Assembly (NCBI RefSeq): GCF_002095395.1
Contig: NZ_MJEI01000074.1
Span: 1-64,000, forward strand
Length of the DNA stretch: 64,000 bases
Direction of reading: 5' to 3'
Source: Williamsia sp. 1135
Lineage (GTDB): Bacteria > Actinomycetota > Actinomycetes > Mycobacteriales > Mycobacteriaceae
The notes under the pieces were generated by a model, which saw nothing but the letters and a program-made list of their open reading frames with translations, had not been told where the DNA came from and made no database searches. The stretch's first letter is position 1. The number at the start of each line of letters is the position of its first letter. Below are positions 1 to 64,000 of the stretch, in pieces. Made by a program: the position numbers and the translations under genes.

Positions 1-24
1 TCCATCACCGGGATAACGCCGGCG

Positions 25-1956
25 ATGTCGTTGCGGGCCAATGACTTGTTGGCCTCGATCGAGCGGGCGCTGACCGGGCAGGGTTATCTGGAATGGGCCC
101 GCTACGCCTATGCCGCGGAGCTGCACCGCCAGCTCGAAGCCGAAAGCGTTGCTTCTCATGATTTCCTGCAGGACGCGTACGTCCAGGCCGCAGCCCGCCT
201 GGCTCTGGCGAATCGGCTGTCTCAGACGGCAGCGGAAAGTCATCTCACCTGTGCGCTCGCGTTGCGGGACCGGTTGCCGAAGGTGGCACTGGCCCTCAAG
301 CATGGTCTGGTGGCCTGGCATCACATCCCGAAGATCGTCTCTCGCACGGATTTGATCGAAGGCACCGACCATGCTGCCGACATCGACCGCGACATCGCAG
401 AGAGTTTGCGCGGCAAGGGGTCGTGGTCGAGCAAGGCTATGCGGGACATGATCGATGCCACCATCTTCCGGCGCGATCCGGACCTGATCCGCGAAGACCG
501 CAAGGACGCCAAAGACAAGCGTGGAGTCTGGAGCGAGGGTGAGCAGAACGGGATGGGCAGCCTGACTGCGACGTTGTCGGCTGAGCACACGGCGATCATC
601 ATGAAGCGGTTGGAGATGTTGGCGAAGTCGACCTGCCGGCGCGATCCGCGCAAGAAGGCTCAGCGGATGTCCGATGCGTTGTTCGCGATCACGATGGGCC
701 GCGAGTTCGCGTGCTTGTGTGATGAGGACGACGAGCATCCCTGTGAAGCGGAGATCTGGCCGCTGGTCAAGACGCAGCAGATTGGTGGGGTCGACGTCAA
801 AATTGTGCTCCATGCGATCGCGAATCAGTCCACGCTCGATGGTGAGGACGACGAGCCCGGCTACCTCGAAGGCCATGGCGTCATTTCCGCCGAACACGCT
901 CGCGACCTCGCCAAGCAGGACTCGACCACAGTCCGGCCCACGGGCAACAAGACTCGACCAGCACCCAAGGCTGCGCCGGAGCCCACGCCAGAACCAGCGG
1001 AGACAGCGTCAGGGTCCGAAAAACCTGGTACCGCCGAGTTTTCAGGCCCGCAGGCGACGGCCGACCCGGGCGAGGATGTCACCAACGAATCCGAGGCCAG
1101 GCACTCCTCGAGCGACACCGAAGCAGAAACCGAACATGAGACCGTGGCCGAACGCGGTGTAGAGCCGGGCGGCACCGCACCGAATGATGGTGCGGCTCCT
1201 CACCAGCATGCGTCCGGGGGACACCCCGGTGCGGGTGCAGACGGTGCTTGCTCGTCATCGCAACCGAACCGCGCAGCCCGACGTGCGGCGAAGAAGGCCG
1301 CCACCACGACGATGAACATGCCCGCACCGCCGAAGGATCCCCGATTCGGATATCTCGACAACGTCGACTGGGATGCCGTCAAACCACCCGTCTTCCAAAT
1401 GATCCCACTTCCGCCGGTCAAGCCCGGCGACCACTACCGACCCTCGGCGGTTCTGGATGCCTACCTTCGGATGCGCGACCTGTATTGCATGTGGCCCGGC
1501 TGCAACAAACCCGCCTGGTCCTCAGACCTCGACCACACCACCGAATACAACCACGAGAACCCCGCCGCCGGCGGCCATACGCACCCGACTGGGATGAAAG
1601 CGCTCTGCCGTTTTCACCACCTGCTGAAAACGCATTCGGACTGGCTCGATGACCAGTACATCGACAGCCGCGGACGAACCCGAACCGTGGTCATCACCCC
1701 TGAAGGACGTGTCTACGACGGTCCCGCCTGGACCGGCGACGACCTGTTTCCAGCGTTGCGAAACATTGAGTGGGAAGACGCGGCACCGGCGCCACCGCGC
1801 AGACGAAAACCGGAACCGGATCAACCAACCCGCACCCGGTCCAGAACCGAAGCCAAACATCAACGCCGACAACAAGAACGCAATCGCAACCGGCTACGCC
1901 GAGAGATTCTCGACAAAGCTTCGTCCGGATGGCCCGGCATCGAAGACAAGTCCTGA
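25..1956 (+). CDS. HNH endonuclease / DUF222 (13E12-type) protein
   Basis: A 643-residue protein of the DUF222-HNH family, which is found in many copies in Mycobacteriales (the 13E12 repeat family). The N-terminal half is the helical DUF222 region. A low-complexity Pro/Ala/Glu-rich linker spans roughly residues 300-430. The C-terminal HNH nuclease motif lies near residues 490-535, with CMWPGCN, the [10 protein letters not shown] His pair and the closing CRFHH segment all visible. The reading frame is open to the left edge of the window without a stop, so the true start may lie upstream and the gene may be partial here. Its 3' end overlaps the convergent ABC ATPase gene by 63 bases. The biological role of this family is poorly defined; nuclease activity is inferred from the intact motif. 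Confidence 0.85.
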
Positions 1957-2718
1957 CAAGTGATCTGTGAGGGCATGGAACTCGGGTGTGCGCATGATCT
2001 CCGGGGTGCGTGGCCGCGGCAGGTTGATCGGGACCATTTCGATGACCCGCCCGGGGCGGGGGCCCATCACTGCGACGACGTCGGACAGGAACACTGCCTC
2101 CGAGATCCCGTGGGTGACCATCATTGTGGTAGCAGGCTTCTCGGTCCAGATACGAAGCAGTTCGAGGTTCAGTCGCTGGCGGGTCATGTCGTCGAGAGCG
2201 CCGAATGGTTCGTCGAGGAGCAGGACCGACGGCGAGGTCGCCAGAGCCCTCGCGATGGCGACACGTTGACGCATGCCGCCTGACAACTGAGCGGGTTTCG
2301 CCTTCTCGAAGCCTTCGAGGCCGACGAGGTCGATGAGTTCCTGCAGCGCAGTGGGATCGGCCTTCATGCCCGCAACTTCCAGCGGCAGTCGGATGTTGGT
2401 CAGTACTGACCGCCAGGGCAACAGGGCAGAGTCCTGAAACGCGATTCCCAACTCGTGATCGCCCCGGACCTCCCGCGGTGAACGTCCTGTGACGAGAGCG
2501 TGCCCGGATGTCGGTTCCTCGAGTCCGGCAAGGATTCGCAAGACCGTCGACTTCCCGCATCCAGAGGGACCGATCAGGCTCAGAAAGCTTCCCTCCGAGG
2601 TCTGCAGGTCGACGGAATCGAGCGCGGTCATCTGCCCCGATCGTTGCGCGAAGGTCTTGGTCAAGCCTTTGATGTCTATCCCGGTGCCCAGTGGTCGCTG
2701 AATGGTGGGGGTGCGCAC
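1894..2718 (-). CDS. ABC transporter ATP-binding protein (NitT/TauT/SsuB type)
   Basis: ATPase of an importer for small organic substrates, 274 residues. Walker [10 protein letters not shown] is at about 50-58, the LSGGMRQR signature near 142, Walker [12 protein letters not shown] near 162, and the switch histidine follows in MVTHG. The GTG start at 2718 is chosen because GAGGAGA sits just upstream and the conserved domain begins soon after; a longer frame reaches 2826 but its extra residues look non-coding. The gene is divergent from the binding-protein gene at 2892, whose cluster also holds the permease, so the three probably form one transporter. Substrate cannot be read from the sequence. 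Confidence 0.9.
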
Positions 2719-2891
2719 AGTCGTCTCCTCTGATGTCCGATCTTCCTCTGAGAAAACTGTAGGCCCACCGCTCGACGCCTGCAATCTCGTATATGACGTG
2801 TTCACAGGGTTTACACCACTTAACATTTGCGAAACTAATGACTGGCAATCTTCGTGTGGTCAAGATTTGAACGCACCGAGAAGGAGAAATC
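2719..2891. promoter_or_regulatory. Divergent promoter region of the importer cluster
   Basis: A 173-base gap between the ABC ATPase (minus strand) and binding-protein (plus strand) genes, visibly richer in A/T than the flanks. A GAAGGAG ribosome binding site precedes the ATG at 2892. The XRE-cupin regulator of the downstream operon would be expected to act here. I could not define a convincing operator or promoter box by eye. Confidence 0.4.
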
Positions 2892-3923
2892 ATGGACCGT
2901 CGCAAACTCATGCGGCTCGGCGCGATCGGGGTGGCAACTCTTGTCGCCGGCCCGATCATCGCCGCGTGTGGCAGTAGCTCGAGCGCTGATTCCGGTGGTT
3001 CCTCCGGTGAGATGGCCTACCAGCTCAGCTGGATCAAGAACTTTCAGTTCGCAGGGGAGTACCTCGCGGACTCCAAGAAGTACTACGAAGAGGCCGGACT
3101 GAAGGTCGAGCTGCTCGCGGGTGGCCCGAGCATCGCGGTCGATGCCGTCGCCGAGTCAGGGAAAGCCCTGGTCACGCAGAGCTCACCTGACTTCACCGCC
3201 AATGCCGTAGCGGCGGGTGCCGACCTGAAGATCATTGGGGCCAGCTACCAGCGCAGCCCCTTCTCGATCATCTCGACGAAGAATCCGATCCGGACGCCGG
3301 CAGATCTGGCCGGCAAGACCATCGGTATTCAGGCCGTCAACCAGGTTGCCTGGGAAGCGTTCCTGAAGATCAACAATATCGACCCGTCGACGTTCACCCA
3401 GGTTCCGGTTCAGCACGATCTGACACCGCTGGTGTCCGGAGAGGTGGATGGCTTCTGGGGTTATTCAAATGATGATGCCGTTCAGCTTCGTCAGCAGGGC
3501 AACGACATCACGGTGATGATGCTCGCCGACTTCGGATACCAATTACCAACGGGGACATACACGGTCAGAGCCGACACGCTCACCGACCCCGACAAACGGG
3601 CCCAAGTGGTCGCCTTCATGAAGGCCGACATCCGCGGCTGGCAGGATGCCATCGCGGATCCTGAGGCCGGCGCCAAACTCGCCGTTGATGTCTATGGCAA
3701 GGACAACGGACTCGATCTGGCAGGACAGACCGCTTCCTGTGTTGCCTCGAACGATCTGATGGTCACAGACGAGACCAAGGCCAACGGATTGTTCACGATG
3801 TCGCCCGAGCTCCAGAAGAGTTCGCTCGAAACCCTTGCAGCGGGCGGTATAGCGGCAGATCCCGATCTCTTCGACATGAGCATCCTCGAAGAGATTTACG
3901 CCGACGGACCCACCATTTCCTGA
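2892..3923 (+). CDS. NMT1/THI5-like ABC substrate-binding lipoprotein
   Basis: Periplasmic-type binding protein of 343 residues, anchored as a lipoprotein. It has a short RR-containing signal (DRRKLMRLG), a hydrophobic segment and a lipobox ending at Cys26 (IIAACG), then a Ser/Gly-rich linker. The mature part has the NMT1/THI5 pattern (LSWIKNFQFAGEYLA near the start, DLAGKTIGIQ in the middle). Members bind pyrimidine thiamine precursors, sulfonates, riboflavin and related compounds, so the fold does not fix the ligand. It heads an operon with the double permease at 4605 and pairs with the divergent ATPase. The enzymes downstream suggest the ligand is catabolised rather than used as a vitamin precursor. 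Confidence 0.85.
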   Translation: MDRRKLMRLGAIGVATLVAGPIIAACGSSSSADSGGSSGEMAYQLSWIKNFQFAGEYLADSKKYYEEAGLKVELLAGGPSIAVDAVAESGKALVTQSSPDFTANAVAAGADLKIIGASYQRSPFSIISTKNPIRTPADLAGKTIGIQAVNQVAWEAFLKINNIDPSTFTQVPVQHDLTPLVSGEVDGFWGYSNDDAVQLRQQGNDITVMMLADFGYQLPTGTYTVRADTLTDPDKRAQVVAFMKADIRGWQDAIADPEAGAKLAVDVYGKDNGLDLAGQTASCVASNDLMVTDETKANGLFTMSPELQKSSLETLAAGGIAADPDLFDMSILEEIYADGPTIS

Positions 3924-3954
3924 CCCGCCACATATACAGAATCGAAGATGCGAA

Positions 3955-4608
3955 ATGCCTGAATACGAACAGAACAGCGACATCTGGAGCCGCGCCGTGA
4001 CGATCGGCGGTCATCGGGTCGACGAGGTCCGATCGGTGCTCCAGAAGTCGATCCGCCGCGGACTCGTGGAGGAGGCGGCCGTCGCCGCGTATGAACTGTT
4101 CCGGACCGGGCCGGCCACCGAGGAGTTGCTGTGGCGCCGGCTGGAGATCATTGCGGTGGAGGACGTGGGTGACGGATTGCCGGGCGCGCCGGCAGTGCTG
4201 CACGCGATGAACGAGCAGCGCACCCGCCAGACCACCGATCTCGAGCGCTGGATGTATTCGGCGCACGCTGTGCGGATCCTGGCATCTGCGGCGAAGGACC
4301 GCAGCACCATGGAACTGGCCATCGCGGTCGCTACATCGGTGGACTCAGGTGACCGCGGCGTGCAGGTGCAAGACCGCCACGTCGACCACCACACGCGGCG
4401 CGGTGTCGGACTGGGGCGCGACACCGACTTCTGGTGGGCAGCAGGAGGATATCGGCTGAACAACGAGATCAACCCGGACGGGTCACCGTGGTCGGCCGAG
4501 GTTCGCACCCTCCTCGGCGGTAACGGACACGAACCGGCGGAAGAAGCCCGCTTCGACGCCGCCTTCGCGGACGACGACGTCGACGACGCCCTTCGGTCCA
4601 TGTCGTGA
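3955..4608 (+). CDS. Stand-alone RarA/MgsA C-terminal-like protein
   Basis: A 217-residue soluble protein with no AAA+ ATPase domain. Residues about 20-75 (VLQKSIRRG, then WRRLEIIAVEDVG) closely match the pattern of the C-terminal helical domain of the replication-associated ATPase RarA/MgsA, typically KS(I/V)RG followed by RRL(x)IIASEDVG. A second conserved-looking block, DRHVDHHTRRGVGLGRDTDF, lies near residues 140-160. It is encoded between the transporter's binding-protein and permease genes, and its stop overlaps the permease GTG by the tetranucleotide GTGA, so the two are translationally coupled. Why a RarA-C-like fold should sit in an uptake operon is unclear. Function unknown; the family assignment comes from motif reading only. 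Confidence 0.6.
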   Translation: MPEYEQNSDIWSRAVTIGGHRVDEVRSVLQKSIRRGLVEEAAVAAYELFRTGPATEELLWRRLEIIAVEDVGDGLPGAPAVLHAMNEQRTRQTTDLERWMYSAHAVRILASAAKDRSTMELAIAVATSVDSGDRGVQVQDRHVDHHTRRGVGLGRDTDFWWAAGGYRLNNEINPDGSPWSAEVRTLLGGNGHEPAEEARFDAAFADDDVDDALRSMS

Positions 4609-6254
4609 GAGAGCGTCTGCTCAGATCTCCGAAGCTCGCCACCTGCGCCGGGGTCGTGCTGCTGCTGGTGCTCTGGCAGATGCTCCCGCTGCTCTCGCTC
4701 GATGCAGGTGGGACCATCCCGGGTCCACTCGAGATCGTTGCTCAGATTGGCGATGACGGACCGGATCTCTACCTGACGAACGCGTGGGCGACGCTGTCGG
4801 CCGCTGCGGCCGGCTACTTGTGGGGAAACCTCTTCGCGATCGCCCTGGCGCTGGTGGCGCTGACCGTGCCCATGGTGGCCAAGCCCATCATGCAGATCGG
4901 AGTGTTCAGCTACTGCCTGCCCATCGTCGCGGTGGGACCGCTGTTCGCCGTCGTCTTCGAAGAGGGCGTCGCCCGGGTGGTGCTGGCAGGCCTGTCGGTC
5001 TTCTTCACCACTCTGGTGGCAGTCAGCACCGGTCTGCGCGCAGCCGACCGGACCAGTCTTGATCTGGTCACCGCATACGGCGGCGGACGCTGGATGCTCC
5101 TACGCAAGGTGCGGGTCGTGGCGTCGCTCCCGTCGGTGCTCACTGGCCTGCAGATCGCCGCGCCCGCTGCTCTCCTGGGCGCCATCATCGGCGAATACAT
5201 CGGCGCCGATTCGGGATTGGGGGTGCTGATGATCAGTTCCCAGCAGTCCATGCAGATTCCCCGAACCTGGGCCGTTGCTCTGCTGGGTGCTCTCATCGCT
5301 GGTGTGGTCTATGCAGTGCTGGGGCTGGCCGGCCGAAAGTTGTTGCCGTGGGCCGGCAGTCTGACCGCCGCGGCCAGTGCACCCGTCAGTGCCGGACCCC
5401 TGACAGCGCAGGCACGGCCCGCGTGGTTCCGGGCCGGGGCGTCCGCACTCGCCGCCGTGGCCGGCGTCGCTGCCGTACTGCTGGTCTGGGTCGCGTTCCT
5501 GAAGATCACCGGGGTCTCGTCCTTCATCGGTCGGTCGCCGTCCGATGTGCTGACGTTCTTGACCACAACGCCGACGACCGGTGACGACACGCGTGGCGAT
5601 CTGATCTCACTTGCCGCGCTGACGACCCGGGATGCGTTTCTGGGACTGGCATTCGGCGTGAGCGGCGCCTTGATCGTGGCGGCCGTGTTCGCCGTGTCGG
5701 ACGTCGTACGCTCGATGTTCAGTGCCATTGTGCTGTCGCTGCGTTCGGTACCGATGATCGCGATGGCACCGCTGATCGTCTTGGTCGCCGGACGGGGTGT
5801 GGGCAGCGTGGTGGTCATCGGCGGGCTGGTTACGTTCTTCCCCACGTTGGTCATGGTGCTCGACGCACTGCAGCGTGTTCCCAAGGATTCATCTGATCTG
5901 ATGGCCGCGTTGGGGGCTGGGCGCTGGAGAACACTTGTCACCGTGCAATTGCCGATGGCGGTCACGGCATTGTTGGCGTCGTTGCGGATCGCTGCACCCC
6001 TGGCGTTCACGGGTGCGCTGCTCGCGGAGTGGCTGGCGACAGGACAAGGGCTGGGCTACGACATGATCTTGTCGATGACCACGGCGCGCTACGACATGTT
6101 GTGGGCGGAGGTGGTCATCGTCACCGCTCTGTCCCTGCTGGTTTTCGCCGGCGTCGGGCTTCTCGACCGGTGGGCGGCGAGAATGTATGCCGGTGGCCCG
6201 GTCCGTGTCGTCGAGACCAGAAGCAGCGTCGCCAAACAGGAGGTCATGGCATGA
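4605..6254 (+). CDS. Fused double ABC transporter permease (BPD_transp_1 x2)
   Basis: A 549-residue inner-membrane protein that contains two complete permease domains in tandem, where most NitT/TauT systems encode one and form a homodimer. Each half has about six membrane segments and an EAA-like loop: AYGGGRWMLLRKVRVVASLP in the first half near residue 155, and ALGAGRWRTLVTVQLPMAVT in the second near 435. The GTG start is fixed by the GTGA overlap with the upstream gene; the stop overlaps the regulator's ATG (ATGA). It provides the channel for the binding protein at 2892 and the ATPase at 1894-2718. Confidence 0.88.
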   Translation: MRERLLRSPKLATCAGVVLLLVLWQMLPLLSLDAGGTIPGPLEIVAQIGDDGPDLYLTNAWATLSAAAAGYLWGNLFAIALALVALTVPMVAKPIMQIGVFSYCLPIVAVGPLFAVVFEEGVARVVLAGLSVFFTTLVAVSTGLRAADRTSLDLVTAYGGGRWMLLRKVRVVASLPSVLTGLQIAAPAALLGAIIGEYIGADSGLGVLMISSQQSMQIPRTWAVALLGALIAGVVYAVLGLAGRKLLPWAGSLTAAASAPVSAGPLTAQARPAWFRAGASALAAVAGVAAVLLVWVAFLKITGVSSFIGRSPSDVLTFLTTTPTTGDDTRGDLISLAALTTRDAFLGLAFGVSGALIVAAVFAVSDVVRSMFSAIVLSLRSVPMIAMAPLIVLVAGRGVGSVVVIGGLVTFFPTLVMVLDALQRVPKDSSDLMAALGAGRWRTLVTVQLPMAVTALLASLRIAAPLAFTGALLAEWLATGQGLGYDMILSMTTARYDMLWAEVVIVTALSLLVFAGVGLLDRWAARMYAGGPVRVVETRSSVAKQEVMA

Positions 6255-6871
6255 GTACCAACGGCGAGGCGACCGGCCCGGGGATGGGCGAAACTATCCG
6301 CACCATGAGACAGGTGCAGGGACTGACGCTGGTGCAGCTCGCGAAACTCTCCGGGCTGTCCAATCCCTTCTTGAGCCAGGTCGAACGTGGCAAGGCGCAG
6401 CCGAGCATGGACTCGCTCCGCCGGATCGCGGAGGGGCTCGGAACCACCATCGCAACACTCACGGCCAGCGCACATGCCTCCACTGATGACACGGACATCT
6501 GCATCGTGCGTTCGGACGACCCCCTGGTGATCATCCGCGACGAGGGCTACACCCGACCGCTTGCCCGCGGCACCCGCGAGCTCAACCCGCTGGAGTTCTT
6601 GGTGACCTCCGACGCCTATGAGGATGTGTACTGGCGACACGCGGTCGCAGAGTTTCTCTACGTTCTCTCCGGAAGCCTCATCGTCGATCTTGCAGACAAG
6701 GGAATTCATCAACTGGCGAGCGGCGATTCGCTGTACATACCCGGTGCTCTCGACCATCGCTGGCGGATCCAGGGGAAGTGGCCTTCCCGAGCACTGGTCG
6801 TGCAGGCCGGGCCCCACGACGACGCCGACCTGGAAGCACGGACGACCACCCATGAAACGAGGTTGCCATGA
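6251..6871 (+). CDS. XRE-family regulator with C-terminal cupin
   Basis: A 206-residue transcriptional regulator. An XRE helix-turn-helix covers about residues 14-68 (LVQLAKLSGLSNPFLSQVER, then PSMDSLRRIAEGL). A single cupin domain covers about 120-195, with the tail LASGDSLYIPGALDHRW typical of this architecture. Such proteins usually sense a small metabolite through the cupin and control the adjacent catabolic operon. The ATG at 6251 has AGGAGG upstream and overlaps the permease stop; its own stop overlaps the next ATG. It is therefore co-transcribed with the importer and the two enzymes and probably autoregulates the operon from 2719-2891 (inference). Confidence 0.88.
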   Translation: MSTNGEATGPGMGETIRTMRQVQGLTLVQLAKLSGLSNPFLSQVERGKAQPSMDSLRRIAEGLGTTIATLTASAHASTDDTDICIVRSDDPLVIIRDEGYTRPLARGTRELNPLEFLVTSDAYEDVYWRHAVAEFLYVLSGSLIVDLADKGIHQLASGDSLYIPGALDHRWRIQGKWPSRALVVQAGPHDDADLEARTTTHETRLP

Positions 6872-7983
6872 GAATCACCGAGGTCACCCCTCTCCCGTTG
6901 AGGTGCTCCAGCGCGAACGGGCCGATGACCTTCTTCGTGGTGCGTATCTCGACGGATACTGGACTGGTGGGCTACGGAGAAGCGTGCGATTGCTTCGGAA
7001 TCTCCTATCCCACGGTGCATTCGGCCATCGTCGAAGCCGCCTTCGCGCCGCGGCTCGTCGGACGGGATCTCGAGGCTGTCGAACCGTTGATCGACGACCT
7101 CAGGAGCGCCACCCGCCGCGAGCTCGGCGAGTCGTGGTCGGCAGGGCAGGCACGCAGCGCCGTCGAGATCGCGTTGTGGGATTTGGTCGGGCAGCAGCGC
7201 AAGCGTTCGATCTCGACGTTGCTCGGGCGGGTCAGGGACTCGGTACGGGTCTATGCCGGCTCCAGCCCGTTCCTCGACGACCACCCAGGCCAGTTCCACG
7301 TCGATCAGTTGGCACCGATGCTCGAGCGCGGTGTCCGCCACGTCAAGCTCCGCACAGGACCTCGCCCTGATGTCGCTGTCGATGTGTTGGCCGACATCCG
7401 CCGGCTGCTCGGTCCCGACATCGAGATCATGGTGGACGCCTCGGAGTCACTCGATCTGCCGACTACGGCACGCCTCAGCGACCGGATGTCAGACCTGGAT
7501 GTTCGCTGGCTCGAAGAGCCGTTCCTGCAGAGCCGCCACGGTGGGTATCGGCAGGCTGCAGGCCGCAGCCGGATCCCGATCGCGGCGGGAGAGCACGTCT
7601 TCGGACACGACGAAGCAATCGCCGCGCTGACGGCCGGCGAGATCTCGGTGATACAGCCGGATCCGTGTATCTCCGGCGGATTCTCCGAGGCGCGGGCGAT
7701 TGCTGCCACAGCTCGGGCATTCGGCGCCCGGGTGGTGGTGCACTACCACGCCGGTGTCATCGGACTTGCCGCAGCGCTACAGTTCTCGGCTTCGACCCCG
7801 TCCGTCGATCTACTGGAGTTCCCCATCCACATCGACACCGTCCTGCGCACGCAGACCGGCACCGACGACTGGGGCATCGCAGCGATAGAGGACGGACGGC
7901 TGCCGATCCCCGACGCACCGGGACTCGGGGTAACCCCCCTCGCGGCGGCTCTCGACATGACGGTCACGGGTCACGCCGCATGA
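6868..7983 (+). CDS. Mandelate racemase/muconate lactonizing (enolase superfamily) enzyme
   Basis: A 371-residue enolase-superfamily enzyme that abstracts a proton alpha to a carboxylate. The N-terminal capping domain is followed by the barrel. Candidate catalytic residues in order are the K-L-R base motif (Lys160), metal ligands in MVDAS, LEEPF and AAGEH, the Asp of IQPDP and the His of VVHYH. This points to the mandelate racemase subgroup with a His-Asp dyad rather than the Lys-Lys MLE type. Members include acid-sugar dehydratases and lactone cycloisomerases. The partner NAD epimerase next door resembles uronate dehydrogenase, so an aldaric/uronic acid route is possible, but the substrate is unproven. 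Confidence 0.85.
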   Translation: MRITEVTPLPLRCSSANGPMTFFVVRISTDTGLVGYGEACDCFGISYPTVHSAIVEAAFAPRLVGRDLEAVEPLIDDLRSATRRELGESWSAGQARSAVEIALWDLVGQQRKRSISTLLGRVRDSVRVYAGSSPFLDDHPGQFHVDQLAPMLERGVRHVKLRTGPRPDVAVDVLADIRRLLGPDIEIMVDASESLDLPTTARLSDRMSDLDVRWLEEPFLQSRHGGYRQAAGRSRIPIAAGEHVFGHDEAIAALTAGEISVIQPDPCISGGFSEARAIAATARAFGARVVVHYHAGVIGLAAALQFSASTPSVDLLEFPIHIDTVLRTQTGTDDWGIAAIEDGRLPIPDAPGLGVTPLAAALDMTVTGHAA

Positions 7984-8831
7984 GAGTGGCAGTCACCGGT
8001 TCTCGCGGCAAGGTCGGGTCGGAGATCGTCCATGCGCTGTGTGCCCACGGTCACGACGTGGTCGGCTTCGACATCACACGTCCGGTCTATGACTCGGCGG
8101 GCGCCGGATACGTGCAGGCTGATGTGACCGATGCCGGCGACATGTTTGCCGCCATCAGGGATTTCGATGCGGTGGTGCACACTGCCGGAATCCCCGAACC
8201 GACCAAGAACGTCGCCCACCGGGTCTTCTCCGCCAACATCATGGGCACGTTCAACGTGATCGAGGCCGCGATCGCAGCGGGCGTCCCACGTTTGATCAAC
8301 ATCTCGAGCGACAGCGTGCCCGGATACACCTGGTCCAGCGGAATGATTCGAGCCCGCAGCTATCCGATCGACGAGACGGATCCGGTGACCCCGGTCGATC
8401 CCTACGCACTCTCGAAGTACTTCGGTGAGCAGCTTTGTGATTCGGCCTGTCTGCGCTCACCGATGACCGCGGTCTCGATCCGCGCGACCTGGGTGATCAC
8501 GCCCGACACCTACGAGTCCGAACTGGGCCCCCTCATCCGAGACCCCTCTGTCACCACCGCTGTGTTCCGGTCGTACCTCGACGTCCGCGATCTCGCCGAC
8601 CTGGTGTGCATGGCTGCGGAAACCAACACTCCTGGACACGAGGTGATGTTCGCCGCCGCTGCAGACAACATCGGTGGACACCCCACCAAAGAAGCCCTTG
8701 AGCAGCACCATCCGGACGTGCGGGTCAAGCGGATCGATCGGGTGGATGCCGGTGGATTCTCGCTGAAACGCCCGTATGAGCTCTTCGGCTGGGAACCGAA
8801 GAGGTCCTGGCGTGATCACCTCAGCGAGTAA
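7980..8831 (+). CDS. Short NAD-dependent epimerase/dehydratase (uronate dehydrogenase-like)
   Basis: A 283-residue extended-SDR protein. The Rossmann motif TGSRGKVG is at the N-terminus, the catalytic Tyr-x3-Lys is seen as YALSK near residue 142, and the C-terminus ends in an FGWEPKRSW segment. Length and layout resemble uronate dehydrogenases (about 265 residues), which oxidise a sugar acid to its lactone with NAD+. The ATG at 7980 overlaps the stop of the enolase-superfamily gene (ATGA). It is the last gene of the importer operon. An ordinary sugar-nucleotide epimerase is less likely because the protein is short and sits in a catabolic context, but the substrate is not established. Confidence 0.8.
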   Translation: MRVAVTGSRGKVGSEIVHALCAHGHDVVGFDITRPVYDSAGAGYVQADVTDAGDMFAAIRDFDAVVHTAGIPEPTKNVAHRVFSANIMGTFNVIEAAIAAGVPRLINISSDSVPGYTWSSGMIRARSYPIDETDPVTPVDPYALSKYFGEQLCDSACLRSPMTAVSIRATWVITPDTYESELGPLIRDPSVTTAVFRSYLDVRDLADLVCMAAETNTPGHEVMFAAAADNIGGHPTKEALEQHHPDVRVKRIDRVDAGGFSLKRPYELFGWEPKRSWRDHLSE

Positions 8832-8914
8832 ATGACTGGGACGCGCCCCACCCTTACGTCAGACTGTCCTGATGCTGTTGACCATCTCCGCCGCACGTTC
8901 GCCTGGCCTTTGCA

Positions 8915-10285
8915 GTGCCGAGCGATCTGGGCTTCCTCCTGCACAAGCATCCGGAGAAAGTGCAACCGTTCAACGTGTACGGAGGCACAGCGCACGTCTT
9001 CTACCCCGAGGTCACCGACGACCGGTGCACCATCGCGATGGTGCTCGAGGTCGACCCGGTCGCGCTGGTACGCGGGCGGTCTGGCTCGAACGACGGATTC
9101 GCACTGGGACAGTATGTGAACGACCGTCCGTTCGTGGCGTCGTCGCTGCTGTCGGTGGCTATGGGAAAGGTGTTCCGCTCGGCGCTGAACGGGCACTGCG
9201 CGGCGCGTGCAGATCTGGTCGACACTGAGTTACCGCTGACCATCACATTGCCTGCGGTTCCGGGTGAACCGGATGTCGTGCGCCGGCTGTTCGAGCCGAT
9301 GGGCTGGACGGTCTCCGCGGCACCGATTGAATTGGATGCCACCAGGCCTGGGTGGGGCGACGCGCCGTTGGTCTCTCTGACGCTCGAAGGCCCGATGCGC
9401 GTGACTGACGCGCTGAACCACCTCTACGTCCTGCTGCCCGTGCTCGATGACGCGAAGCACTACTGGGTCGACGACGCTGAGGTCGACAAGCTGGTCAGGG
9501 CAGGATCGGGATGGCTGGCGACGCACCCGGAGCGTGAACTCATCACGCATCGCTACCTCGCGCACCAGCGCGGGCTGAAAGATGCTGCGACCCAGCGGCT
9601 GATCGAACTGGATGACAGGCCCGTCGACGAGGCAGTGCAGGACGAGGAGTCTACTGTGCCGCGGCCGCTGGTCCGCCTGCGTCACGATGCGGTCCTCGAG
9701 GTCGTGCGTGAGCTCAGGCCGGCATCCATCGTCGACCTCGGTTGCGGTCCCGGCGCCCTGCTGGGCTCGTTGCTCGAACTGCAGGGGGTGGTGAAGGTGA
9801 TCGGCACAGAAGTGTCGGACACCTCGCTCACGAAGGCCGCGAAGCGGTTGCACGTGGCGGAGATGACCGAGCGGCAATCGGATCGGCTGTCGTTGCTGCT
9901 CTCATCACTGCAGTACGAGGACGATCGACTCGAGAACCTCGACCTGGCGATCCTCATGGAGGTCATCGAGCACATCGACCTCGATCGGCTGCCGGCTGTG
10001 GTGGCCAACGTGTTCGGCGCGATGCGACCACGTCATGTCGTGGTCACGACACCCAACGCCGAGTACAACGTGCATTATCCGGCGTTGTCGGGAGGCGGAT
10101 TTCGGCACCCCGATCACCGCTTCGAGTGGACCCGCGGTGAGTTCACCGGGTGGGCGGGATCGGTCGGCGAGGCCTACGGTTACGACGTCGTTGTGCGACC
10201 TGTGGGTGACCTCGATGACGAGGTCGGCTCACCGACGCAGATGTCTGTGTTCAGTCGGCGCGCCGACTCGGGGGTCAGCGCATGA
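8915..10285 (+). CDS. hen1: Bacterial Hen1: 3'-terminal RNA ribose 2'-O-methyltransferase (frameshifted N-terminus)
   Basis: 456 residues in this frame. The N-terminal Hen1-specific domain begins at SDLGFLLHKHPEK. The SAM methyltransferase domain follows (IVDLGCGPGALLG near residue 270), with the metal-binding MEVIEHID and the downstream HPDHRFEW. It adds a 2'-O-methyl to the repaired RNA end and works with Pnkp, whose ATG overlaps its stop. The usual first residues of the family (MLLTI...) are encoded at 8872 but in a different frame; one extra base near 8904-8914 (ggcctttg) separates them. Either the gene is frameshifted or translation begins at the GTG at 8915 without the first beta strand. 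Deletion of one base would restore a family-like start. Confidence 0.88.
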   Translation: MPSDLGFLLHKHPEKVQPFNVYGGTAHVFYPEVTDDRCTIAMVLEVDPVALVRGRSGSNDGFALGQYVNDRPFVASSLLSVAMGKVFRSALNGHCAARADLVDTELPLTITLPAVPGEPDVVRRLFEPMGWTVSAAPIELDATRPGWGDAPLVSLTLEGPMRVTDALNHLYVLLPVLDDAKHYWVDDAEVDKLVRAGSGWLATHPERELITHRYLAHQRGLKDAATQRLIELDDRPVDEAVQDEESTVPRPLVRLRHDAVLEVVRELRPASIVDLGCGPGALLGSLLELQGVVKVIGTEVSDTSLTKAAKRLHVAEMTERQSDRLSLLLSSLQYEDDRLENLDLAILMEVIEHIDLDRLPAVVANVFGAMRPRHVVVTTPNAEYNVHYPALSGGGFRHPDHRFEWTRGEFTGWAGSVGEAYGYDVVVRPVGDLDDEVGSPTQMSVFSRRADSGVSA

Positions 10286-12774
10286 GCGAGTTGAGCATTC
10301 CCGAACTGTCTCTGGTCGTTCTCGTCGGTACGAGCGGGTCGGGCAAGTCGACGTTCGCCGCCGATCACTTCGCGTCGACGGAAGTGGTGTCCAGCGACGC
10401 CTGCCGCGCGATGGTCTCCGACGATCCGAACGACCAGGCCGCGACGTCGGACGCGTTCGCCCTGCTCGAGTTCATCGCGGGCAAACGCCTCGATCGTGGT
10501 CGTCTGACGGCGATCGATGCGACCAACGTGCAGCCCTCGTCCCGAAAGTCGTTGCTCGCGCTGGCCAAGGACCACGACGTGCTGCCGGTGGCGATCGTCT
10601 TGGACCTGCCACCCGCGGTGGCGTTGGAGCGCAATGTGTCTCGACCTGGCCGGGACTTCGGCGCCCACGTGATCAAGCGTCAGCACGATCAATTGCGGCG
10701 GTCCCTGCGCAGCCTCAAACGCGAGGAATTTCGCACGATCCACGTGCTGGACTCGGCCGAGGCCGTCGCGGAGGCGTCGATCGTTCGAACCAGGCTGTTC
10801 AATGATCAGCGTGACCAACATGGTCCGTTCGATGTGATCGGCGACGTACACGGATGTCGCGCGGAACTGGAAACGTTGCTCACCTCCCTGGGCTACCTGA
10901 TCACGCGCGACGACAGCGGTCGCCCGGTCGACGCGTCGCACCCGGCCGGTCGGCGAGCGGTCTTCGTCGGCGATCTGGTGGATCGTGGACCGGACTCCGC
11001 AGGCGTGCTCCGTCTGGTGATGGGGATGGTCCGAAGTGACAGTGCGCTCTGTGTATCGGGCAATCACAAAGCGAAACTCGTTCGTGCGCTGGGGCGAAAA
11101 GACGTCAAGCCAACCCATGGTCTGCAGGAGACACTCGATCAGCTTGCAACCGAGGACGAGTCGTTTGTCAGCTCGGTACGTCGGTTCTGCGACGGGCTCG
11201 TCGCTCACTATGTGCTCGACGACGGCAAACTAGTTGTCGCGCACGCCGGTCTGAAGGAGAAATACCACGGTCGGGCGTCGGGTCGGGTGCGGGCGTTCGC
11301 CTTGTACGGCGACACCAGCGGTGAAACCGACGAGTTCGGGATGCCGGTTCGTTACCCGTGGGCCGATGACTACCGTGGTTCGGCAATGGTGCTGTACGGG
11401 CACACCCCGGTGCCGGAGACCGAGTGGATCAACAACACGTGCCTGGACACCGGTTGTGTGTTCGGCGGTAGCTTGACCGCGCTGCGCTATCCAGAACGCG
11501 AGGTCGTCTCGGTGCCGGCGACAACCACATACTACGAACCGGTGCGTCCGCCGGCTCCGCCGGAACGTGATCCGGAGGTCTTGACCCTGACCGACATCCT
11601 CGGTCACCGCGTGATCGAAACCCGGCACATGGGGCGCCTGTCGCTGCGTGAGGAGAACGCGGCCGGCGCTCTGGAAGGGATGAGCCGGTTCGCGATTGCC
11701 CCTGCGCAGCTGATCTACCTGCCGCCGACGATGTCGCCGGTTGACAGCTCGTCGCGGGACGGCGTCCTCGAGCATCCGGACGAGGCCTTCAGTCACTACG
11801 CGAAGCGGGCTGTCGACCGCGTCATCTGCGAGGAAAAGCACATGGGGTCGCGCGCCATCGTGCGCGTCGCCGCCGACGGAACCGGCGTCATCTATTCTCG
11901 GACCGGCCGGGCGTTCTTCGATGCCGACCGGCAGGCGGTGGTGTTGACGCGGATCGCTGATGCCCTTGCCAGAGCTGGTATCTGGACAGAACTTGCGGCA
12001 AGCTGGTTGCTGCTGGACACCGAGATGCTGCCGTGGACGGCAAAGGCCGAGGCCATGGTCCGCAGTCAGTACGCAAAGGTCGGTGCGGCCGCCACGACCT
12101 CGCTTCCCGCCGCAATCGACGTGCTCGAGGCTGCCGCGGCTCGCGGCGCCGACGTCGGAGATCTGCTCGCTCGAACGCGGTCGCGGGCCGTCAACGCCGA
12201 GCGCTTCGTCGACTCATACCGCCGCTACGTGCAGCCGATCGACAACCCGCTGGGCATTCAGGTGGCACCCTTTCAACTACTCGCCAGTGACGCGGGCACA
12301 TACGAGACGCGGGACCACCTTTGGCACCTCGAGATCGTAGATCGCTTGGTGGACAACGACCCTGAATTGTTCAGGACCACCAGGCGAATCCTGGTCGAGA
12401 CCACCGACGGGACATCGTGTGCGGCAGGAGTGGCGTGGTGGGACGACCTCACCTCAGGCGGTGGCGAAGGCATGGTCGTCAAGCCGCTCAGCAATCTGGT
12501 TCGCGGCCCGAAAGGCCTGGTACAGCCGGGACTCAAGGTCCGTGGACCAGAGTATCTGCGCATCATCTACGGCGCCGACTACACCGACCCGAACACACTG
12601 GCCCGGCTCAAGCAGCGCAATCTCGGCCACAAGCGGTCGATGGCTCTGCGCGAGTACGCCCTTGGACTTGAGGCTGTCAGTCGTGCCGTTGCAGGCGAAC
12701 CGGTTTGGCAGGTCCACCAGTGTGTGTTCGGTGTTCTCGCCATGGAGTCAGAACCCGTCGATCCGCGGCTCTGA
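10282..12774 (+). CDS. pnkp: Pnkp: polynucleotide kinase-phosphatase-ligase of RNA repair
   Basis: An 830-residue three-domain RNA repair enzyme. The N-terminal 5'-kinase has the P-loop GTSGSGKST at about 12-20. The central metallophosphatase carries GDVHGC, GDLVDRGPDS, SGNHK, AHAGL and YGHTPV. The C-terminal nucleotidyltransferase/ligase has Lys519 in the KxxG motif KHMG. Together with Hen1 it heals, methylates and seals RNAs cut by ribotoxins. The gene overlaps hen1 by ATGA, the standard arrangement of this operon. All three active sites look intact. The final residues read into the intergenic gap before the convergent GlxA-type gene. Confidence 0.95.
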   Translation: MSELSIPELSLVVLVGTSGSGKSTFAADHFASTEVVSSDACRAMVSDDPNDQAATSDAFALLEFIAGKRLDRGRLTAIDATNVQPSSRKSLLALAKDHDVLPVAIVLDLPPAVALERNVSRPGRDFGAHVIKRQHDQLRRSLRSLKREEFRTIHVLDSAEAVAEASIVRTRLFNDQRDQHGPFDVIGDVHGCRAELETLLTSLGYLITRDDSGRPVDASHPAGRRAVFVGDLVDRGPDSAGVLRLVMGMVRSDSALCVSGNHKAKLVRALGRKDVKPTHGLQETLDQLATEDESFVSSVRRFCDGLVAHYVLDDGKLVVAHAGLKEKYHGRASGRVRAFALYGDTSGETDEFGMPVRYPWADDYRGSAMVLYGHTPVPETEWINNTCLDTGCVFGGSLTALRYPEREVVSVPATTTYYEPVRPPAPPERDPEVLTLTDILGHRVIETRHMGRLSLREENAAGALEGMSRFAIAPAQLIYLPPTMSPVDSSSRDGVLEHPDEAFSHYAKRAVDRVICEEKHMGSRAIVRVAADGTGVIYSRTGRAFFDADRQAVVLTRIADALARAGIWTELAASWLLLDTEMLPWTAKAEAMVRSQYAKVGAAATTSLPAAIDVLEAAAARGADVGDLLARTRSRAVNAERFVDSYRRYVQPIDNPLGIQVAPFQLLASDAGTYETRDHLWHLEIVDRLVDNDPELFRTTRRILVETTDGTSCAAGVAWWDDLTSGGGEGMVVKPLSNLVRGPKGLVQPGLKVRGPEYLRIIYGADYTDPNTLARLKQRNLGHKRSMALREYALGLEAVSRAVAGEPVWQVHQCVFGVLAMESEPVDPRL

Positions 12775-12776
12775 CC

Positions 12777-13772
12777 CTAGAGGTCACCCGGAACACCCCT
12801 GAACGTCGCCCGGTACGCACTCGGTGGCACACCGACCACGGACTGGAAGTGTTGGCGTAGGGCGGCTGCGGTGCCGAGTCCTGAGGCGGCCGCGACCCGG
12901 TCGATGGGGAGGTCGGTCTGTTCGAGCAGTTCACGGGCGTGGTCGAGGCGCTGCGCGGTGAGCCACTGCATGGGTGAGAGCCCGGTTTCCTCACGAAATC
13001 GTCGGGTGAAGGTGCGCGTGCTCATCGCGCTCACGGCGGCCAGATCGGTGAGGCCGATCGGCTGGTCTAGCCGTTCCAGCGCCCAGGCTCGCGCAGCCGC
13101 GGTCACGGCGCTCCGCGGATCCGGTACGAGACTCTCGATGTACTGGGCCTGACCACCTTCGCGGTGTGGGGGCGTGACCGTCCCGCGTGCGACGTCGTTG
13201 GCCACTGCCGACCCGTGGTCCGTTCTGACCATGTGCAGGCACAGGTCCAGGCCGGCAGCTACCCCGGCAGACGTCAGCACGTTGTCACAATCGGTGAACA
13301 GCACGTTGGGGTCGAGGGTGACGTGGGGGAACAAACGTCGGAAGTCGTCGGTGGAGCGCCAATGGGTGGTCGCTCGCCGCCCATCCAGCATCCCTGCCGC
13401 GGCCAATACGAAAGAGCCTGTGCAGATGGACGCCATTCGGGTTCCCGGGCGAATGAAGCTGAGGGCCTCCGCGAGGTTCTGGTCGATTCGACCCTGGGTG
13501 GGGGCGGCGTAGTCCTCATCCGAAGCAGGAATGACCACGGTGTCAGCGGAGGCCAGATACTCGGGGCCCTTGAGGATTTCGACTGAGAAGTCGGTGTCGG
13601 TGCGTATCAGCCCGGGCGCCGGGGTGACCGTGATGACGTCGTACAGGGGTGTGACGCCGCGGGACCGTGCCTGTCCGAAGATGCGATGCGGAATCCCGAG
13701 TTTCAGCGGGATGAGCCCGTCTCGTGCGAGAACCACGACGCGATGGCGAGGCGGGGCCGAGTGCGTAGGCAT
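12777..13772 (-). CDS. GlxA-family (DJ-1/PfpI + AraC) transcriptional regulator
   Basis: A 331-residue regulator. The N-terminal DJ-1/PfpI-like amidotransferase fold includes ASICTGSFVLAAAG, with a cysteine at the position of the class-I nucleophile, and GRRATTHW. The C-terminal AraC-type double helix-turn-helix lies at about 230-325 (SMSTRTFTRRFREETG, then GLGTAAALRQHFQ). The ATG at 13772 is preferred over an upstream in-frame ATG at 13844 because the domain begins directly after it. It is divergent from a quinone reductase gene 98 bases away, which it probably controls. The effector is unknown. Confidence 0.88.
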   Translation of the reverse strand: MPTHSAPPRHRVVVLARDGLIPLKLGIPHRIFGQARSRGVTPLYDVITVTPAPGLIRTDTDFSVEILKGPEYLASADTVVIPASDEDYAAPTQGRIDQNLAEALSFIRPGTRMASICTGSFVLAAAGMLDGRRATTHWRSTDDFRRLFPHVTLDPNVLFTDCDNVLTSAGVAAGLDLCLHMVRTDHGSAVANDVARGTVTPPHREGGQAQYIESLVPDPRSAVTAAARAWALERLDQPIGLTDLAAVSAMSTRTFTRRFREETGLSPMQWLTAQRLDHARELLEQTDLPIDRVAAASGLGTAAALRQHFQSVVGVPPSAYRATFRGVPGDL

Positions 13773-13870
13773 GGCTCGATCGTTGCACATGTTGTCCCGC
13801 GGGCCACTCGCACGCGATGTGCTGCCGGCCCAGACTGGAGACACCGGCTCACCGAAGGAAGGAAACGCCG

Positions 13871-14713
13871 ATGAAGGTGCTGTGGGTGTTCGCCCATCCG
13901 GAGCAGGCGTCCCTCAGTGGCGCTCTGTTCGCCGAAGGCAGGGAAGCGCTGAGGGATTCGGGGCACAGGATCGAGACATCGGATCTGTACGCGATGAAAT
14001 GGAAAGCTGCTGTCGACGCAGACGACTACGAGAACCCAGGCGATGAGAACCAAGGCGATGGGCGACTCGTGGTCACGCAGGCGTCGCGCCAGGCCTATGA
14101 GCGTGGACTGCTGAGCCCTGATGTTCGGGCCGAGCTCGCGAAACTCGCGTGGGCGGACGTGATCGTCGTGCAGTTCCCGCTGTGGTGGTACAGCGTTCCG
14201 GCCATTCTCAAAGGCTGGTTCGATCGGGTCTTCGTGAAGGGGTTCGCCTACGGGGTGGGCGATCCCGCACATCCCGGTAGGACGCTGCGGTACGGCGACG
14301 GCGCACTGGCCGGTAAACGGGTCCTGACAGTCGTGACCATCGGCAGCCCCGAGAAAGCGCTCGGCCCGCGGGGCATCAACGGGCAACTCGACCAGCTGTT
14401 GTTCCCATTGCTCCACGGCACGTTCTGGTATGTCGGTCTCACCGTACTCGACCCGGTGTGTGTATTCGGCGCAGACAGACTGAGCAACAGTGGGTTCCAG
14501 GCGGCGGCGGAGCTGCTGCGGACCCGCCTGGCGGGCATCGCGACCGCGGAACCCATTCCATACCGATATCAGAACCGCGGCGACTACGACGACGACCTGG
14601 TCCTGTTGCCTGATCATGCTGCAGGCAGAACGGGTCTCGGGGTCCACGTCGATCAGTCAGCCCTCTTCGGGCAAGAGGTTTCTCCGGTCGAGCACGTAGA
14701 GCAGACCGAGTGA
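13871..14713 (+). CDS. NAD(P)H quinone oxidoreductase, flavodoxin fold (NQO1/MdaB-like)
   Basis: A 280-residue flavodoxin-fold reductase of the NQO1/MdaB group, which transfers two electrons from NAD(P)H to quinones or similar electrophiles. Flavin-binding features include AHPEQASLSGAL at residues 7-18 and QFPLWWYSVPAILKGWFDRVF near 105. The ATG at 13871 follows a clear GAAGGAAGG ribosome binding site. It is longer than typical family members (about 200-260 residues) because of a C-terminal tail, and its last 57 bases overlap the convergent cydB gene. The divergent GlxA-type regulator suggests induction by an electrophile or oxidative signal (inference). Confidence 0.85.
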   Translation: MKVLWVFAHPEQASLSGALFAEGREALRDSGHRIETSDLYAMKWKAAVDADDYENPGDENQGDGRLVVTQASRQAYERGLLSPDVRAELAKLAWADVIVVQFPLWWYSVPAILKGWFDRVFVKGFAYGVGDPAHPGRTLRYGDGALAGKRVLTVVTIGSPEKALGPRGINGQLDQLLFPLLHGTFWYVGLTVLDPVCVFGADRLSNSGFQAAAELLRTRLAGIATAEPIPYRYQNRGDYDDDLVLLPDHAAGRTGLGVHVDQSALFGQEVSPVEHVEQTE

Positions 14714-15658
14714 CGGCAAGACGAGGAGTCCAGCCGCGATCGTCGCTATCAGCAAGGCGCCGAGGGTGCCGGAGGGTGCGGCAGCCTCGCTGACAGTGAC
14801 ACTTTCGGGCAGCAGATAGGGAGTTTGCGCGACGCCGAAGGCGACCATCGCGGCGCCCACTGCCGCGTACGACAGCCATTGCGGGAAACGGTTGTCTCGC
14901 CGAATGATCAGCACGAGTGACGCGACACCGCACAGCCCGGACAGAATCATCAGGGGGAGAGCCCTGGACGTCAGACCGTCGAACAGATACGTGGCGTACT
15001 CCCGCAGCACGAAGATGCCTGCTGTGAAAGCGATTCCGGCAACGATGGCTGCACCGATGGCACGCTTGCGGAAGTACTCTGTCATCTCGTCGTCGCCGAG
15101 CCGGTGAGCATCACAGATGAGATTGACCGCGGCGAGATATGCCGCGACGATCACGGCGAGAACCCCGCCGAGGATGGATACCGGGTTCATCCAGCTCGCG
15201 AACGGATCACCGGCCCGGCCGCCTGGCGGAACGTGCCCGGATGCGATCGAACCGATCACGGCTCCGAGGCAATACGGGACGAGGACCGACGACGCCGCGA
15301 ACATTGCACCGAAGGTGCGCTGGTCGCGGGTGCGCAGGACTGCTTTCCGAAACGCAAAACTCGACCCGCGGAGCACGATCCCGAACGCGGCGATGGACAG
15401 CGGCACGAACAACGTCAGCGTGATCGATGCGTACACCTGAGGAAACGCGGTCCACAGCACCACGAAACTGAAGATCAGCCAGACGTGATTGGCCTCCCAC
15501 ACCGGCCCGATGGAACGGTCGATGAGCTCACGGGGCCGTGCGCCTTTGCGGGTCCCTCCTGCGACGAGGTCCCAGAATCCGGCCCCGAAGTCGGCGCCAC
15601 CGAGCATCGCGTAGGCCACGATGCCGATCATCAGGACGATCGCGATCAGCGAACTCAT
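14657..15658 (-). CDS. cydB: Cytochrome bd oxidase subunit II
   Basis: A 333-residue polytopic membrane protein with about eight to nine transmembrane segments. The conserved N-terminal pattern GGADFGAGFWDLVAGG is present, as is the WEANHVWLIF motif near residue 54. With CydA it forms the quinol oxidase that reduces oxygen to water at high affinity. Its ATG overlaps the cydA stop by four bases, so the pair is coupled. No cydDC exporter genes follow in the window; the next gene is the convergent quinone reductase, whose 3' end overlaps. Confidence 0.93.
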   Translation of the reverse strand: MSSLIAIVLMIGIVAYAMLGGADFGAGFWDLVAGGTRKGARPRELIDRSIGPVWEANHVWLIFSFVVLWTAFPQVYASITLTLFVPLSIAAFGIVLRGSSFAFRKAVLRTRDQRTFGAMFAASSVLVPYCLGAVIGSIASGHVPPGGRAGDPFASWMNPVSILGGVLAVIVAAYLAAVNLICDAHRLGDDEMTEYFRKRAIGAAIVAGIAFTAGIFVLREYATYLFDGLTSRALPLMILSGLCGVASLVLIIRRDNRFPQWLSYAAVGAAMVAFGVAQTPYLLPESVTVSEAAAPSGTLGALLIATIAAGLLVLPSLGLLYVLDRRNLLPEEG

Positions 15659-17106
15659 CGGTCGGGCACCGTCGGAGCGGGTTCCGATTCATCGGCCCCG
15701 GAGGCATCACTCGGTCCGTACGGAACACCGACGTCGTCCTCGGTCTGCTCGGCCTCATCGGCAGCGCGGAACCGCTTGGTCATGTGCCTGAGCACCAGAA
15801 TCGTCGTGACGCCGAGAGCCAGGTAGATCACGAACACCGCGATGAACGTGAGCCACACGCTGGTGTTGGCGGTCGCCGCGTCCTCGACCTTCATGAAGTT
15901 GTAGACGATCCACGGTTGCCTGCCGACTTCGGAGACGATCCAGCCCGCCTCCATGGTGATCACGGCCAGGACTCCGCAGCACGCCGCGATCCGCAGGAAC
16001 CACTTGCTCTGCGGCATGTCTTTCCTGAAGACCCAGCAGGCGGCGTACCAGAGCGCAATCAGCAACAAGAACGAACCGAGACCCACCATCACATCCCAGG
16101 CCAGATGCACCACGTTGGCCTGGTGAAAGGAAGGGCGGTCGCCTTCGGGGAAACTCTTCAATCCCTGTACGACGGTGGACGTGCCAGATGAGGGATCGGA
16201 CAGGATCGACGCCACCCCTGGTATCGGGATCCCGCCGCGCACGTTGCCGTCCTCGTCGAGGTAGCCGAGCAATGTCTCCGGCACGTCGCTGCTGGTTTCG
16301 GGGACGATTTCCATCGCCGCGAACTTCATGGGCTGATTGGTGTACACCCACCGGGCCAGGGCGTCCCCGATGGCCATTTGCGGGACCATCGCCGCGCTCG
16401 CGACCGTGAACGGGATGATGAATCCGATGCGGTGATAGCGGTCGCGTCTGCCGCGGAGCATGCCGACCGCGTAGACGGACGCAACCAGGAATCCGCCGAC
16501 GACGTAGGCGGCCACGATCATGTGCGCCGACTGCAACGGCATCGACTTGTTGAAGATGACTTCGAGCGGGTCGACCTCCGTCACATTGCCGGCGGCGTCG
16601 AGTGTGAATCCGGACGGCGTGTTCATCCAGGCATTGGCGGCGATGACGGATGCGCTGCCCAGGACGCCGGACAGGACGATGGGAATCCCGGTGATGAAGT
16701 GTGTCCAGGGCTTCAGCCGTTTCCAGCCGTAGATGTAGATGGCCACGAAGATCGCTTCGAGGAAGAAGAACAAACCTTCGAAGGCAAACGGTATCCCGAA
16801 CGCCTCGCCCCATTTGCCCATGAATCGTGGCCAGAGCAAACCGAATTCGAACGAGAGGACCGTCCCGGTCACCGCGCCGACGGCGAAGGTCACCGCCATG
16901 TACTTCGACCATCGCTGGGCGAGCCGCATCGCGTCGGCATCTCCGTGACGGATGCCGCGATAGTTCGCGATGAGCGTCATGAACGCCCACGAGACCCCGA
17001 GCGGAACCAGGATGATGTGGAACGCCAGGGTGAAGGCCATCTGCGAGCGTGCCCAGGGGAGGGGGTCGACCGTCGGCAATGCCAGGACGAGTTGCGACGT
17101 GCTCAC
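15655..17106 (-). CDS. cydA: Cytochrome bd oxidase subunit I
   Basis: A 483-residue haem-bearing subunit of the bd quinol oxidase. Expected features are the N-terminal SQMAFTLAFH (His30, haem ligand region), the QSAHMIVAAY histidine, QPMKFAAME with a ligand methionine, and the diagnostic GWIVSEVGRQPW motif. The Q-loop is short, as in the cyanide-insensitive CioA subfamily. The C-terminus ends in an acidic, proline-rich tail of about 40 residues. It is transcribed with cydB through an ATGA overlap. A small inverted repeat lies 46 bases upstream of the start. Confidence 0.93.
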   Translation of the reverse strand: MSTSQLVLALPTVDPLPWARSQMAFTLAFHIILVPLGVSWAFMTLIANYRGIRHGDADAMRLAQRWSKYMAVTFAVGAVTGTVLSFEFGLLWPRFMGKWGEAFGIPFAFEGLFFFLEAIFVAIYIYGWKRLKPWTHFITGIPIVLSGVLGSASVIAANAWMNTPSGFTLDAAGNVTEVDPLEVIFNKSMPLQSAHMIVAAYVVGGFLVASVYAVGMLRGRRDRYHRIGFIIPFTVASAAMVPQMAIGDALARWVYTNQPMKFAAMEIVPETSSDVPETLLGYLDEDGNVRGGIPIPGVASILSDPSSGTSTVVQGLKSFPEGDRPSFHQANVVHLAWDVMVGLGSFLLLIALWYAACWVFRKDMPQSKWFLRIAACCGVLAVITMEAGWIVSEVGRQPWIVYNFMKVEDAATANTSVWLTFIAVFVIYLALGVTTILVLRHMTKRFRAADEAEQTEDDVGVPYGPSDASGADESEPAPTVPDR

Positions 17107-17151
17107 GACCGGGTCCTCCCGTTCCCGCGCAGACCGATCTGGGCGGACAGG

Positions 17152-17164
17152 ATGTTTCTAACAT
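17152..17164. promoter_or_regulatory. Inverted repeat ATGTT-TCT-AACAT upstream of cydA
   Basis: A perfect 5-bp inverted repeat with a 3-base centre, 46 bases upstream of the cydA start. Position and symmetry fit an operator or the edge of the cydAB promoter, but the half-sites are short and chance is a real possibility. Confidence 0.3.
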
Positions 17165-17227
17165 GAACTGCTTCGGCGCGCCGGATGTCGCAATTTTCGG
17201 GGGTGAAGCCTCGCCGACGGGCAGCCG

Positions 17228-17560
17228 TCAGCGACCCGGGAGCACGTCGCTGACAGGAGTGTTCTGCCCCGCGGCGAGCCACCAGCGGTCGTCATGCTTG
17301 ACGAGCACGTACATCGTCATCTCGGAGAACCCCTCGGGATCGTCTGCCCCGTCGGCCAGTGATGCCTGCCGTCTGATCTGCGCCACCACGACATCTGGCG
17401 CAGGTGAGATCCGCTGTACGAGCTCGAATCGCGACGGGGGAGCCACGGCGATTTCGCCGCCCATCATCGAACGATGGATCGAGTTGAGGTCGGTGTATCC
17501 CTGCAGAACCCGACCTTTCGGAGAGCCCCAGAGGAGATCGTCGGCAAAGTCAAGCCCCGT
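17228..17560 (-). pseudogene. 5'-truncated NTF2/SnoaL-like (SgcJ/EcaC-type) remnant
   Basis: 111 codons in frame directly behind the stop of the upstream LLM gene. They read DFADDLLWGSPKGRV, then LNSIHRSMMGGEI, SRFELVQRIS and DDRWWLAAGQNTPVSD, the middle and C-terminal signature of SgcJ/EcaC-type NTF2-like proteins (usually about 130-150 residues). No ATG, GTG or TTG precedes the first conserved residues; the first ATG gives only a 79-residue tail at 17228-17467. The N-terminal helix region is missing, so this looks like a gene that lost its 5' end. A deletion joining it to the LLM gene end is the simplest explanation. A short protein from 17467 cannot be excluded. Confidence 0.65.
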
Positions 17561-18427
17561 CTATCGCGGGTTGAACCCGCGCTCGGCAAGCGCGTCCAAC
17601 ATCTTCACCGAACCTCGGAACGGATCGCCGTCTCGCGGCCAGTGGATGATCACGTCGGTGAAGCCGAGTTCGCCCGCACGTCCGACCAGTTCGTCGAACG
17701 AGTCGAGGCTGGACAAGGAGAACTGCGGCGAGGCATCGACATTGAGATAGCGATCGAAGGTCGAAGAGTCGCGGCCTTTTCGTTCCAGCGCTTCCTCGAG
17801 CACCTCGCAACTGCGAGCGACACCGGTAAACCACTCGTCGAGCGTCTCGGATTTCACGCCGGTCGTCATCCAGGCGTCGCCGTGCTCGACGGCGAATCGA
17901 ACGGAGCGAGGGCCGTTTCCCGCCAGGATGAACGGAACCCGCTTGCGGACCGAACCACCGACGAGCCTCATGTTGCGGGCTTGGTAATACTCGCCATCGG
18001 CACTGACGTGGTCCTCGTCGAGCAGCCGGTCGAGGAGCAGCGTGAACTCCTGGAAGCGGTCCACCTTCTGCTTCGCCGTCATCGGGGGCTCACCTTGCAA
18101 GCCATCGTCGGGGGTGCCGCCGGCACCAAGACCCAGCAACAGCCGATCGCCGGCGATGTCGAGGAGGGTCTCGACCTCACGTGAAAACGACACCGGGTGC
18201 CGAAAGTTCGGGGACACGACAAACGAACCGAGCTTGAGTTTCGAGGTCACCAGCGCCAGAGCGGCCATCGTCGGCACGCTGGAAAACCATCGCGCTTCAG
18301 GCAGACCGCCCCAGACGAGGTGGTCGAACACCCACCCGTGGTCGAAGCCCATTTCCTCGACGCGTTCCCACTTAGGGTGCGCCTCGTGCCACGACTGGTC
18401 CGGCAGAATCGAGATCCCATAACGCAT
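17561..18427 (-). CDS. LLM-class F420/flavin-dependent oxidoreductase
   Basis: A 288-residue luciferase-like monooxygenase-fold protein. It begins MRYGISILPDQSW, carries ALALVTSKLKLGSFVVSPNFRHP near residue 60 and RLLLGLGAGG near 95, and has FILAGNGPRSVRFAVEHGDAW in the second half. These are the usual F420 or FMN binding elements of this superfamily, common in mycolata. Substrate is unknown. Its stop is followed in the same frame by the truncated NTF2-like remnant at 17228-17560, so the 3' junction may be recent. Confidence 0.88.
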   Translation of the reverse strand: MRYGISILPDQSWHEAHPKWERVEEMGFDHGWVFDHLVWGGLPEARWFSSVPTMAALALVTSKLKLGSFVVSPNFRHPVSFSREVETLLDIAGDRLLLGLGAGGTPDDGLQGEPPMTAKQKVDRFQEFTLLLDRLLDEDHVSADGEYYQARNMRLVGGSVRKRVPFILAGNGPRSVRFAVEHGDAWMTTGVKSETLDEWFTGVARSCEVLEEALERKGRDSSTFDRYLNVDASPQFSLSSLDSFDELVGRAGELGFTDVIIHWPRDGDPFRGSVKMLDALAERGFNPR

Positions 18428-18471
18428 TTGGCGAGCCTAGCCGGATCCCGAGACGGATCGGGGGTACGGGG

Positions 18472-19047
18472 TCAGCGAGGCGGCTGGTTCTGATTCGTGT
18501 GTCGCCCACGCGGGTCGTCGGAGTGGGGAACAGGTCCGCCGTTCACCGGGCCGCGGGGCCCGCCCGGTTGCTGCACAGGTCCACCCTGTGCGGATCCGGG
18601 CTGGAGGTTGACGCCCTGCCTGTTGCCGTGCTGGTCATTGTTGCCGGCCTGATTGGGGTTGCCGCTGTTCGGGTCGTGCTGGTCGCCTTCGTGGCGACCC
18701 GACCGCTTCACGTCGGGATCGAGCCGGTCGGCTCGCTGGAACTCGGCGTCCAGCTTTTCGCGAGATGACGCGGCCTCACCCTGTTGCGCTTGAGCCTCGT
18801 GCTGCAGGCGCTTCGCCTCGGCGGCTTTCGCCTCGGCATCGGCCTGCGCGCGCCGTGACTTGGCTGCCGCTTCCTCGGCGATGGCCTCGCGCCGCTGCAC
18901 GTCGTTGACCTGCTGGGAGGCCTCAACGCGGATCCGCTCGGCCTCGACACGCTTTTGCGCCCGACGCTTACGGGTCAGGAGCAGCGCCAGAGCGAGCAAT
19001 AGGAGGACGACAACGACGACTATCACGATCACAACTGCTGTGTTCAC
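18472..19047 (-). CDS. Membrane-anchored coiled-coil protein with Pro/Gly/Asn/Gln-rich tail
   Basis: 191 residues. One very hydrophobic transmembrane helix at about 3-27 is followed by a KRRAQKR stop-transfer segment, a charged Ala/Glu/Arg coiled coil from about 35 to 110, and a disordered tail rich in Gly, Pro, Asn and Gln. The GTG at 19047 has a GGAG ribosome binding site seven bases upstream; an earlier frame reaches 19164 but is low in coding character. No known enzyme domain is visible. It is divergent from a small hypothetical gene at 19176. Similar architecture is common among actinobacterial envelope proteins of unknown role. Confidence 0.65.
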   Translation of the reverse strand: MNTAVVIVIVVVVVLLLLALALLLTRKRRAQKRVEAERIRVEASQQVNDVQRREAIAEEAAAKSRRAQADAEAKAAEAKRLQHEAQAQQGEAASSREKLDAEFQRADRLDPDVKRSGRHEGDQHDPNSGNPNQAGNNDQHGNRQGVNLQPGSAQGGPVQQPGGPRGPVNGGPVPHSDDPRGRHTNQNQPPR

Positions 19048-19175
19048 GATCAGCTCCAGACATGTTGATGTTGAGCAGGGGGTACCCCGAGGGAGTGACG
19101 GCAAACACAAAGGCCTTCGCCAAGGCCTGGTGTCCTCGCTCTCAGGCTGTCGGCGGCGGCGCATAAAGTCCGCGT

Positions 19176-19457
19176 ATGAGCGATTCCGACGGCTTTCCCG
19201 ACGACTGCCCCACGTTGGCTCGAGACGGTCAGGTGATCGGTTTCTGTCCGTCTCCGAACGGCACGCATCTGCTGGTGTGGTGGCGCGCCGACAGCGAGAT
19301 CATCGGCGGGTTCGAAACGTATGAGGCAGGCGTGACAGCAGCGCTGCGCGCCATCGCGGCCGATGGCCTGGACCCTGATCCGGATGACGTGAAGGTCGAG
19401 GCGAGGGCTCTGGAGAGAAACTTCGTCGCGACCGACTGGATGGGCCTGGGTTTCTGA
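19176..19457 (+). CDS. Conserved-looking small hypothetical protein
   Basis: A 93-residue acidic protein with no signal peptide or membrane segment. Features are GQVIGFCPSPNGTHLLVWWRADSE at the N-terminal third, which I cite only as a hydrophobic core with one Cys, and an acidic DPDPDDVK stretch near residue 70. I do not recognise the family. It is divergent from the coiled-coil membrane protein gene and its stop directly abuts the end of the convergent mycolyltransferase gene. Confidence 0.6.
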   Translation: MSDSDGFPDDCPTLARDGQVIGFCPSPNGTHLLVWWRADSEIIGGFETYEAGVTAALRAIAADGLDPDPDDVKVEARALERNFVATDWMGLGF

Positions 19458-20504
19458 TCAGTTGATCGACTTCTCCAACACTGGCCACGAGTCGTGGACG
19501 TCGTCCCGCCAGTAGTCCCACGAGTGGGTGCCACGGTCCTTGAGGTTGTAGGTCGCGGGGATGCCGAGCGAGTCAAGCCGACTCTTCAGGTTGTGGGTGC
19601 ACTGGTTGGTGGCGGCCTCGATCACCCCTCCCGCGGTGAGCTGGGCGATCAACTGGCTCACCTCACCATCGACGTTGTCGGCCTCGAGGTTGTCGTATTG
19701 TCCCGGCAGCCCTGACGCGTTGGCGATGTAGAGCGCGGTTCCGCGCAGGCCGGCAGCGTGGAGATAGGGGTCGTTGGCTTCCCACGCGGGGTCGTCCGGC
19801 TTGCCCCACATGTTGTCGGGATTGCCGCCGAAGTTCGCCACGGTGATCCACACGTAGGCCCGGCCCAGCGGATCGCTCGTCTGAGCGCAACCGCTGAACG
19901 ATGCCACCCCTTCGTAGAGGTCGGGGCTCTTGATCGACAGGGCCAGGACGGACGTCGCCGACATCGACAGGCCGACGATCGCGTTCTTGCCGGTGGTGTT
20001 CAACGTCGAGTCGATGATCGGGGGTAGTTCCTCGGTGAGAAAGGTGGCCCACTGGTTGCGCCCAAGTTCGGGGTCGTCCTTCTGCCAGTCGGTGAAGTAG
20101 CTGGAATCGCCGCCGACGGTCGCGACCACGTTGACGTCTTTTGTCTCATAGAACTCCGCTGCGTCGGCCCAGTCCAGGATGCCGTTCTCGGGCTCAGCAC
20201 CACCGACGCCGTCGAGCACGTACAACGTAGGTCTCGGTTCGTCGCCGGGCGCTATGAGCAGCTTCAGCGGGATGTTCTTGTTCATCGCTGCGGAGTAGAC
20301 CTCGGCGTCCGCCCTGCGGCCCTCGCCGAGGGTGAGACTGACCAGATGCGAACCGTCCGGAGCCGCTATCGCGGCATCGGGGTCGGCGTCCGCGGAGCTG
20401 ATCGCGGCCGGGGTCGTGGCCAGCACGAGGCCGGTCGCGAGGACGCCGATCAGCAGACGTGCTGTGCGGCGGCGTGATGCAGCTGGACCCATGAAGGTAC
20501 CCAT
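19458..20504 (-). CDS. Secreted mycolyltransferase / antigen 85-like esterase
   Basis: A 348-residue exported alpha/beta hydrolase of the antigen 85 family, which transfers mycolic acids onto trehalose or arabinogalactan. A signal peptide with RRR and a hydrophobic core covers about residues 10-40. The nucleophile elbow is GLSMSATS near residue 165, with the conserved SGCAQTSDP following, and the C-terminal catalytic histidine is in THSWDYW. The ATG at 20504 is preceded by AAGGGGA; a longer frame runs to 20624 but adds implausible residues. The gene is good evidence for a mycolic-acid envelope. Confidence 0.87.
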   Translation of the reverse strand: MGTFMGPAASRRRTARLLIGVLATGLVLATTPAAISSADADPDAAIAAPDGSHLVSLTLGEGRRADAEVYSAAMNKNIPLKLLIAPGDEPRPTLYVLDGVGGAEPENGILDWADAAEFYETKDVNVVATVGGDSSYFTDWQKDDPELGRNQWATFLTEELPPIIDSTLNTTGKNAIVGLSMSATSVLALSIKSPDLYEGVASFSGCAQTSDPLGRAYVWITVANFGGNPDNMWGKPDDPAWEANDPYLHAAGLRGTALYIANASGLPGQYDNLEADNVDGEVSQLIAQLTAGGVIEAATNQCTHNLKSRLDSLGIPATYNLKDRGTHSWDYWRDDVHDSWPVLEKSIN

Positions 20505-20662
20505 GAACTTTCCCCTTGATTCACCCCGACTGCCGCGTCCGTATCCGAGCGGCTTACGTGAAGGAATACCACAGGTCGGTGATAGAGGGGTCGTCTCCGA
20601 ACGTTCTCTGGGAGACTTCAGCAACGGGTTGGCGCTGCGCCACCGTGATCAGGAGGCGCCTC

Positions 20663-22069
20663 GTGGACATCCAGCCAGCGCATCTCGACCGTTTGGCGGC
20701 CGAGCTGCCCGGGTCGGTTCACCTACCGGACACCGCGGGGTACGCGGAAACTCTTGGTCGCGTGTTTTTTCCGGACGCATCCCGGCGACGTCCCGCGTGT
20801 GTGGTGACTCCCAAGACCACCGCCGACGTCACCACCGTGCTGCGCACGGCGAATGATTGCGGCTTCCGTGTGACCGTGCGCGGTGGCGGTTTGAGTTCGA
20901 ATTGTGTTGCCGACGACGCAGTTCTGCTCGATCTGTCGCGGTACATGAACTCGGCACACCAGGAGGGTGACGAGGTGGTGGTCTCCGGTGGTGCCACGGT
21001 CGGGGCAATGCTCGACGCGCTGGCCCCCGCGGACCGCATCGTCCCGGTCGGCATCGCCGAACACGCCGGCTTCGGACTGATCGCGAGGGGCGGCGTCGGA
21101 TACCTCACCCGCAGTCTCGGGTTGACACTCGATCACCTCGTCGACGTCGAGATGGTGCTTCCCTCAGGTCGTGTTGTTCGTTTGTCTAACAACAGTACTG
21201 GCGACGATGCCGACCTGTGGTGGGCGGTGCGAGGATGTGCACCCCCGTTCGGCGTCATCACCTCCGCGACGCTGCGTACCCACGAGGTCGGCCCCATGTG
21301 GGTGGACCGGATGGTTATCGGGCTCGATGCGTTGCCGACATACTTCCGGGTCGCTCCCCAGGTCCCGCGGCACACCATGATGGGTGCGGTGCTGGGCTAC
21401 AGCGATCTGGTACCCACAGAGCCCATCCTCTTTCTCTACACGACGTGTGCCAGCCAGGATCCCGCCGATATCGAGACAAGTCGTTCGGCGGCAACAGAAG
21501 TGGCAGCGGCTTCTCGGCACCAGCACTACCGGACCGAGATGACGGGTCGTTACCTGACCGGACTGCCGCAATACACCCCGCCAGGTGCGGACGGCGCCGA
21601 CCCCGTACCGCTGTCGTTGCCGCAGCCCGGAGATCCCCGTGGATCCTTCTACGGTAAAGCGGTGTTCGTCGGACCGACGCTGGACGGTTCCGTCGCCCAG
21701 GCGCTGGCGAAACAGGTCCAGGCTGCCCCGACACCGTTCTGCCGCATCGACTTCCAGCAGACCGGTGGCGCACTCGCCGAGGTCGGTGACACAGACACCG
21801 CGTTCTGGGGCAGGGGTAGCGAGTGGAACATCCCATTGAATGCGATCTGGGACGATCCGGCCGACGGGCCCGCGTGCCTGAACTGGGCCCGGGACACCCT
21901 TGCGGTGCTGGCCGACCACACGACCGGGGTGTACAGCGTCGAGGTGCGACCGGGCTTCGCCGAGACCGAAGCCGAACTCGAGGCCGCCTTCGGTGGGAAC
22001 CTGGGGCGGCTGCGGAAGCTTCGCGCGACGCACGATCCGAACGGAGTTCTCTCGACCTATCCGTTGTGA
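20663..22069 (+). CDS. FAD-linked oxidoreductase (PCMH/BBE type)
   Basis: 468 residues with an FAD-binding PCMH domain in the first half (VVTPKTTADVTTVLRTAND near residue 50, RGGGLSSN near 75, GGVGYLTRSLGLTLDHLVDV near 145) and a berberine-bridge-like C-terminus (FGGNLGRLRKLRATHDPNGVL). The GTG at 20663 has AGGAGG six bases upstream. In most relatives the first flavin motif reads RGGGH with a His that bonds covalently to FAD; here the position is Leu, so FAD is probably not attached there. Substrate unknown. The 158-base leader holds short inverted repeats (GTCTCC/GGAGAC at 20593-20616 and TGGCGC-T-GCGCCA at 20630-20642). Confidence 0.82.
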   Translation: MDIQPAHLDRLAAELPGSVHLPDTAGYAETLGRVFFPDASRRRPACVVTPKTTADVTTVLRTANDCGFRVTVRGGGLSSNCVADDAVLLDLSRYMNSAHQEGDEVVVSGGATVGAMLDALAPADRIVPVGIAEHAGFGLIARGGVGYLTRSLGLTLDHLVDVEMVLPSGRVVRLSNNSTGDDADLWWAVRGCAPPFGVITSATLRTHEVGPMWVDRMVIGLDALPTYFRVAPQVPRHTMMGAVLGYSDLVPTEPILFLYTTCASQDPADIETSRSAATEVAAASRHQHYRTEMTGRYLTGLPQYTPPGADGADPVPLSLPQPGDPRGSFYGKAVFVGPTLDGSVAQALAKQVQAAPTPFCRIDFQQTGGALAEVGDTDTAFWGRGSEWNIPLNAIWDDPADGPACLNWARDTLAVLADHTTGVYSVEVRPGFAETEAELEAAFGGNLGRLRKLRATHDPNGVLSTYPL

Positions 22070-22074
22070 CCGAC

Positions 22075-22443
22075 TCAGCCGATGTGCACCCGAGGCCTGT
22101 TCGCGACAGTCGGTTCCGCCCGCCGCAGCACCTCGCGGGTCACCGGGGCCACCTCGCCCATCCCGATGAACAGAAACCGCAGCAGGTTCAGCAGCGGATT
22201 GCCTTCTGACCACTCGAAATACACATTCGGGTTGGCGCCGGTCTCGTCGCGGATGTGGAGCAAGATCGCCGCGATCGAGTTCGCGACCGCCGGACTGTCC
22301 ACCCACAGCACGCGGTGCTGTCCACGCATGCGGCCGTGGACGAGCAGGTCGGTGGCGAACTCGGACGAATCGGTGACGTTGACCTCGAGAAAGATGATGT
22401 GCGTGTCGGGCCCGAGCCGGCTGTCGGCCCGCTGCTGTGCCGC
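22075..22443 (-). pseudogene. In-frame C-terminal domain of the APC permease beyond an amber codon
   Basis: Directly after the TAG at 22446-22444 the same frame continues for 122 residues: AAQQRADSRLGPDTHIIFLE, then NVTDSSEFATDLLVHGR, RVLWVDSPAVANSIAAIL and FRFLFIGMGEV-like hydrophobic sequence to a TGA/TAA-class stop at 22075. The composition is fully protein-like and fits a cytoplasmic C-terminal domain of this permease family. It is therefore most likely the natural tail of the upstream gene cut off by a nonsense mutation (or a base error), since no plausible start with a ribosome binding site precedes it; an internal ATG at 22329 gives only 84 residues. Confidence 0.7.
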
Positions 22444-24003
22444 CTACTCGTCGTACTCCTCAATATCGAAGGTGTGCGGGTCATGGGCAATGATCTCGAC
22501 CGGCCCCCACGTCGCGGCTTCGTTGATGAACTCCGTTGCCGTCTCGTCGAATTCGAGGGACGTGGCGCGAAGCTCGAAAGCTCGGTTGACCCGCGAGAGC
22601 AATGACACCACCAGGATGGCGCCGATGAAGAACGAGGCGACCTGGACGCCTTCGGGACGCTCGACGATGTTGACGACGGTGGTGTAGGCGAAGATCACGG
22701 CGACGATACCGAACATCCAGGTCTTCGACCGGTGATGGTGGGCATGCGCGGAGAGGGTGACCGCGATGGTGGCCGAGGTGATGAGGACGAGCACGCCGGT
22801 GGCGTAGGCGCTGCTCTGGGCGTCCACGCTCGCCTTGAAGTAGATGGTGACGAAGACGGCGATCAGGCCGAACACCAAGACCAGCGGCCGTACGGCCCGC
22901 GCCCACTCCGGGGCCATCCCGAAGCGGGGCAGGTATCGAGGCACCAGGTTGAGCAGTCCGGCCAGGGCGGATGCACCTGCGAACCACAGGATCGCGATGG
23001 TGCTCAGATCGTAGATCGTGCCGAACGCGTTGCCTAGGTTCTCGTGCGCCAAGTACGCGAGGGCCCGCCCGTTGGCTTCGCCACCCGCCTCGAACTCCTT
23101 CTGCGGAATGAGAATTGTTGTCACGAACGACGAGGTGATGAGGAACCCGCACATGATCAGCGCCGCGGTCGTGAGCAGGCGGCGAACGCCGCGGATGCGC
23201 CCTCGTGGGTTCTCTTCGGTGTCACCCGGTTCGCCCTTGATCTGGGGCATCACCGCGACACCGGTCTCAAACCCGGACAGGCCCAGCGCCAGTTTGGGGA
23301 ACACGATCAGCGCGATCGCGATCATCATCCACGGGTTGCTGTGTTCGGCGGTGAGGGCCGATCGCCACTCGGTGATCAGGTGGGTGTTCTGGGCGATCTC
23401 CCAGAAGCTGTCGAGGATCACGATGAAGTTGAGGGTCAGGAACACCGTGACCAGGGCGACCGCGATACCGATCGCGTCGGTGAAGCCCTTGAGGAACACC
23501 GCGGTGAGCAGCATCAGCAGCACGATGGTGATGATCACCTGCTTGCCCGACAGGAACGACGGCGCAAAAGGATTGGCGATGACATGTGCGGAGGCGTCGG
23601 CTGTCGACAGCGTCATGGTGATCAGGAAGTCGGTGGCGGCGAATCCCAGCAACACCAGGATGAACAGCTTGCCGCCCCACTTGGGGAGGTGGCTCGCCAG
23701 CATGGCGATCGATCCCTCGCCGTGTGGGCTTTCCCGCGCCACGCGGCGATAGACCGGTAGGGCCCCGAACAGGGTCAGCAGGACAAGGACGAGCGTGGCC
23801 AGCGGCGCGAGGAGCCCTGCGGCCAGGGCGGCGATCGCAGGTTGGTAGCCGAGGGTGGAGAAATAGTCGACGCCGGTGAGGCACATGACTTTCCACCAGG
23901 AGTGTTTGTGCTCCTCGCGGCTGGGCTTGCGTAGCGGCCCGGGCTGACCGGCTGGTTCTTCCGTGATGTCACGCAGGAGCCAGGCCTTCAGTCTGTGCCG
24001 CAT
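22444..24003 (-). CDS. APC-family amino-acid/cation permease (truncated by internal TAG)
   Basis: A 519-residue membrane transporter of the APC superfamily with about 12 transmembrane segments. The start region reads [20 protein letters not shown], typical of a large actinobacterial permease group. The recognisable core includes [20 protein letters not shown] and [20 protein letters not shown]. The ORF ends in DIEEYDE at TAG, and the frame continues for 122 plausible codons (22075-22443). The transport core is complete, so a shortened protein may still act, lacking its cytosolic domain. Substrate is unknown. Confidence 0.85.
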
Positions 24004-24012
24004 GAGGTCAAT

Positions 24013-25269
24013 CTATGGGGTCGGCGGCAAAGACGTGCGAATTCGCGGCGCCAGCCGGACGAGCTGGGTGACGTGTTGGGGGCCCAACTCTTCGAGTGCG
24101 TTGACCCCGAGCAGTCGCATGGTCCGCGCGACCTGTTCGCCGACGATCTCGATCATGCGGTTCACGCCGTCCTCACCACCGGCCATCAACCCGTAGAGGT
24201 AGGCCCGGCCGAGCAGGGTGAAGCGGGCACCGAGGGCAATGGCGGCGACGATGTCGGCGCCGGACATGATGCCGGTGTCGAGGTGCACCTCGTATTCGCT
24301 GCCCACCTCGCGAACGATCTCGGGGAGAAGGTGGAATGGGATGGGCGCCCGGTCGAGTTGGCGTCCACCGTGATTGGACAGGATGATCCCGTCCACCCCG
24401 ACGTCGGCGACCTTCTTCGCGTCGTCGAGGTTCTGAATGCCCTTGACCACCACTTTGCCGGGCCACTGGTCGCGGATCCAGCGCAGGTCGTCGAAGTCGA
24501 CGGTGGGGTCGAACATGGTGTCGAGGAGCTCACCGACCGTGCCGGACCAGCGGTCCAGCGACGCGAACGAGAGCGGCTCGGTGGTCAGGAAGTCGTACCA
24601 CCACCAGGGCCGCGGGATCGCATTGGCGACGGTGCCCAAGGTCAGTTGCGGCGGGATCGAGAAGCCGTTTCGCTTGTCGCGCAGGCGGGCCCCGGCGACC
24701 GGGACGTCGACCGTCACCAGCAGGGTGTCGAAGCCGGCCGCGGCGGCGCGGTCGACGAGCGCCATGGACCGGTCGCGGTCTTTCCACATGTAGAGCTGAA
24801 ACCAGTTGCGGCCATCGGGGTTCGCAGCCTTCACGTCCTGGATGCCGGTCGTGCCCATCGTCGACAGTGAGAACGGGATTCCGTGCTTGGCCGCGGCGTG
24901 TGCGCCCGCGATCTCACCCTCGGTCTGCATCATCCGGGTGAACCCGGTGGGGGCGATGCCGAACGGCAATGACACCGGTGCACCGAGGACGTCCCACCCG
25001 GTGGACACGTCGGCGACGTTCCGCAGGATCGACGGATTGAACTGGATGTCCTCGAACGCCTGCCGGGCGCGGCCGAGCGAGATCTCGGCCTCGGCGGCGC
25101 CCTCGGTGTAGTCGAAGGCGGCCTTGGGGGTGCGGCGCTGCGCGATGCGGCGCAGGTCGTACACGGTCTGGGCCTTCGCGAGCCGGTTCGCCTTGAAGTC
25201 GAGGCTCGGCTTCTTGAACTGCATGAGCGGCGCGAGGTCGTGGAACTTGGGGAGTCTGCGCTTCGGCAT
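24013..25269 (-). CDS. lldD: FMN-dependent alpha-hydroxy-acid (L-lactate) dehydrogenase
   Basis: A 418-residue FMN enzyme of the (S)-2-hydroxy-acid oxidase family, probably oxidising L-lactate to pyruvate at the membrane. It shows the [12 protein letters not shown] flavin motif near residue 105, KRNGFSIPP in the variable loop, VVVKGIQ with the conserved Lys, and the catalytic SNHGGRQLD motif near residue 300. The ATG at 25269 has GAAGGA upstream. It closely resembles mycobacterial LldD2-type proteins. Other 2-hydroxy acids are possible substrates. Genes upstream are the redox group at 25332-26858. Confidence 0.88.
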
Positions 25270-25331
25270 GCGTGTCCTTCGATCGGGTGTGATCTGACCA
25301 CACTAGTTTTCGCATCGAAGGAGCCGCAGGC

Positions 25332-25877
25332 TCAGGCAGGCAGCAGCGCGCGGATGGTGTCCTCGATCGCGCGGTGAGTGGCGGCGTCCGTGATCAGCCC
25401 GTCCGGCCCGATCAGCTCACTGGTCACCGGGATGTGGCGGCACGCGTCTTCGACGACCGCGGCCTGGACGTATCCGAGCACCGTGGCAAGGGCGGCATGG
25501 GCGCCCTCGCCCCTGCGCGAATCAGTTGCGACCTTCACCCACGCGACGGGTTTGTCGGTCATCTCGGTCCCGCCGACCGTCCAGTCGAGCAGGTTCTTGA
25601 ACGAACCCGGCAGTGTTCCCGCGTACTCCGGGGTGCAGAACAGCACGGCATCGGCGGCGGCTATGGCCGCGCGGAGCGCTTGGACGGCAGCCGGGAGCGG
25701 CTCCCGATCATCGTCGGGATTGAAATGCGGCAACATCGCGACATCGAGTACGCCGTCGACGATGAGTTCGCCGGATGCGAAAGAGATGACAGTGCGACAG
25801 AACGCCGAGTTGGTCGATTCGGAACGTGTACTTCCGGAGATGACCAACAGGCGTCCTGCCGCAGCGTCGTCGGGCAT
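25332..25877 (-). CDS. NADPH-dependent FMN reductase family protein
   Basis: 181 residues of flavodoxin-like fold. The phosphate-binding loop SGSTRSESTNSAF is near residue 15, and the FMN-contact segment FCTPEYAGTLPGSFKNLLDW near 80 is diagnostic of this family. It follows msrA with only six bases between and may be co-transcribed with msrB and msrA, which fits a role in supplying reduced flavin or quinone reduction during oxidative stress (inference). Confidence 0.86.
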   Translation of the reverse strand: MPDDAAAGRLLVISGSTRSESTNSAFCRTVISFASGELIVDGVLDVAMLPHFNPDDDREPLPAAVQALRAAIAAADAVLFCTPEYAGTLPGSFKNLLDWTVGGTEMTDKPVAWVKVATDSRRGEGAHAALATVLGYVQAAVVEDACRHIPVTSELIGPDGLITDAATHRAIEDTIRALLPA

Positions 25878-25883
25878 GTATTT

Positions 25884-26399
25884 CTAGCTGGTCGCGGCGT
25901 CCGCGCGGTGCGGGAGCTTCCAGCCTGGGCGCACGAAATGGCAGGTGTAGCCGTTCGGGATGCGCTGCAGATAGTCCTGGTGCTCGGGCTCCGCCTCCCA
26001 GAACGGGCCCTCCGGGACGACCTCGGTCACCACCTTGCCGGGCCACAGACCGGAGGCGTCGACGTCGGCGATGGTGTCGAGAGCGACCTGCTTCTGCTGG
26101 TCATCGGTGTAGAAGATGGCCGAGCGGTAGCTGGCACCGCGATCGTTGCCCTGCCGATTCTTGGTCGACGGGTCATGGATCTGGAAGAAGAACTCGAGTA
26201 GATCGCGGAAGCTGGTCTGCTCCGGATCGAACTCGACCTCCAGGGCCTCGGCGTGATTGCCGTGGTCGCGGTAGGTGGCGTTCGGCTTGCTGTCATCGCC
26301 TGTGTATCCGACACGGGTGGAGACGACGCCGGGCTGCTTACGGACGAGATCCTGGACTCCCCAGAAACAGCCGCCTGCGAGGATTGCCTTCTCGGTCAT
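25884..26399 (-). CDS. msrA: Peptide methionine-S-sulfoxide reductase
   Basis: 171 residues. Reduces the S-epimer of methionine sulfoxide in proteins. The catalytic Cys11 lies in GGCFWG, followed by [10 protein letters not shown] and the [17 protein letters not shown] block; the family substrate pocket residues are visible. Its ATG abuts the msrB stop (TAG then ATG), so the two genes are translated as a pair and cover both sulfoxide epimers. Confidence 0.95.
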
Positions 26400-26858
26400 C
26401 TACTTTGCCTCCTGGGTGTTGAAGAGTTCGACATAGTCGCCGTAGCCCTCGGCCTCCAGGTCAGCGACCTGGATGAACCGCAAGGCTGCGGAGTTGATGC
26501 AATAACGCAGACCGCCCTGATCGACGGGGCCGTCATTGAAGACGTGGCCGAGGTGGCTGTCGCCGTGTGCGGACCGGACCTCTGTGCGCACCATCCCGAA
26601 GCCCCTGTCGGACTTCTCGACGACGTTTGCCGGGTCGATCGGGTGGGTGAAGCTCGGCCAGCCGCATCCGCTGTCGAACTTCTTGGTCGAGGTGAACAGG
26701 GGCTCTCCGGAGACGATGTCGACGTAGAGGCCGGCCTCGTGGTTGTCCCAGAACTCGTTGCGGAACGCTGGTTCGGTGGCCGACTTCTGGGTGACGGCGT
26801 ACTGGTCCGGGTTCAGCCGGGCGATGGCGTCCGGGTCCTTACGGTATTGCTGCGACAC
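26400..26858 (-). CDS. msrB: Peptide methionine-R-sulfoxide reductase
   Basis: 152 residues. Reduces the R-epimer of methionine sulfoxide. Catalytic cysteine is in [11 protein letters not shown] near residue 130; [10 protein letters not shown] carries the likely resolving Cys. The CxxC pairs that bind structural zinc in many MsrB proteins are not present, so this is a zinc-free form. GTG start at 26858 follows GAGGATCC-type purine-rich sequence (GAGGATCCAC). First gene of the msrB-msrA-reductase set. Confidence 0.95.
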
Positions 26859-26944
26859 GTGGATCCTCCTCGGGATTCGTCACCGCTGGCTGCGGGACGC
26901 ATTCGATGGGTACAACGACTCCCGGCGCTCTGGTGTTCCGAGGC

Positions 26945-27331
26945 TCAGCGGGTCTGCAGGCCCAAGATCACCGCGAAGACAGAGAACACCGTGAGTAGGG
27001 AGATCAGGGCCCAGATCGGCAGCGGGCCCGGCATCGGCCCTCCGTCGCGCAGTGCGTTGGTGGTCTGTCGCCACCGCAGACCGCCGGCAATCGCCGTCGC
27101 TGTACCGAACGCGACCAGGCAGATGCCGAGGATGTCGCGAGATGTTTGCGTCGAGTAGTCGGGCAGTACGTGCATCACGGCCAGACCGGCGGCGATTAGA
27201 CCCAGCGCAGTGCGGAACCACGACAACACGGTGCGTTCCGCGGCGAGCGTGAAACGCGCGTCGACAGATCCCGGCAGTGCGTTCGTGGGATCGGGCACAT
27301 CGTCCGAGGCAGGCACCCGCCAATCATCCAC
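26945..27331 (-). CDS. DUF202 (YidH-type) membrane protein
   Basis: 128 residues with three transmembrane segments (about 43-60, 70-88 and 105-124). The signature RFTLAAERTVLSWFRTALGL before the first segment is typical of DUF202 proteins, which are of unknown function. Divergent from the MFS gene 37 bases away, so the two may share a control region. Confidence 0.85.
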   Translation of the reverse strand: MDDWRVPASDDVPDPTNALPGSVDARFTLAAERTVLSWFRTALGLIAAGLAVMHVLPDYSTQTSRDILGICLVAFGTATAIAGGLRWRQTTNALRDGGPMPGPLPIWALISLLTVFSVFAVILGLQTR

Positions 27332-27368
27332 GGCCGCGACCCGTTGGTCGACCCCCTAGGATTGACGA

Positions 27369-28613
27369 GTGCGCGCCTGGGTCGTCTGGACAACGGGAGT
27401 GTTCGTCTACATCGTCGCCGTCCTCGATCGCACCACGCTCGGGGTCTCGGGCCTCGACGCCGCAGACCGCTTCTCGGCATCGCCGAGTGTGTTGTCGTCC
27501 TTCGTGGTCCTGCAGGTCATCGTCTATGCCGCAATGCAGATCCCGGCCGGGCTGTTGCTCGACCGGTTCGGCTCGCGAGCGATGATCGTGACCGGCGCGC
27601 TGATCATGGCGTCCGGGCAGATGACGCTCGCCCTGACCGAGGAGTTGCCACTCGCCATCGCGGCGCGGGCGCTGGTCGGGGTCGGCGACGCCTTCACCTT
27701 CATCTCGGTGCTTCGGCTGGTGCCGCGCTGGTTCGCCCCGAAGCGCGTGCCGCTGATCACCCAGCTGACGGGGATCACCGGGCAGCTCGGCCAGGTGCTG
27801 TCGGCCATACCGTTTCTGGCGTTGCTGGACGCGCGCGGTTGGACCACCGCGTTCATCTCCGCCGCCGCGCTCGGTGTCCTGTCGGCGGTGCTCACCCTGG
27901 CGCTGGTGCGCAACGCTCCCCGCGGGACGGTTGTGGTCGCGCAGAAGGTGTCGGTGCGGGGTTCGCTCGGCAACGTCAAGGCGGTCGCGAAACGTCCAGG
28001 CACCCGACTCGGCTTCTTCGCGCACATGGGCACCCAGTTCTCGATCACAGTGTTCGCGCTGATGTGGGGCATCCCGTACCTGACAACGGCACAGGGGCTT
28101 TCCTCCGGTCTGGCCGGTGGGCTGCTGACGATCTCGGTGGTGTCGATCGTGCTGTCGGGAGTGGTCATCGGACTGCTCACCGGACGATTCCCCGGACGTC
28201 GATCGCGGTTGGTCCTGTTCATCATGGGCAGCAATGCGCTGATGTGGACGGTCGTTCTGGCGTTACCGGGTCCGGCGCCGCTGTGGCTGCTGATCGTCTT
28301 GGTCGTGGTCGTCTCGATCGGTGGCCCCGGTTCGGTGATCGGCTTCGACTTCGCGCGCACCTTCAATCCGAGCAGCATGCTCGGCACCGCCCAGGGCATG
28401 GTCAACATGGGCGGCTTCATCGCCTCGCTGCTCGTGATGCAGGCCATGGGCATCATCATCGACGCGATGGGTGGTTACTCCTTCGACAGCTTCCGCGTCG
28501 CCTGGACGGTGCAGTACGTCGTCTGGATTCTCGCGACCATCGGGATCCTGGTGAACCGCAGGCGAGCTCGCCGGGAGATGGCCGAGGTCCGGCCGGCCGT
28601 GGTCACGTCCTGA
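27369..28613 (+). CDS. MFS transporter
   Basis: A 414-residue major facilitator with twelve predicted transmembrane helices. The loop 2-3 motif A is seen as LLLDRFGSRAMIVTGALIMA near residue 65, and RALVGVGDAF follows. The GTG at 27369 gives an N-terminus that enters the membrane at once, as usual. Similarity in layout is to organic anion/sugar-phosphate-type carriers, but no substrate can be assigned. The next gene (ATP-grasp, minus strand) is convergent with a three-base gap. Confidence 0.88.
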   Translation: MRAWVVWTTGVFVYIVAVLDRTTLGVSGLDAADRFSASPSVLSSFVVLQVIVYAAMQIPAGLLLDRFGSRAMIVTGALIMASGQMTLALTEELPLAIAARALVGVGDAFTFISVLRLVPRWFAPKRVPLITQLTGITGQLGQVLSAIPFLALLDARGWTTAFISAAALGVLSAVLTLALVRNAPRGTVVVAQKVSVRGSLGNVKAVAKRPGTRLGFFAHMGTQFSITVFALMWGIPYLTTAQGLSSGLAGGLLTISVVSIVLSGVVIGLLTGRFPGRRSRLVLFIMGSNALMWTVVLALPGPAPLWLLIVLVVVVSIGGPGSVIGFDFARTFNPSSMLGTAQGMVNMGGFIASLLVMQAMGIIIDAMGGYSFDSFRVAWTVQYVVWILATIGILVNRRRARREMAEVRPAVVTS

Positions 28614-28616
28614 GGG

Positions 28617-29538
28617 TCACCGGCGCGCCAGGGCGGCCGCGGTGGCGAGCGCGAACCGTGCCATCGCCGGGCCCCGCTTGGTCTCGGGGAGCTGACGCCA
28701 GCCCAGCGAGGGTTCGACGGCCTCGAACTCGAGTAGCCGGGGAGCGGACTCGCCGGTTCCCAGGAGGTCGACCCTGGCGTAGAGGATGTCGGCGCGGATG
28801 ACGCCGACGGCGTCCGCGGCTGCGGTCAGCGCGGCGTCGCCGAGCTCCCAGAATTTCTCCGAAGGTTCTGCGGGGGTCAGTGATTCGATGACGTACAGGC
28901 CGGACTCATCGAGTTCGCCCTCCTCGCCGGGCTCGGGCAGCATCGGTCCCTTGGTGAAGGCGTGCGACCGTTGACCCGCGATGTACACCAGCGCGGTCTC
29001 GCCGTCGGCGACGGCGGGATCGAAGGGTTGCACCAGCACGCGCCGGCCCGCAGCCTGCAGGGCGGCGGCGTGGTCGGCCGCCTCCCGGGGGTCGGTGAAT
29101 CGGGCCGCGCCGCGGGATCCTCCGGCCACGGCCGGCTTCACCACCACCTCGCCGTCCGGGATGGACACGGTCTCGTCTGGGGCATAGACAGCGGTCGGGA
29201 CGATCGGGACACCTGCCGCCTCGAGGTCGAGCATGTACCCCTTGTCGGAGTTCCACCGGACCATCGCCGCGCTGTTGATGAGTAAGCCGACCCCGTCTGC
29301 CCAGGTGAGGAACTCGCTCAACCCGCTCCGGGTAGTCCCAGGTAGCACGCAGTACGACACCGTCTGCGGAGTTGATCTCGGGGTCGTCCCACGCCAGCCA
29401 GCGCGCCGACAACCCGGCCGCGGTGAGGGCGCCGATCAATCCCTCGTCATCACCGTCGCCGGTGGGCAGCTCCGCACAGGCCGCCAGGACCACGGTCGGT
29501 GGCGAGGGAATGGGGCTTTTGTCGGATTCTGCGCTCAC
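28617..29538 (-). pseudogene. ATP-grasp (RimK-like) protein, frameshifted
   Basis: Two overlapping frames together encode one ATP-grasp protein of about 306 residues. The N-terminal part from ATG 29538 reads VVLAACAELPTGDGDDEGL and ends well at VVLRATWDYPER. The rest, in the next frame, continues LSEFLTWADGVGLLINSAAMV, VRWNSDKGYM, VVVKPAVAGGSRGAARF, and the ATP-grasp finish RADILYARVDL and LLEFEAVEPSLGW. Removal of one G from the GGG at 29322-29324 gives an uninterrupted DYPERLSEFLTW, the usual join in such proteins. So a single-base insertion disrupts the gene, unless it is a sequence error. Members ligate small metabolites, often amino acids; function here unknown. Confidence 0.8.
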
Positions 29539-29555
29539 GCTTTCAGGCTAACCAG

Positions 29556-30938
29556 TCAGCCGTCGGCCGCTTCGATCACGCCCGCTGCGACGGCGTCCAC
29601 GAGTTCGGAATGATCGCGTTCGGTCTGGTCCGCATACCGGACCGCGAAGCTGCCGAAGTCTCTGTCCAGGGCCTTGCCGTCCTCGAGGTACCCCGCCAGT
29701 AGCCGCGGATCGAGCGAGCGGGCGTGTGCTCGCGCCAGCAGTGCTCCGGCGAGGCGACCGTAATCGTCGAGCAGGCTCCGCTTCAATGACGTCGGATCGA
29801 TGTCGCCCTTGAGGTTTCGGAACTGGCGGACAATGTAGGGCAGTCCGTCGATGGTGGTCCAGCCCAGCAGGATGTCGGTCTCCGATTGCACCATCCGGGC
29901 GCCGCGGACGATACGTTTGCCTTCATGTCGTGAGGTGTCGGCGCGGACGTACGGTGCCAACGCCGACTGCTTCGCTTGTTTGATCTGCAGCACGAGGTCT
30001 TCCGAACGGTTGCCGTGCAGCAGTGCCACGTAACTACGTAACCCGACGCTGCCCGTGCCGACGATCCGGAAGGCGATGTCGGACAGGGCAAACCGTGAGA
30101 TGAGGTTGCGCCTCGACTCCCGCAGAGTGTCGACGTAGTCGTTCAGTCCTGCCGCGACTTCATCGGCCGTCGTGGCATCGACACGGGTGAGAATGGGCGG
30201 ATCGGTGACGAACCGATGTCGCCGGATACCAGTCGTATGGTCCTCGAGGTGCTCGGTCCATTTCGCGACCACCTTCTCGCTGGTGTTACGGCGCGCCTTC
30301 TTCGACGCTTCGTCGAAGTCGTCGAGCAACGCGTCCGCTTTGGCCTGATCGAGAATCGAGGCGTCGGGCAGTGCCGACCACGACCGCAGGAACGGCACCT
30401 CTGCCAGGGTGCGCACCGTCTTGCGATACGACTTCACCGCGTCCTGCGCCGCATCGCGGCATCCGGTCTCCGAGACCCCGCCGCTGCGGCCCGCCAGCAC
30501 GAGACTGGCCGACAATCGTTTCAGATCCCACTCCCATGGACCGGGGATCGTCTCATCGAAGTCGTTGATGTCCATGACGATCTGGCCGTCGGGTGTGCCG
30601 TAGAGCCCGAAGTTCGCGGCGTGTGCGTCGCCGCAGAGCTGGGCCTGCAGACCGCTGTCCGGCGTCCCAGCGAGATCGGCAGCCATCAGTCCGGCCGAGC
30701 CACGGAAGAATGCGAACGGAGACACAGTCATCCGCCCGATCCGTAGCGGCGTGAGGTCGGCGAGTCTGCCTGCGTTGCTGTCCCCGATGTAGTCGAGGAC
30801 GGCCGGACGGTCCGGGCCGGCAGCGCGATGGTCGTGGGCGGACTCGGGCAGTTGCGCCCGCAGGGTGCGGCCGCGGGCCAAGACCTCATCGGCGTCTTGG
30901 TAGACGCGTAGGTCGACGGGGTCCGGGCGGTTGGCCAT
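29556..30938 (-). CDS. DUF2252 protein
   Basis: A 460-residue cytoplasmic protein of the DUF2252 family, which has a kinase-like fold and unknown activity. Diagnostic segments are RIGRMTVSPFAFFRGSAGLM near 70, LCGDAHAANFGLYGTPDG near 100 and MDINDFDETIPGPWEWDLKRL after it; these resemble the catalytic and Mg-binding loops of aminoglycoside-phosphotransferase-like kinases. It lies six bases downstream of the EAL-DICT gene, probably in one operon. Confidence 0.88.
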   Translation of the reverse strand: MANRPDPVDLRVYQDADEVLARGRTLRAQLPESAHDHRAAGPDRPAVLDYIGDSNAGRLADLTPLRIGRMTVSPFAFFRGSAGLMAADLAGTPDSGLQAQLCGDAHAANFGLYGTPDGQIVMDINDFDETIPGPWEWDLKRLSASLVLAGRSGGVSETGCRDAAQDAVKSYRKTVRTLAEVPFLRSWSALPDASILDQAKADALLDDFDEASKKARRNTSEKVVAKWTEHLEDHTTGIRRHRFVTDPPILTRVDATTADEVAAGLNDYVDTLRESRRNLISRFALSDIAFRIVGTGSVGLRSYVALLHGNRSEDLVLQIKQAKQSALAPYVRADTSRHEGKRIVRGARMVQSETDILLGWTTIDGLPYIVRQFRNLKGDIDPTSLKRSLLDDYGRLAGALLARAHARSLDPRLLAGYLEDGKALDRDFGSFAVRYADQTERDHSELVDAVAAGVIEAADG

Positions 30939-30944
30939 GGGTCC

Positions 30945-32153
30945 TCAGTCGCTACTCGGGATGGTGAATCGGGTGAGAATGGAGTGCGCGGCGCGGGTGG
31001 CGAGGTCCCGGTCGTAGCTCTGCACCACGTCGAAGGTCCGATCGAGGTCGGGCACGTCGTCATCACGGTCGCGTGCTGCGAGCAGTGCGGCCGAATGCGG
31101 TCCGAGAACCACCACCGTCCACTCGTTGACGAGGTCGTCGGTGGGGTCGAGCGGCGCATGCTGGACGTTGCCGTCGAGCATGTGGGACAACCCGACTCCG
31201 TAGACGCCGGCGAAGCCCGCGCGGTCGGCGAGCACCCGCCAGCGTTTCGCCGTCAGAGGCGTGAACTGCTTCGCCTCCTGGAACGTCCCGAGCACCAGAA
31301 CCCCGGGGCCGGCGGTGGACGCCTGGACCTCGAGCGCCTTGCTCATCTCGATCAGGAGTCGCTTGTCGCCGCGCCGCGGCCGGTGTTCGGCAGACGCGAT
31401 GGAGTACGGCGTCGTGGCTGCTTCGCTGGGATGCCGACGCGATTGCTGCGGGGGCAGAGACTCAGATGGTCCGGCGCCCAGCTGGGCGAGCTCTGCCACT
31501 GGCGGGAAGAGATTTCCGATTCCGTAGTCCGCACCGAGCGTCTGCGCGGCGATCCGCCTGGCTTCGGTGTCGACGCCCTCGGCGATGACGAGCGCACCAC
31601 TGCGCTCGACGTGAGCGGTCAGACCGTGTGCGAGTTGTGCGGTCGCGGCGCCGTCGCGGGCGAGCAATTCGGACGTCATGATGATGACATCGGGATCGAT
31701 CAGCCACAGCAACGTCATCGCGCGGTTCGTGATGCCCAGCAGGTCAACACAGATCAAGTGGCCTGCGTTCCGTGTGCGTTCGACCTCTTCGAGCATGTCG
31801 CGCGGCCGTCGGAGGAAGTCGTCCGGATCCACCGAGGCCAGTTGCCGGTGGCCCGAAGGCGCGGCGGAGAGATCGATGGAGCCGATGTCGACGGTGAGGA
31901 GCACCGGGAAGTCGGTCACAGTGGTGTTGTCCCCGGCAACCGCCAGCTTCCGCTGATCGACGGCCAGCGATTCCTGCATCAGGCGCGCGGTGCGGCGCAG
32001 GGATTCGGGAGTGGAGACCGCGGTGCCCGGGCGCCCCGTGATCTGCAGCTCGGCAGCGACGAGCGCCCCGTCGGCAAGGCGCCTGACGGGTGCGTATCGG
32101 TGCACCAGGTCGAGTCCTCCGAAGACTCCCTCGCCGTCGGTTCGGGTCACCAA
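30945..32153 (-). CDS. Degenerate EAL domain + DICT sensory domain protein
   Basis: A 402-residue two-domain protein. The N-terminal half is EAL-like: AELQITG stands where EAL would be, and CVDLLG, DPDVIIMT and VIAEGVDTEA mark later catalytic positions, several of which are altered, so cyclic-di-GMP hydrolysis is doubtful. The C-terminal domain (about 250-390: RLLIEMSKALEVQAS, then VLGTFQEAKQFTPLTAKRW) matches the DICT sensory domain, often attached to light or c-di-GMP signalling proteins in actinobacteria. It is upstream of the DUF2252 gene. Likely a regulatory or adaptor protein; the signal is unknown. Confidence 0.72.
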   Translation of the reverse strand: MVTRTDGEGVFGGLDLVHRYAPVRRLADGALVAAELQITGRPGTAVSTPESLRRTARLMQESLAVDQRKLAVAGDNTTVTDFPVLLTVDIGSIDLSAAPSGHRQLASVDPDDFLRRPRDMLEEVERTRNAGHLICVDLLGITNRAMTLLWLIDPDVIIMTSELLARDGAATAQLAHGLTAHVERSGALVIAEGVDTEARRIAAQTLGADYGIGNLFPPVAELAQLGAGPSESLPPQQSRRHPSEAATTPYSIASAEHRPRRGDKRLLIEMSKALEVQASTAGPGVLVLGTFQEAKQFTPLTAKRWRVLADRAGFAGVYGVGLSHMLDGNVQHAPLDPTDDLVNEWTVVVLGPHSAALLAARDRDDDVPDLDRTFDVVQSYDRDLATRAAHSILTRFTIPSSD

Positions 32154-32242
32154 GTAACTGCTCGCACTCCCGCCATAGGGCTAGACAACCACAGGAGACC
32201 ACCGTCTGCGAAGCGCCCCGTTACCATCTCGTGATCTGAAGG

Positions 32243-32259
32243 CCGCGATTTGATCGCGG
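32243..32259. promoter_or_regulatory. Inverted repeat CCGCGAT-TTG-ATCGCGG upstream of dps
   Basis: A perfect 7-bp inverted repeat with a three-base centre, about 50 bases upstream of the dps ATG and about 90 from the divergent EAL-DICT start. It could be an operator for the shared intergenic region or a hairpin in the dps leader. Confidence 0.4.
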
Positions 32260-32308
32260 TGGGACGTTCGAAGGTTTGGGGCACCACGCGGCTGGGCACC
32301 CGACAGTC

Positions 32309-32845
32309 ATGACTTTTACAGCACCCGGCCTCCCGGATGACGCCACGAAAAAATTGGTCTCTGTCATGCAGGAACGTCTCAGCGCGTTCAACGATCTACA
32401 TCTCACGCTGAAGCACATCCACTGGAATGTCGTCGGAACTAACTTCATCGGTGTTCACGAGATGATCGACCCGCAAGTCGAACTCGCCCGCGGTTATGCG
32501 GACACCCTCGCCGAGCGCATTGCCACTCTGGGTGGATCGCCTCGCGGGACCGCCAAGGCCATCGAGGAGGATCGCTCCTGGAACGACTACTCCGTCGGCC
32601 GCGACACCGTGCAGGCACACCTCGGTGCACTCGACCTCGTCTACGTAGGCTTCATCACCTCGCACCGTGAGGCAATCGCCGTCGCCGGTGAGATCGACCC
32701 GGTGACCGAGGACATCTTGATCGGTCAGACTGCGGAACTCGAGAAGTTCCAGTGGTTCGTCCGAGCGCATTTGGAGAACCCGTCGGGCGAGTTGTCCAAT
32801 GCAGGCGCCTCCAGCGAGAAGGGCGCAGCCGACAAGGCTCGCTGA
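32309..32845 (+). CDS. dps: Dps-family DNA-protecting ferritin
   Basis: 178 residues forming the mini-ferritin fold that stores iron and shields DNA in stress. The ferroxidase signature is intact: HIHWNVVGTNFIGVHEMID then QVELARGYADTLAERI, with His, Asp and Glu ligands at subunit interfaces. The ATG at 32309 is preferred over an upstream in-frame ATG at 32276 because the family begins close to the shorter form. The tail is Ser/Ala/Lys-rich, as in DNA-binding Dps proteins. A strong hairpin at 32872-32902 follows. Confidence 0.9.
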   Translation: MTFTAPGLPDDATKKLVSVMQERLSAFNDLHLTLKHIHWNVVGTNFIGVHEMIDPQVELARGYADTLAERIATLGGSPRGTAKAIEEDRSWNDYSVGRDTVQAHLGALDLVYVGFITSHREAIAVAGEIDPVTEDILIGQTAELEKFQWFVRAHLENPSGELSNAGASSEKGAADKAR

Positions 32846-32871
32846 CGACTCGCTGCACCACAGTCATCAAA

Positions 32872-32902
32872 TCGAGACGCCCACCGTCGGTGGGCGTCTC
32901 GA
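32872..32902 (+). terminator. Hairpin after dps
   Basis: TCGAGACGCCCACCG pairs with CGGTGGGCGTCTCGA almost without a loop, giving a stem of about 14 bp just 27 bases past the dps stop. There is no T tract behind it, as is common for actinobacterial terminators, so I call it a probable intrinsic terminator with medium confidence. Confidence 0.7.
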
Positions 32903-32999
32903 GGGCTGTTCGGGTCTGATTGCGCAGTTCTATTGCAGCTCAAGGGATTTGGTGTCTCACGTGGTCGACCAAAGATCGTTTGACGGGTAAGTTGGAGTC

Positions 33000-33431
33000 A
33001 TGGCACTCATCACCAGTTCCGGATTTGCACACGTCCGTTTGACCGTCACCGACATCGCCCGCTCCAAGGCCTTCTACGACAAACTGTTCGGCTGGCCGAT
33101 CGTCATCGATTCGTCCGAATCCGTCGACGAGAACGGCGTCCGAGAATCTCCCGACAAGTTCTACGGCGGCACCATCTACGCGACCCCGCAAGGCACCCTG
33201 TTCGGTTTGCGTCCGGTCGGCAGCGAAACCTTCGACTCCACGACGACCGGGTTGGACCACGTCAGCTTTGCCGTCGAGTCGCGCGACGAGCTCGAGGCCG
33301 CGGCGAAGGCTCTCGGCGAGGCGGGCATCACCCACGGCGAGATCACCGACCTCGGGGGAGCCGGCTTCATCATGTCGTTTCAGGACCCCGACGACATCAA
33401 CATCGAATTGACCGCGCCTCCCGCCGAGTAA
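33000..33431 (+). CDS. VOC (glyoxalase/bleomycin-resistance fold) protein
   Basis: 143 residues of the vicinal oxygen chelate fold. It starts ITSSGFAHVRLTVTDIARSK with the metal His, has FYDKLFGWPIVIDSS, then LDHVSFAVESRDELEAAAK and ends in FQDPDDINIELTAP with the usual Glu. Metal-binding His and Glu positions appear present. Possible dioxygenase or isomerase; no substrate can be named. Only 49 bases separate it from the KstR-boxed isomerase gene, but the box lies between them, so they are probably separate units. Confidence 0.82.
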   Translation: MALITSSGFAHVRLTVTDIARSKAFYDKLFGWPIVIDSSESVDENGVRESPDKFYGGTIYATPQGTLFGLRPVGSETFDSTTTGLDHVSFAVESRDELEAAAKALGEAGITHGEITDLGGAGFIMSFQDPDDINIELTAPPAE

Positions 33432-33448
33432 GGGTAACGTCCTCGAAC

Positions 33449-33462
33449 TAGAACACGTTCTA
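33449..33462. promoter_or_regulatory. KstR-type operator TAGAACACGTTCTA
   Basis: The 14-mer is a perfect palindrome and matches exactly the consensus TnnAACnnGTTnnA of KstR, the TetR-family repressor of cholesterol catabolism in mycobacteria and rhodococci. It ends 18 bases before the ATG of the ketosteroid isomerase gene, with GGAG between, which is the expected place for repression. Identity to the consensus is seen in the sequence; regulation by KstR is inferred. Confidence 0.8.
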
Positions 33463-33480
33463 ATCCTCGAGGAGACGCAG

Positions 33481-33855
33481 ATGCCGAGTGCCGAAGAAAT
33501 CAAGAAGATCGTCGAGTCCTATGTGGACCTGGTCGCGAACGGCACCCCGGAGCAGGTCGCAGACCTGTACGCCGCCGACGCCACCGTCGAGGATCCGATC
33601 GGTGCAGACATCCGGAACACCAGGGAGTCGCTGATCGAGTTCTACGGCGTCATCGCCGCCATGGACAAGGTCACCTCTGAACTGCACTGGTCCAAGATCG
33701 CAGGCGACACCGCCGTCTTCGAGTTCACGTTGATCACGGAGGCCGGCGGTTCGGCATTCAAGATCACCCCGGTCGACATCATGGTGTTCGACGACAACGG
33801 CAAGATCAAGACGATGCGCGCGGTGTGGAGCGCCGAAGACCTGCAAACCCTGTAG
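33481..33855 (+). CDS. Delta5-3-ketosteroid isomerase
   Basis: A 124-residue NTF2-fold enzyme that moves the steroid 5-ene to a 4-ene-3-one. The three classical catalytic residues fall at exactly the canonical positions: Tyr14, Asp38 (VEDPIG) and Asp99 (PVDIMVF). Length (about 125) matches bacterial isomerases. The start has GAGGAGACGCAG upstream and a KstR-type operator at 33449-33462. The alpha/beta hydrolase gene begins six bases after its stop. The promoter and intact catalytic set support a true steroid role. Confidence 0.85.
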   Translation: MPSAEEIKKIVESYVDLVANGTPEQVADLYAADATVEDPIGADIRNTRESLIEFYGVIAAMDKVTSELHWSKIAGDTAVFEFTLITEAGGSAFKITPVDIMVFDDNGKIKTMRAVWSAEDLQTL

Positions 33856-33860
33856 CTGAC

Positions 33861-34835
33861 GTGCGCTACCGCCGACTGACGGTCGACGGCTTCGGCTGGA
33901 ACGTCATCGACGAGGGCTCGGGGCCGGTGGTGCTGCTGTGCCACGGGTTCCCCGGTCTCGCATACAGCTGGCGGCATCAGGTGCAGCCACTGGTCTCGGC
34001 GGGATACCGGGTGATCGCTCCCGACATGCCGGGTTACGGCGGTACCGATTCACCGGCGGCGGTTGCCGAGTACACGTACCTGTCCGCCGCCGGTCGCCTC
34101 GACGCTCTCCTCGGGTCCTTGGGCGTCGAGCGCGCCATCGTTGTCGGACATGACTTCGGTGCACCGACGGCGTGGACGCTGGCTCTGGAGCACCCGCAGC
34201 GGGTGGCCGGGTTGGTGTTGTTGGCCATGCCCTACGCGCCTGACCGCATCCCGGTTCGTCCGTCCGAGGCGTTTGCGTACCTGGCGCGCAAGCACTTTTT
34301 CCATTTCGACTACTTCATGCAGCCGGACCTGGCCGACGCCGAACTCGATGCACATCCGCGGGAGTTCTTGACCCGCATCTTCTATGCGCTGTCGTGCGAC
34401 TACCGCTACCTCGACATCTGGCAGCACCCGAGTCGACGCGAGGGAGTCCGGCTCGGCTATCTCGATGTCCTACCCGAGGCCCCAGATCTGCCTTGGTCGT
34501 GGATGACGTCCGAGGAACTGGACGTGTATCACGCGGCATTCCAGGATTCCGGCTTCACCGGCGGACTCAACTGGTATCGGGCGGCCGACCTCAATTGGGA
34601 GCACCAAAGCGCGCAGCCACGGGTGATAGAGCAGCCCGCCCACTTCCTCTGTGGGGGCAATGATCCCGTGCTGACCATCGCCGGACACGACGCTGTCGAC
34701 CGGATGCGGGAGATGATGCCGGATCTTCGGGGTGTCGAGACCTTCTCCGGTGCCGGTCATTTCATCCAGATGGAACGTGCCGACGAGGTCAGCGCAGCAC
34801 TTGTGTCGTTCGCGGCGTCGCTGGACTGGGCCTGA
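33861..34835 (+). CDS. Alpha/beta hydrolase, epoxide-hydrolase-like
   Basis: 324 residues, GTG start at 33861, five bases after the isomerase stop, so probably under the same KstR-type promoter. The oxyanion HGFPG lies near residue 30, the nucleophile elbow VVGHDFGAPTAW near 95 carries Asp (not Ser), the acid is in CGGNDPV and the base in GAGHFIQME. Asp as nucleophile with a Tyr-containing lid is the mark of soluble epoxide hydrolases (EphA-like) or haloalkane dehalogenases. The pairing with a ketosteroid isomerase suggests action on a steroid or lipid-derived epoxide (inference). Confidence 0.8.
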   Translation: MRYRRLTVDGFGWNVIDEGSGPVVLLCHGFPGLAYSWRHQVQPLVSAGYRVIAPDMPGYGGTDSPAAVAEYTYLSAAGRLDALLGSLGVERAIVVGHDFGAPTAWTLALEHPQRVAGLVLLAMPYAPDRIPVRPSEAFAYLARKHFFHFDYFMQPDLADAELDAHPREFLTRIFYALSCDYRYLDIWQHPSRREGVRLGYLDVLPEAPDLPWSWMTSEELDVYHAAFQDSGFTGGLNWYRAADLNWEHQSAQPRVIEQPAHFLCGGNDPVLTIAGHDAVDRMREMMPDLRGVETFSGAGHFIQMERADEVSAALVSFAASLDWA

Positions 34836-34838
34836 GCC

Positions 34839-36092
34839 CTATCTGCTCGCGTGGGGCGCTCCCATCCCGGGGTCGATCTGCACGGGTCCGGCGGGGCCGG
34901 GCGTGACGTCGAAGTCGAAGATCGCGGTGGGCAGGTACACCGTGGCGCAGGCATTCGGGATGTCGACCACGCCCGACAGCCTGCCTTCGATGGGTGCGGC
35001 GCCGAGCAGCAGGTATGCCTGTTCACGCGCGTAGCCGAACTTCGTGAGGTAGTCGATCGCGTGCAGGCAGGCGCGCTGGTAGGACAGATGGGAGTCGAGG
35101 TAGCGCTGCTCACCGTCGAGCGTCACCGACGTGCCGGAGAACGCCAGCCACTGGGAATACTGCGGATCGGTGTTGCCGGGCATGAAGATCGCGTTTTCGG
35201 AGACACCGTAGGTGTCCATGCCCCCGCGCAGGATGTCGACGCGCAGATCGATGAATCCACCCATCTCGATCGCGCCGCAGAACGTGATCTCGCCGTCACC
35301 CTGGCTGAAGTGCAGATCACCGACGGAGAGGTTTCCGCCGTCGATGAACACGGGGTAGAAGATCCGCGTTCCCTTGGTCATGTTCTTGATGTCCTGGTTG
35401 CCGCCGTTCTCCCGCGGCGGTGCCGTGCGCGCGGCTTCTGCTGCGGCTGCGGTGAATTCGTCACCCGTCAGACTTCCGAGGATTGCGTCCTGCGGTTCCG
35501 GTGGCAGCGCCAGCGGCGGTACGCGATCCGGATCGGTGGCGATGAGCGCGGCCTCCCGCGTGTTCCAGGTACCGAGGAGATCCTTCGACGGTGCGGTCCC
35601 CATCAGGCCTGGATGCACGATGCCGGTGAAGCTGACCCCCGGTACATGGCGCGAGGTCGCGGTCTGGCCGGCGAAGTCCCACACCGCCTTGTAGGCGTCG
35701 GGGAACTGTTCGGTGAGGAATCCGCCGCCGTTGTCGGTAGGGAAGATACCCGTGTACCCCCAGCCTTGACCGGCCAGAGGGCCCGAATCCTCTTGTGGGA
35801 TGGGCCCGACATCGAGGATGTCGACGATCAGCAGATCGCCGGGCTTGGCGCCCTCGACCGCTATCGGACCACTGAGCGTGTGCACGGTGGTCAGTGGTGC
35901 GTTGAGGATGTCCTCGGCGGAGTCGTTGTTCTCGATTGCACCGTCGAACCACTCGCGGCAGTGCACCCGGAAACTCTCGCCCGGCTTCACGGTCACCGCC
36001 GGAGGGATGGCGTGGTGCCACCGGTTGTGTCCCGGGAGCTGTTGCTCCGTGAACTTCTTCGTCGAATCCAGCGGGAACACGAGGTCAGGCAT
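34839..36092 (-). CDS. fmdA: Formamidase/acetamidase
   Basis: A 417-residue cytoplasmic amidase of the FmdA/AmdA family that hydrolyses formamide or acetamide to ammonia and the acid. Landmarks are PAVTVKPGESFRVHCREWFDG near residue 35, GPIAVEGAKPGDLLIVDIL, the HPGLMGTAPS segment and GDLHFSQGDGEITFCGAIEM. It follows fmdB by 12 bases on the same strand. The zinc-ribbon partner upstream is the expected regulatory neighbour. Confidence 0.93.
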   Translation of the reverse strand: MPDLVFPLDSTKKFTEQQLPGHNRWHHAIPPAVTVKPGESFRVHCREWFDGAIENNDSAEDILNAPLTTVHTLSGPIAVEGAKPGDLLIVDILDVGPIPQEDSGPLAGQGWGYTGIFPTDNGGGFLTEQFPDAYKAVWDFAGQTATSRHVPGVSFTGIVHPGLMGTAPSKDLLGTWNTREAALIATDPDRVPPLALPPEPQDAILGSLTGDEFTAAAAEAARTAPPRENGGNQDIKNMTKGTRIFYPVFIDGGNLSVGDLHFSQGDGEITFCGAIEMGGFIDLRVDILRGGMDTYGVSENAIFMPGNTDPQYSQWLAFSGTSVTLDGEQRYLDSHLSYQRACLHAIDYLTKFGYAREQAYLLLGAAPIEGRLSGVVDIPNACATVYLPTAIFDFDVTPGPAGPVQIDPGMGAPHASR

Positions 36093-36104
36093 CTGCAGAT
36101 CTCC

Positions 36105-36395
36105 CTAGGGTCGCGGCAAGGTGGACAGTCGAGGGTCTGCTGCACGGACCGCTCGCGGCGATGGGCGCCCGCTGCGCGGTGGGCTCGACACCACACGCGG
36201 TTCGGACGCGGTGCGGGCCGTGGCGTCGAGAAGGCGCATCGCCTGGGAATTGCCGCTGCTCAACCCCGCCGCCGTCATCACGCGTCGCGCGGACGAGTCG
36301 CACTCGACGCACCTGGTGTGGTCGGGCACCGAGGCGATGGGATATGTGCGGTCGAAATCACCACAGGTCAGACAACGGAACTGATAGGTGGGCAA
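36105..36395 (-). CDS. fmdB: FmdB-family zinc-ribbon protein
   Basis: 96 residues. An N-terminal zinc ribbon (MPTYQFRCLTCGDF ... HTRCVECDS, with CxxC pairs) is followed by a low-complexity Arg/Pro tail. The TTG start at 36395 gives the family's usual MPTYxY/F beginning. FmdB proteins are probable regulators of formamidase expression. It is 12 bases upstream of fmdA. Divergent from the 27-codon leader ORF and LLM gene. Confidence 0.85.
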   Translation of the reverse strand: MPTYQFRCLTCGDFDRTYPIASVPDHTRCVECDSSARRVMTAAGLSSGNSQAMRLLDATARTASEPRVVSSPPRSGRPSPRAVRAADPRLSTLPRP

Positions 36396-36403
36396 TGGTA
36401 TTC

Positions 36404-36413
36404 CGTTCGAACG
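36404..36413. promoter_or_regulatory. Palindrome CGTTCGAACG between fmdB and the LLM leader ORF
   Basis: A perfect 10-bp palindrome placed midway between the divergent fmdB start (36395) and the small ORF (36425). Short palindromes of this GC content occur by chance, so it is only a candidate operator. Confidence 0.3.
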
Positions 36414-36424
36414 AAGGAGCTTTC

Positions 36425-36508
36425 ATGGAGAACTCACTGCCCGGCAATCGTCACAGTCGCAGGGCGACATGCAGTGTCGATATCGTCACCATCACGTTAA
36501 CCAACTGA
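36425..36508 (+). CDS. Possible 27-residue leader peptide
   Basis: An ATG with a textbook AAGGAGC ribosome binding site opens a 27-codon ORF (begins MENSLPGNRHSRRATC, contains one Cys, ends TLTN) that stops 28 bases before the LLM oxidoreductase gene. Short ORFs ahead of LLM/sulfur genes in actinobacteria can act as translational leaders or attenuators. Because it lacks a run of any one amino acid I cannot name the signal, and it may be a chance ORF, though the ribosome binding site is notably better than the LLM gene's. Confidence 0.4.
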   Translation: MENSLPGNRHSRRATCSVDIVTITLTN

Positions 36509-36536
36509 TGAGGTCGGCGGTGATACTTTCGCCGGT

Positions 36537-37448
36537 ATGGTCTCCCCGCCGCCCGGAATCGCGTCCCCCGGAATCCCGTCCCTCGGTATCACCTTCCTGC
36601 CCGCGTTCGCGCCGGACCAACTCCGAGAGGTTGCGACGGCAGCCGACTCGGCCGGTCTCGACGAGTTGTGGTTGTGGGAGGACTGTTTCCAGCACGGCGG
36701 CCTGGTCACGGCGTCGGCCGCGCTGGCCTGGACGAGCCGGATTACGGTCGGAGTCGGGTTGCTCCCGGTGCCGCTGCGCAACATCGGGGTCGCTGCAATG
36801 GAATTGGCGAGCCTGCACCGGCTGTTCCCGGACCGGGTGCTCGCCGGGATCGGTCATGGGGTGCAGCGCTGGATGGGCCAGGTCGGTGCCAGGGTCGATT
36901 CGCCGATGACCCTGCTGAGCGAGTACGACTCGGTCCTGCGGGATCTCCTCGCGGGCGGTGAGGTGACGTTCGACGGGACATACCTGCACGTCGACGCCGT
37001 GAAGCTCCACTGGCCACCCACCGGGAACGTCCCGCTGCTGGTCGGCGGGGAAGGGCCGCGCTCACTCGGTTTCGCCGCGCGGCGCGGCGACGGTGTCCTG
37101 CTGACCGCAGGGCTCGGAGAAGCCGAGATCGCAGCCGCTTGTGACCTGATCCGAGCCGAAGCGTCCGGTGCAGGCAAGGCGATGCCGCCCGTCGTCGTGC
37201 CGCTGATCGCCGCCACCGGGGCAGGCGCAGCCGACCGGGTCGCGGCGGAGGTCGCGCGCTGGGAGAAGTCGGATCGCGATGACGTCGGTGTCGCTGGTGA
37301 TGCGGAGACGGTCGCGGCGGCAATCCTGCGGCTGGCGGCGATGGGCGTGACATCGGTGGCTGTTCAGCCGACCGAGGACGAACCGGATCTGCCGGGATTG
37401 TGCCGGTTTCTCGGACAGCAGGTGCGTCCGATACTCAGCGCGACCTGA
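36537..37448 (+). CDS. LLM-class flavin/F420-dependent oxidoreductase
   Basis: 303 residues of the luciferase-like fold. The N-terminal Pro/Gly-rich ten residues may not be real, since the domain begins at SLGITFLPAFAPDQL. Other signatures are WLWEDCFQHGGLVTASAALAW, ITVGVGLLPVPLRNIG, VLAGIGHGVQRWMGQ and PLLVGGEGPRSLGFAARRGDG. Its cofactor may be FMN or F420. It has a weak own ribosome binding site, so it may depend on translation of the upstream 27-codon ORF. Convergent with the dimethylargininase gene. Confidence 0.85.
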   Translation: MVSPPPGIASPGIPSLGITFLPAFAPDQLREVATAADSAGLDELWLWEDCFQHGGLVTASAALAWTSRITVGVGLLPVPLRNIGVAAMELASLHRLFPDRVLAGIGHGVQRWMGQVGARVDSPMTLLSEYDSVLRDLLAGGEVTFDGTYLHVDAVKLHWPPTGNVPLLVGGEGPRSLGFAARRGDGVLLTAGLGEAEIAAACDLIRAEASGAGKAMPPVVVPLIAATGAGAADRVAAEVARWEKSDRDDVGVAGDAETVAAAILRLAAMGVTSVAVQPTEDEPDLPGLCRFLGQQVRPILSAT

Positions 37449-37460
37449 GTAATCGCAGCG

Positions 37461-38234
37461 TCAACGGATTCGCACGCTCAAGCAGGTGACACATCCTTCG
37501 AGCTTCTCGAACTCGGAGATGTCCACGGCCACAACCTCGAAGCCGCGGTCGACGAACATCGCGGCACTGTCCGGGGCCGCCGAGCTCATCAACACCGTGT
37601 TCGCATCGAGCACGACGACGTGGGCGCCCGGTTCTTCCGGGACGGCCAGGAATTTCGGAAAGATCGACGGATCGTCGACTACCGGCGCGTAACCGATCAC
37701 CGTGCCGTCCGGCAACGCGGTGATCGCGCTCTTGAGATGCAGGGCCTTTGTGACCGGCACCGCGATCACCTCCCAGCCGCGTGGAACGAGCACGTCGGTG
37801 AGCTGGTCGACAGCGGCCTGGTTGGTGCTGCCCGTCAAACCCACGTAGACGCGCTTTCCGACCTTGAGGACATCGCCTCCGTCGATGGTTGCCGGGTCGG
37901 TGATGTTCGCGACCTCGAGCCCGAGGCCCCGCACGAACTCCTCGGTCGCGACGATCTCCGGATTGCGCGCGGGCGCTTTGGGATTGGTGATCACCGCGAG
38001 TTCGTCGAACATCACCACGGTATCTTCGACGAACACCGAATCGGGAAGTGAATCGTCCAGCGGGACCTCGCGCGTCGGCCAGCCGTACTCCTCGAGTGCG
38101 GCCACGTAGTCCTGCCATTGGCGATGCGCAAGCCCGAGGTCGATCGACTGGCGCTCGATGAACGTCACGATGCCGTCGGCCAATGTCGACGCCGGTCGCC
38201 GGACCAGTGCGGTTCCTCGGGGTTGTGTGCTCAT
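37461..38234 (-). CDS. ddaH: Dimethylargininase (DDAH)
   Basis: A 257-residue amidinotransferase-fold enzyme that hydrolyses methylated arginines to citrulline and amine. Substrate and catalytic residues are in SVFVEDTVVMF (Glu/Asp), ATIDGGDVLKVG, LHLKSA with the catalytic His, and Cys251 in CLSVR near the C-terminus. The ATG at 38234 is preferred over one at 38285 because the domain starts there. Convergent with the LLM gene by a 12-base gap. Confidence 0.9.
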   Translation of the reverse strand: MSTQPRGTALVRRPASTLADGIVTFIERQSIDLGLAHRQWQDYVAALEEYGWPTREVPLDDSLPDSVFVEDTVVMFDELAVITNPKAPARNPEIVATEEFVRGLGLEVANITDPATIDGGDVLKVGKRVYVGLTGSTNQAAVDQLTDVLVPRGWEVIAVPVTKALHLKSAITALPDGTVIGYAPVVDDPSIFPKFLAVPEEPGAHVVVLDANTVLMSSAAPDSAAMFVDRGFEVVAVDISEFEKLEGCVTCLSVRIR

Positions 38235-38315
38235 GGCGGAACATTTTTCAGCATGTGAGGTACATGTCGAGGCGATCTGGAGCATATTGCTAGAAGTGGA
38301 GCAGATTTGGTCGGC

Positions 38316-38993
38316 TTACCGGCGACCCGTGGGCCGCAGCACTATCTCTTCGGGATGCGCGTCGGCAGGGGTGTGGATGGCGGCGACGACAGCTGCCGCC
38401 ACGGTCTCGGGGACCAGGAACCGGGACCCGTCGTAGTCGCCGCCTTCCATCGCGACGATCTCCTGCTGCATGTCGGTGTCGATGCGGCCCGGGAAGATCG
38501 ACGTCACGCGGAGGTCGGGCTCCTCGCCGCGGACCGCATCGGCCAGGGCACGTAGCCCGAACTTGCTCGCGGCGTAGGCGCCCCAGCCCGGATTCACCCG
38601 CCGGCCCGCGCCCGAGTTGATGAAGACGACGTGGCCCCGGGCTTGCCGCAGTGCGGGAAGCAGCAGCCGCGTCAACTCGGCGGCCGCGATCAGATTGACC
38701 TCCAGCACCCGCCTCCACTCGTCAGCGGGAGTTTCCTCGATGGTGCCGAGTGACCCGATCCCGGCGTTGTGGACCAGTACGTCGAGCGAGGTGATCATCT
38801 CGGTCGCGGAGTACAGGTCGTCGTGGTCGGTGAGTTCGACCTCCCAGGTGGCCGCGCCCTCGAGTTCGAGCGCCATCTCGTCGAGTTCGGACGACGGACG
38901 CCCGCCGAGCAGCAGGTCATGGGTGGGAGCGAGGCCGCGGGCGATGGCCGCTCCGAGTCCGCGGCTGGCGCCGGTGATCAAGGCAGTTGGCAT
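38316..38993 (-). CDS. Short-chain dehydrogenase/reductase
   Basis: 225 residues. The nucleotide-binding loop TGASRGLGAAIARGL is at the N-terminus, the motif VHNAGIGSLG replaces NNAG, and the catalytic YAASK (Tyr-x3-Lys) with its upstream Ser is in INSGAGRRVNPGWGAY. ATG at 38993 adopted because the strand starts there. Substrate unknown. Divergent from the glucosylglycerate hydrolase gene by 32 bases. Confidence 0.88.
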   Translation of the reverse strand: MPTALITGASRGLGAAIARGLAPTHDLLLGGRPSSELDEMALELEGAATWEVELTDHDDLYSATEMITSLDVLVHNAGIGSLGTIEETPADEWRRVLEVNLIAAAELTRLLLPALRQARGHVVFINSGAGRRVNPGWGAYAASKFGLRALADAVRGEEPDLRVTSIFPGRIDTDMQQEIVAMEGGDYDGSRFLVPETVAAAVVAAIHTPADAHPEEIVLRPTGRR

Positions 38994-39025
38994 GCTCGCC
39001 AGCCTAACCACGAGGGCGGTGCGGC

Positions 39026-40411
39026 ATGACCGGCCGAGCGCGATCCGGTCATCGGGGCCAGAATGTCGATGTGGGATACGTCGGCTTCACCAACACTCAG
39101 CTGTCGGCGCGCGCTGCCTACCTGCTGCGCGGCAACGACCTGGGCACCATGACCAGCGCAGCACCGCGCCTCTATCCGCACATGTGGAGCTGGGACGCGG
39201 CCTTCGTCACGGTTGGACTCGCCCCACTGAGCGTGGAACGGGCGGTGGTCGAGATGGACACCTTGCTCTCCGCGCAGTGGGGGAACGGGATGATCCCTCA
39301 CATCGTCTTCGCGAACGGTCGGGACGGATACTTCCCGGGCCCGGCCCGGTGGGAGTGCTCCGAGTTGGCGTTCAACGCGCCTCGCGCTCCGCAGACCTCC
39401 GGTATCACGCAACCGCCTGTGCACGCGATCGCCGTGCAGCGCATCCTCGACCACTCGCGACGGCAGGGGCGGACCACGCGGTCGGTGGCCGAGGAGTTCC
39501 TGGACCGGCGCTGGGGCGATCTTGTCCGCTGGCACCGCTGGCTGGCGCACGCTCGCGACCCGCAGGGCCGCGGCCGCATCACGCTCTACCACGGCTGGGA
39601 ATCGGGGATGGACAACTCGCCCCGCTGGGACGCCGCGTACGAGAACGTCGTGCCCGGGGTTGATCTGCCTGCGTACACCCGCGCCGATCTGTCCCACGGT
39701 GCCGACGCCTCCATGCGACCGAGTGACGTCGAATACGACCGTTACCTGTGGCTGGTCGAACAGATGAAGCGGGCGAATTACGACGACGCGAAGCTGCCCG
39801 AGGTGATGAGTTTCGCCATCGAGGACGTCTTCGTCAGCGCGATCTTCGCCGTCGCCTGCGATGTGCTCGCGACGATCGGCGAGGAGTACTCCAAACCCCG
39901 CGCCGACATCCGCGATCTGCGGGCGTGGTCGGATCGGTTCCGAGCCGGGGTCGCCGCGGCGTCCGCAGAAAGAAACGGTGCGGCAAGAGACTTCGATATC
40001 CGCGCCAATCGCTGGATCAACACCGAGACGATCGCGATGTTCGCCCCGCTGATCTGCGGCGGACTGCCTCGGGAGCGCGAACGCGCACTGGTCAGACTGT
40101 TCGAGGGCCCGCGGTTCTGTGGGCATCCGGATCTGAAGTACGCGGTACCTCCCTCGACGTCGCCTATCTCCGCGGACTTCAAACCCCGCGAATACTGGCG
40201 CGGCCCGGTGTGGCCGGTGATGACCTGGCTGTTCTCCTGGGCGTTCGCCCGGCGCGGCTGGACAGAACGATCCGCGCGCCTGCGGGAGGAAGGGCTGCGC
40301 CAGGCGCAAGACGGGTCGTTCGCCGAGTACTACGAGCCGTTCACCGGCGCGCCACTGGGCAGTATGCAGCAATCCTGGACAGCGGCCGCTGTTTTGGATT
40401 GGCTGGACTGA
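39026..40411 (+). CDS. ggH: Glucosylglycerate hydrolase (GH63 family)
   Basis: A 461-residue (alpha/alpha)6-barrel hydrolase that splits glucosylglycerate, the precursor of mycobacterial methylglucose lipopolysaccharide, into glucose and glycerate. The sequence strongly resembles the characterised mycobacterial enzyme as I remember it: LLRGNDLGTMTSAAPRLYPH, MWSWDAAFV with a conserved Asp, ITLYHGWESGMDNSPRWD with the catalytic Asp, and GHPDLKYAVPPSTSP. Probably recruited after nitrogen starvation, as in mycobacteria. A GTG at 39071 would give a start closer to that enzyme, so the first 15 residues are uncertain. Confidence 0.9.
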   Translation: MTGRARSGHRGQNVDVGYVGFTNTQLSARAAYLLRGNDLGTMTSAAPRLYPHMWSWDAAFVTVGLAPLSVERAVVEMDTLLSAQWGNGMIPHIVFANGRDGYFPGPARWECSELAFNAPRAPQTSGITQPPVHAIAVQRILDHSRRQGRTTRSVAEEFLDRRWGDLVRWHRWLAHARDPQGRGRITLYHGWESGMDNSPRWDAAYENVVPGVDLPAYTRADLSHGADASMRPSDVEYDRYLWLVEQMKRANYDDAKLPEVMSFAIEDVFVSAIFAVACDVLATIGEEYSKPRADIRDLRAWSDRFRAGVAAASAERNGAARDFDIRANRWINTETIAMFAPLICGGLPRERERALVRLFEGPRFCGHPDLKYAVPPSTSPISADFKPREYWRGPVWPVMTWLFSWAFARRGWTERSARLREEGLRQAQDGSFAEYYEPFTGAPLGSMQQSWTAAAVLDWLD

Positions 40412-41331
40412 TGACACACACGCTCGAGGCACCGGCCGGTGCCGACCGGATCGAACTGGTGCTGCCGACCGCGACACTGCAAGCCTTTGCCTGGGGCCCG
40501 GACGACGGACCGTTGGCGTTGTGCCTGCACGGTTTTCCCGACTCCGCCTACTCCTGGCGGCACGTCGGTCCGCGGCTGGCGGCCGAGGGTTATCGGGTCG
40601 TCGCGCCCTTCACTCGTGGTTATGCGCCGTCGACAGTGGCTGCGGACGGCGACTACAACGTCGGTGCATTGATGTTCGACGCCATCGGAATCCACCGGCT
40701 GCTCGGCGACGAACGCGCGGTGGTGATCGGTCATGACTGGGGTGCGCTGACCTCGAACGGTCTCGCAGCGTATCGGGATTCGCCTTTCCGGAAGGTGGTG
40801 TCGATGTCGGTGCCGCCGGTCGGGGCGTTCACATCGGCCCGGGAAGACACCGGCCAGTTGGTGACGTTGCTTGCCCGGCAGGCCTTCATGAGCTGGTACA
40901 TGATGTTCGTCCAGCTACCCCGGCTGTCCGAGAGATCTCTCGACAAGCTGATCCCGCTGTTGTGGAGGCGGTGGTCGCCGGGCTACGACGCCACCGACGA
41001 TCTGCGCCACGTGTTCGACGCACTCCCCACCGGCGAACATCGGAGTGCGGTCTTGCAGTACTACCGGGCGACTCTGCGGCCCGGTCGGCCCGCAGAGCCC
41101 TATCGGGCGCTGCAGGCTGCCGGCTTCGATCAGGTGCTGACGCCGCTGCTGTATCTGCACGGCGTCACCGACGGCTGCATGCAAGCCGGATTCGCCGACC
41201 GGGTGGGCGCCGCGCTCCCGCCGGGCAGCGACGTGCGACTGGTGCAGGGAGCGGGACACTTCCTGCAGCTCGAACAACCGGACGTCGTCGCCGACCTGGT
41301 GCTGGAGTTCCTCGACCCATCTTCGACCTGA
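40411..41331 (+). CDS. Alpha/beta hydrolase (epoxide-hydrolase/dehalogenase-like)
   Basis: 306 residues. ATG at 40411 overlaps the previous stop by one base (TGATG), so it is coupled to the glucosylglycerate hydrolase. HGFPD (oxyanion) near 41, IGHDWGALTSNG with Asp nucleophile near 110, and GAGHFLQLE with the base near the end. Acid expected near LLYLHGVTDG. Asp nucleophile points to epoxide hydrolase rather than esterase. Partner logic with the sugar hydrolase is not obvious. Confidence 0.8.
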   Translation: MTHTLEAPAGADRIELVLPTATLQAFAWGPDDGPLALCLHGFPDSAYSWRHVGPRLAAEGYRVVAPFTRGYAPSTVAADGDYNVGALMFDAIGIHRLLGDERAVVIGHDWGALTSNGLAAYRDSPFRKVVSMSVPPVGAFTSAREDTGQLVTLLARQAFMSWYMMFVQLPRLSERSLDKLIPLLWRRWSPGYDATDDLRHVFDALPTGEHRSAVLQYYRATLRPGRPAEPYRALQAAGFDQVLTPLLYLHGVTDGCMQAGFADRVGAALPPGSDVRLVQGAGHFLQLEQPDVVADLVLEFLDPSST

Positions 41332-41376
41332 TCTCGGGTCGACGGAGGCCGTGAGGGTTTCTTGGACACCTGGTGA

Positions 41377-41386
41377 AACAATTGTT
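41377..41386. promoter_or_regulatory. Palindrome AACAATTGTT upstream of TetR gene
   Basis: A 10-bp perfect palindrome about 33 bases before the TetR start, with GGTGA (41372-41376) and TCACC (41396-41400) flanking. May be the autoregulatory operator of the TetR protein at 41419. Confidence 0.4.
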
Positions 41387-41418
41387 GGATCGGTCTCACC
41401 GCCCTACACTCCTGGGTG

Positions 41419-42039
41419 ATGAGCACGCCTACACGAAAGCAGCGGATCGATCGTCGCCCCGACAAGTTCGGCGAGCGACGTCGTCAACTTGCGAAATCGG
41501 CGTTGCTCACCCTGGCCGAACGTGGTTACGCCAATACGAGCCTGCGCGACATCGCGAACAATTCGGACTTCACCCACGGGGTGCTGCACTACTACTTCGC
41601 GGACAAGAACGAACTGATCATCTTCGGCGTCCTCGAGTACAAGGCCGAATGTGTGACCCGCTACGACGTCGCAACGGAAGGTGCGTCGAGCACCGACGAT
41701 CTCACCGCGCGTTTCGCGGAAGCGATGGCGACGACGCTCATCGAGGATGCCTCGCTGCACCGACTCTGGTACGACATGCGCGCACAGAGCTACTTCGACG
41801 CCGGATTCCGGCCCGCGGTGGGCGAGATCGAAAGTGGCCTGGAGGCCATGATCTGGCGCGTGGTGACGCGGTACAGCGAACTCGACGGAGCGGTCCCCGC
41901 TCTCACCCCGCCGATCGCCTACGCACTCTTCGACGGTTTGTTCCAGCAGGCTCTGTTCCGCCTCCACAACGGTGACGACACGGCGGCGCAATCCCTTGCC
42001 GCACAGGTCGCCACCGTCATGGAGTCGATGCTCACCTGA
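41419..42039 (+). CDS. TetR-family transcriptional regulator
   Basis: 206 residues. N-terminal helix-turn-helix at about 18-65 (LLTLAERGYANTSLRDIANNS, then HGVLHYYFADKNELI). The ligand-binding half is all-helical and has no recognised signature. Adjacent GTG (41416) and ATG (41419) codons both open the frame; ATG chosen. The palindrome at 41377-41386 is a candidate operator. Possible targets are the flanking hydrolase operon and itself. Confidence 0.88.
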   Translation: MSTPTRKQRIDRRPDKFGERRRQLAKSALLTLAERGYANTSLRDIANNSDFTHGVLHYYFADKNELIIFGVLEYKAECVTRYDVATEGASSTDDLTARFAEAMATTLIEDASLHRLWYDMRAQSYFDAGFRPAVGEIESGLEAMIWRVVTRYSELDGAVPALTPPIAYALFDGLFQQALFRLHNGDDTAAQSLAAQVATVMESMLT

Positions 42040-42050
42040 GAACTCGGCGG

Positions 42051-44123
42051 TCAGACGCCGATCTGACCGCCCGGCTTCCACACTGCGACAACAGCTGGCC
42101 GCGGTTGAGCATTGCCGCCCTCTGGCCAGTTCGAATACGGCTTGTCGGCGGAGTATTCGTCTTCCTCACCGGGATGCTGGACGCAGACGATCACCCGGTC
42201 GGTGCCGATGATGGGACCGCAGGTCTCGGCACCGCGCGGAACGGTGAGGAACTGTTTCGTCTGACCGCGGTTCTCGCCTTCGAGCGCGACCGCGAACAGT
42301 CCGTCGTTGTTCTTCAGCGCATTGCCGTCCGTGGACACCCACAGGTTGCCGTGTGGATCGAATGCGACGTTGTCCGGGCACGAGATCGGGCTGACCTTGG
42401 TCTTGTCGAATCCGCCGTAGTACGTGTCGGCGGCAGCCGGGTCACCGCACACCAGCAGCAGATCCCAGGTGAAGGCGGTGCCCGCGTGGTCGTCGGTGAT
42501 CTCGATGACCTGTCCGTTCTTGTTCTCGTTGCGCGGATTCGCCTCGTCCACAGGCGCTTCGCCGTCGGTGCCGCGATCATCGTTGTTCGTCAGGGCGCAG
42601 TAGACCTTGCCCGTCACCGGGTGCGCCTCGATGTCCTCGGGGCGGTCCATCTTCGTGGGGTTCACCTTGTCGGCGGCCATGCGGGTGAACACCGCGACCT
42701 CTTGGGCGGTCATCCCCTCGACTCGTGATTCGGCGCCGTCGTCGGTCACCGTCAGCAACGGGAACCACTTCCCGGTGCCTGCAAACGACCCCGAGCTCGG
42801 GAGGTTGCCGGATCCGTCGATCTGGTCCGGCTCATTGCCGCTGAGCTGCGCCACGTACAGCGTTCCCGTCGACAGGATGCTCATGTTGTGCTGCATGGCC
42901 GCGGCGCCGACGCCTGGCTGGACCTTCTTGTCCGACACGAACTTGTAGATGTACTCGAACTTCTGGTCGTCACCGGTGTAAGCGACCACCGTGCCGTCGC
43001 CGGTGACGAAGATGTTGGCGCCCTCGTGCTTGAGGCGGCCCATCGACGAATGCTTGATCGGGGTGGAGTTCGGGTCGTGTGGGTTGACCTCGACGATGTA
43101 GCCGAATCGGTTGCCCTCGTTGGGTTCCTTCGACAGGTCGAACCGGGTCTCGTAACGGCCCCACTGGTGGTAGTCGTCTTCGTCGTCGAATCCGTACCGG
43201 TCCAATCGTTCTTTGGCGACGGGGTCGGTGACCGAGGCGGCGCCGGTGAAGTAGTTGTTGAAGTTCTCCTCGCCTGAGACCATGGTGCCCCACGGGGTGA
43301 GTCCGCCCGAGCAGTTCCCGATGGTGCCGAGGATCGTGGTGCCCGCCGGGTCGGCGGAGGTCTTGACGAAATCGCTGCCTGCGGCAGGCCCGGTCAGGGT
43401 GAACGGGCTGGATGCGGTGAGTCGCCGATTACGTTCGCCGACAACGGGTGTGAGCTTGCCGGAACCGTTCTCGCTCGTGACCTCGACAACGGTGATCCCG
43501 TGCGCGGCCATCGAGATTCGTGCCTGCGGCTCGGTGGGTTCCTTGGGCTTGTACCCCTTGAACATGAACTCTTCGGTGGTGTACTCCTGGTTGACCACGA
43601 GGTAGAAGTGGCCGGCCTGACCTTCGATCGGGATGAGCCCGGCGAAGTCGTTGTTGAACCCGAATTGCTGAGCCTGCGCCTCCGGTGACTGGTTGTCGAA
43701 GTCGAAGGCCGGGGCACCGGGCACCACCGGATCACCCCACATGATGACGACCGCCTGTTCGTAACCCTCGGGGACGAGCAGTGCGTCTTCGGTGTTGGGT
43801 GCGACGCTCGCGAAATTCATCCCGGCGACTGCGGCACCGGCAGCTCCGCCGGAGGTGCCCGAACTACTCGGGCTCGCCGACGAGCTGTTGTCGCCGCAGG
43901 CGGCCAGTGCAGACGTCGCACTGACCGCGACGACTGCTGCTGCCGAACCTCGCAGGACGGATCGACGGGAGACCGCTGCGCGGGCGATGTCGCGGAAGTA
44001 GGTGTTGTCGCTGGTGTTCGGCGGCTGGTGCCAGCAGGCATCGCCGCATTTGTAGTGGCATGTGACCATCGAGCGCTTGGAGGCGCCTGCGGTTTTGTCG
44101 AAAAGGGCAAGTGGAACTCGCAC
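42051..44123 (-). CDS. PhoX-family (DUF839) phosphatase, Tat-exported
   Basis: A 690-residue exported enzyme of the PhoX/DUF839 family, which releases phosphate from organic esters with a Ca/Fe cofactor. The N-terminal Cys/His segment TCHYKCGDACWH near residue 21 precedes a Tat motif SRRSVLRG near residue 52; Cys follows LAA in the signal, so it may be a lipoprotein. Further landmarks are NCSGGLTPWGTMVSGEENFN, HEGANIFVTGDGTVV, RPEDIEAHPVTGKVYCALT and PDNVAFDPHGNLWVSTDG. The GTG at 44123 has GGGGG upstream; residues before it in the frame look non-coding. Probably induced by phosphate limitation. Confidence 0.9.
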   Translation of the reverse strand: MRVPLALFDKTAGASKRSMVTCHYKCGDACWHQPPNTSDNTYFRDIARAAVSRRSVLRGSAAAVVAVSATSALAACGDNSSSASPSSSGTSGGAAGAAVAGMNFASVAPNTEDALLVPEGYEQAVVIMWGDPVVPGAPAFDFDNQSPEAQAQQFGFNNDFAGLIPIEGQAGHFYLVVNQEYTTEEFMFKGYKPKEPTEPQARISMAAHGITVVEVTSENGSGKLTPVVGERNRRLTASSPFTLTGPAAGSDFVKTSADPAGTTILGTIGNCSGGLTPWGTMVSGEENFNNYFTGAASVTDPVAKERLDRYGFDDEDDYHQWGRYETRFDLSKEPNEGNRFGYIVEVNPHDPNSTPIKHSSMGRLKHEGANIFVTGDGTVVAYTGDDQKFEYIYKFVSDKKVQPGVGAAAMQHNMSILSTGTLYVAQLSGNEPDQIDGSGNLPSSGSFAGTGKWFPLLTVTDDGAESRVEGMTAQEVAVFTRMAADKVNPTKMDRPEDIEAHPVTGKVYCALTNNDDRGTDGEAPVDEANPRNENKNGQVIEITDDHAGTAFTWDLLLVCGDPAAADTYYGGFDKTKVSPISCPDNVAFDPHGNLWVSTDGNALKNNDGLFAVALEGENRGQTKQFLTVPRGAETCGPIIGTDRVIVCVQHPGEEDEYSADKPYSNWPEGGNAQPRPAVVAVWKPGGQIGV

Positions 44124-44247
44124 CGTGGGGCCCCCTGGGCTGTTGGGATTGGCACAGACCCGCCGAACGCTATGAGGCCGGAGGAAACCGATGGCCAACC
44201 CATGGTGAATCGGCGGTTAAGACTCGTGTCTGAGGCATGCTGGATTG

Positions 44248-45042
44248 ATGAGCACACCCATACAGATCGCAGTCCAGCTACAACCGCAGCACTCGCCCGA
44301 CTACGGCAACATCCGCGACGCCGTGCGCCGCTCCGAGGACATCGGTATCGACATCGCATTCAACTGGGATCACTTCTACCCGCTCTATGGTGATCCCGAC
44401 GGCGCGCACTTCGAGTGCTGGACGATGCTCGCCGCGTGGGCGGAACAGACCTCCAGGATCCAGATCGGCGCGCTGGTGACCTGCAACAGCTACCGCAATC
44501 CGGATCTGCTCGCGGACATGGCCCGGACGGTCGACCACATCTCGGATGGACGGCTGATCTTCGGAATCGGATCAGGCTGGTTCGAAAAAGACTACACCGA
44601 ATACGGCTACGAGTTCGGTACCGCAGGCAAGCGCCTCGATGCCCTCGGCGAGGCGCTGCCACGGATCAAGAACCGATTCTCCGTGCTCAACCCGGCGCCG
44701 ACCCGTGAGATCCCCATCCTCATCGGCGGTGGCGGCGAGAAGAAGACCCTCAAGCACGTGGCCGAGCATGCCCACATCTGGCATTCCTTCGTCGATGTCG
44801 AGACCTATCGTCACAAATCGCAGGTCCTGGCCGATCACTGCGCGACGGTGGGCCGCGACCCGGGTGAGATCGTCCGCTCCAGTGAACTGTCGCGCGAAGG
44901 CAACATAGACGACGCGGTGAAACTGGCCGACGCGCTCGTAGAGGAAGGTGTGACCCTGTTCACCGTTGCTGTGAACGGCCCTGATTACGACCTCGACCTC
45001 GCCCGCGGCCTGTGCGAGTGGCGCGACCGCAGGAACGGCTGA
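44248..45042 (+). CDS. LLM-class F420-dependent oxidoreductase
   Basis: 264 residues of the luciferase-like superfamily. Landmarks: STPIQIAVQLQPQHSPDYG at the start, IDIAFNWDHFYPLYGDPDG, RIQIGALVTCNSYRNPDLLA, and LIFGIGSGWFEKDYTEYGYEF with the typical F420-type pocket. The TTG (44245) directly upstream of ATG is less likely as start. Divergent from PhoX by about 120 bases. Confidence 0.88.
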   Translation: MSTPIQIAVQLQPQHSPDYGNIRDAVRRSEDIGIDIAFNWDHFYPLYGDPDGAHFECWTMLAAWAEQTSRIQIGALVTCNSYRNPDLLADMARTVDHISDGRLIFGIGSGWFEKDYTEYGYEFGTAGKRLDALGEALPRIKNRFSVLNPAPTREIPILIGGGGEKKTLKHVAEHAHIWHSFVDVETYRHKSQVLADHCATVGRDPGEIVRSSELSREGNIDDAVKLADALVEEGVTLFTVAVNGPDYDLDLARGLCEWRDRRNG

Positions 45043-45059
45043 GGCCCGGTGCGCTCGCC

Positions 45060-45072
45060 ATGCCGACGGCAT
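45060..45072. terminator. Short inverted repeat after the LLM gene
   Basis: ATGCCG-A-CGGCAT, a 13-base perfect inverted repeat 18 bases past the LLM stop. The tiny loop and short stem make it a weak terminator candidate. Confidence 0.25.
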
Positions 45073-45142
45073 CGCGGCGAATCTGAGCGATAATGGTCGC
45101 GGCGTAGACGAACGGATACCTGACGCGGGGAGGTGAGCTGCG

Positions 45143-46690
45143 ATGACCTACTGGTCCAACTCTCAGGGACGCCTGATGAGTGAGCCCGAGTTCATCGATG
45201 CCATCGCGGCGCAGCTGCAGTCAGCAGCACCACCGGGTGCGACCGGCGCCAAGGTCGACTTCAGTTTTGCGGGGACCGGCACGCGGTACGCCCTGACCTA
45301 CTTCGGTCAGGTGTCGCAGTACCCGGTCCCGATTCCGCCGCAGGCGCTGGAGTTGGCGAGGGATCTTCGGGTCGGTCGATATCAGTCGGGCGGCGACGCC
45401 TGCCTGCTGATGGAGATCACTGTCGGCGCCGGCGCACCCGTGACCCGCTTCGACCACGGCGAGAACGGACCGATCGACCAGGGATTGATCTTCGATGCCG
45501 ATGCTTATCGGGACGACCTGATGCGGTATCCGCGCCGGGCGCCTGCGTGGTTGGTCGAGTACGTCGGTGGAACACCGATCGCGCAGTTGACGTCAGGGTC
45601 GTACTTCCCGTTTCCGTCGGCGGCATCGGTGCCCGCCCACGCCACCGATGCCCAGGCGGCGGTACTCATCGCCCTCGACTTCATCCGGGTCCGCAACTTC
45701 GATTTCACCGGGCACAACCTCTATTCACTGACGGCGCAACGTATTCAGACCGGCTGGAGAGTCTTCACCCAGGCCCCCGTCGATCCCTCCAGGGCCGGCG
45801 GCCGGATGCGGCTGATCTTCCTGGTGGCCGACGACGGGGTCGTCGAGATGCCCTCGCCCGCAATGACTCCCGAGGCGAACGAACTGATGTTCACGCAGCG
45901 GACTTTCGAGCGATCAAGACAACGTACCCAGACACCGTCGGTACACACCCCGGCGCAGTCCGGAGGCGGTGTGGGGGTGGCCACGAGAGGGCCACAGGAA
46001 TCGACCCAGGATGTGCCCGGCGCCCGCGAGGCCCAGGTTGCCCGTGACAACATGTGGCGCGGTGTCGGCCAGATGTACGAGCCCCTGCTTCCACCGCTCG
46101 CGGACAATGCCGAATTGTGGCCGGGCGGCATGCGGGGCTACCGGGTGGTCCGTCGCACTCGGACCACGTTGCTCGCGACCGACGGGCTGTCGGCGCCGAG
46201 CCTGATCGGTGGGGGCACCAGCACTGCCTTCGGTCCGATCCCCGGTGGGTCGATCCTGGGCGTGGGCGCCGAGTTCTTCGCCGAGACAATCGATCCCGAG
46301 CTGAGGGCCGACGAAAGCGCCCGTAGCCATTGGCTGTTCACCGTCCTGTCTGCCGTCGCCGCGCAGGGGGCCGCCGGAGGCTCCGACCTCGTCGCCGCCA
46401 TCACCGGATCGCCCGATGCGGTCTATGTGGAACTACCGGGCGTCACCGCCCCGAGGGAATGGCTCGTCGGCAACACCATGGGTGTGTTGCTGAGCAACAA
46501 GGGCTGGGGCGCCCCGAGCGGCTTCGACACCCCGCTCGGCCGTGTCGCGCTGGTGTCGATCACGGTGCTGCGGGCCAGCGAATCGGTGACCACCTCGGCG
46601 TGGCCTGCGGCGGCGGGTGAGATCTTCCGTCAGCTGACGGCGCGTCGGTTGGGGCACTATTTCGACCCGGGACGTGACGCGATCTACTGA
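45143..46690 (+). CDS. Large two-part protein of unknown function (possible immunity-like)
   Basis: 515 residues, GGGGAGGTGA ribosome binding site. The first part (about 1-255) is soluble with a motif APAWLVEYVGGTP and MRLIFLVADDGVVE; a Gln/Thr/Gly-rich linker (about 265-300) leads to a second domain (about 300-515) with VELPGVTAPREWLVG and a C-terminal DPGRDAIY. I do not recognise the family. The general look (two globular domains, acidic surface, no catalytic motif) is reminiscent of polymorphic-toxin immunity proteins, but that is a guess. A second copy of the last residues follows at 46720-46752, evidence of a lost tandem paralogue. Confidence 0.6.
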   Translation: MTYWSNSQGRLMSEPEFIDAIAAQLQSAAPPGATGAKVDFSFAGTGTRYALTYFGQVSQYPVPIPPQALELARDLRVGRYQSGGDACLLMEITVGAGAPVTRFDHGENGPIDQGLIFDADAYRDDLMRYPRRAPAWLVEYVGGTPIAQLTSGSYFPFPSAASVPAHATDAQAAVLIALDFIRVRNFDFTGHNLYSLTAQRIQTGWRVFTQAPVDPSRAGGRMRLIFLVADDGVVEMPSPAMTPEANELMFTQRTFERSRQRTQTPSVHTPAQSGGGVGVATRGPQESTQDVPGAREAQVARDNMWRGVGQMYEPLLPPLADNAELWPGGMRGYRVVRRTRTTLLATDGLSAPSLIGGGTSTAFGPIPGGSILGVGAEFFAETIDPELRADESARSHWLFTVLSAVAAQGAAGGSDLVAAITGSPDAVYVELPGVTAPREWLVGNTMGVLLSNKGWGAPSGFDTPLGRVALVSITVLRASESVTTSAWPAAAGEIFRQLTARRLGHYFDPGRDAIY

Positions 46691-46752
46691 GTGTTGGCCC
46701 ACTTGAGCAGATGATTCAGCGACCCGGGACGCGACGCTATTTATTGAGTGTT
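46663..46752 (+). repeat. Direct repeat of the C-terminal codons (33 nt, two copies 57 nt apart)
   Basis: Copy 1 at 46663-46695 encodes the end of the 515-residue protein (DPGRDAIY stop). Copy 2 at 46720-46752 matches 29 of 33 positions, lies in the same frame (57 = 19 codons apart) and again reads SDPGRDAIY then stop. Third-position differences dominate (GCG/GCT, ATC/ATT, TAC/TAT), which means divergence under coding selection. Copy 2 is best explained as the remaining 3' tail of a deleted tandem paralogue; its end overlaps the stop of the convergent esterase. Confidence 0.75.
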
Positions 46753-47637
46753 CAGTGCTTTCTGGAGGACCTCGCACTGTTCGTCGAAGAACTTCCGCCC
46801 GACGCCGGATTTCAGGATGGCGTCGAAGCCGTGGAACGCGCCGGCGATTACCGTGAATGTCACCGGAACCCCGGCCGCTTCCAGGCGCTTCGCATACGCC
46901 TCGTCCTCGTCTCGGAACAGGTCGAGCGAACCGACTCCGATCCAGGCAGGTGCCAAGCCGGTCAGGTCGGTGCGGCGGGCCGGGGCTGCGGCATCCGCGG
47001 ATTCGCTGCCGATGTAGGCGGCCCACCCGAATTGGTTGCTGGTGACATCCCACAGGCGATGCAGACGGTCGGGGGCTGCGGTGCGGTCGTCCAGCATCGG
47101 GTAGACGAGCAACTGGAACGCCGGTGTGATCTCACCCCGGTCGCGGGCGAACGCGGCAACGGTGGCGGCCAGGCCACCCCCTGCGCTCGCGCCACCGATG
47201 GCGATGCGCGCCGGGTCGACATCTCCTCTTGCGGCGAGCCACTCGAGGGCCGCGTAGCAGTCTTCGGCGGGCGTGGGGAAACCGAACTCGGGTGCGAGCC
47301 GATAGTCCACCGACGCCACGATCAGGCCGACCTCGTCTGCGAAGCGCTGGCAGATCTTGTCGTCTTGTGCCGCGGTGCCGATCACGTAGCCGCCGCCGTG
47401 AATCCACAGCAGCGCAGGTCCGGGTATGGCCGCGGGAGTCTCGGGCCGGAACACCCTGACGCTCACGCCGGGAATGACCTCGTGCACCTGAGCTCGTGCA
47501 CTGCCCCGCACCACCCCGGTCAGCTTGCGCATCACCGGCAGCGTCCGCTTCGTGATGGGATGGCCCGGAACCAGTACGGACGCCAGACGAAGATCCGGGT
47601 GGAAGTGCTTACGTTCGCGGAGACGGGCGAGGATCAC
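46741..47637 (-). CDS. Alpha/beta hydrolase-3 (hormone-sensitive-lipase family) esterase
   Basis: 298 residues. The HSL-family oxyanion motif HGGGYVIG lies near 80, the nucleophile elbow IGGASAGGGLA near 145, the acid in SLDLFRDE and the base in GAFHGFDAI. Likely a carboxylesterase for short acyl chains. Start is GTG at 47637, divergent from the TrpB2 gene by 57 bases. Confidence 0.88.
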   Translation of the reverse strand: MILARLRERKHFHPDLRLASVLVPGHPITKRTLPVMRKLTGVVRGSARAQVHEVIPGVSVRVFRPETPAAIPGPALLWIHGGGYVIGTAAQDDKICQRFADEVGLIVASVDYRLAPEFGFPTPAEDCYAALEWLAARGDVDPARIAIGGASAGGGLAATVAAFARDRGEITPAFQLLVYPMLDDRTAAPDRLHRLWDVTSNQFGWAAYIGSESADAAAPARRTDLTGLAPAWIGVGSLDLFRDEDEAYAKRLEAAGVPVTFTVIAGAFHGFDAILKSGVGRKFFDEQCEVLQKALNTQ

Positions 47638-47694
47638 GATCGGATGCTAGCCGAATGCTGCGCCTCGCAGGGCCGGGACTTTAAAGTCGATGCC

Positions 47695-48996
47695 ATGACA
47701 AGTAATGCCACCGCCGAAAGCCCCGACATCACCAGCGTCGAGGTTCCCACCCACTGGTACAACCTGGCCGCCGAACTGTCGGAGCCGATTCCTCCGCACC
47801 TGCATCCGGGGACGAAGGAGCCGGTCGGTCCCGAGGACCTCGCACTGCTGTTCCCCGCGGGGCTCATCGCACAGGAGGTGACGCCCGAGGTCTACATCGA
47901 GATCCCGGAGCCGGTGCGTGAGGTCTACAAGATGTGGCGACCTTCGCCGCTGATCAGGGCGCGCCGCTTCGAGCAGGCCCTGAACACCAAGGCGCGCATC
48001 TACGTGAAGTACGAGGGCGTGAGCCCGGTGGGCAGTCACAAGACCAATTCCGCGGTGGCACAGGCCTATTACAACTCGGTGGACGGCGTCAAGAAATTGA
48101 CGACAGAGACCGGGGCCGGCCAGTGGGGCAGTGCCCTGGCATTCGCAGGGGCGCTGTTCGACATCGACGTCGAGGTCTGGCAGGTGCGCGCGTCCTATGA
48201 GTCGAAGCCCTACCGGCGCTATCTCATCGAAACCTACGGCGGCACCATCCATTCGAGCCCGTCCGAGCTGACCGAAGCAGGTCGCGCGATCCTCGCCGCG
48301 ACCCCGGACACCACGGGCAGCCTGGGTATGGCCGTCAGCGAAGCCGTGGAGGCGGCTGTCAAGGACCCGCAGGCCCGGTACGCGTTGGGCAGCGTCCTCA
48401 ACCACGTCGTCTTGCATCAGAGCGTGATCGGACTCGAGGCCGTGGAGGAACTCGCGCTGGTGGAGTCCGGTGGTGCGGATCTGGTGGTCGGTTGCGCCGG
48501 AGGCGGATCCAACCTCGCCGGGCTGGCGTTCCCATTCCTCCGGGAGAAGCTGCACGGCCGGTCCGATCCGAAGGTGCTGGCCGCCGAACCGTCCGCGTGT
48601 CCGTCGATCACCAAGGGCGAGTACCGCTACGACCACGGCGACGTGGCCGGATTGACGCCGCTGCTGAAGATGCACACGCTGGGAATGGATTTCGTTCCGG
48701 ATCCGATCCATGCCGGCGGACTCCGCTACCACGGGATGTCGCCGGCGCTGAGCCACACCGTCGAACTGGGGCTGGTCGAGGGTGTCGCGATCGAACAGCG
48801 GGAAGCGTTTGCCGCCGGTGTGCTGTTCGCCAGGACCCAGGGCATCGTCCCGGCGCCCGAATCGACTCACGCGATTGCCGCAGCGGTTTCGCGGGTGCGT
48901 GATTCAGACGCGGAAGACGTTGTGGTGATCGGACTGAGCGGCCATGGTCAGCTCGATTTGCCGGCCTACTCCGAGTTCCTCGCCGGAAACGTCTGA
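47695..48996 (+). CDS. TrpB2-type tryptophan synthase beta-like protein
   Basis: A 433-residue PLP enzyme of the TrpB2 group, longer than standard TrpB and able to act without TrpA. PLP lysine sits in VGSHKTNSAVAQ near residue 118, the phosphate-binding loop is GCAGGGSNLAG near 268. Catalyses indole plus serine to tryptophan or, in some organisms, other beta-replacement reactions. Start ATG at 47695 chosen because the long upstream frame is antisense to the esterase. No trp genes are adjacent, which supports a side role. Confidence 0.9.
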   Translation: MTSNATAESPDITSVEVPTHWYNLAAELSEPIPPHLHPGTKEPVGPEDLALLFPAGLIAQEVTPEVYIEIPEPVREVYKMWRPSPLIRARRFEQALNTKARIYVKYEGVSPVGSHKTNSAVAQAYYNSVDGVKKLTTETGAGQWGSALAFAGALFDIDVEVWQVRASYESKPYRRYLIETYGGTIHSSPSELTEAGRAILAATPDTTGSLGMAVSEAVEAAVKDPQARYALGSVLNHVVLHQSVIGLEAVEELALVESGGADLVVGCAGGGSNLAGLAFPFLREKLHGRSDPKVLAAEPSACPSITKGEYRYDHGDVAGLTPLLKMHTLGMDFVPDPIHAGGLRYHGMSPALSHTVELGLVEGVAIEQREAFAAGVLFARTQGIVPAPESTHAIAAAVSRVRDSDAEDVVVIGLSGHGQLDLPAYSEFLAGNV

Positions 48997-49036
48997 CCAA
49001 GGCGACAGATTCGTCGAGGACGAACCCGGGGCATGA

Positions 49037-50066
49037 TCAGCGGGTGGGCACCACAACTGCCCGCCCGCGGATCGTGCCGGCGTGGAGGCGTTCGTATGCT
49101 TCCGGTGCAGAGTCCATGGCGAACTCCTCTACGGCGATCTCGATCGCGCCACGGCGGGCGAGTTCGACCACCTCGATCAGCTCCGATCGGGATCCCCAGT
49201 TGACCACCCGTACAGAGACATCGAACGGCACGGTCAGATATCCGACGGGGACGGCACCGGTGCTGACACCGACCATCACGATCTGTCCGGCGATGGCGAC
49301 CGTCGACTGCGCGAGCGCTGCCGTGGGTTCGGCGCCGACGAAGTCGAAGACGACATCCGCGCCGCGACCCCCGGTGAGTTCGCGAACCCGTTCGGCGGCA
49401 GCGGCGTCCGAGGCGAAGGCGTGATCTGCGCCGAGTTCGAGGGCATGGGAGATGCTTGCCGGGTTGATGTCCACGGCGATGATCGTCGCCTGCGTCAACG
49501 CTTTGAGCAGTTGCACGCCCACGTGGCCCAGGCCGCCGACGCCGATCACCAGCGCGGTGGTTCCCGGAGTGAGCACAGGAAGCGACGGTTTGATCGCGTG
49601 GTAGGGCGTCGGTGAGGGACACACTCGGAATGGGATCGAGGTCGCCGAGCGGCACCAGATGCCGGACGTCGTCGACGATCATGTACTCGGCCATCGTGCC
49701 CGGCCGATGGATGCCAGGGGCTGATATCCCGTCGACGCAGTTGTTTTCGCTACCCTGCGCGCACGAATGGCAGACGCCGCAGCCCCAGGGGCCGTAGACG
49801 AGAACCGAATCGCCGATCTCGACCCCGGTGGTGCCGGGTCCGAGTTCGGCGACCTCTCCCGCACCCTCGTGTCCGAGGGTCAGCGGGAGGGGTGCGAACA
49901 CATACTGATCCGCAGGGGTCGACATGATGAACTCGTCGGAATGACAGGCCCCGGAGGCGGTCATGCGCACCAGGACTTCGCCGGCACCCGGGGTCGGCCG
50001 GTCGATCTCCACGACCTCGGGGCGGGCCCCGAACTCGCGATACTGCAGGGCCCTCATCGTCGGCAT
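49037..50066 (-). pseudogene. Zinc-dependent alcohol dehydrogenase, frameshifted
   Basis: Two frames together spell one medium-chain alcohol dehydrogenase (about 345 residues). The first part from 50066 has the catalytic zinc ligands (GACHSDEFI, LGHEGAGEV) and structural CGVCHSCAQG cysteines, then SVSLTDA. The second part (49037 to about 49600) continues as TPYHAIKPSLP, VIGVGGLGHVG and RGAIEIAVEEF. Relative to the family join LTDAGLTPYH, about 11 bases seem to be missing near 49603-49608. It follows the Rieske oxygenase by one base, so it would have been the dehydrogenase for the oxygenase product. Unless the gap is an error, this step is now lost or done by another enzyme. Confidence 0.78.
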
Positions 50067-50067
50067 G

Positions 50068-51462
50068 TCAGTCGTCGACTTCCTCGCCGATCCACTTCGC
50101 GAGCAGATGGTGGATGTGGCGGATCTTGACTTCCTGGTACCGGGCCAGCGGAAGGGTCTTGGTCTGAGCGGACTTCAGGCCCTTGTGTACCTTCGGCATG
50201 TTGTATGCGTCCTGGTCGAACACACGGGCCGAACTGCCGAGAACCGTTGCCTCCAGCCAGGACTGCTCAGGATCGAGCCACTGCGTCTTGGCAGGCTTCG
50301 GCCGTTCGCCCTTGAAGGGGGCGAGCAGGTAGACGTCCATGATCGATGTCTCATGGTTGTCACCGTTGGGCCGGAACCGGTAGACGATGCGCTGGTAGGC
50401 GCCCCACGGATGAAAGTTCGGGAAGACGGTGTAATAGATGCTGTCGAGCGACTCCGCGTCAGACATCAAGTCTGCCTTGACGTCTCCGATGATGTCGCGC
50501 AGACCCTCGCGGGCCAGCATGCCGGACATCTCGCGGGCGGTGACACCCTCGGGCAGGGTCACCATCGGATCCTCGTCGATGCGGGCATCGACCATCGAGT
50601 CGAACATCTCCTGCTCGGAGGGTACGAACTTGATGTGCGGGCTGGGGACACCGTTGGCGGTGATCCCGCGGTTGAAGTTGCCCCAACTGTCGTACTGGCT
50701 GTTCGAGTCGCCGGTGCCGACCACGCGCTGCGGGTGGGTGGTGATCACGTGGAAGGCCTCGGAGAAGGCTTCCTGGGCGATCTTCCAGTTGGCCTGGATC
50801 ACCTGTGCCACGTGAGCCTGGATGTAGCGGTCTTCCAGTGGCCAGGCCTCGAAGTGCTTTCCGAGGTCGCCCAGGAAGCTGTCGAGTGATTCGGACGCGG
50901 GATCCATGTTGATGAAGACGAACCCGCCCCAGGTGTCGACCTTGACCTGCGGTAGATCCATCTTGCCCTTGTCGACCTGAGGAAAGTCCCATGCGCAGGT
51001 CATGGACTTCAGTGAGCCGTCGAAGTTCCAGGCGAATCCGTGGAAGGGGCAGCGGAGTTCGTTGCCCGCCGGTCCGTCCTCCTCGCGGAGGGTGCGGCCA
51101 CGGTGCAGGCAGGAGTTGTAGAAGGCGCGGATGCTCATGTCCTTGCCGCGGACGATGAGGATCGATTTCTCGCAGATCTCGTAGACCAGGGTGTCTCCGG
51201 GCTCGGGGATCTCTTCCTCTCGGCACGCCATCTGCCAGACCTTGTACCAGACCCGGTCGCGTTCGAGTTCGTGGTACTTGCGGCTGATATAGCGCGACAC
51301 CGGCACGAAGTTCTGGTCCTCGTACAGCTCGTACGACTCTTCCCGCAGGATGTCCGGAACCGGGTGGGTGTCGGTCTCCAGCAGGCGCTGGTAACCGGTG
51401 CCGTTCTCGATGAAGCCGCCGTCAGCTGCCGACTGCTGGGACGGGCGCGCTTCGGTGGTCAC
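50068..51462 (-). CDS. Rieske non-haem iron oxygenase, large subunit
   Basis: 464-residue ring-hydroxylating type oxygenase alpha subunit. The Rieske [2Fe-2S] ligands are Cys118-x-His120 and Cys138-x2-His141; the mononuclear iron site is Glu235/His238/His243 in EAFSEAFHVITTH. GTG start at 51462 has AAGGAGG upstream and overlaps the 101-residue gene (GTGA). No small subunit, ferredoxin or reductase is encoded nearby, so electrons come from elsewhere. Overall pattern resembles actinobacterial oxygenases acting on large hydrophobic or terpenoid/aromatic acids; the substrate is unknown. Confidence 0.9.
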   Translation of the reverse strand: MTTEARPSQQSAADGGFIENGTGYQRLLETDTHPVPDILREESYELYEDQNFVPVSRYISRKYHELERDRVWYKVWQMACREEEIPEPGDTLVYEICEKSILIVRGKDMSIRAFYNSCLHRGRTLREEDGPAGNELRCPFHGFAWNFDGSLKSMTCAWDFPQVDKGKMDLPQVKVDTWGGFVFINMDPASESLDSFLGDLGKHFEAWPLEDRYIQAHVAQVIQANWKIAQEAFSEAFHVITTHPQRVVGTGDSNSQYDSWGNFNRGITANGVPSPHIKFVPSEQEMFDSMVDARIDEDPMVTLPEGVTAREMSGMLAREGLRDIIGDVKADLMSDAESLDSIYYTVFPNFHPWGAYQRIVYRFRPNGDNHETSIMDVYLLAPFKGERPKPAKTQWLDPEQSWLEATVLGSSARVFDQDAYNMPKVHKGLKSAQTKTLPLARYQEVKIRHIHHLLAKWIGEEVDD

Positions 51463-51764
51463 AGTTTGCCTCCTTGTTCCAGGCTGACGGCGAGAGCATC
51501 TTGTGCCACCTTGTCGGCCTGCATCTTCTCGAGGAGCTTCGCGGCTCCCATGAATCGTCGGTTCTGGGTGATGGGTACGGGTTCTCGGGGGCCGAGACCC
51601 ACCCAGCGGGCCAATTCGGGATCCACTGACTTCACCTCACCGTGGAGGTATCGGCCTTCGGGGTCGAAGGTCCCTGTCTTACCGTCTTTGGTGGTCACGA
51701 GGACGTTGTAGTCATCGTCGAACTCGTAGATCGCACGGCTCATCGGATGCTTGATCTGTCGCAT
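51459..51764 (-). CDS. Small protein of unknown function linked to the Rieske oxygenase
   Basis: 101 residues, acidic then helical at the C-terminus. Notable: SRAIYEFDDDYNVLVTTKDG, GTFDPEGRYLHGEVKSVDPE and RRFMGAAKLLEKMQA. No metal motif or signal. It starts with AAAGGAG upstream and its last codons overlap the Rieske GTG, so translation is coupled. I do not recognise the family; a chaperone or accessory subunit of the oxygenase is possible. Confidence 0.7.
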   Translation of the reverse strand: MRQIKHPMSRAIYEFDDDYNVLVTTKDGKTGTFDPEGRYLHGEVKSVDPELARWVGLGPREPVPITQNRRFMGAAKLLEKMQADKVAQDALAVSLEQGGKL

Positions 51765-51790
51765 CTGGAGTCTCCTTTGTCGGGGCTGCT

Positions 51791-51802
51791 GCCTTACTTG
51801 GC
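51791..51802. promoter_or_regulatory. CCAAGTAA-type motif upstream of the Rieske operon
   Basis: Minus-strand reading GCCAAGTAAGGC at 51802-51791, 27 bases upstream of the 101-residue gene. Same core (CAAGTAA) as the palindrome at 58914 and sites at 52662 and 54309. Probable operator half-site. Confidence 0.5.
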
Positions 51803-51875
51803 ACCGAATGCATTAACTGTAGCAGCGAAAGGTGATGACGAGCACACTTTTCTTTACGTTCACTCCAATAACCCC

Positions 51876-52622
51876 TCAGCGCAGGCGGGCGGCCCATTCG
51901 AGTGCACCGGCGACGAGTTGCCGGTACGTCGGATCGGAGAGCGTGGGTGCCTTGTCACCTGGCTGGAGGTAGGCCAGCCGGCTGCGTCCGGTCGTCTTCG
52001 TCCACCCGACCAGTTGTGATCCCGGTCGATGGTGCCAACCTGCACGTTCGTCGCGCCTTCCGGCCATCGCGAGGGCTGTGGACCAGTGGACCGCATCGCT
52101 CATCTCGGCATCGGTGCGCAGCAGGGGCGTGACGTCGTCCTCGAAAACCTCGCACAGATAGGTTTCGTCGACGAGCTCGAAGGTGGGCGGGAGTCCGGCG
52201 ACGATCGGATGGGTGGGATCGGCGACAGTGACCCGCTGTGCGACGGCGTGCCGGTAGCCGGAATCAGGGCAGCTCACGCCGCGTACGACACCGGGTCGGT
52301 ACAGGTAGCGGCCGCCGACGAACTCCGCCCAGTCGTCCCAGTTCGCCCAGGATGCGATGGCGTGGTGAAGGATCACATAGCCGTGGCCGGTCGCGGGCGC
52401 GGCGGCGACCGCTGCGCGCAGGGTCGCGGGGGGATCGGCAGGCTCCGGCAGGGTGCCAGGCATGTCGTAGTGCAGTGATACGTCGAACTTCTCCAGTTCG
52501 GCGGCGTCCGGCTCTGCGTCCGGGTGCTCGAACCAGGTGATCTCGCCGGGCAGCGAGCCCAGGAACTCCGTGAAGGCGTCGCGGTCGAACGAATGTCCGC
52601 CGGTGAAGGCCGCTACGCGCAT
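51876..52622 (-). CDS. ThuA-like (class-I glutamine-amidotransferase fold) protein
   Basis: 248 residues of the ThuA fold, beginning MRVAAFTGGHSFDRDAF. Typical features are HYDMPGTLPEP, GYVILHHAIASWANW near 80, SCPDSGYRH and the segment HPIVAGLPPTFELVDETYL characteristic of ThuA-like proteins. The ATG at 52622 has a GGAG eight bases upstream, and is favoured over a GTG six bases earlier. Fold members act on sugars or as carbohydrate/ketone hydrolases; function here unknown. A second ThuA protein lies at 57309. Confidence 0.85.
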   Translation of the reverse strand: MRVAAFTGGHSFDRDAFTEFLGSLPGEITWFEHPDAEPDAAELEKFDVSLHYDMPGTLPEPADPPATLRAAVAAAPATGHGYVILHHAIASWANWDDWAEFVGGRYLYRPGVVRGVSCPDSGYRHAVAQRVTVADPTHPIVAGLPPTFELVDETYLCEVFEDDVTPLLRTDAEMSDAVHWSTALAMAGRRDERAGWHHRPGSQLVGWTKTTGRSRLAYLQPGDKAPTLSDPTYRQLVAGALEWAARLR

Positions 52623-52661
52623 GGCCACACTCCGTTTCTGAGTAATTCAACTGGGGTTGCA

Positions 52662-52676
52662 GTCAAGTTACTCGAC
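52662..52676. promoter_or_regulatory. CAAGTTACTCG-type imperfect palindrome upstream of the ThuA gene
   Basis: GTCAAGTTACTCGAC pairs 6 of 7 positions around its centre, and its reverse complement shares 12 of 15 bases with GACAAGTAACTTGTC at 58914. Located 40 bases upstream of the ThuA start. A partial second copy (GAGTAATTCAACT) lies at about 52640. Confidence 0.55.
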
Positions 52677-52699
52677 CGGAATGGCCTCGCGGGGTCGGT

Positions 52700-53500
52700 T
52701 CAGCGACCTTCGATCATCTTGGAGCAGACATCCGTGGTGGCCGAGCGCAGACGCGGGACCGAAATGGTCGCGAGTGGACCGCCCTCGATACGCAGCGGCT
52801 GGATGGCGATCGTGGTGGCGATCATCGTCCGCACCCGCAGTGTCCGCGCCGCCTGTTGCGCGGCCGCCGAACGCTTGTTCGCGGGTGTCTCGTCGACGGG
52901 GAAGTAGTCGAAGGCTCGCCGGATGTGCCGGTCCTCGTACTCCTTGGTGAGAAGTCGGGTGCCCGGGGTCGCACCCCCGGCCATCTGTAAGAACAGCATG
53001 CGGGCGGCATTGGGGTGGGCGGCCGTCCAGTCCCAGACGGCCTCCACGACATCCTTGAACGACTGCGCATCTCCGGTGACATCATCCGGGCGAGCCGCCT
53101 GCGCGGCAGCGGAACTGGCGTCCATCGCATAGCCCAGCGCGCTCTCGAACAGGTCTTCCTTGCTGGAGAAGTGGTAGTAGACCGCGGTCGGAACCATTCC
53201 GGCTTCCTCGGCGATCTCCTGGATCGACGCCTCTGCGAAACCCTTCTTCGAGAAGACGCGGACGGCGGCCTTGACGATCAGGTGCCGTCGCGATGGTCGG
53301 TGAGCTGACCCCTTGACCTGCGCTGTCGGCTCGACGGGCGCGTCCTCGACCTCTGGTTCCCGGTTGGCCGGGATGACCACCGTGGCCGGGATGTCGTCGG
53401 CGGCGGGGAAAGAATCCCATCCCCACTGCTCGGCGTCGCCCCCCTCGGGGCCATCACCTGGTGCGTTGTTGTCATCTGGCTTGCTGTTTCGCCGTGGCAC
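52700..53500 (-). CDS. TetR-family regulator with long N-terminal extension
   Basis: 266 residues. GTG at 53500 with GGAGGA upstream. The first about 75 residues are acidic and low-complexity (Asp/Glu/Pro/Gly), then the HTH (VRVFSKKGFAEASIQEIAEEA, MVPTAVYYHFSSKEDLF) and a helical ligand domain. Typical TetR proteins start the HTH within the first 25 residues, so the extension is unusual. It shares AHRPSRR just before the HTH with the next TetR gene, 124 bases away and divergent; they appear to be paralogues. Confidence 0.87.
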   Translation of the reverse strand: MPRRNSKPDDNNAPGDGPEGGDAEQWGWDSFPAADDIPATVVIPANREPEVEDAPVEPTAQVKGSAHRPSRRHLIVKAAVRVFSKKGFAEASIQEIAEEAGMVPTAVYYHFSSKEDLFESALGYAMDASSAAAQAARPDDVTGDAQSFKDVVEAVWDWTAAHPNAARMLFLQMAGGATPGTRLLTKEYEDRHIRRAFDYFPVDETPANKRSAAAQQAARTLRVRTMIATTIAIQPLRIEGGPLATISVPRLRSATTDVCSKMIEGR

Positions 53501-53523
53501 AGCGGTCCTCCTCCACCTGCGGA

Positions 53524-53535
53524 TCACTGAAGTGA
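53524..53535. promoter_or_regulatory. Inverted repeat TCACT-GA-AGTGA between divergent TetR genes
   Basis: 5-bp half-sites with a 2-base centre, 24 bases upstream of the minus-strand TetR start. Candidate operator for one or both regulators. Confidence 0.4.
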
Positions 53536-53584
53536 CCCCAAGCTACTCCCAGATCGGGCCGCGATGACCGCGGGCCGGGCCGTG

Positions 53585-53618
53585 GGGTGTCACGATCCGG
53601 GTATCGGGTGTCATGATC
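53585..53618. promoter_or_regulatory. Tandem direct repeat GGGTGTCACGATC / GGGTGTCATGATC
   Basis: 13-base copies at 53585-53597 and 53606-53618 differ at one base and start 21 bases apart, two turns of the helix, on the same face. They end six bases before the ATG of the plus-strand TetR gene. Pattern and place suit cooperative regulator binding or autorepression. Confidence 0.5.
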
Positions 53619-53624
53619 TAGCCC

Positions 53625-54287
53625 ATGGCAGGCAAGGGAGTGACGTCAGGACAGGCCGGTGCCGGCCGGAAAGCCGCCGCGAGCACGCCTACGACGAAGG
53701 GTGCCAAGCGGGCAGCGCACCGGCCATCTCGCCGCGAGGTGGTGGTCGAGGCGGCCATGCACTTGTACTCGGTCCGCTCGATCGAGGACGTCACGGTGGC
53801 CGACATCGCTGCGGAGGCACACATGACCTCCGCCGCGGTGTATTACCACTACCCGTCGAAGGACGAGGTCCTGCTGGGCGGCCTGCGGTTGTACGCGACC
53901 GGACTGCTCGACGAGTTCCGTGCTCAGCTGCTGGCAAGTCCCGATGCCCCCCTCGGAGACATCATCGTGCGGCTTCTGGAGTGGACGGACCAGCACCGGC
54001 CCGCCTCGCTGGTGTTCTTCGTCCGGTCTCCGGGGTGGAGCCTGTCGATCGAGGCGCTGCGCCGTGAGGTGCGGCTGGAACTGCTCAACCTCTTCTCGAC
54101 CGAACTGCGGGTGCGCAACGGCATTTCTGTGAAGGCCAAGCAGGCCGCTGCGGCGACCGCATTGTCGAGTCTGCTCGAGGTATCGGTGTCGTCGTGGCTC
54201 ACCGAGGACGCCACGCTGGCCAATCTGGGGCGACGCCGATTCTCTGATGAGGTTCGTGAACTCGCGGCCGATATCGGCAGTGTGTGA
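53625..54287 (+). CDS. TetR-family regulator
   Basis: 220 residues. HTH at about 38-85 (MHLYSVRSIEDVTVADIAAEA, then MTSAAVYYHYPSKDEVLL), with an N-terminal Lys/Ala extension of about 30 residues that ends in AAHRPSRR, the same motif as the divergent TetR. No clear ribosome binding site precedes the ATG at 53625, though the direct repeat does. Likely regulates the 49-62 kb catabolic island. Confidence 0.87.
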   Translation: MAGKGVTSGQAGAGRKAAASTPTTKGAKRAAHRPSRREVVVEAAMHLYSVRSIEDVTVADIAAEAHMTSAAVYYHYPSKDEVLLGGLRLYATGLLDEFRAQLLASPDAPLGDIIVRLLEWTDQHRPASLVFFVRSPGWSLSIEALRREVRLELLNLFSTELRVRNGISVKAKQAAAATALSSLLEVSVSSWLTEDATLANLGRRRFSDEVRELAADIGSV

Positions 54288-54307
54288 CCTGCATCGCGGT
54301 GGTGCGA

Positions 54308-54322
54308 GCCAAGTAACGCCGA
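54308..54322. promoter_or_regulatory. CCAAGTAAC-type motif upstream of the phosphatase operon
   Basis: GCCAAGTAACGCCGA shares nine of its first ten bases with the palindrome at 58914. About 80 bases upstream of the histidine-phosphatase start. One half-site only. Confidence 0.45.
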
Positions 54323-54395
54323 ATTAATCGCGGCTGACCTGCCATTTCGCGAAAGTATCTTTAGACTGACGACAGTTTGTGGTTGACTTGGCCCC

Positions 54396-55103
54396 GTGCC
54401 CAACTCGACCCGTGCCCGGTCCATCGACCTCGACAACCCCTTCGCGCCACTGACCGGGCTGTGTGAGTTGGTGCTCGTCCGGCATGGCGAGCAGCAGCTC
54501 AGCAGAGAGCTCAGCGCCGCCGAGACCGTTGACCCGCCGCTGTCCGAGCTGGGCGAGAACCAGGTGCGGGCTGTGGCCCAGCGGCTGGCAGAGCGGCACA
54601 TCGACGCGGTGTACAGCTCGCCGCTGAGCCGCGCGCTGCGCACCGGGACAGCCATCGCGGATGAACACGGACTCATTCCTGTTGTTCGTGAGGAGTTGAC
54701 GGAATACGAACCGTGGCAGAACTTCCCGGCCGACCAGTCGCCGTTCGAGGTACTGCCGCACGAAGAGATCTCGAAGATCTTCTCCGAGCACATCCGCACC
54801 CGGCGGTATGACGCGTTCCCGTACGCGGAGGATCCGATCGGATTCCGGACCAGGGTGCTCGGTGAGATCGGAGCGATCGTCGAGCAGCATCCGGGGGAGC
54901 GTGTGGTCGTGACCTGCCACAGCGGAGTCATCAACGCCGTTCTCGCCGACGCTCTCGGGAGCAGCTTCGACATGCCGGTGCGGGTTCACCACACGTCCGT
55001 CAGCGTCGTCCGGGGAGCCGACACCCGGCGGGCAGTGCAGTCGATCAACGACTTCTCGCACGTCCTGGAATTCCAGACGCATGTCGGAGCAATGAACCTC
55101 TAG
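54396..55103 (+). CDS. Histidine-phosphatase superfamily (phosphoglycerate-mutase-like) protein
   Basis: 235 residues. Catalytic LVRHGEQQLS near residue 28 with the phosphohistidine, SSPLSRALRTG near 74 for the second Arg, and CHSGVINAV with the closing His near 172. Members are phosphatases or mutases of small phosphoesters. The location, 24 bases before an SDR and in the same direction as lpd and ThuA, puts it in the operon of the island. A phosphatase here makes sense if the pathway uses phosphorylated intermediates (inference). Confidence 0.87.
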   Translation: MPNSTRARSIDLDNPFAPLTGLCELVLVRHGEQQLSRELSAAETVDPPLSELGENQVRAVAQRLAERHIDAVYSSPLSRALRTGTAIADEHGLIPVVREELTEYEPWQNFPADQSPFEVLPHEEISKIFSEHIRTRRYDAFPYAEDPIGFRTRVLGEIGAIVEQHPGERVVVTCHSGVINAVLADALGSSFDMPVRVHHTSVSVVRGADTRRAVQSINDFSHVLEFQTHVGAMNL

Positions 55104-55127
55104 TCACAGTAGTAAAGGAGTCTTTCG

Positions 55128-55889
55128 ATGGATCTCAATCTCAAAGGAAAACGCGCCCTCATCAGTGGTGCGAGCCGCGGCATCGGGTTGGCGATCGCCC
55201 GGACCCTACTTGCCGAGGGCGCCTCGGTGGGCATCTGTGCCCGCGGAGAAGAACATCTCGCCGAGGTCGCCGGCGAACTGTCGGAGCAGGGAACGGTTTT
55301 CCACAAGGCAGTCGATGTAGGCGACGCCGACTCGGTGAAGTCCTTCGTCGATGAGGCGGCCGAAGCTCTCGGCGGAATCGACATCGTGGTGGTCAACGCC
55401 TCGGCGGCCACCGGCAAGGGACATCAGGCCTGGGTCAACAGCTTCAACGTCGACCTGATGAGCCTGGTCAACTTCATCGAATCCGCCACCCCGCATCTCG
55501 AGGTGAGCGAGTCGGCCTCCGTGGTCACCATCAGCACCACCTCCGCGCTCGAGGCCGGCCCCATCAGCACCGCCAACAGCTACGGAGCACTGAAGGCAGC
55601 CGTGCTGCAGCATTCCTCTGCGCAGGCGCGGGCGTTGGGTCCCAAGGGAATTCGCGTAAACGCCATCTCGCCCGGACCGATATTCTTCGAAGGCGGCGCC
55701 TGGGACACCATCCAGACCGCTCGCCCCGCCCTGTACGAGGCCGCACTCGCCTCCGCCTCGCTCGGCAAGCTCGGCGGCGCCGAAGATGTCGCCAATGCCG
55801 TTGTCTTCCTGTCCTCCCCGGCTGCCGGACACATCACCGGGACCAACCTGGTGGTCGACGGCGGATTCACCAACCGCTTCGACTTCTGA
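55128..55889 (+). CDS. Short-chain dehydrogenase/reductase
   Basis: 253 residues. TGxxxGxG as SGASRGIGLAIA, with VNASAATG instead of NNAG; catalytic serine near VTISTTSALE, Tyr in NSYGALKAAV. AAAGGAG lies before the ATG. Second gene of the phosphatase operon; LpdA begins nine bases after its stop. Probably oxidises or reduces a hydroxyl in the pathway. Confidence 0.88.
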   Translation: MDLNLKGKRALISGASRGIGLAIARTLLAEGASVGICARGEEHLAEVAGELSEQGTVFHKAVDVGDADSVKSFVDEAAEALGGIDIVVVNASAATGKGHQAWVNSFNVDLMSLVNFIESATPHLEVSESASVVTISTTSALEAGPISTANSYGALKAAVLQHSSAQARALGPKGIRVNAISPGPIFFEGGAWDTIQTARPALYEAALASASLGKLGGAEDVANAVVFLSSPAAGHITGTNLVVDGGFTNRFDF

Positions 55890-55898
55890 GTCTCTGAC

Positions 55899-57290
55899 AT
55901 GGCAAGCGAGAAGTCGGCCGATCTGCTGATCCTCGGAGGCGGGTCAGGCGGGTATGCGTGTGCTCTGCGGGCTGCGCAGCTCGGAATGTCGGTGATCCTG
56001 ATCGAAGCCGACAAGCTGGGCGGCACGTGTCTACACAACGGGTGCATTCCGACCAAGGCGCTGCTCCACGCGGCCGAGGTCGCCGACTCTGTTCGCGAGG
56101 CGCCGGGTTTCGGGATCGAGGCGACGCTCGACGGCATCGACATGAGTGCGGTGAACACCTACAAGGACGAGGTCATCGCGGGCCTGTATCGCGGTCTGCA
56201 AGGCCTCGTGGCCTCTCGCGAGATCGATCTCGTCAGTGGGCACGGTCGAGTGGTGGGCGATCGCACCGTCGAGGTCGAGTTGGCTGACGGCGGCACCGCG
56301 CGCTACCGCGGTGAAGCACTCGTGCTCGCCACCGGTTCACAGCCGAAGTCGTTGCCAGGTCTGACAGTTGGCGGCGCGGTCATGACCAGCGACCGCGCGC
56401 TGGAGCTCGACAGCGTTCCCGAACGTGTCGTGGTGCTCGGCGGCGGCGTGATCGGCTGCGAGTTCGCCAGCGTCTGGTCGTCGCTCGGCGCCCACGTGAC
56501 AATCGTGGAGGCAGCGCCGAATCTGCTTCCGACAGAGGATCCCTGGACGTCCAAGCAGGTCGAGCGCGCGTTCCGTAAGCGGGGGCTGGTCCTGCGGACG
56601 AAAACCGCCTTCAGCTCGGTGACCGAAGCCGATGGTGGCGTCGACGTCGAGCTGGCCGACGGATCGCATATCGAGGCCGACATCATGCTCGTCGCGGTGG
56701 GCCGCGGCCCGCGCACGGCAGACATGGGTTTCGCCGAAGCAGGTGTCGATCTCGAACGTGGCTTCGTGGTGACCGACGAATGGTTGCAGACGTCTGTGCC
56801 CGGCGTCTTCGCCGTGGGCGACATCGTCGCCGGACCGCAATTGGCGCACCGCGGCTTCGCCCAGGGCATCCTGGTGGCCGAGCAACTGGCCGGATTCGAC
56901 TGTGTTCCCATCGTGGACAAGGGTATTCCTCGTGTGACGTACTCCAATCCCGAGGTCGCGTCGGTCGGTCTCACCGAAGCCGAGGCCGCGCAGGAGTATG
57001 GCGACGTCGCGACAGTGGTCTATGACCTCGGAGGCAACGGCAAGAGCCGCATCCTGCGTACCTCCGGCGGGGTCAAGCTCGTATCGGCGGGCCCAGACGG
57101 CCCGGTTGTGGGAATCCACCTGGTTGGTGCCCGGGTCGGTGAGCTCATCGGTGAAGCCCAGCTCATCTACAACTGGGAGGCAACCGCAGGTGATGTCGCA
57201 CAACATATCCACGCGCATCCGACTCAGGCCGAGGCCTTGGGCGAAGCGCATCTGGCGCTGGCGGGCAAAGCACTCCACGCGCACGGCTAG
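55899..57290 (+). CDS. lpdA: Dihydrolipoyl dehydrogenase
   Basis: A 463-residue FAD enzyme that regenerates lipoyl groups. FAD motif LGGGSGGYACALRAAQLG near residue 14, redox pair Cys44/Cys49 in GGTCLHNGC, NAD motif GGGVIGCEFAS near 186 and C-terminal HPTQAEA with His440 and Glu445. It is a paralogue of the main complex enzyme here, since no other 2-oxoacid dehydrogenase genes are present. It might serve as reductase for the Rieske oxygenase or for another dithiol, or be part of a split complex elsewhere. Confidence 0.88.
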   Translation: MASEKSADLLILGGGSGGYACALRAAQLGMSVILIEADKLGGTCLHNGCIPTKALLHAAEVADSVREAPGFGIEATLDGIDMSAVNTYKDEVIAGLYRGLQGLVASREIDLVSGHGRVVGDRTVEVELADGGTARYRGEALVLATGSQPKSLPGLTVGGAVMTSDRALELDSVPERVVVLGGGVIGCEFASVWSSLGAHVTIVEAAPNLLPTEDPWTSKQVERAFRKRGLVLRTKTAFSSVTEADGGVDVELADGSHIEADIMLVAVGRGPRTADMGFAEAGVDLERGFVVTDEWLQTSVPGVFAVGDIVAGPQLAHRGFAQGILVAEQLAGFDCVPIVDKGIPRVTYSNPEVASVGLTEAEAAQEYGDVATVVYDLGGNGKSRILRTSGGVKLVSAGPDGPVVGIHLVGARVGELIGEAQLIYNWEATAGDVAQHIHAHPTQAEALGEAHLALAGKALHAHG

Positions 57291-57308
57291 GTACTGAGGG
57301 AAGAACCA

Positions 57309-58097
57309 ATGGCAGGACCAGCGGGCCGGCTCGATGCAGTCGTCGTATGCGGTGGACAGTGGCATGACTTCGATTACGCCCGGCTGCAATTGCTTACGGC
57401 ACTATCCGGATACGAGCACGTACGCACCAGGGTCTTCGAGGACTACAACTGTCTCGAAGCCCTGGCGTCCGCAGACCTGCTGATCACCTACACCTGCAAT
57501 CGGGTGCCGGACGAGACGCAGCAAGAAGCGTTGATCGGGTTCGTCTCCCGGGGCGGCCGCTGGCTGGCTCTGCACGGGACGAACTCAGCGATCGACCGGA
57601 CACCGCCGGGTTCGGCAAGCAAGTATGTGACCCCGCGGACGATGGGGGAGCTGCCGCAGGTGCTCGGGAGCCAATTTCTGGGACATCCGCCGATTGCGCC
57701 GTATCTGGTCGAGGTGACCGACCCCGAGCATCCGTTCGTCTCCGGCGTCGAACCGTTCGAGGTGACCGACGAGCTCTACGTCAGTGAGCTCCATCCTCCG
57801 ATCCAGGTCCTGGCTCATACCCGATTCGTCGGCGAATCAAGAGGATTCGAAGAAGGACACACGACCGTGGACAAACCGCGCCCGGTGTTGTACTTGAAGG
57901 ATCACGGAGCTGGGACCGTCTGTTACTTCACGCTGGGCCACTGTCGTGGCCGGTTTGATGTCCAGGATCTGGGTATCGACGATCTCGGCCGGGTCGATCT
58001 GGGGAGCTGGGCCGTACCGGAGTTCCATACGATCCTGGGACGGTGTCTGTCGTGGGCCGTCACCGGTGTGGTGACGGCGCCACTCCAGATCGGCTGA
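57309..58097 (+). CDS. Second ThuA-like protein
   Basis: 262 residues, ThuA fold: AVVVCGGQWHDFDYARLQLL, DLLITYTCNRVPDETQQEALIGF, GGRWLALHGTNSAID near 85, and HPFVSGVEPFEVTDELYVSE in the substrate-side. GAAG precedes the ATG. It is 18 bases past lpdA and is probably co-transcribed with it. It is divergent in sequence from the ThuA protein at 51876. The recurrent pairing of two ThuA folds with oxygenase and PEP-type genes is worth noting. Confidence 0.85.
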   Translation: MAGPAGRLDAVVVCGGQWHDFDYARLQLLTALSGYEHVRTRVFEDYNCLEALASADLLITYTCNRVPDETQQEALIGFVSRGGRWLALHGTNSAIDRTPPGSASKYVTPRTMGELPQVLGSQFLGHPPIAPYLVEVTDPEHPFVSGVEPFEVTDELYVSELHPPIQVLAHTRFVGESRGFEEGHTTVDKPRPVLYLKDHGAGTVCYFTLGHCRGRFDVQDLGIDDLGRVDLGSWAVPEFHTILGRCLSWAVTGVVTAPLQIG

Positions 58098-58100
58098 AGC

Positions 58101-58877
58101 TCAGTACATCGCCGTTCCACCGTCGACGCTGAGGATGGACCCGGTGATGCCGGCGCCCGCGTCTGAGGCGAGGAGCATCGCCACAGCCGCGACTTCTTCG
58201 ATGGTGTTGGGGCGCTTGATCGCCGACTCCTCGGCGAACAGCGCGACCATCTCGTCGAACGACATGCCCATGGCCTTGGCCGTGTCGGGTCCATTGTTCT
58301 TGATGATGTCGGTGATCACCAGACCTGGGCAGATTGAGTTGACGGTGATGCCCTCGGTGCCGACCTCGCGGGCGATCGACTTGGTCATGCCGTTGATCGC
58401 GTGCTTGGCGGCCACGTAGGCGGTGAACACGGGCTTGCCGTGCTTGCCTTCGACCGAGGAGATGTTGATGATGCGGCCGTACTTGTTCGGGAGCATGTGC
58501 TGCAACGCGCGGCGGGTGGCCCAGAAGTTCGAGTTCAGGTTCCAGTTCATCACCAGGGTCCATTCCTCGTCACTGAGGTTGGCGGTGGGCTGTAGGTCCT
58601 TGGCGCCGCCGGCGTTGTTCACCAGGACGTCGATACGGCCGAAGGTTGCGACGGTCTGCTCGATGAAGTCCTCCACATCGGCCTGCACCGTCACGTCACC
58701 GGGGAAGAAGGCAGCGCGTTCACCGACGCCGAACTCGGCCAGAGCTTTATCGCCCTTCTCCTTCGAGCGGCCGTTGAGCGATACCTTCGCACCCTCTGCC
58801 AGAGCCGCTTCGGCGATACCGCGGCCAATACCTTGCGTGCCGCCGGTGATGGCAACAACCTTGTCTTGCAGTTTCAT
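58101..58877 (-). CDS. Short-chain dehydrogenase/reductase (classical)
   Basis: 258 residues. TGGTQGIGRGIA motif, NNAGGAKD, Ser in INISSVEGK, catalytic YVAAK and the PGLVITD tail. Close to 3-oxoacyl-ACP reductase-like or hydroxy-dehydrogenases. ATG at 58877 follows AGGAG. Divergent from the PEP-utilising gene; two palindromes lie between. Confidence 0.9.
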   Translation of the reverse strand: MKLQDKVVAITGGTQGIGRGIAEAALAEGAKVSLNGRSKEKGDKALAEFGVGERAAFFPGDVTVQADVEDFIEQTVATFGRIDVLVNNAGGAKDLQPTANLSDEEWTLVMNWNLNSNFWATRRALQHMLPNKYGRIINISSVEGKHGKPVFTAYVAAKHAINGMTKSIAREVGTEGITVNSICPGLVITDIIKNNGPDTAKAMGMSFDEMVALFAEESAIKRPNTIEEVAAVAMLLASDAGAGITGSILSVDGGTAMY

Positions 58878-58913
58878 CGAGTGTCTCCTATGCAGATTCT
58901 TCCCTGGTCCACA

Positions 58914-58928
58914 GACAAGTAACTTGTC
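58914..58928. promoter_or_regulatory. Perfect palindrome GACAAGTAACTTGTC
   Basis: Seven-base half-sites around a one-base centre, 37 bases upstream of the SDR start and 116 before the PEP-type gene. It is the best copy of a motif seen also at 51791, 52662 and 54308. Typical TetR-operator geometry. Confidence 0.65.
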
Positions 58929-58962
58929 ATGGACTACAGTCTTACATGTAGAGTGTCATAAG

Positions 58963-58977
58963 TCACACAGTGTGTGA
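58963..58977. promoter_or_regulatory. Perfect palindrome TCACACAGTGTGTGA
   Basis: Seven-base half-sites and one-base centre, 35 bases after the GACAAGT palindrome and 67 before the PEP-type gene. Different sequence, so possibly a second regulator's site. Confidence 0.6.
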
Positions 58978-59043
58978 AGTCAGAATAAAGAAACTACCCA
59001 TCGTGGATCACGATCGGTGATGTGAAAGAGACGAGATACAGCA

Positions 59044-60768
59044 ATGGCCGAACAGCGTTGGTTGGTCGACACCGACCCGAGCACACGCCTCCCCGTCTAC
59101 ACGCGGCTCAACGCGAGCGATGTGCTGTCGGACCCGATCACGCCGCTCGGTGCGGACCTCGGCTGGATTCAGAACATCCTGCCCGGGTGGAACTTCGGAT
59201 ATGCGAGCCTCGGTAGCTACTCCCTCGCGGAGAAGCCCGATGTCGCGGCGTCGTCCGGCATCTTCTACGGACACCTCTACATCAACCTGTCGATGTCACG
59301 TCTCGTCGGCATCCGCGGTGGAATCCCCGTCGAGCTCGTCGACCAGCTCTGGTACGGCGGAGACCCGAACATCCCGGCCTATGTGGGCCACCCCGATGAC
59401 GAGAACGCAGAGGCCACCGCGCGGCTGGCAGCCCGTAACGCCTGGGCGTTGTCGACCGAGACCTTCCCCGAGCTGGAGGAGGATCGGACTCTGGCCGACA
59501 AGCTGCGCACCGAGCGTCCCGACCTCACCTCGTTGACCCCGGCTGCGCTCGTCGCGCGGGCTCGTTCGGTGATGCCGCTGGAGCGCGTCGCCTGGCGTGG
59601 CGAAGTCGTTGCCACCAACTGTGCAGCAGTCGGCCCCGCCGTCCTGGGACAGCTCCTCGGTGCCGAGCACCAGGACCTGATCGTCACCTTGGTCGGCGCC
59701 GCCGGCGACGTGGACTCGGCGCTGCCATCGTACGCGCTGTGGGAGCTCGGTCGCATGGTGCGGGCTGACGAGAAGCTGATGGCCGCGTTCGCCGCCGGCG
59801 TCCAGGGAGTCGGAGCCCGTGTCGCCGGAATCGACCCGAAGTTCGACTCGACCTTCGAGCAGTTCATCCTCGACTTCGGATATCGCGGACCCAACGAGTG
59901 GGACCTCGGTTCCGTCTCGTGGGAGACCCAGCCCGAACTCGTACTCGGACTGATCGACCGGCTCCGGTTGCAGGACGATTCGGCGTCACCGTCCGCGCGC
60001 CTCGGCGACCATGCCACAGACACCGACGACGCACTCGGCAAGGCTGTTGCGATTGTCGGCGATGACGCCGAGGGTCAGGCGACCCTCACCGCAGCGCTCG
60101 CTTCGGCCCGTCGCTTCGCTGCCTGGCGTGAGCGCGCGAAGACCAACTGCATCAAGGTCATTCACGAGGCGCGGGCGCCGCTCGTCGAACTCGGCCGCCG
60201 ATTGCATGCCGATGGTCACCTCGAGGCCGCCGATCACGTGTTCATGGCCGTCGACGACGAGCTCGACGCTCTGGCGAGCGCACCTGAGTCGATGAAGGTC
60301 ACGTTGGCCGAGCGTCACAAGGAGTGGGAGGGGCTGTTCGGACTCGAACTGCCCACCTTCCTCGATGCCCGCGAACCGTTTCCGGCGCTGTCGACTCTGG
60401 GTCGGAAGGGTCAGTCGGCGGTCGACGCCGTCAAGGTCGGCGACGTGTTGCAGGGGTCGGGTGCTTCGCCCGGTATCACTCGCGGTCGCACTCGGGTGAT
60501 CACCTCGATGGCGGCGCTCGATGAGTTCGAGGTCGGCGAGATCCTCGTCGCCCCGCAGACCGACCCGTCCTGGACCCCCTTGTTCATGGTGTCCGGTGGA
60601 GCGATCACCGACGTCGGAGCGATGGGTTCGCACGCGATGATCGTCAGCCGCGAGCTCGGGATAGCCTGTGCAGCCGGTGTGCAAGCCGCCACCCGTCGCA
60701 TCCCGAACGGCGCGCTCGTCGAGGTCGACGGCTCCAAGGGCACGGTCACCATCCTGGAACTGCCTTGA
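59044..60768 (+). CDS. PEP-utilising mobile (swivelling) domain protein without ATP-grasp partner
   Basis: 574 residues. The C-terminal 90 residues are the phosphohistidine swivelling domain (ASPGITRGRTRVI, then FMVSGGAITDVGAMGSHAMI with the catalytic His), found in PEP synthases, rifampin phosphotransferase and phenylphosphate/4-methylbenzyl-phosphate synthases. The rest is a large helical N-terminal part; no ATP-grasp domain is present in this gene or visible in the window. In split phosphotransferases the ATP-grasp subunit is a separate protein. So it may phosphorylate an alcohol or phenol substrate with a partner encoded elsewhere (inference). Confidence 0.8.
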   Translation: MAEQRWLVDTDPSTRLPVYTRLNASDVLSDPITPLGADLGWIQNILPGWNFGYASLGSYSLAEKPDVAASSGIFYGHLYINLSMSRLVGIRGGIPVELVDQLWYGGDPNIPAYVGHPDDENAEATARLAARNAWALSTETFPELEEDRTLADKLRTERPDLTSLTPAALVARARSVMPLERVAWRGEVVATNCAAVGPAVLGQLLGAEHQDLIVTLVGAAGDVDSALPSYALWELGRMVRADEKLMAAFAAGVQGVGARVAGIDPKFDSTFEQFILDFGYRGPNEWDLGSVSWETQPELVLGLIDRLRLQDDSASPSARLGDHATDTDDALGKAVAIVGDDAEGQATLTAALASARRFAAWRERAKTNCIKVIHEARAPLVELGRRLHADGHLEAADHVFMAVDDELDALASAPESMKVTLAERHKEWEGLFGLELPTFLDAREPFPALSTLGRKGQSAVDAVKVGDVLQGSGASPGITRGRTRVITSMAALDEFEVGEILVAPQTDPSWTPLFMVSGGAITDVGAMGSHAMIVSRELGIACAAGVQAATRRIPNGALVEVDGSKGTVTILELP

Positions 60769-61781
60769 GCAGCGGCGTGATCACCACCACCAGGGCTGTC
60801 TATCTGCGCGAGCGTCCGCCGGACGGCGAGCCTCGGCCCGAGCACTTCGAGGTCCGGGACGCGCCGCTCCCCGAGCGCACCGACGGTCAGGTGCTGGTCC
60901 GCAACTTGTTCATGAGTGTGGACCCGTCGATGCGGGGCCGTCTCGCGACGTCGGAATTGCACTACACCACCAACTTCCAGGTGGACGAACCACTGGACGG
61001 CTCGGCGCTGGGGGTTGTGGTCGAAGGGAACCGTGAGGTTCCGGTCGGTTCGTACGTGCGGCATCGGCTCGGCTGGCGCGACCACGCGGTGGTCGACACC
61101 ACCGCCGCCGCCGTGATCGATCCCCGGGGCATCGACCTGCACCACTGGCTCGGAGTGCTGGGGCAAACGGGGTTCACTGCCTACAGCGGCTTGGTCCGTG
61201 CCGGTGAGATCCGCAGCGGAGACGACGTCTTCGTCTCCGCGGCCGCCGGTGCGGTCGGTAGCACCGCGGGTCAGTTCGCCAAGCTGCTCGGCGCTTCGAA
61301 GGTCATCGGTAGTGCCGGTGGTCCCGAGAAGGCCGCTCTGCTGACAGATCGTCTCGGGTTCGACGCTGGTCTCGACTACCGCGCCAACCCGATCGGTGCG
61401 GCGCTCCGCGAAGCTGCTCCCGATGGCATCGATCTCTACTTCGACAATGTGGGTGGTGATCACCTGGTCGCTGCGCTGTCGTCGCTGCGACAACGGGGTC
61501 GAGTTGCGTTGTGCGGCATGATCTCCAACGGCGGTCCGGACAGCCCGCCGATCGATCATCTGATGAATTGCATCCTCAAACGGATCACGATCAGGGGCTT
61601 CATCGTCCGTGACCATGAAGATCTCCGGCCCGAGTTCGAGGATCGGGTGGCCGGGTGGCTTGCCGCGGGCGAACTCGTCGCGGAGTCGACAATCTACGAC
61701 GGACTCGACAACGCGGTCGATGCGTTTCTGTCCATGCTCGGCGGCGGCAACGTCGGGAAGATGCTGGTGGGGTTGGCGTGA
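60765..61781 (+). CDS. MDR-superfamily NADP-dependent oxidoreductase
   Basis: 338 residues of the zinc-free MDR group (PGR/CurA-like). TTG start at 60765 overlaps the upstream stop (TTGA); GTG at 60777 is an alternative. Landmarks: RGRLATSELHYT near 50, GQTGFTAYSGLVRAGEIRSGDD, the nucleotide loop SAAAGAVGSTAGQFAKLLG and YFDNVGGDHL. Reduces an enone or similar alkenal. Coupled to the PEP-type and hydratase genes. Confidence 0.88.
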   Translation: MSSGVITTTRAVYLRERPPDGEPRPEHFEVRDAPLPERTDGQVLVRNLFMSVDPSMRGRLATSELHYTTNFQVDEPLDGSALGVVVEGNREVPVGSYVRHRLGWRDHAVVDTTAAAVIDPRGIDLHHWLGVLGQTGFTAYSGLVRAGEIRSGDDVFVSAAAGAVGSTAGQFAKLLGASKVIGSAGGPEKAALLTDRLGFDAGLDYRANPIGAALREAAPDGIDLYFDNVGGDHLVAALSSLRQRGRVALCGMISNGGPDSPPIDHLMNCILKRITIRGFIVRDHEDLRPEFEDRVAGWLAAGELVAESTIYDGLDNAVDAFLSMLGGGNVGKMLVGLA

Positions 61782-62551
61782 CGACGATTGAAACGACCGC
61801 GTGGACGCTGGTTGTCGAGCAGCGGGTGGCTGTCGCGACCTTCAGTCATCCGCCGCGCAATCTCATGACGTTCGCGGACATGACCGAGCTCGAACAGATC
61901 GTCAGGAAGGTCGCTGACGATGAGAGCATCTCGGTGCTGGTGATCGCCAGCGACATCCCCGACTATTTCGTCGCGCATGGTGATCTCGAGGACTTGCTGC
62001 GGCTGGGTCGTGGTGAGCCGTACGCCGGCGACGCCGGTTCGTGGCCCCGCACGCTGGGCCTGTTCGGGACCATGCCGCAGATTGTCGTCGCCGCGATCAA
62101 CGGTCAGGCGTGGGGCGGTGGACTCGAATTGTCGCTGGCCTGCACTCTGCGGATAGCCGGTCCGGCCGCAAGCCTCGGGCTGTGCGAGGTGGGCCTCGGG
62201 TTGATTCCGGGCGGCGGTGGGACACAGCGCCTGCCACGATTGATCGGAGCGGGGCGAGCAGCGGAGATGGTGCTCACCTCACGCCCGATCGACGCCGACG
62301 AGGCATTGCGTATCGGCCTTGTTCAGGCGGTGTTGCCGGATGCCCCGTTCATCGATGCCGTCCTGGACTGGGTTGCGGCCCTCGCAGCCCAACCGCCGCA
62401 GGCGCTCCGTGCCGCGAAGAAGTCGTTGGCCGGCGCCGAGTACCTGCCGTTGGAGCAAGGTCTCGCACTCGAGGGCGAATTGGTGGGCCCGCTACTCGCG
62501 GACCCCGAGGCCGTCTCTCTTCAGGAGCAGGAGTTGGCCCGGCACCGCTGA
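61778..62551 (+). CDS. Enoyl-CoA hydratase/isomerase family protein
   Basis: 257 residues, GTG at 61778 overlaps the MDR stop (GTGA). The crotonase oxyanion loop is seen as AINGQAWGGGLELSLACTLR, followed by GLGLIPGGGGTQRLPRLIG. The usual two Glu residues are reduced to one in this stretch. Likely hydrates or isomerises a CoA ester of the pathway. Last gene of the plus-strand set; the EthD gene is convergent. Confidence 0.88.
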   Translation: MTTIETTAWTLVVEQRVAVATFSHPPRNLMTFADMTELEQIVRKVADDESISVLVIASDIPDYFVAHGDLEDLLRLGRGEPYAGDAGSWPRTLGLFGTMPQIVVAAINGQAWGGGLELSLACTLRIAGPAASLGLCEVGLGLIPGGGGTQRLPRLIGAGRAAEMVLTSRPIDADEALRIGLVQAVLPDAPFIDAVLDWVAALAAQPPQALRAAKKSLAGAEYLPLEQGLALEGELVGPLLADPEAVSLQEQELARHR

Positions 62552-62561
62552 CTGTCGACTC

Positions 62562-63134
62562 TCAGAGGCGCCCGATGACCATTGCCGAGCGGTCGTGGTT
62601 GATGAACTTGCGCTCGTCCTCGAGGAGGGGGCCCGCGATCTCGGTGTTGGCCAGTACGCCACGGAAAGTTTCGTCCGTCGAGTAGCAGGCCACCGCGATG
62701 CCGTCGAATCGTGGGCCGGTGAATCCGACTTGTTGCCGGACAGTCTCGGTCAATGCGGTGTCGAGATGGATCTGCCGGTAGCCTTCTGATCCGGGCACCC
62801 GGCTTCCGAGTTCGGCGTGCGTGGTGCTCCAGTATTCGAGGAACTCCTCTGCCGTCATGCCCTCGCGGCGGGTCAGGGCCATGGCCAGCACGATGGGCTC
62901 ATCGCCAGGTACCACGATGAACTCGGAGCCGACCAGAACTGTTGATCGTTCTGAGTCCAGGCACGCCTCGGCCCGCAGCGTTTGCGTCAGCGACGACAGC
63001 AGCCCGGGTGTGATGAGGTCGGCGTCCAACTCGATGAAGCCGGCAACCGGTGGTGCGTCATCTGTACATAGAGTTTGTTCGGCATCAGATGATGTCGACG
63101 GTGTCGAGAACCTTCTCTGCATAGGCAGCGTCAC
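62562..63134 (-). CDS. EthD-family (dimeric alpha-beta barrel) protein
   Basis: 190 residues. The EthD signature is EYWSTTHAELGSRVPGSEGY near residue 117. The first about 90 residues resemble the second half of a preceding EthD-like domain, so the gene may have lost part of its N-terminus; the start is uncertain because the frame overlaps the upstream MDMPI gene by 50 bases and no good ribosome binding site is seen. EthD proteins accompany alkyl-ether and aromatic degradation systems. Confidence 0.65.
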   Translation of the reverse strand: MTLPMQRRFSTPSTSSDAEQTLCTDDAPPVAGFIELDADLITPGLLSSLTQTLRAEACLDSERSTVLVGSEFIVVPGDEPIVLAMALTRREGMTAEEFLEYWSTTHAELGSRVPGSEGYRQIHLDTALTETVRQQVGFTGPRFDGIAVACYSTDETFRGVLANTEIAGPLLEDERKFINHDRSAMVIGRL

Positions 63135-63879
63135 CTTCTACCGAAACATGCTTGCGCCACGGACTACGAGTGGTACCCCACAGTATGAAATCGGTTGCGG
63201 GCGAGGAGATCACCGTCTGTGCGTTCGACAGTCCGGCCTCGACCGTGAGCAGGTTCGAACCGGGTTGCAGTGTCCATTCGCCGCCGCCGGGGCCGGTGAG
63301 CCGCACGCCGAGCGGGCGATCGAGCACGCCGCTCACCGGCGTACACATCTGCGGCAGTCCGGCCCACATCCAGTCGACGGCTGCGCGAACCAGGTCATCT
63401 TCCGGATCGGGGACCTCGCGGTCGACGGGCGCCTCGGGTCCGAGGAGGTCGACGTACATGTGGCACCACATGTCGAACGCGAACGCATCTGAAAGCTGAT
63501 GTGTCTGATAGGTTCCCAGATCGGTCAGTGTCATCGGCGCAGAGGCGAGCTCGTCTGCCTGCATCGCCTCGAGCACACCCATTGCGCCGTCGACATTGGT
63601 GAGGAACTCGTCGGCCACCTGAGTGTTCGTCCAGTCCCGCCGCACATCGACAAGCTGGTTCTGCAGCTCTTCCGCGGTCGTGGGAGCAGGCATCGAGGGA
63701 TCAGGCTCAGGTGGATCGACCATGACCTTGAAGTTCGAGCCGGTGTGCGCAACAAGGTCTTTGACCGACCAGCCTGCGCATCGGCTGGGCGCGTCCCACT
63801 CCTTCGGGGTGAGACTGCGGACGATGAGCGAGTACCTGTTGGCGAGTTCGCGACTGGCGGTCAATCCGGCTTTGCTCAT
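63085..63879 (-). CDS. MDMPI-fold (mycothiol-dependent maleylpyruvate isomerase-like) protein
   Basis: 264 residues. N-terminal DinB-like segment (LTPKEWDAPSRCAGWSVKDL, then VAHTGSNFKV) with the metal-ligand His, and a C-terminal MDMPI-C-like region (GPGGGEWTLQPG). The ATG at 63879 starts at MSKAGLTASRELA; an upstream frame reaching 63951 is less likely. Such proteins use mycothiol or act as metal-dependent transferases. Its stop overlaps the EthD gene by 50 bases. Confidence 0.8.
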   Translation of the reverse strand: MSKAGLTASRELANRYSLIVRSLTPKEWDAPSRCAGWSVKDLVAHTGSNFKVMVDPPEPDPSMPAPTTAEELQNQLVDVRRDWTNTQVADEFLTNVDGAMGVLEAMQADELASAPMTLTDLGTYQTHQLSDAFAFDMWCHMYVDLLGPEAPVDREVPDPEDDLVRAAVDWMWAGLPQMCTPVSGVLDRPLGVRLTGPGGGEWTLQPGSNLLTVEAGLSNAQTVISSPATDFILWGTTRSPWRKHVSVEGDAAYAEKVLDTVDII

Positions 63880-64000
63880 GACTGAATCCTTTGAATCACC
63901 GGCGCTCAGCAGATGTGACCTGCGCCTCAGTTGCACCGAGTCAACCACCAAACAAGGGTGACTGTCAAGAAACTCTTTTGAGCATGCCGGCGTTCAGAAG
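63880..64000. other. Right-edge intergenic sequence
   Basis: The last 121 bases hold the upstream region of the MDMPI-fold gene. I see no gene, and no clear promoter or operator, in it. Confidence 0.5.

What the first reader, a model, noticed from the sequence alone, without database searches (positions are those of the whole stretch)
59044..62551. PEP-utilising mobile-domain protein in an oxidative operon, without an ATP-grasp partner
The 574-residue protein keeps the catalytic swivelling-His motif (GSHAMI) but not the ATP-grasp domain needed to charge it. It is coupled by overlaps to an MDR reductase and an enoyl-CoA hydratase. In the 49-62 kb island there are also a histidine phosphatase, a Rieske oxygenase and two ThuA proteins. 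This would fit a pathway that activates an alcohol or phenol by phosphorylation, comparable in principle to phenylphosphate or 4-methylbenzyl-phosphate synthases, but with a gene set I do not recognise as described.
Basis: partly seen in the sequence, partly recalled or inferred. Interest (0 to 1): 0.75.

Follow-up and report, generated by a model that had tools for sequence, protein, structure and literature searches.

The report
PEP-charged small-molecule kinase, predicted
The gene makes the substrate-binding half of a small-molecule kinase whose usual ATP-using partner is missing, and a degenerate relative of pyruvate phosphate dikinase encoded in the same conserved catabolic gene cluster looks set to power it with phosphoenolpyruvate instead.

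Summary
The 574-aa protein (59044-60768) is a rifampin-phosphotransferase/HpeH-type acceptor subunit: substrate domain plus swivel His530, catalytic Arg362-Glu363 kept, no ATP-grasp domain. Its neighbours are conserved in 16 of 17 fetched loci. The window holds part of a larger catabolic cluster (~49 kb in a relative). The rest carries a second acceptor (579 aa) and a ~849-aa pyruvate phosphate dikinase (PPDK) homologue that, in 9 of 9 copies aligned, has lost ATP-site residues but keeps the PEP site and swivel His. Of 397 genomes, 6 have this degenerate PPDK and all 6 also have a full-length acceptor: 7-20 kb apart in five, on separate draft contigs in the window's genome. Six genomes with the acceptor have no ATP-grasp (PPDK_N) domain at all. 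Some other acceptors stand beside the complementary PPDK remnant, an ATP-half VadK-like protein, with the same small partner. I propose a PEP-powered relay: PEP, degenerate PPDK, His530, hydroxyl of an unknown substrate. The relay is inferred; no phosphoryl transfer was shown.

The parts
59044..60768 (+). Acceptor protein (substrate domain + swivel domain, His530; Arg362-Glu363), 574 aa, no ATP-grasp
60765..61781 (+). MDR-family enone reductase (curcumin reductase/LTB4-dehydrogenase like); start TTG 60765 or GTG 60777
   Evidence: beside the acceptor in 16 of 17 loci
61778..62551 (+). Enoyl-CoA hydratase, likely start GTG 61778; accessory (2 of 17 loci)
58101..58877 (-). SDR dehydrogenase
57309..58097 (+). 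ThuA-domain protein
55899..57290 (+). Dihydrolipoyl dehydrogenase, possible E3 of the E1/E2 genes elsewhere in the cluster
   Evidence: TIGR01350 452.8 bits, cut-off 408.8
55128..55889 (+). SDR dehydrogenase
54396..55103 (+). Histidine-phosphatase-family protein
   Evidence: His_Phos_1 2e-36
53625..54287 (+). TetR-family regulator (start uncertain)
52700..53527 (-). TetR-family regulator
51876..52628 (-). ThuA-domain protein
51459..51764 (-). 101-aa protein overlapping the Rieske gene, conserved beside it; function unassigned
50068..51462 (-). Rieske oxygenase alpha subunit
48966..50066 (-). MDR-family dehydrogenase, edge of the conserved block

Best explanation
The 574-aa protein is the acceptor component of a multi-component small-molecule phosphotransferase in a large catabolic cluster. 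Shown by sequence: it has a rifampin-phosphotransferase/HpeH-type substrate domain and swivel domain, with the acceptor-side catalytic residues. Shown by sequence: the same cluster in relatives encodes a PPDK homologue with a damaged ATP site and an intact PEP site and swivel His, whose gene overlaps that of a conserved ~208-aa protein. Inferred: PEP phosphorylates the PPDK-like protein's His; the phosphoryl group passes to His530 of the acceptor, either His to His or by the acceptor's swivel domain docking on the PEP domain in trans, perhaps helped by the 208-aa protein; His530 then phosphorylates a hydroxyl of the substrate. Inferred: the phosphate marks or traps the compound while the Rieske oxygenase, dehydrogenases, CoA ligases and beta-oxidation enzymes act, and a histidine-phosphatase-family enzyme removes it. 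The substrate is unknown; a cyclic, hydroxylated, terpenoid-like compound is my guess.
For: Fold and residues: the AlphaFold model's six best PDB matches are all rifampin phosphotransferase entries, over 462-512 columns (TM by query 0.29-0.50, model pLDDT only 58.5). Arg362 and Glu363 align with Arg666/Glu667 of RPH-Lm, whose replacement by Ala abolished rifampin inactivation (PMC4844700 passages); with His530 they are invariant in 22 of 22 proteins aligned, the window's included, and kept in 4 more. Partner: degenerate PPDK 849 aa, E 3.5e-156 to PPDK; no PPDK_N match at E<=1 in the 2 copies scanned at that limit; the K22, Q335 and R337 positions replaced, PEP-site residues and swivel His kept, in 9 of 9 copies aligned. 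Linkage: 6 of 397 genomes have it and 6 of those 6 have a full-length acceptor, against 2 of the other 391 (Fisher 5e-12, relatedness and choice of cut-offs not corrected); gaps of 7-20 kb in five of the six. No PPDK_N in six distinct genomes with the acceptor. Complementary case: in G029, G276 and G272 an acceptor gene overlaps a VadK-like PPDK gene that keeps the ATP half and lacks the PEP half, itself overlapping a 208-aa-like gene. The 208-aa family lies next to the degenerate PPDK in 6 and within 5 kb of PPDK_N in 46 of 81 places. VadK of Mycobacterium tuberculosis autophosphorylates on His with ATP (PMC13400623 passages).
Against: No biochemical data. The degenerate PPDK is not in the acceptor's operon: gaps are 7-20 kb in the five genomes above, 11-13 kb in Leaf247 and Gordonia, and 33 kb in Williamsia G005 (15 kb to its second acceptor); in this draft genome it is on another contig. 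Two of 8 full-length acceptors in 397 genomes have no degenerate PPDK: G227 has an ATP-half donor about 9 kb away, G289 only weak PPDK_N matches about 245 kb away and a swivel-only fragment beside the acceptor. G204 has a canonical PPDK gene next to the degenerate one. The tree does not firmly group the acceptors that lie near the degenerate PPDK (support 31/30). 29 of 81 places of the 208-aa family have no PPDK-derived neighbour in the listed rows (list truncated). Loss of ATP binding is inferred from alignment; R92 and E323 are kept in 5 of 9 copies. An enzyme I is also present and could be the donor. VadK was reported as a regulator, not as part of a small-molecule kinase.
Confidence: 0.5

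Rival explanations
1. The acceptor runs by exchange or in reverse: His530 takes phosphate from another phosphorylated metabolite, or from the substrate, and the degenerate PPDK hands it to pyruvate to recover PEP.
For: HpeH alone moves phosphate from 4-phosphoacetophenone to acetovanillone (PMC12167813 abstract). PEP-site residues are intact, and that half-reaction is reversible (PPDK chemistry, recalled).
Against: Ordinary alcohol phosphates lie too low in transfer potential to make PEP (recalled). Related operons pair the acceptor with an ATP-using donor, which points to the kinase direction.
Confidence: 0.15
2. The acceptor is charged by enzyme I (or HPr) of the sugar PTS.
For: Five ATP-grasp-free genomes hold exactly two PEP-binding (PF02896) proteins each, an enzyme-I-sized one and the PPDK-sized one. 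In the window's genome I read the enzyme-I-sized gene as enzyme I, beside what read as fructose PTS genes (names recalled). B. subtilis enzyme I phosphorylates rifampicin in vitro, though not detectably in vivo (PMC13099321 abstract).
Against: Enzyme I is not in the cluster, whereas the degenerate PPDK is.
Confidence: 0.12
3. No small molecule is phosphorylated: the acceptor and degenerate PPDK form a regulatory phosphocarrier system, as proposed for VadK, or the His is structural.
For: VadK is reported to autophosphorylate and to tune a metabolic cycle by protein interaction (PMC13400623, abstract and passages).
Against: The acceptor keeps residues that in RPH act on the phosphate of the small molecule, and matches RPH over its substrate domain.
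Confidence: 0.13
4. An ATP-grasp protein encoded elsewhere charges it in trans, as HpeI does for HpeH.
For: All nine Williamsia genomes searched have at least one PPDK_N protein.
Against: In 6 of the 8 other Williamsia the only PPDK_N protein is one fused with its own acceptor part; six genomes with conserved acceptors have none at all. An ATP-grasp of a family unlike PPDK_N is not excluded.
Confidence: 0.06

Closest known systems
HpeHI / CreHI / PpsAB two-component phenolic dikinases
   Same: Acceptor subunit of the same design (substrate domain + C-terminal swivel His), in a catabolic cluster with a phosphatase-family gene, CoA ligase and, in the wider cluster, a biotin carboxylase
   Different: No stand-alone ATP-grasp subunit; a degenerate PPDK with PEP domain instead, plus a 208-aa protein. 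HpeD is NagD-like (PMC9618137 passages), not a histidine phosphatase. Sequence identity to HpeH itself was not measured
Rifampin phosphotransferase (RPH)
   Same: Model matches it over most of the length; Arg-Glu pair and swivel His
   Different: RPH carries its own ATP-grasp domain and is one chain
VadK (ATP-half PPDK derivative)
   Same: A PPDK-derived protein with a swivel His beside a small partner protein; in three genomes a VadK-like gene overlaps an acceptor gene
   Different: VadK keeps the ATP site and lacks the PEP domain; here the reverse
Enzyme I of the PTS
   Same: PEP-binding barrel plus swivel His, predicted to take phosphate from PEP
   Different: The degenerate PPDK has a PPDK-like N-terminal half, not enzyme I's N-terminal domain, and its proposed acceptor is not HPr

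Membership tests
Two-component small-molecule dikinase (HpeHI type) | Acceptor subunit with substrate domain and swivel His | tested here: met
   (model of low confidence)
Two-component small-molecule dikinase (HpeHI type) | Stand-alone ATP-grasp subunit encoded with it | tested here: not met
   No PPDK_N on the window's contig; none in six genomes that keep the acceptor
Two-component small-molecule dikinase (HpeHI type) | ATP-dependent phosphorylation of a phenolic or alcohol | not testable with these tools
   needs an assay
Rifampin phosphotransferase | ATP-grasp, substrate and swivel domains in one chain | tested here: not met
   only the last two are present
PPDK (for the 849-aa partner) | PEP/pyruvate site and swivel His | tested here: met
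   9 of 9 copies aligned
PPDK (for the 849-aa partner) | ATP-site residues K22, Q335, R337 | tested here: not met
   replaced in 9 of 9 copies aligned; PPDK residue numbers recalled, mapped
PTS enzyme I (for the 849-aa partner) | Enzyme I N-terminal HPr-binding domain | tested here: not met
   Pfam finds only PEP-utilizers and PEP-utilizers_C in the 2 copies scanned; full-length alignment is to PPDK
VadK (for the 849-aa partner) | ATP half kept, PEP domain absent | tested here: not met
   the reverse

The most novel reading that the evidence does not exclude
PPDK has broken down in two complementary ways into donors for the same kind of small-molecule kinase: an ATP-half (VadK-like) and a PEP-half. 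The PEP-half version makes a PEP-driven small-molecule kinase relay, outside the sugar PTS, that starts or supports catabolism of a natural product. VadK-like proteins at large would then be charging components of such kinases.
Probability: 0.4. Interest if true: 0.8.

Novelty: new variant of a known kind. Interest (0 to 1): 0.62.

Why it matters
The HpeH/RPH-type small-molecule kinases that I found in print use an ATP-grasp domain, in the same chain or as a partner. A version charged by PEP would tie activation of the growth substrate to glycolytic state, would be a PEP-driven phosphorelay outside sugar transport, and would give a testable role to a family of PPDK remnants whose substrates are unclear.

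Tried and rejected
Rejected: a conserved ATP-grasp (PPDK_N) partner in trans. Rejected: that the C83 PEP-utilizer gene of the genome is another acceptor; I read it as enzyme I from its sequence and neighbours (not scanned with Pfam). Dropped: my first idea that the ~850-aa protein is an epimerase fusion of the PRK05865 kind; one search showed a PEP-binding domain and a PPDK alignment. Notebook entry 2 still carries that wrong label, and entry 4 gives 11-21 kb 'in all six' where the coordinates give gaps of 7.0, 10.6, 18.4, 18.9 and 19.3 kb in five.

The structure model is weak (pLDDT 58.5, residues 1-128 below 50), so I use it only for the overall match to RPH. I did not fold the 849-aa protein: too few sequences eligible for the tool were at hand for an alignment. 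The tree of acceptors did not resolve whether donor type follows clade.

Searches for the pathway's substrate led nowhere (listings only). Literature searches for a PEP-driven or ATP-grasp-free small-molecule kinase of this kind found none (listings only, apart from the papers cited); most subscription journals are not in that library. Papers seen: PMC12167813 abstract, passages and Discussion section; PMC4844700 passages; PMC13400623 abstract and passages; PMC13099321 abstract; PMC9618137 passages. Plasmid records: 5 of 222 matching records hold an acceptor relative over at least 80% of the length, at 35-38% identity; for the 849-aa protein the 20 rows listed of 196 are all below 40% identity.

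Counting notes: G066 and G203 are the same record (contig of 635472 bases, R. kyotonense KB10), as are L024, G008 and G071; I count them once where I say distinct. G192 is 91% complete by the tool's estimate. The cut-offs for degenerate PPDK (>=59% identity) and full-length acceptor (E<=1e-100) were set after seeing the gap in the listings; the listing is truncated at its weak end. In one search I entered the PPDK_N places that lay on the same contig as a 208-aa match, from the listed part plus one, so its 46 is a lower bound. Gene calls come from my own simple caller; some starts and fusions there are wrong.
Full report
THE OBSERVATION. [quoted passage not shown] At the widest, residues 207-572 align with the C-terminal parts of PEP-synthase-like models, and residues 266-572 with RedH and rifampin phosphotransferase (RPH) models; residues 269-571 align with RPH in the PDB (E 2e-21). 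[quoted passage not shown] An AlphaFold model from 17 sequences is weak (pLDDT 58.5), yet its six best PDB matches are all RPH entries over 462-512 columns (TM by query 0.29-0.50). [quoted passage not shown] Arg362-Glu363 align with the RPH-Lm residues Arg666-Glu667 that are critical for the transfer to rifampin (PMC4844700, passages). They and His530 are invariant in 22 of 22 proteins aligned, the window's included, and kept in four more distant proteins.

WHERE IT IS. The genome is a Williamsia (nearest locus 99% identical, Williamsia soli). Seventeen loci were fetched, from Williamsia, Rhodococcus/Rhodococcoides, Gordonia, Dietzia, Nocardia and one record titled Kitasatospora. In 16 of 17 the genes Rieske, ThuA, TetR, TetR, histidine phosphatase, SDR, lipoamide dehydrogenase, ThuA, SDR, acceptor and MDR reductase stand together. 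The miss is the 36%-identical Nocardia protein. The enoyl-CoA hydratase is in 2 of 17.

THE LARGER CLUSTER. In Rhodococcus sp. Leaf247 (G061, about 49 kb) and Williamsia G005 (longer, with an insertion) the block is part of a larger cluster, also found in Gordonia G068 and in part in Dietzia G070. In the window's draft genome the other part is on contig C28. Its genes include two CoA ligases, four acyl-CoA dehydrogenase genes, a thiolase with a ChsH2-like OB protein, 2-oxoacid dehydrogenase E1 and E2 genes, aldehyde dehydrogenase, two luciferase-like monooxygenases, a pyruvate-carboxylase-like biotin enzyme, an ABC transporter (not in Gordonia or Dietzia), a second acceptor protein of 579 aa (42-44% identical to the window's) and an 849-aa protein whose gene overlaps that of a 208-aa protein. 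A further histidine phosphatase lies there, and beside it another by similarity.

NO ATP-GRASP PARTNER. PPDK_N was sought in whole genomes. Own genome: five matches at three places, none on the contigs of the cluster. Eight other Williamsia: 8 of 8 have a match, in six of them only in one fused PEP-synthase-like protein. Eleven genomes reached through loci: 5 of 11 have no match (G061-G064, G066), though each of these holds four PEP-utilizer proteins. Nine more genomes or records: 7 of 9 match; G203 (the same record as G066) and G192 do not. That gives six distinct genomes with an acceptor and no PPDK_N. An ATP-grasp of another family is not excluded.

THE PPDK-DERIVED PARTNER. The 849-aa protein aligns nearly end to end with PPDK (E 3.5e-156). 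Its PEP-binding domain scores 227.7 bits, and PPDK_N is not found at E<=1 in the two copies scanned at that limit (Leaf247 and G204). In 9 of 9 copies aligned, the positions of K22, Q335 and R337 are replaced. R92 and E323 are kept in five and lost in four. The PEP-site motifs with R561, R617, E745, N768-D769 and C831, and the swivel His, are kept in 9 of 9 (roles and numbers of PPDK residues recalled). A canonical PPDK from G204 and two VadK-like proteins keep the ATP motifs in the same alignment. PF02896 was sought in 13 genomes: 13 of 13 have an enzyme-I-sized protein and a second in a frame of 849 or more residues, and G000 and G001 also a PEP synthase.

CO-OCCURRENCE. Both proteins were searched in the same 397 genomes of the order. 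The degenerate PPDK (59-88% identity; other PPDKs reach 46% at most in the rows listed) is in 6. Full-length acceptors (E<=1e-100) are in 8; 35 genomes have a weaker match at E<=1e-30 or better. All 6 with the degenerate PPDK have an acceptor (Fisher 5e-12; relatedness and choice of cut-offs not corrected). They fall in four families. The gap between acceptor and degenerate PPDK is 7.0 (G203), 10.6 (G258), 18.4 (G204), 18.9 (G192) and 19.3 kb (G074); in the window's genome the window acceptor is on another contig, and the second acceptor gene is 13.5 kb from the degenerate PPDK. In the four distant clusters (G074, G192, G204, G258) all four share the 208-aa protein, two acyl-CoA dehydrogenases, thiolase, OB protein, CoA ligase ACS2, SDR55, a ThuA protein and a TetR; three of four share MDR60, a histidine phosphatase and a Rieske protein at 42% or more; two of four the E1/E2 genes.

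THE MIRROR IMAGE. Some acceptors without the degenerate PPDK have the complementary remnant. On Rhodococcus pyridinivorans plasmid pA and in G227 a VadK-like protein (PPDK_N and swivel, no PEP domain) lies 7-9 kb away; PPDK_N lies about 25 and 35 kb from the two acceptors on the Rhodococcus sp. ZPP plasmid. In G029, G276 and G272 the order is 208-aa-like protein, VadK-like protein, acceptor, with overlapping ends. These VadK-like proteins keep the ATP motifs and have no PEP barrel. Against this pattern: G289 has only weak PPDK_N matches about 245 kb away and a 189-aa swivel-only protein beside the acceptor; the Nocardia acceptor has none in the 20 kb read, and a PPDK_N gene about 40 kb away; in Dietzia no degenerate PPDK was found on the 40 kb read. 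The 208-aa family (no Pfam match in three members) is found in 77 of 397 genomes at 81 places: 6 next to the degenerate PPDK and 46 within 5 kb of PPDK_N; for 29 no such neighbour is in the listed rows, and the list is truncated. The published VadK of Mycobacterium tuberculosis has an operonic partner, Rv1126c, that improves its solubility (PMC13400623, passages); whether that protein belongs to the 208-aa family was not tested.

MECHANISM. The two remnants share the small partner and the acceptor but keep opposite halves of PPDK. The simplest reading is that both are donors: one charged by ATP, as shown for VadK (passages), and one by PEP, as enzyme I is. The acceptor then phosphorylates a hydroxyl. 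In the Hpe pathway phosphorylation makes the substrate acceptable to a biotin carboxylase and is undone by a phosphatase (PMC9618137, passages); the cluster here has a biotin carboxylase beside the second acceptor and histidine-phosphatase genes, which fits but proves nothing. Direction, relay order and substrate are inferred or unknown.

KNOWN OR NEW. The protein is of the HpeH/RPH acceptor design, but it fails the defining ATP-grasp feature of the two-component dikinases, so I do not file it as one. A PEP-half PPDK partner is not described in the papers I found. I rate it a new variant of a known kind.

Noticed in passing
L115:2043-5763, L116:2973-6690, L117:3334-7087: Three-gene overlapping operons: 208-aa-like protein, VadK-like PPDK remnant, RPH-type acceptor. 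They suggest that VadK-like proteins charge a small-molecule kinase.
   Followed up: partly
L080:6253-9636: Pyruvate-carboxylase-like 1127-aa biotin enzyme beside the second acceptor gene, conserved in the cluster.
   Followed up: no
G000:C40:26655-28861: PEP synthase of the window's genome falls in two reading frames (379 and 441 aa) where G001 has one 779-aa frame; a real break or a draft error.
   Followed up: no
L024: Record titled Kitasatospora arboriphila has the same coordinates as G008, a genome of the window's genus; the title looks wrong.
   Followed up: no
L118:4628-7156: 842-aa protein of Williamsia G005 with an acceptor-type C-terminal part (Arg-Glu and His kept), about 10 kb from a 208-aa-like gene and a VadK-like gene.
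   Followed up: partly
window 45143-46690: 515-aa ORF with no Pfam match, kept next to the cluster in Williamsia G005 (73% identity).
   Followed up: no
L107:3782-6523: In G204 a canonical PPDK gene stands next to the 208-aa protein and the degenerate PPDK.
   Followed up: no
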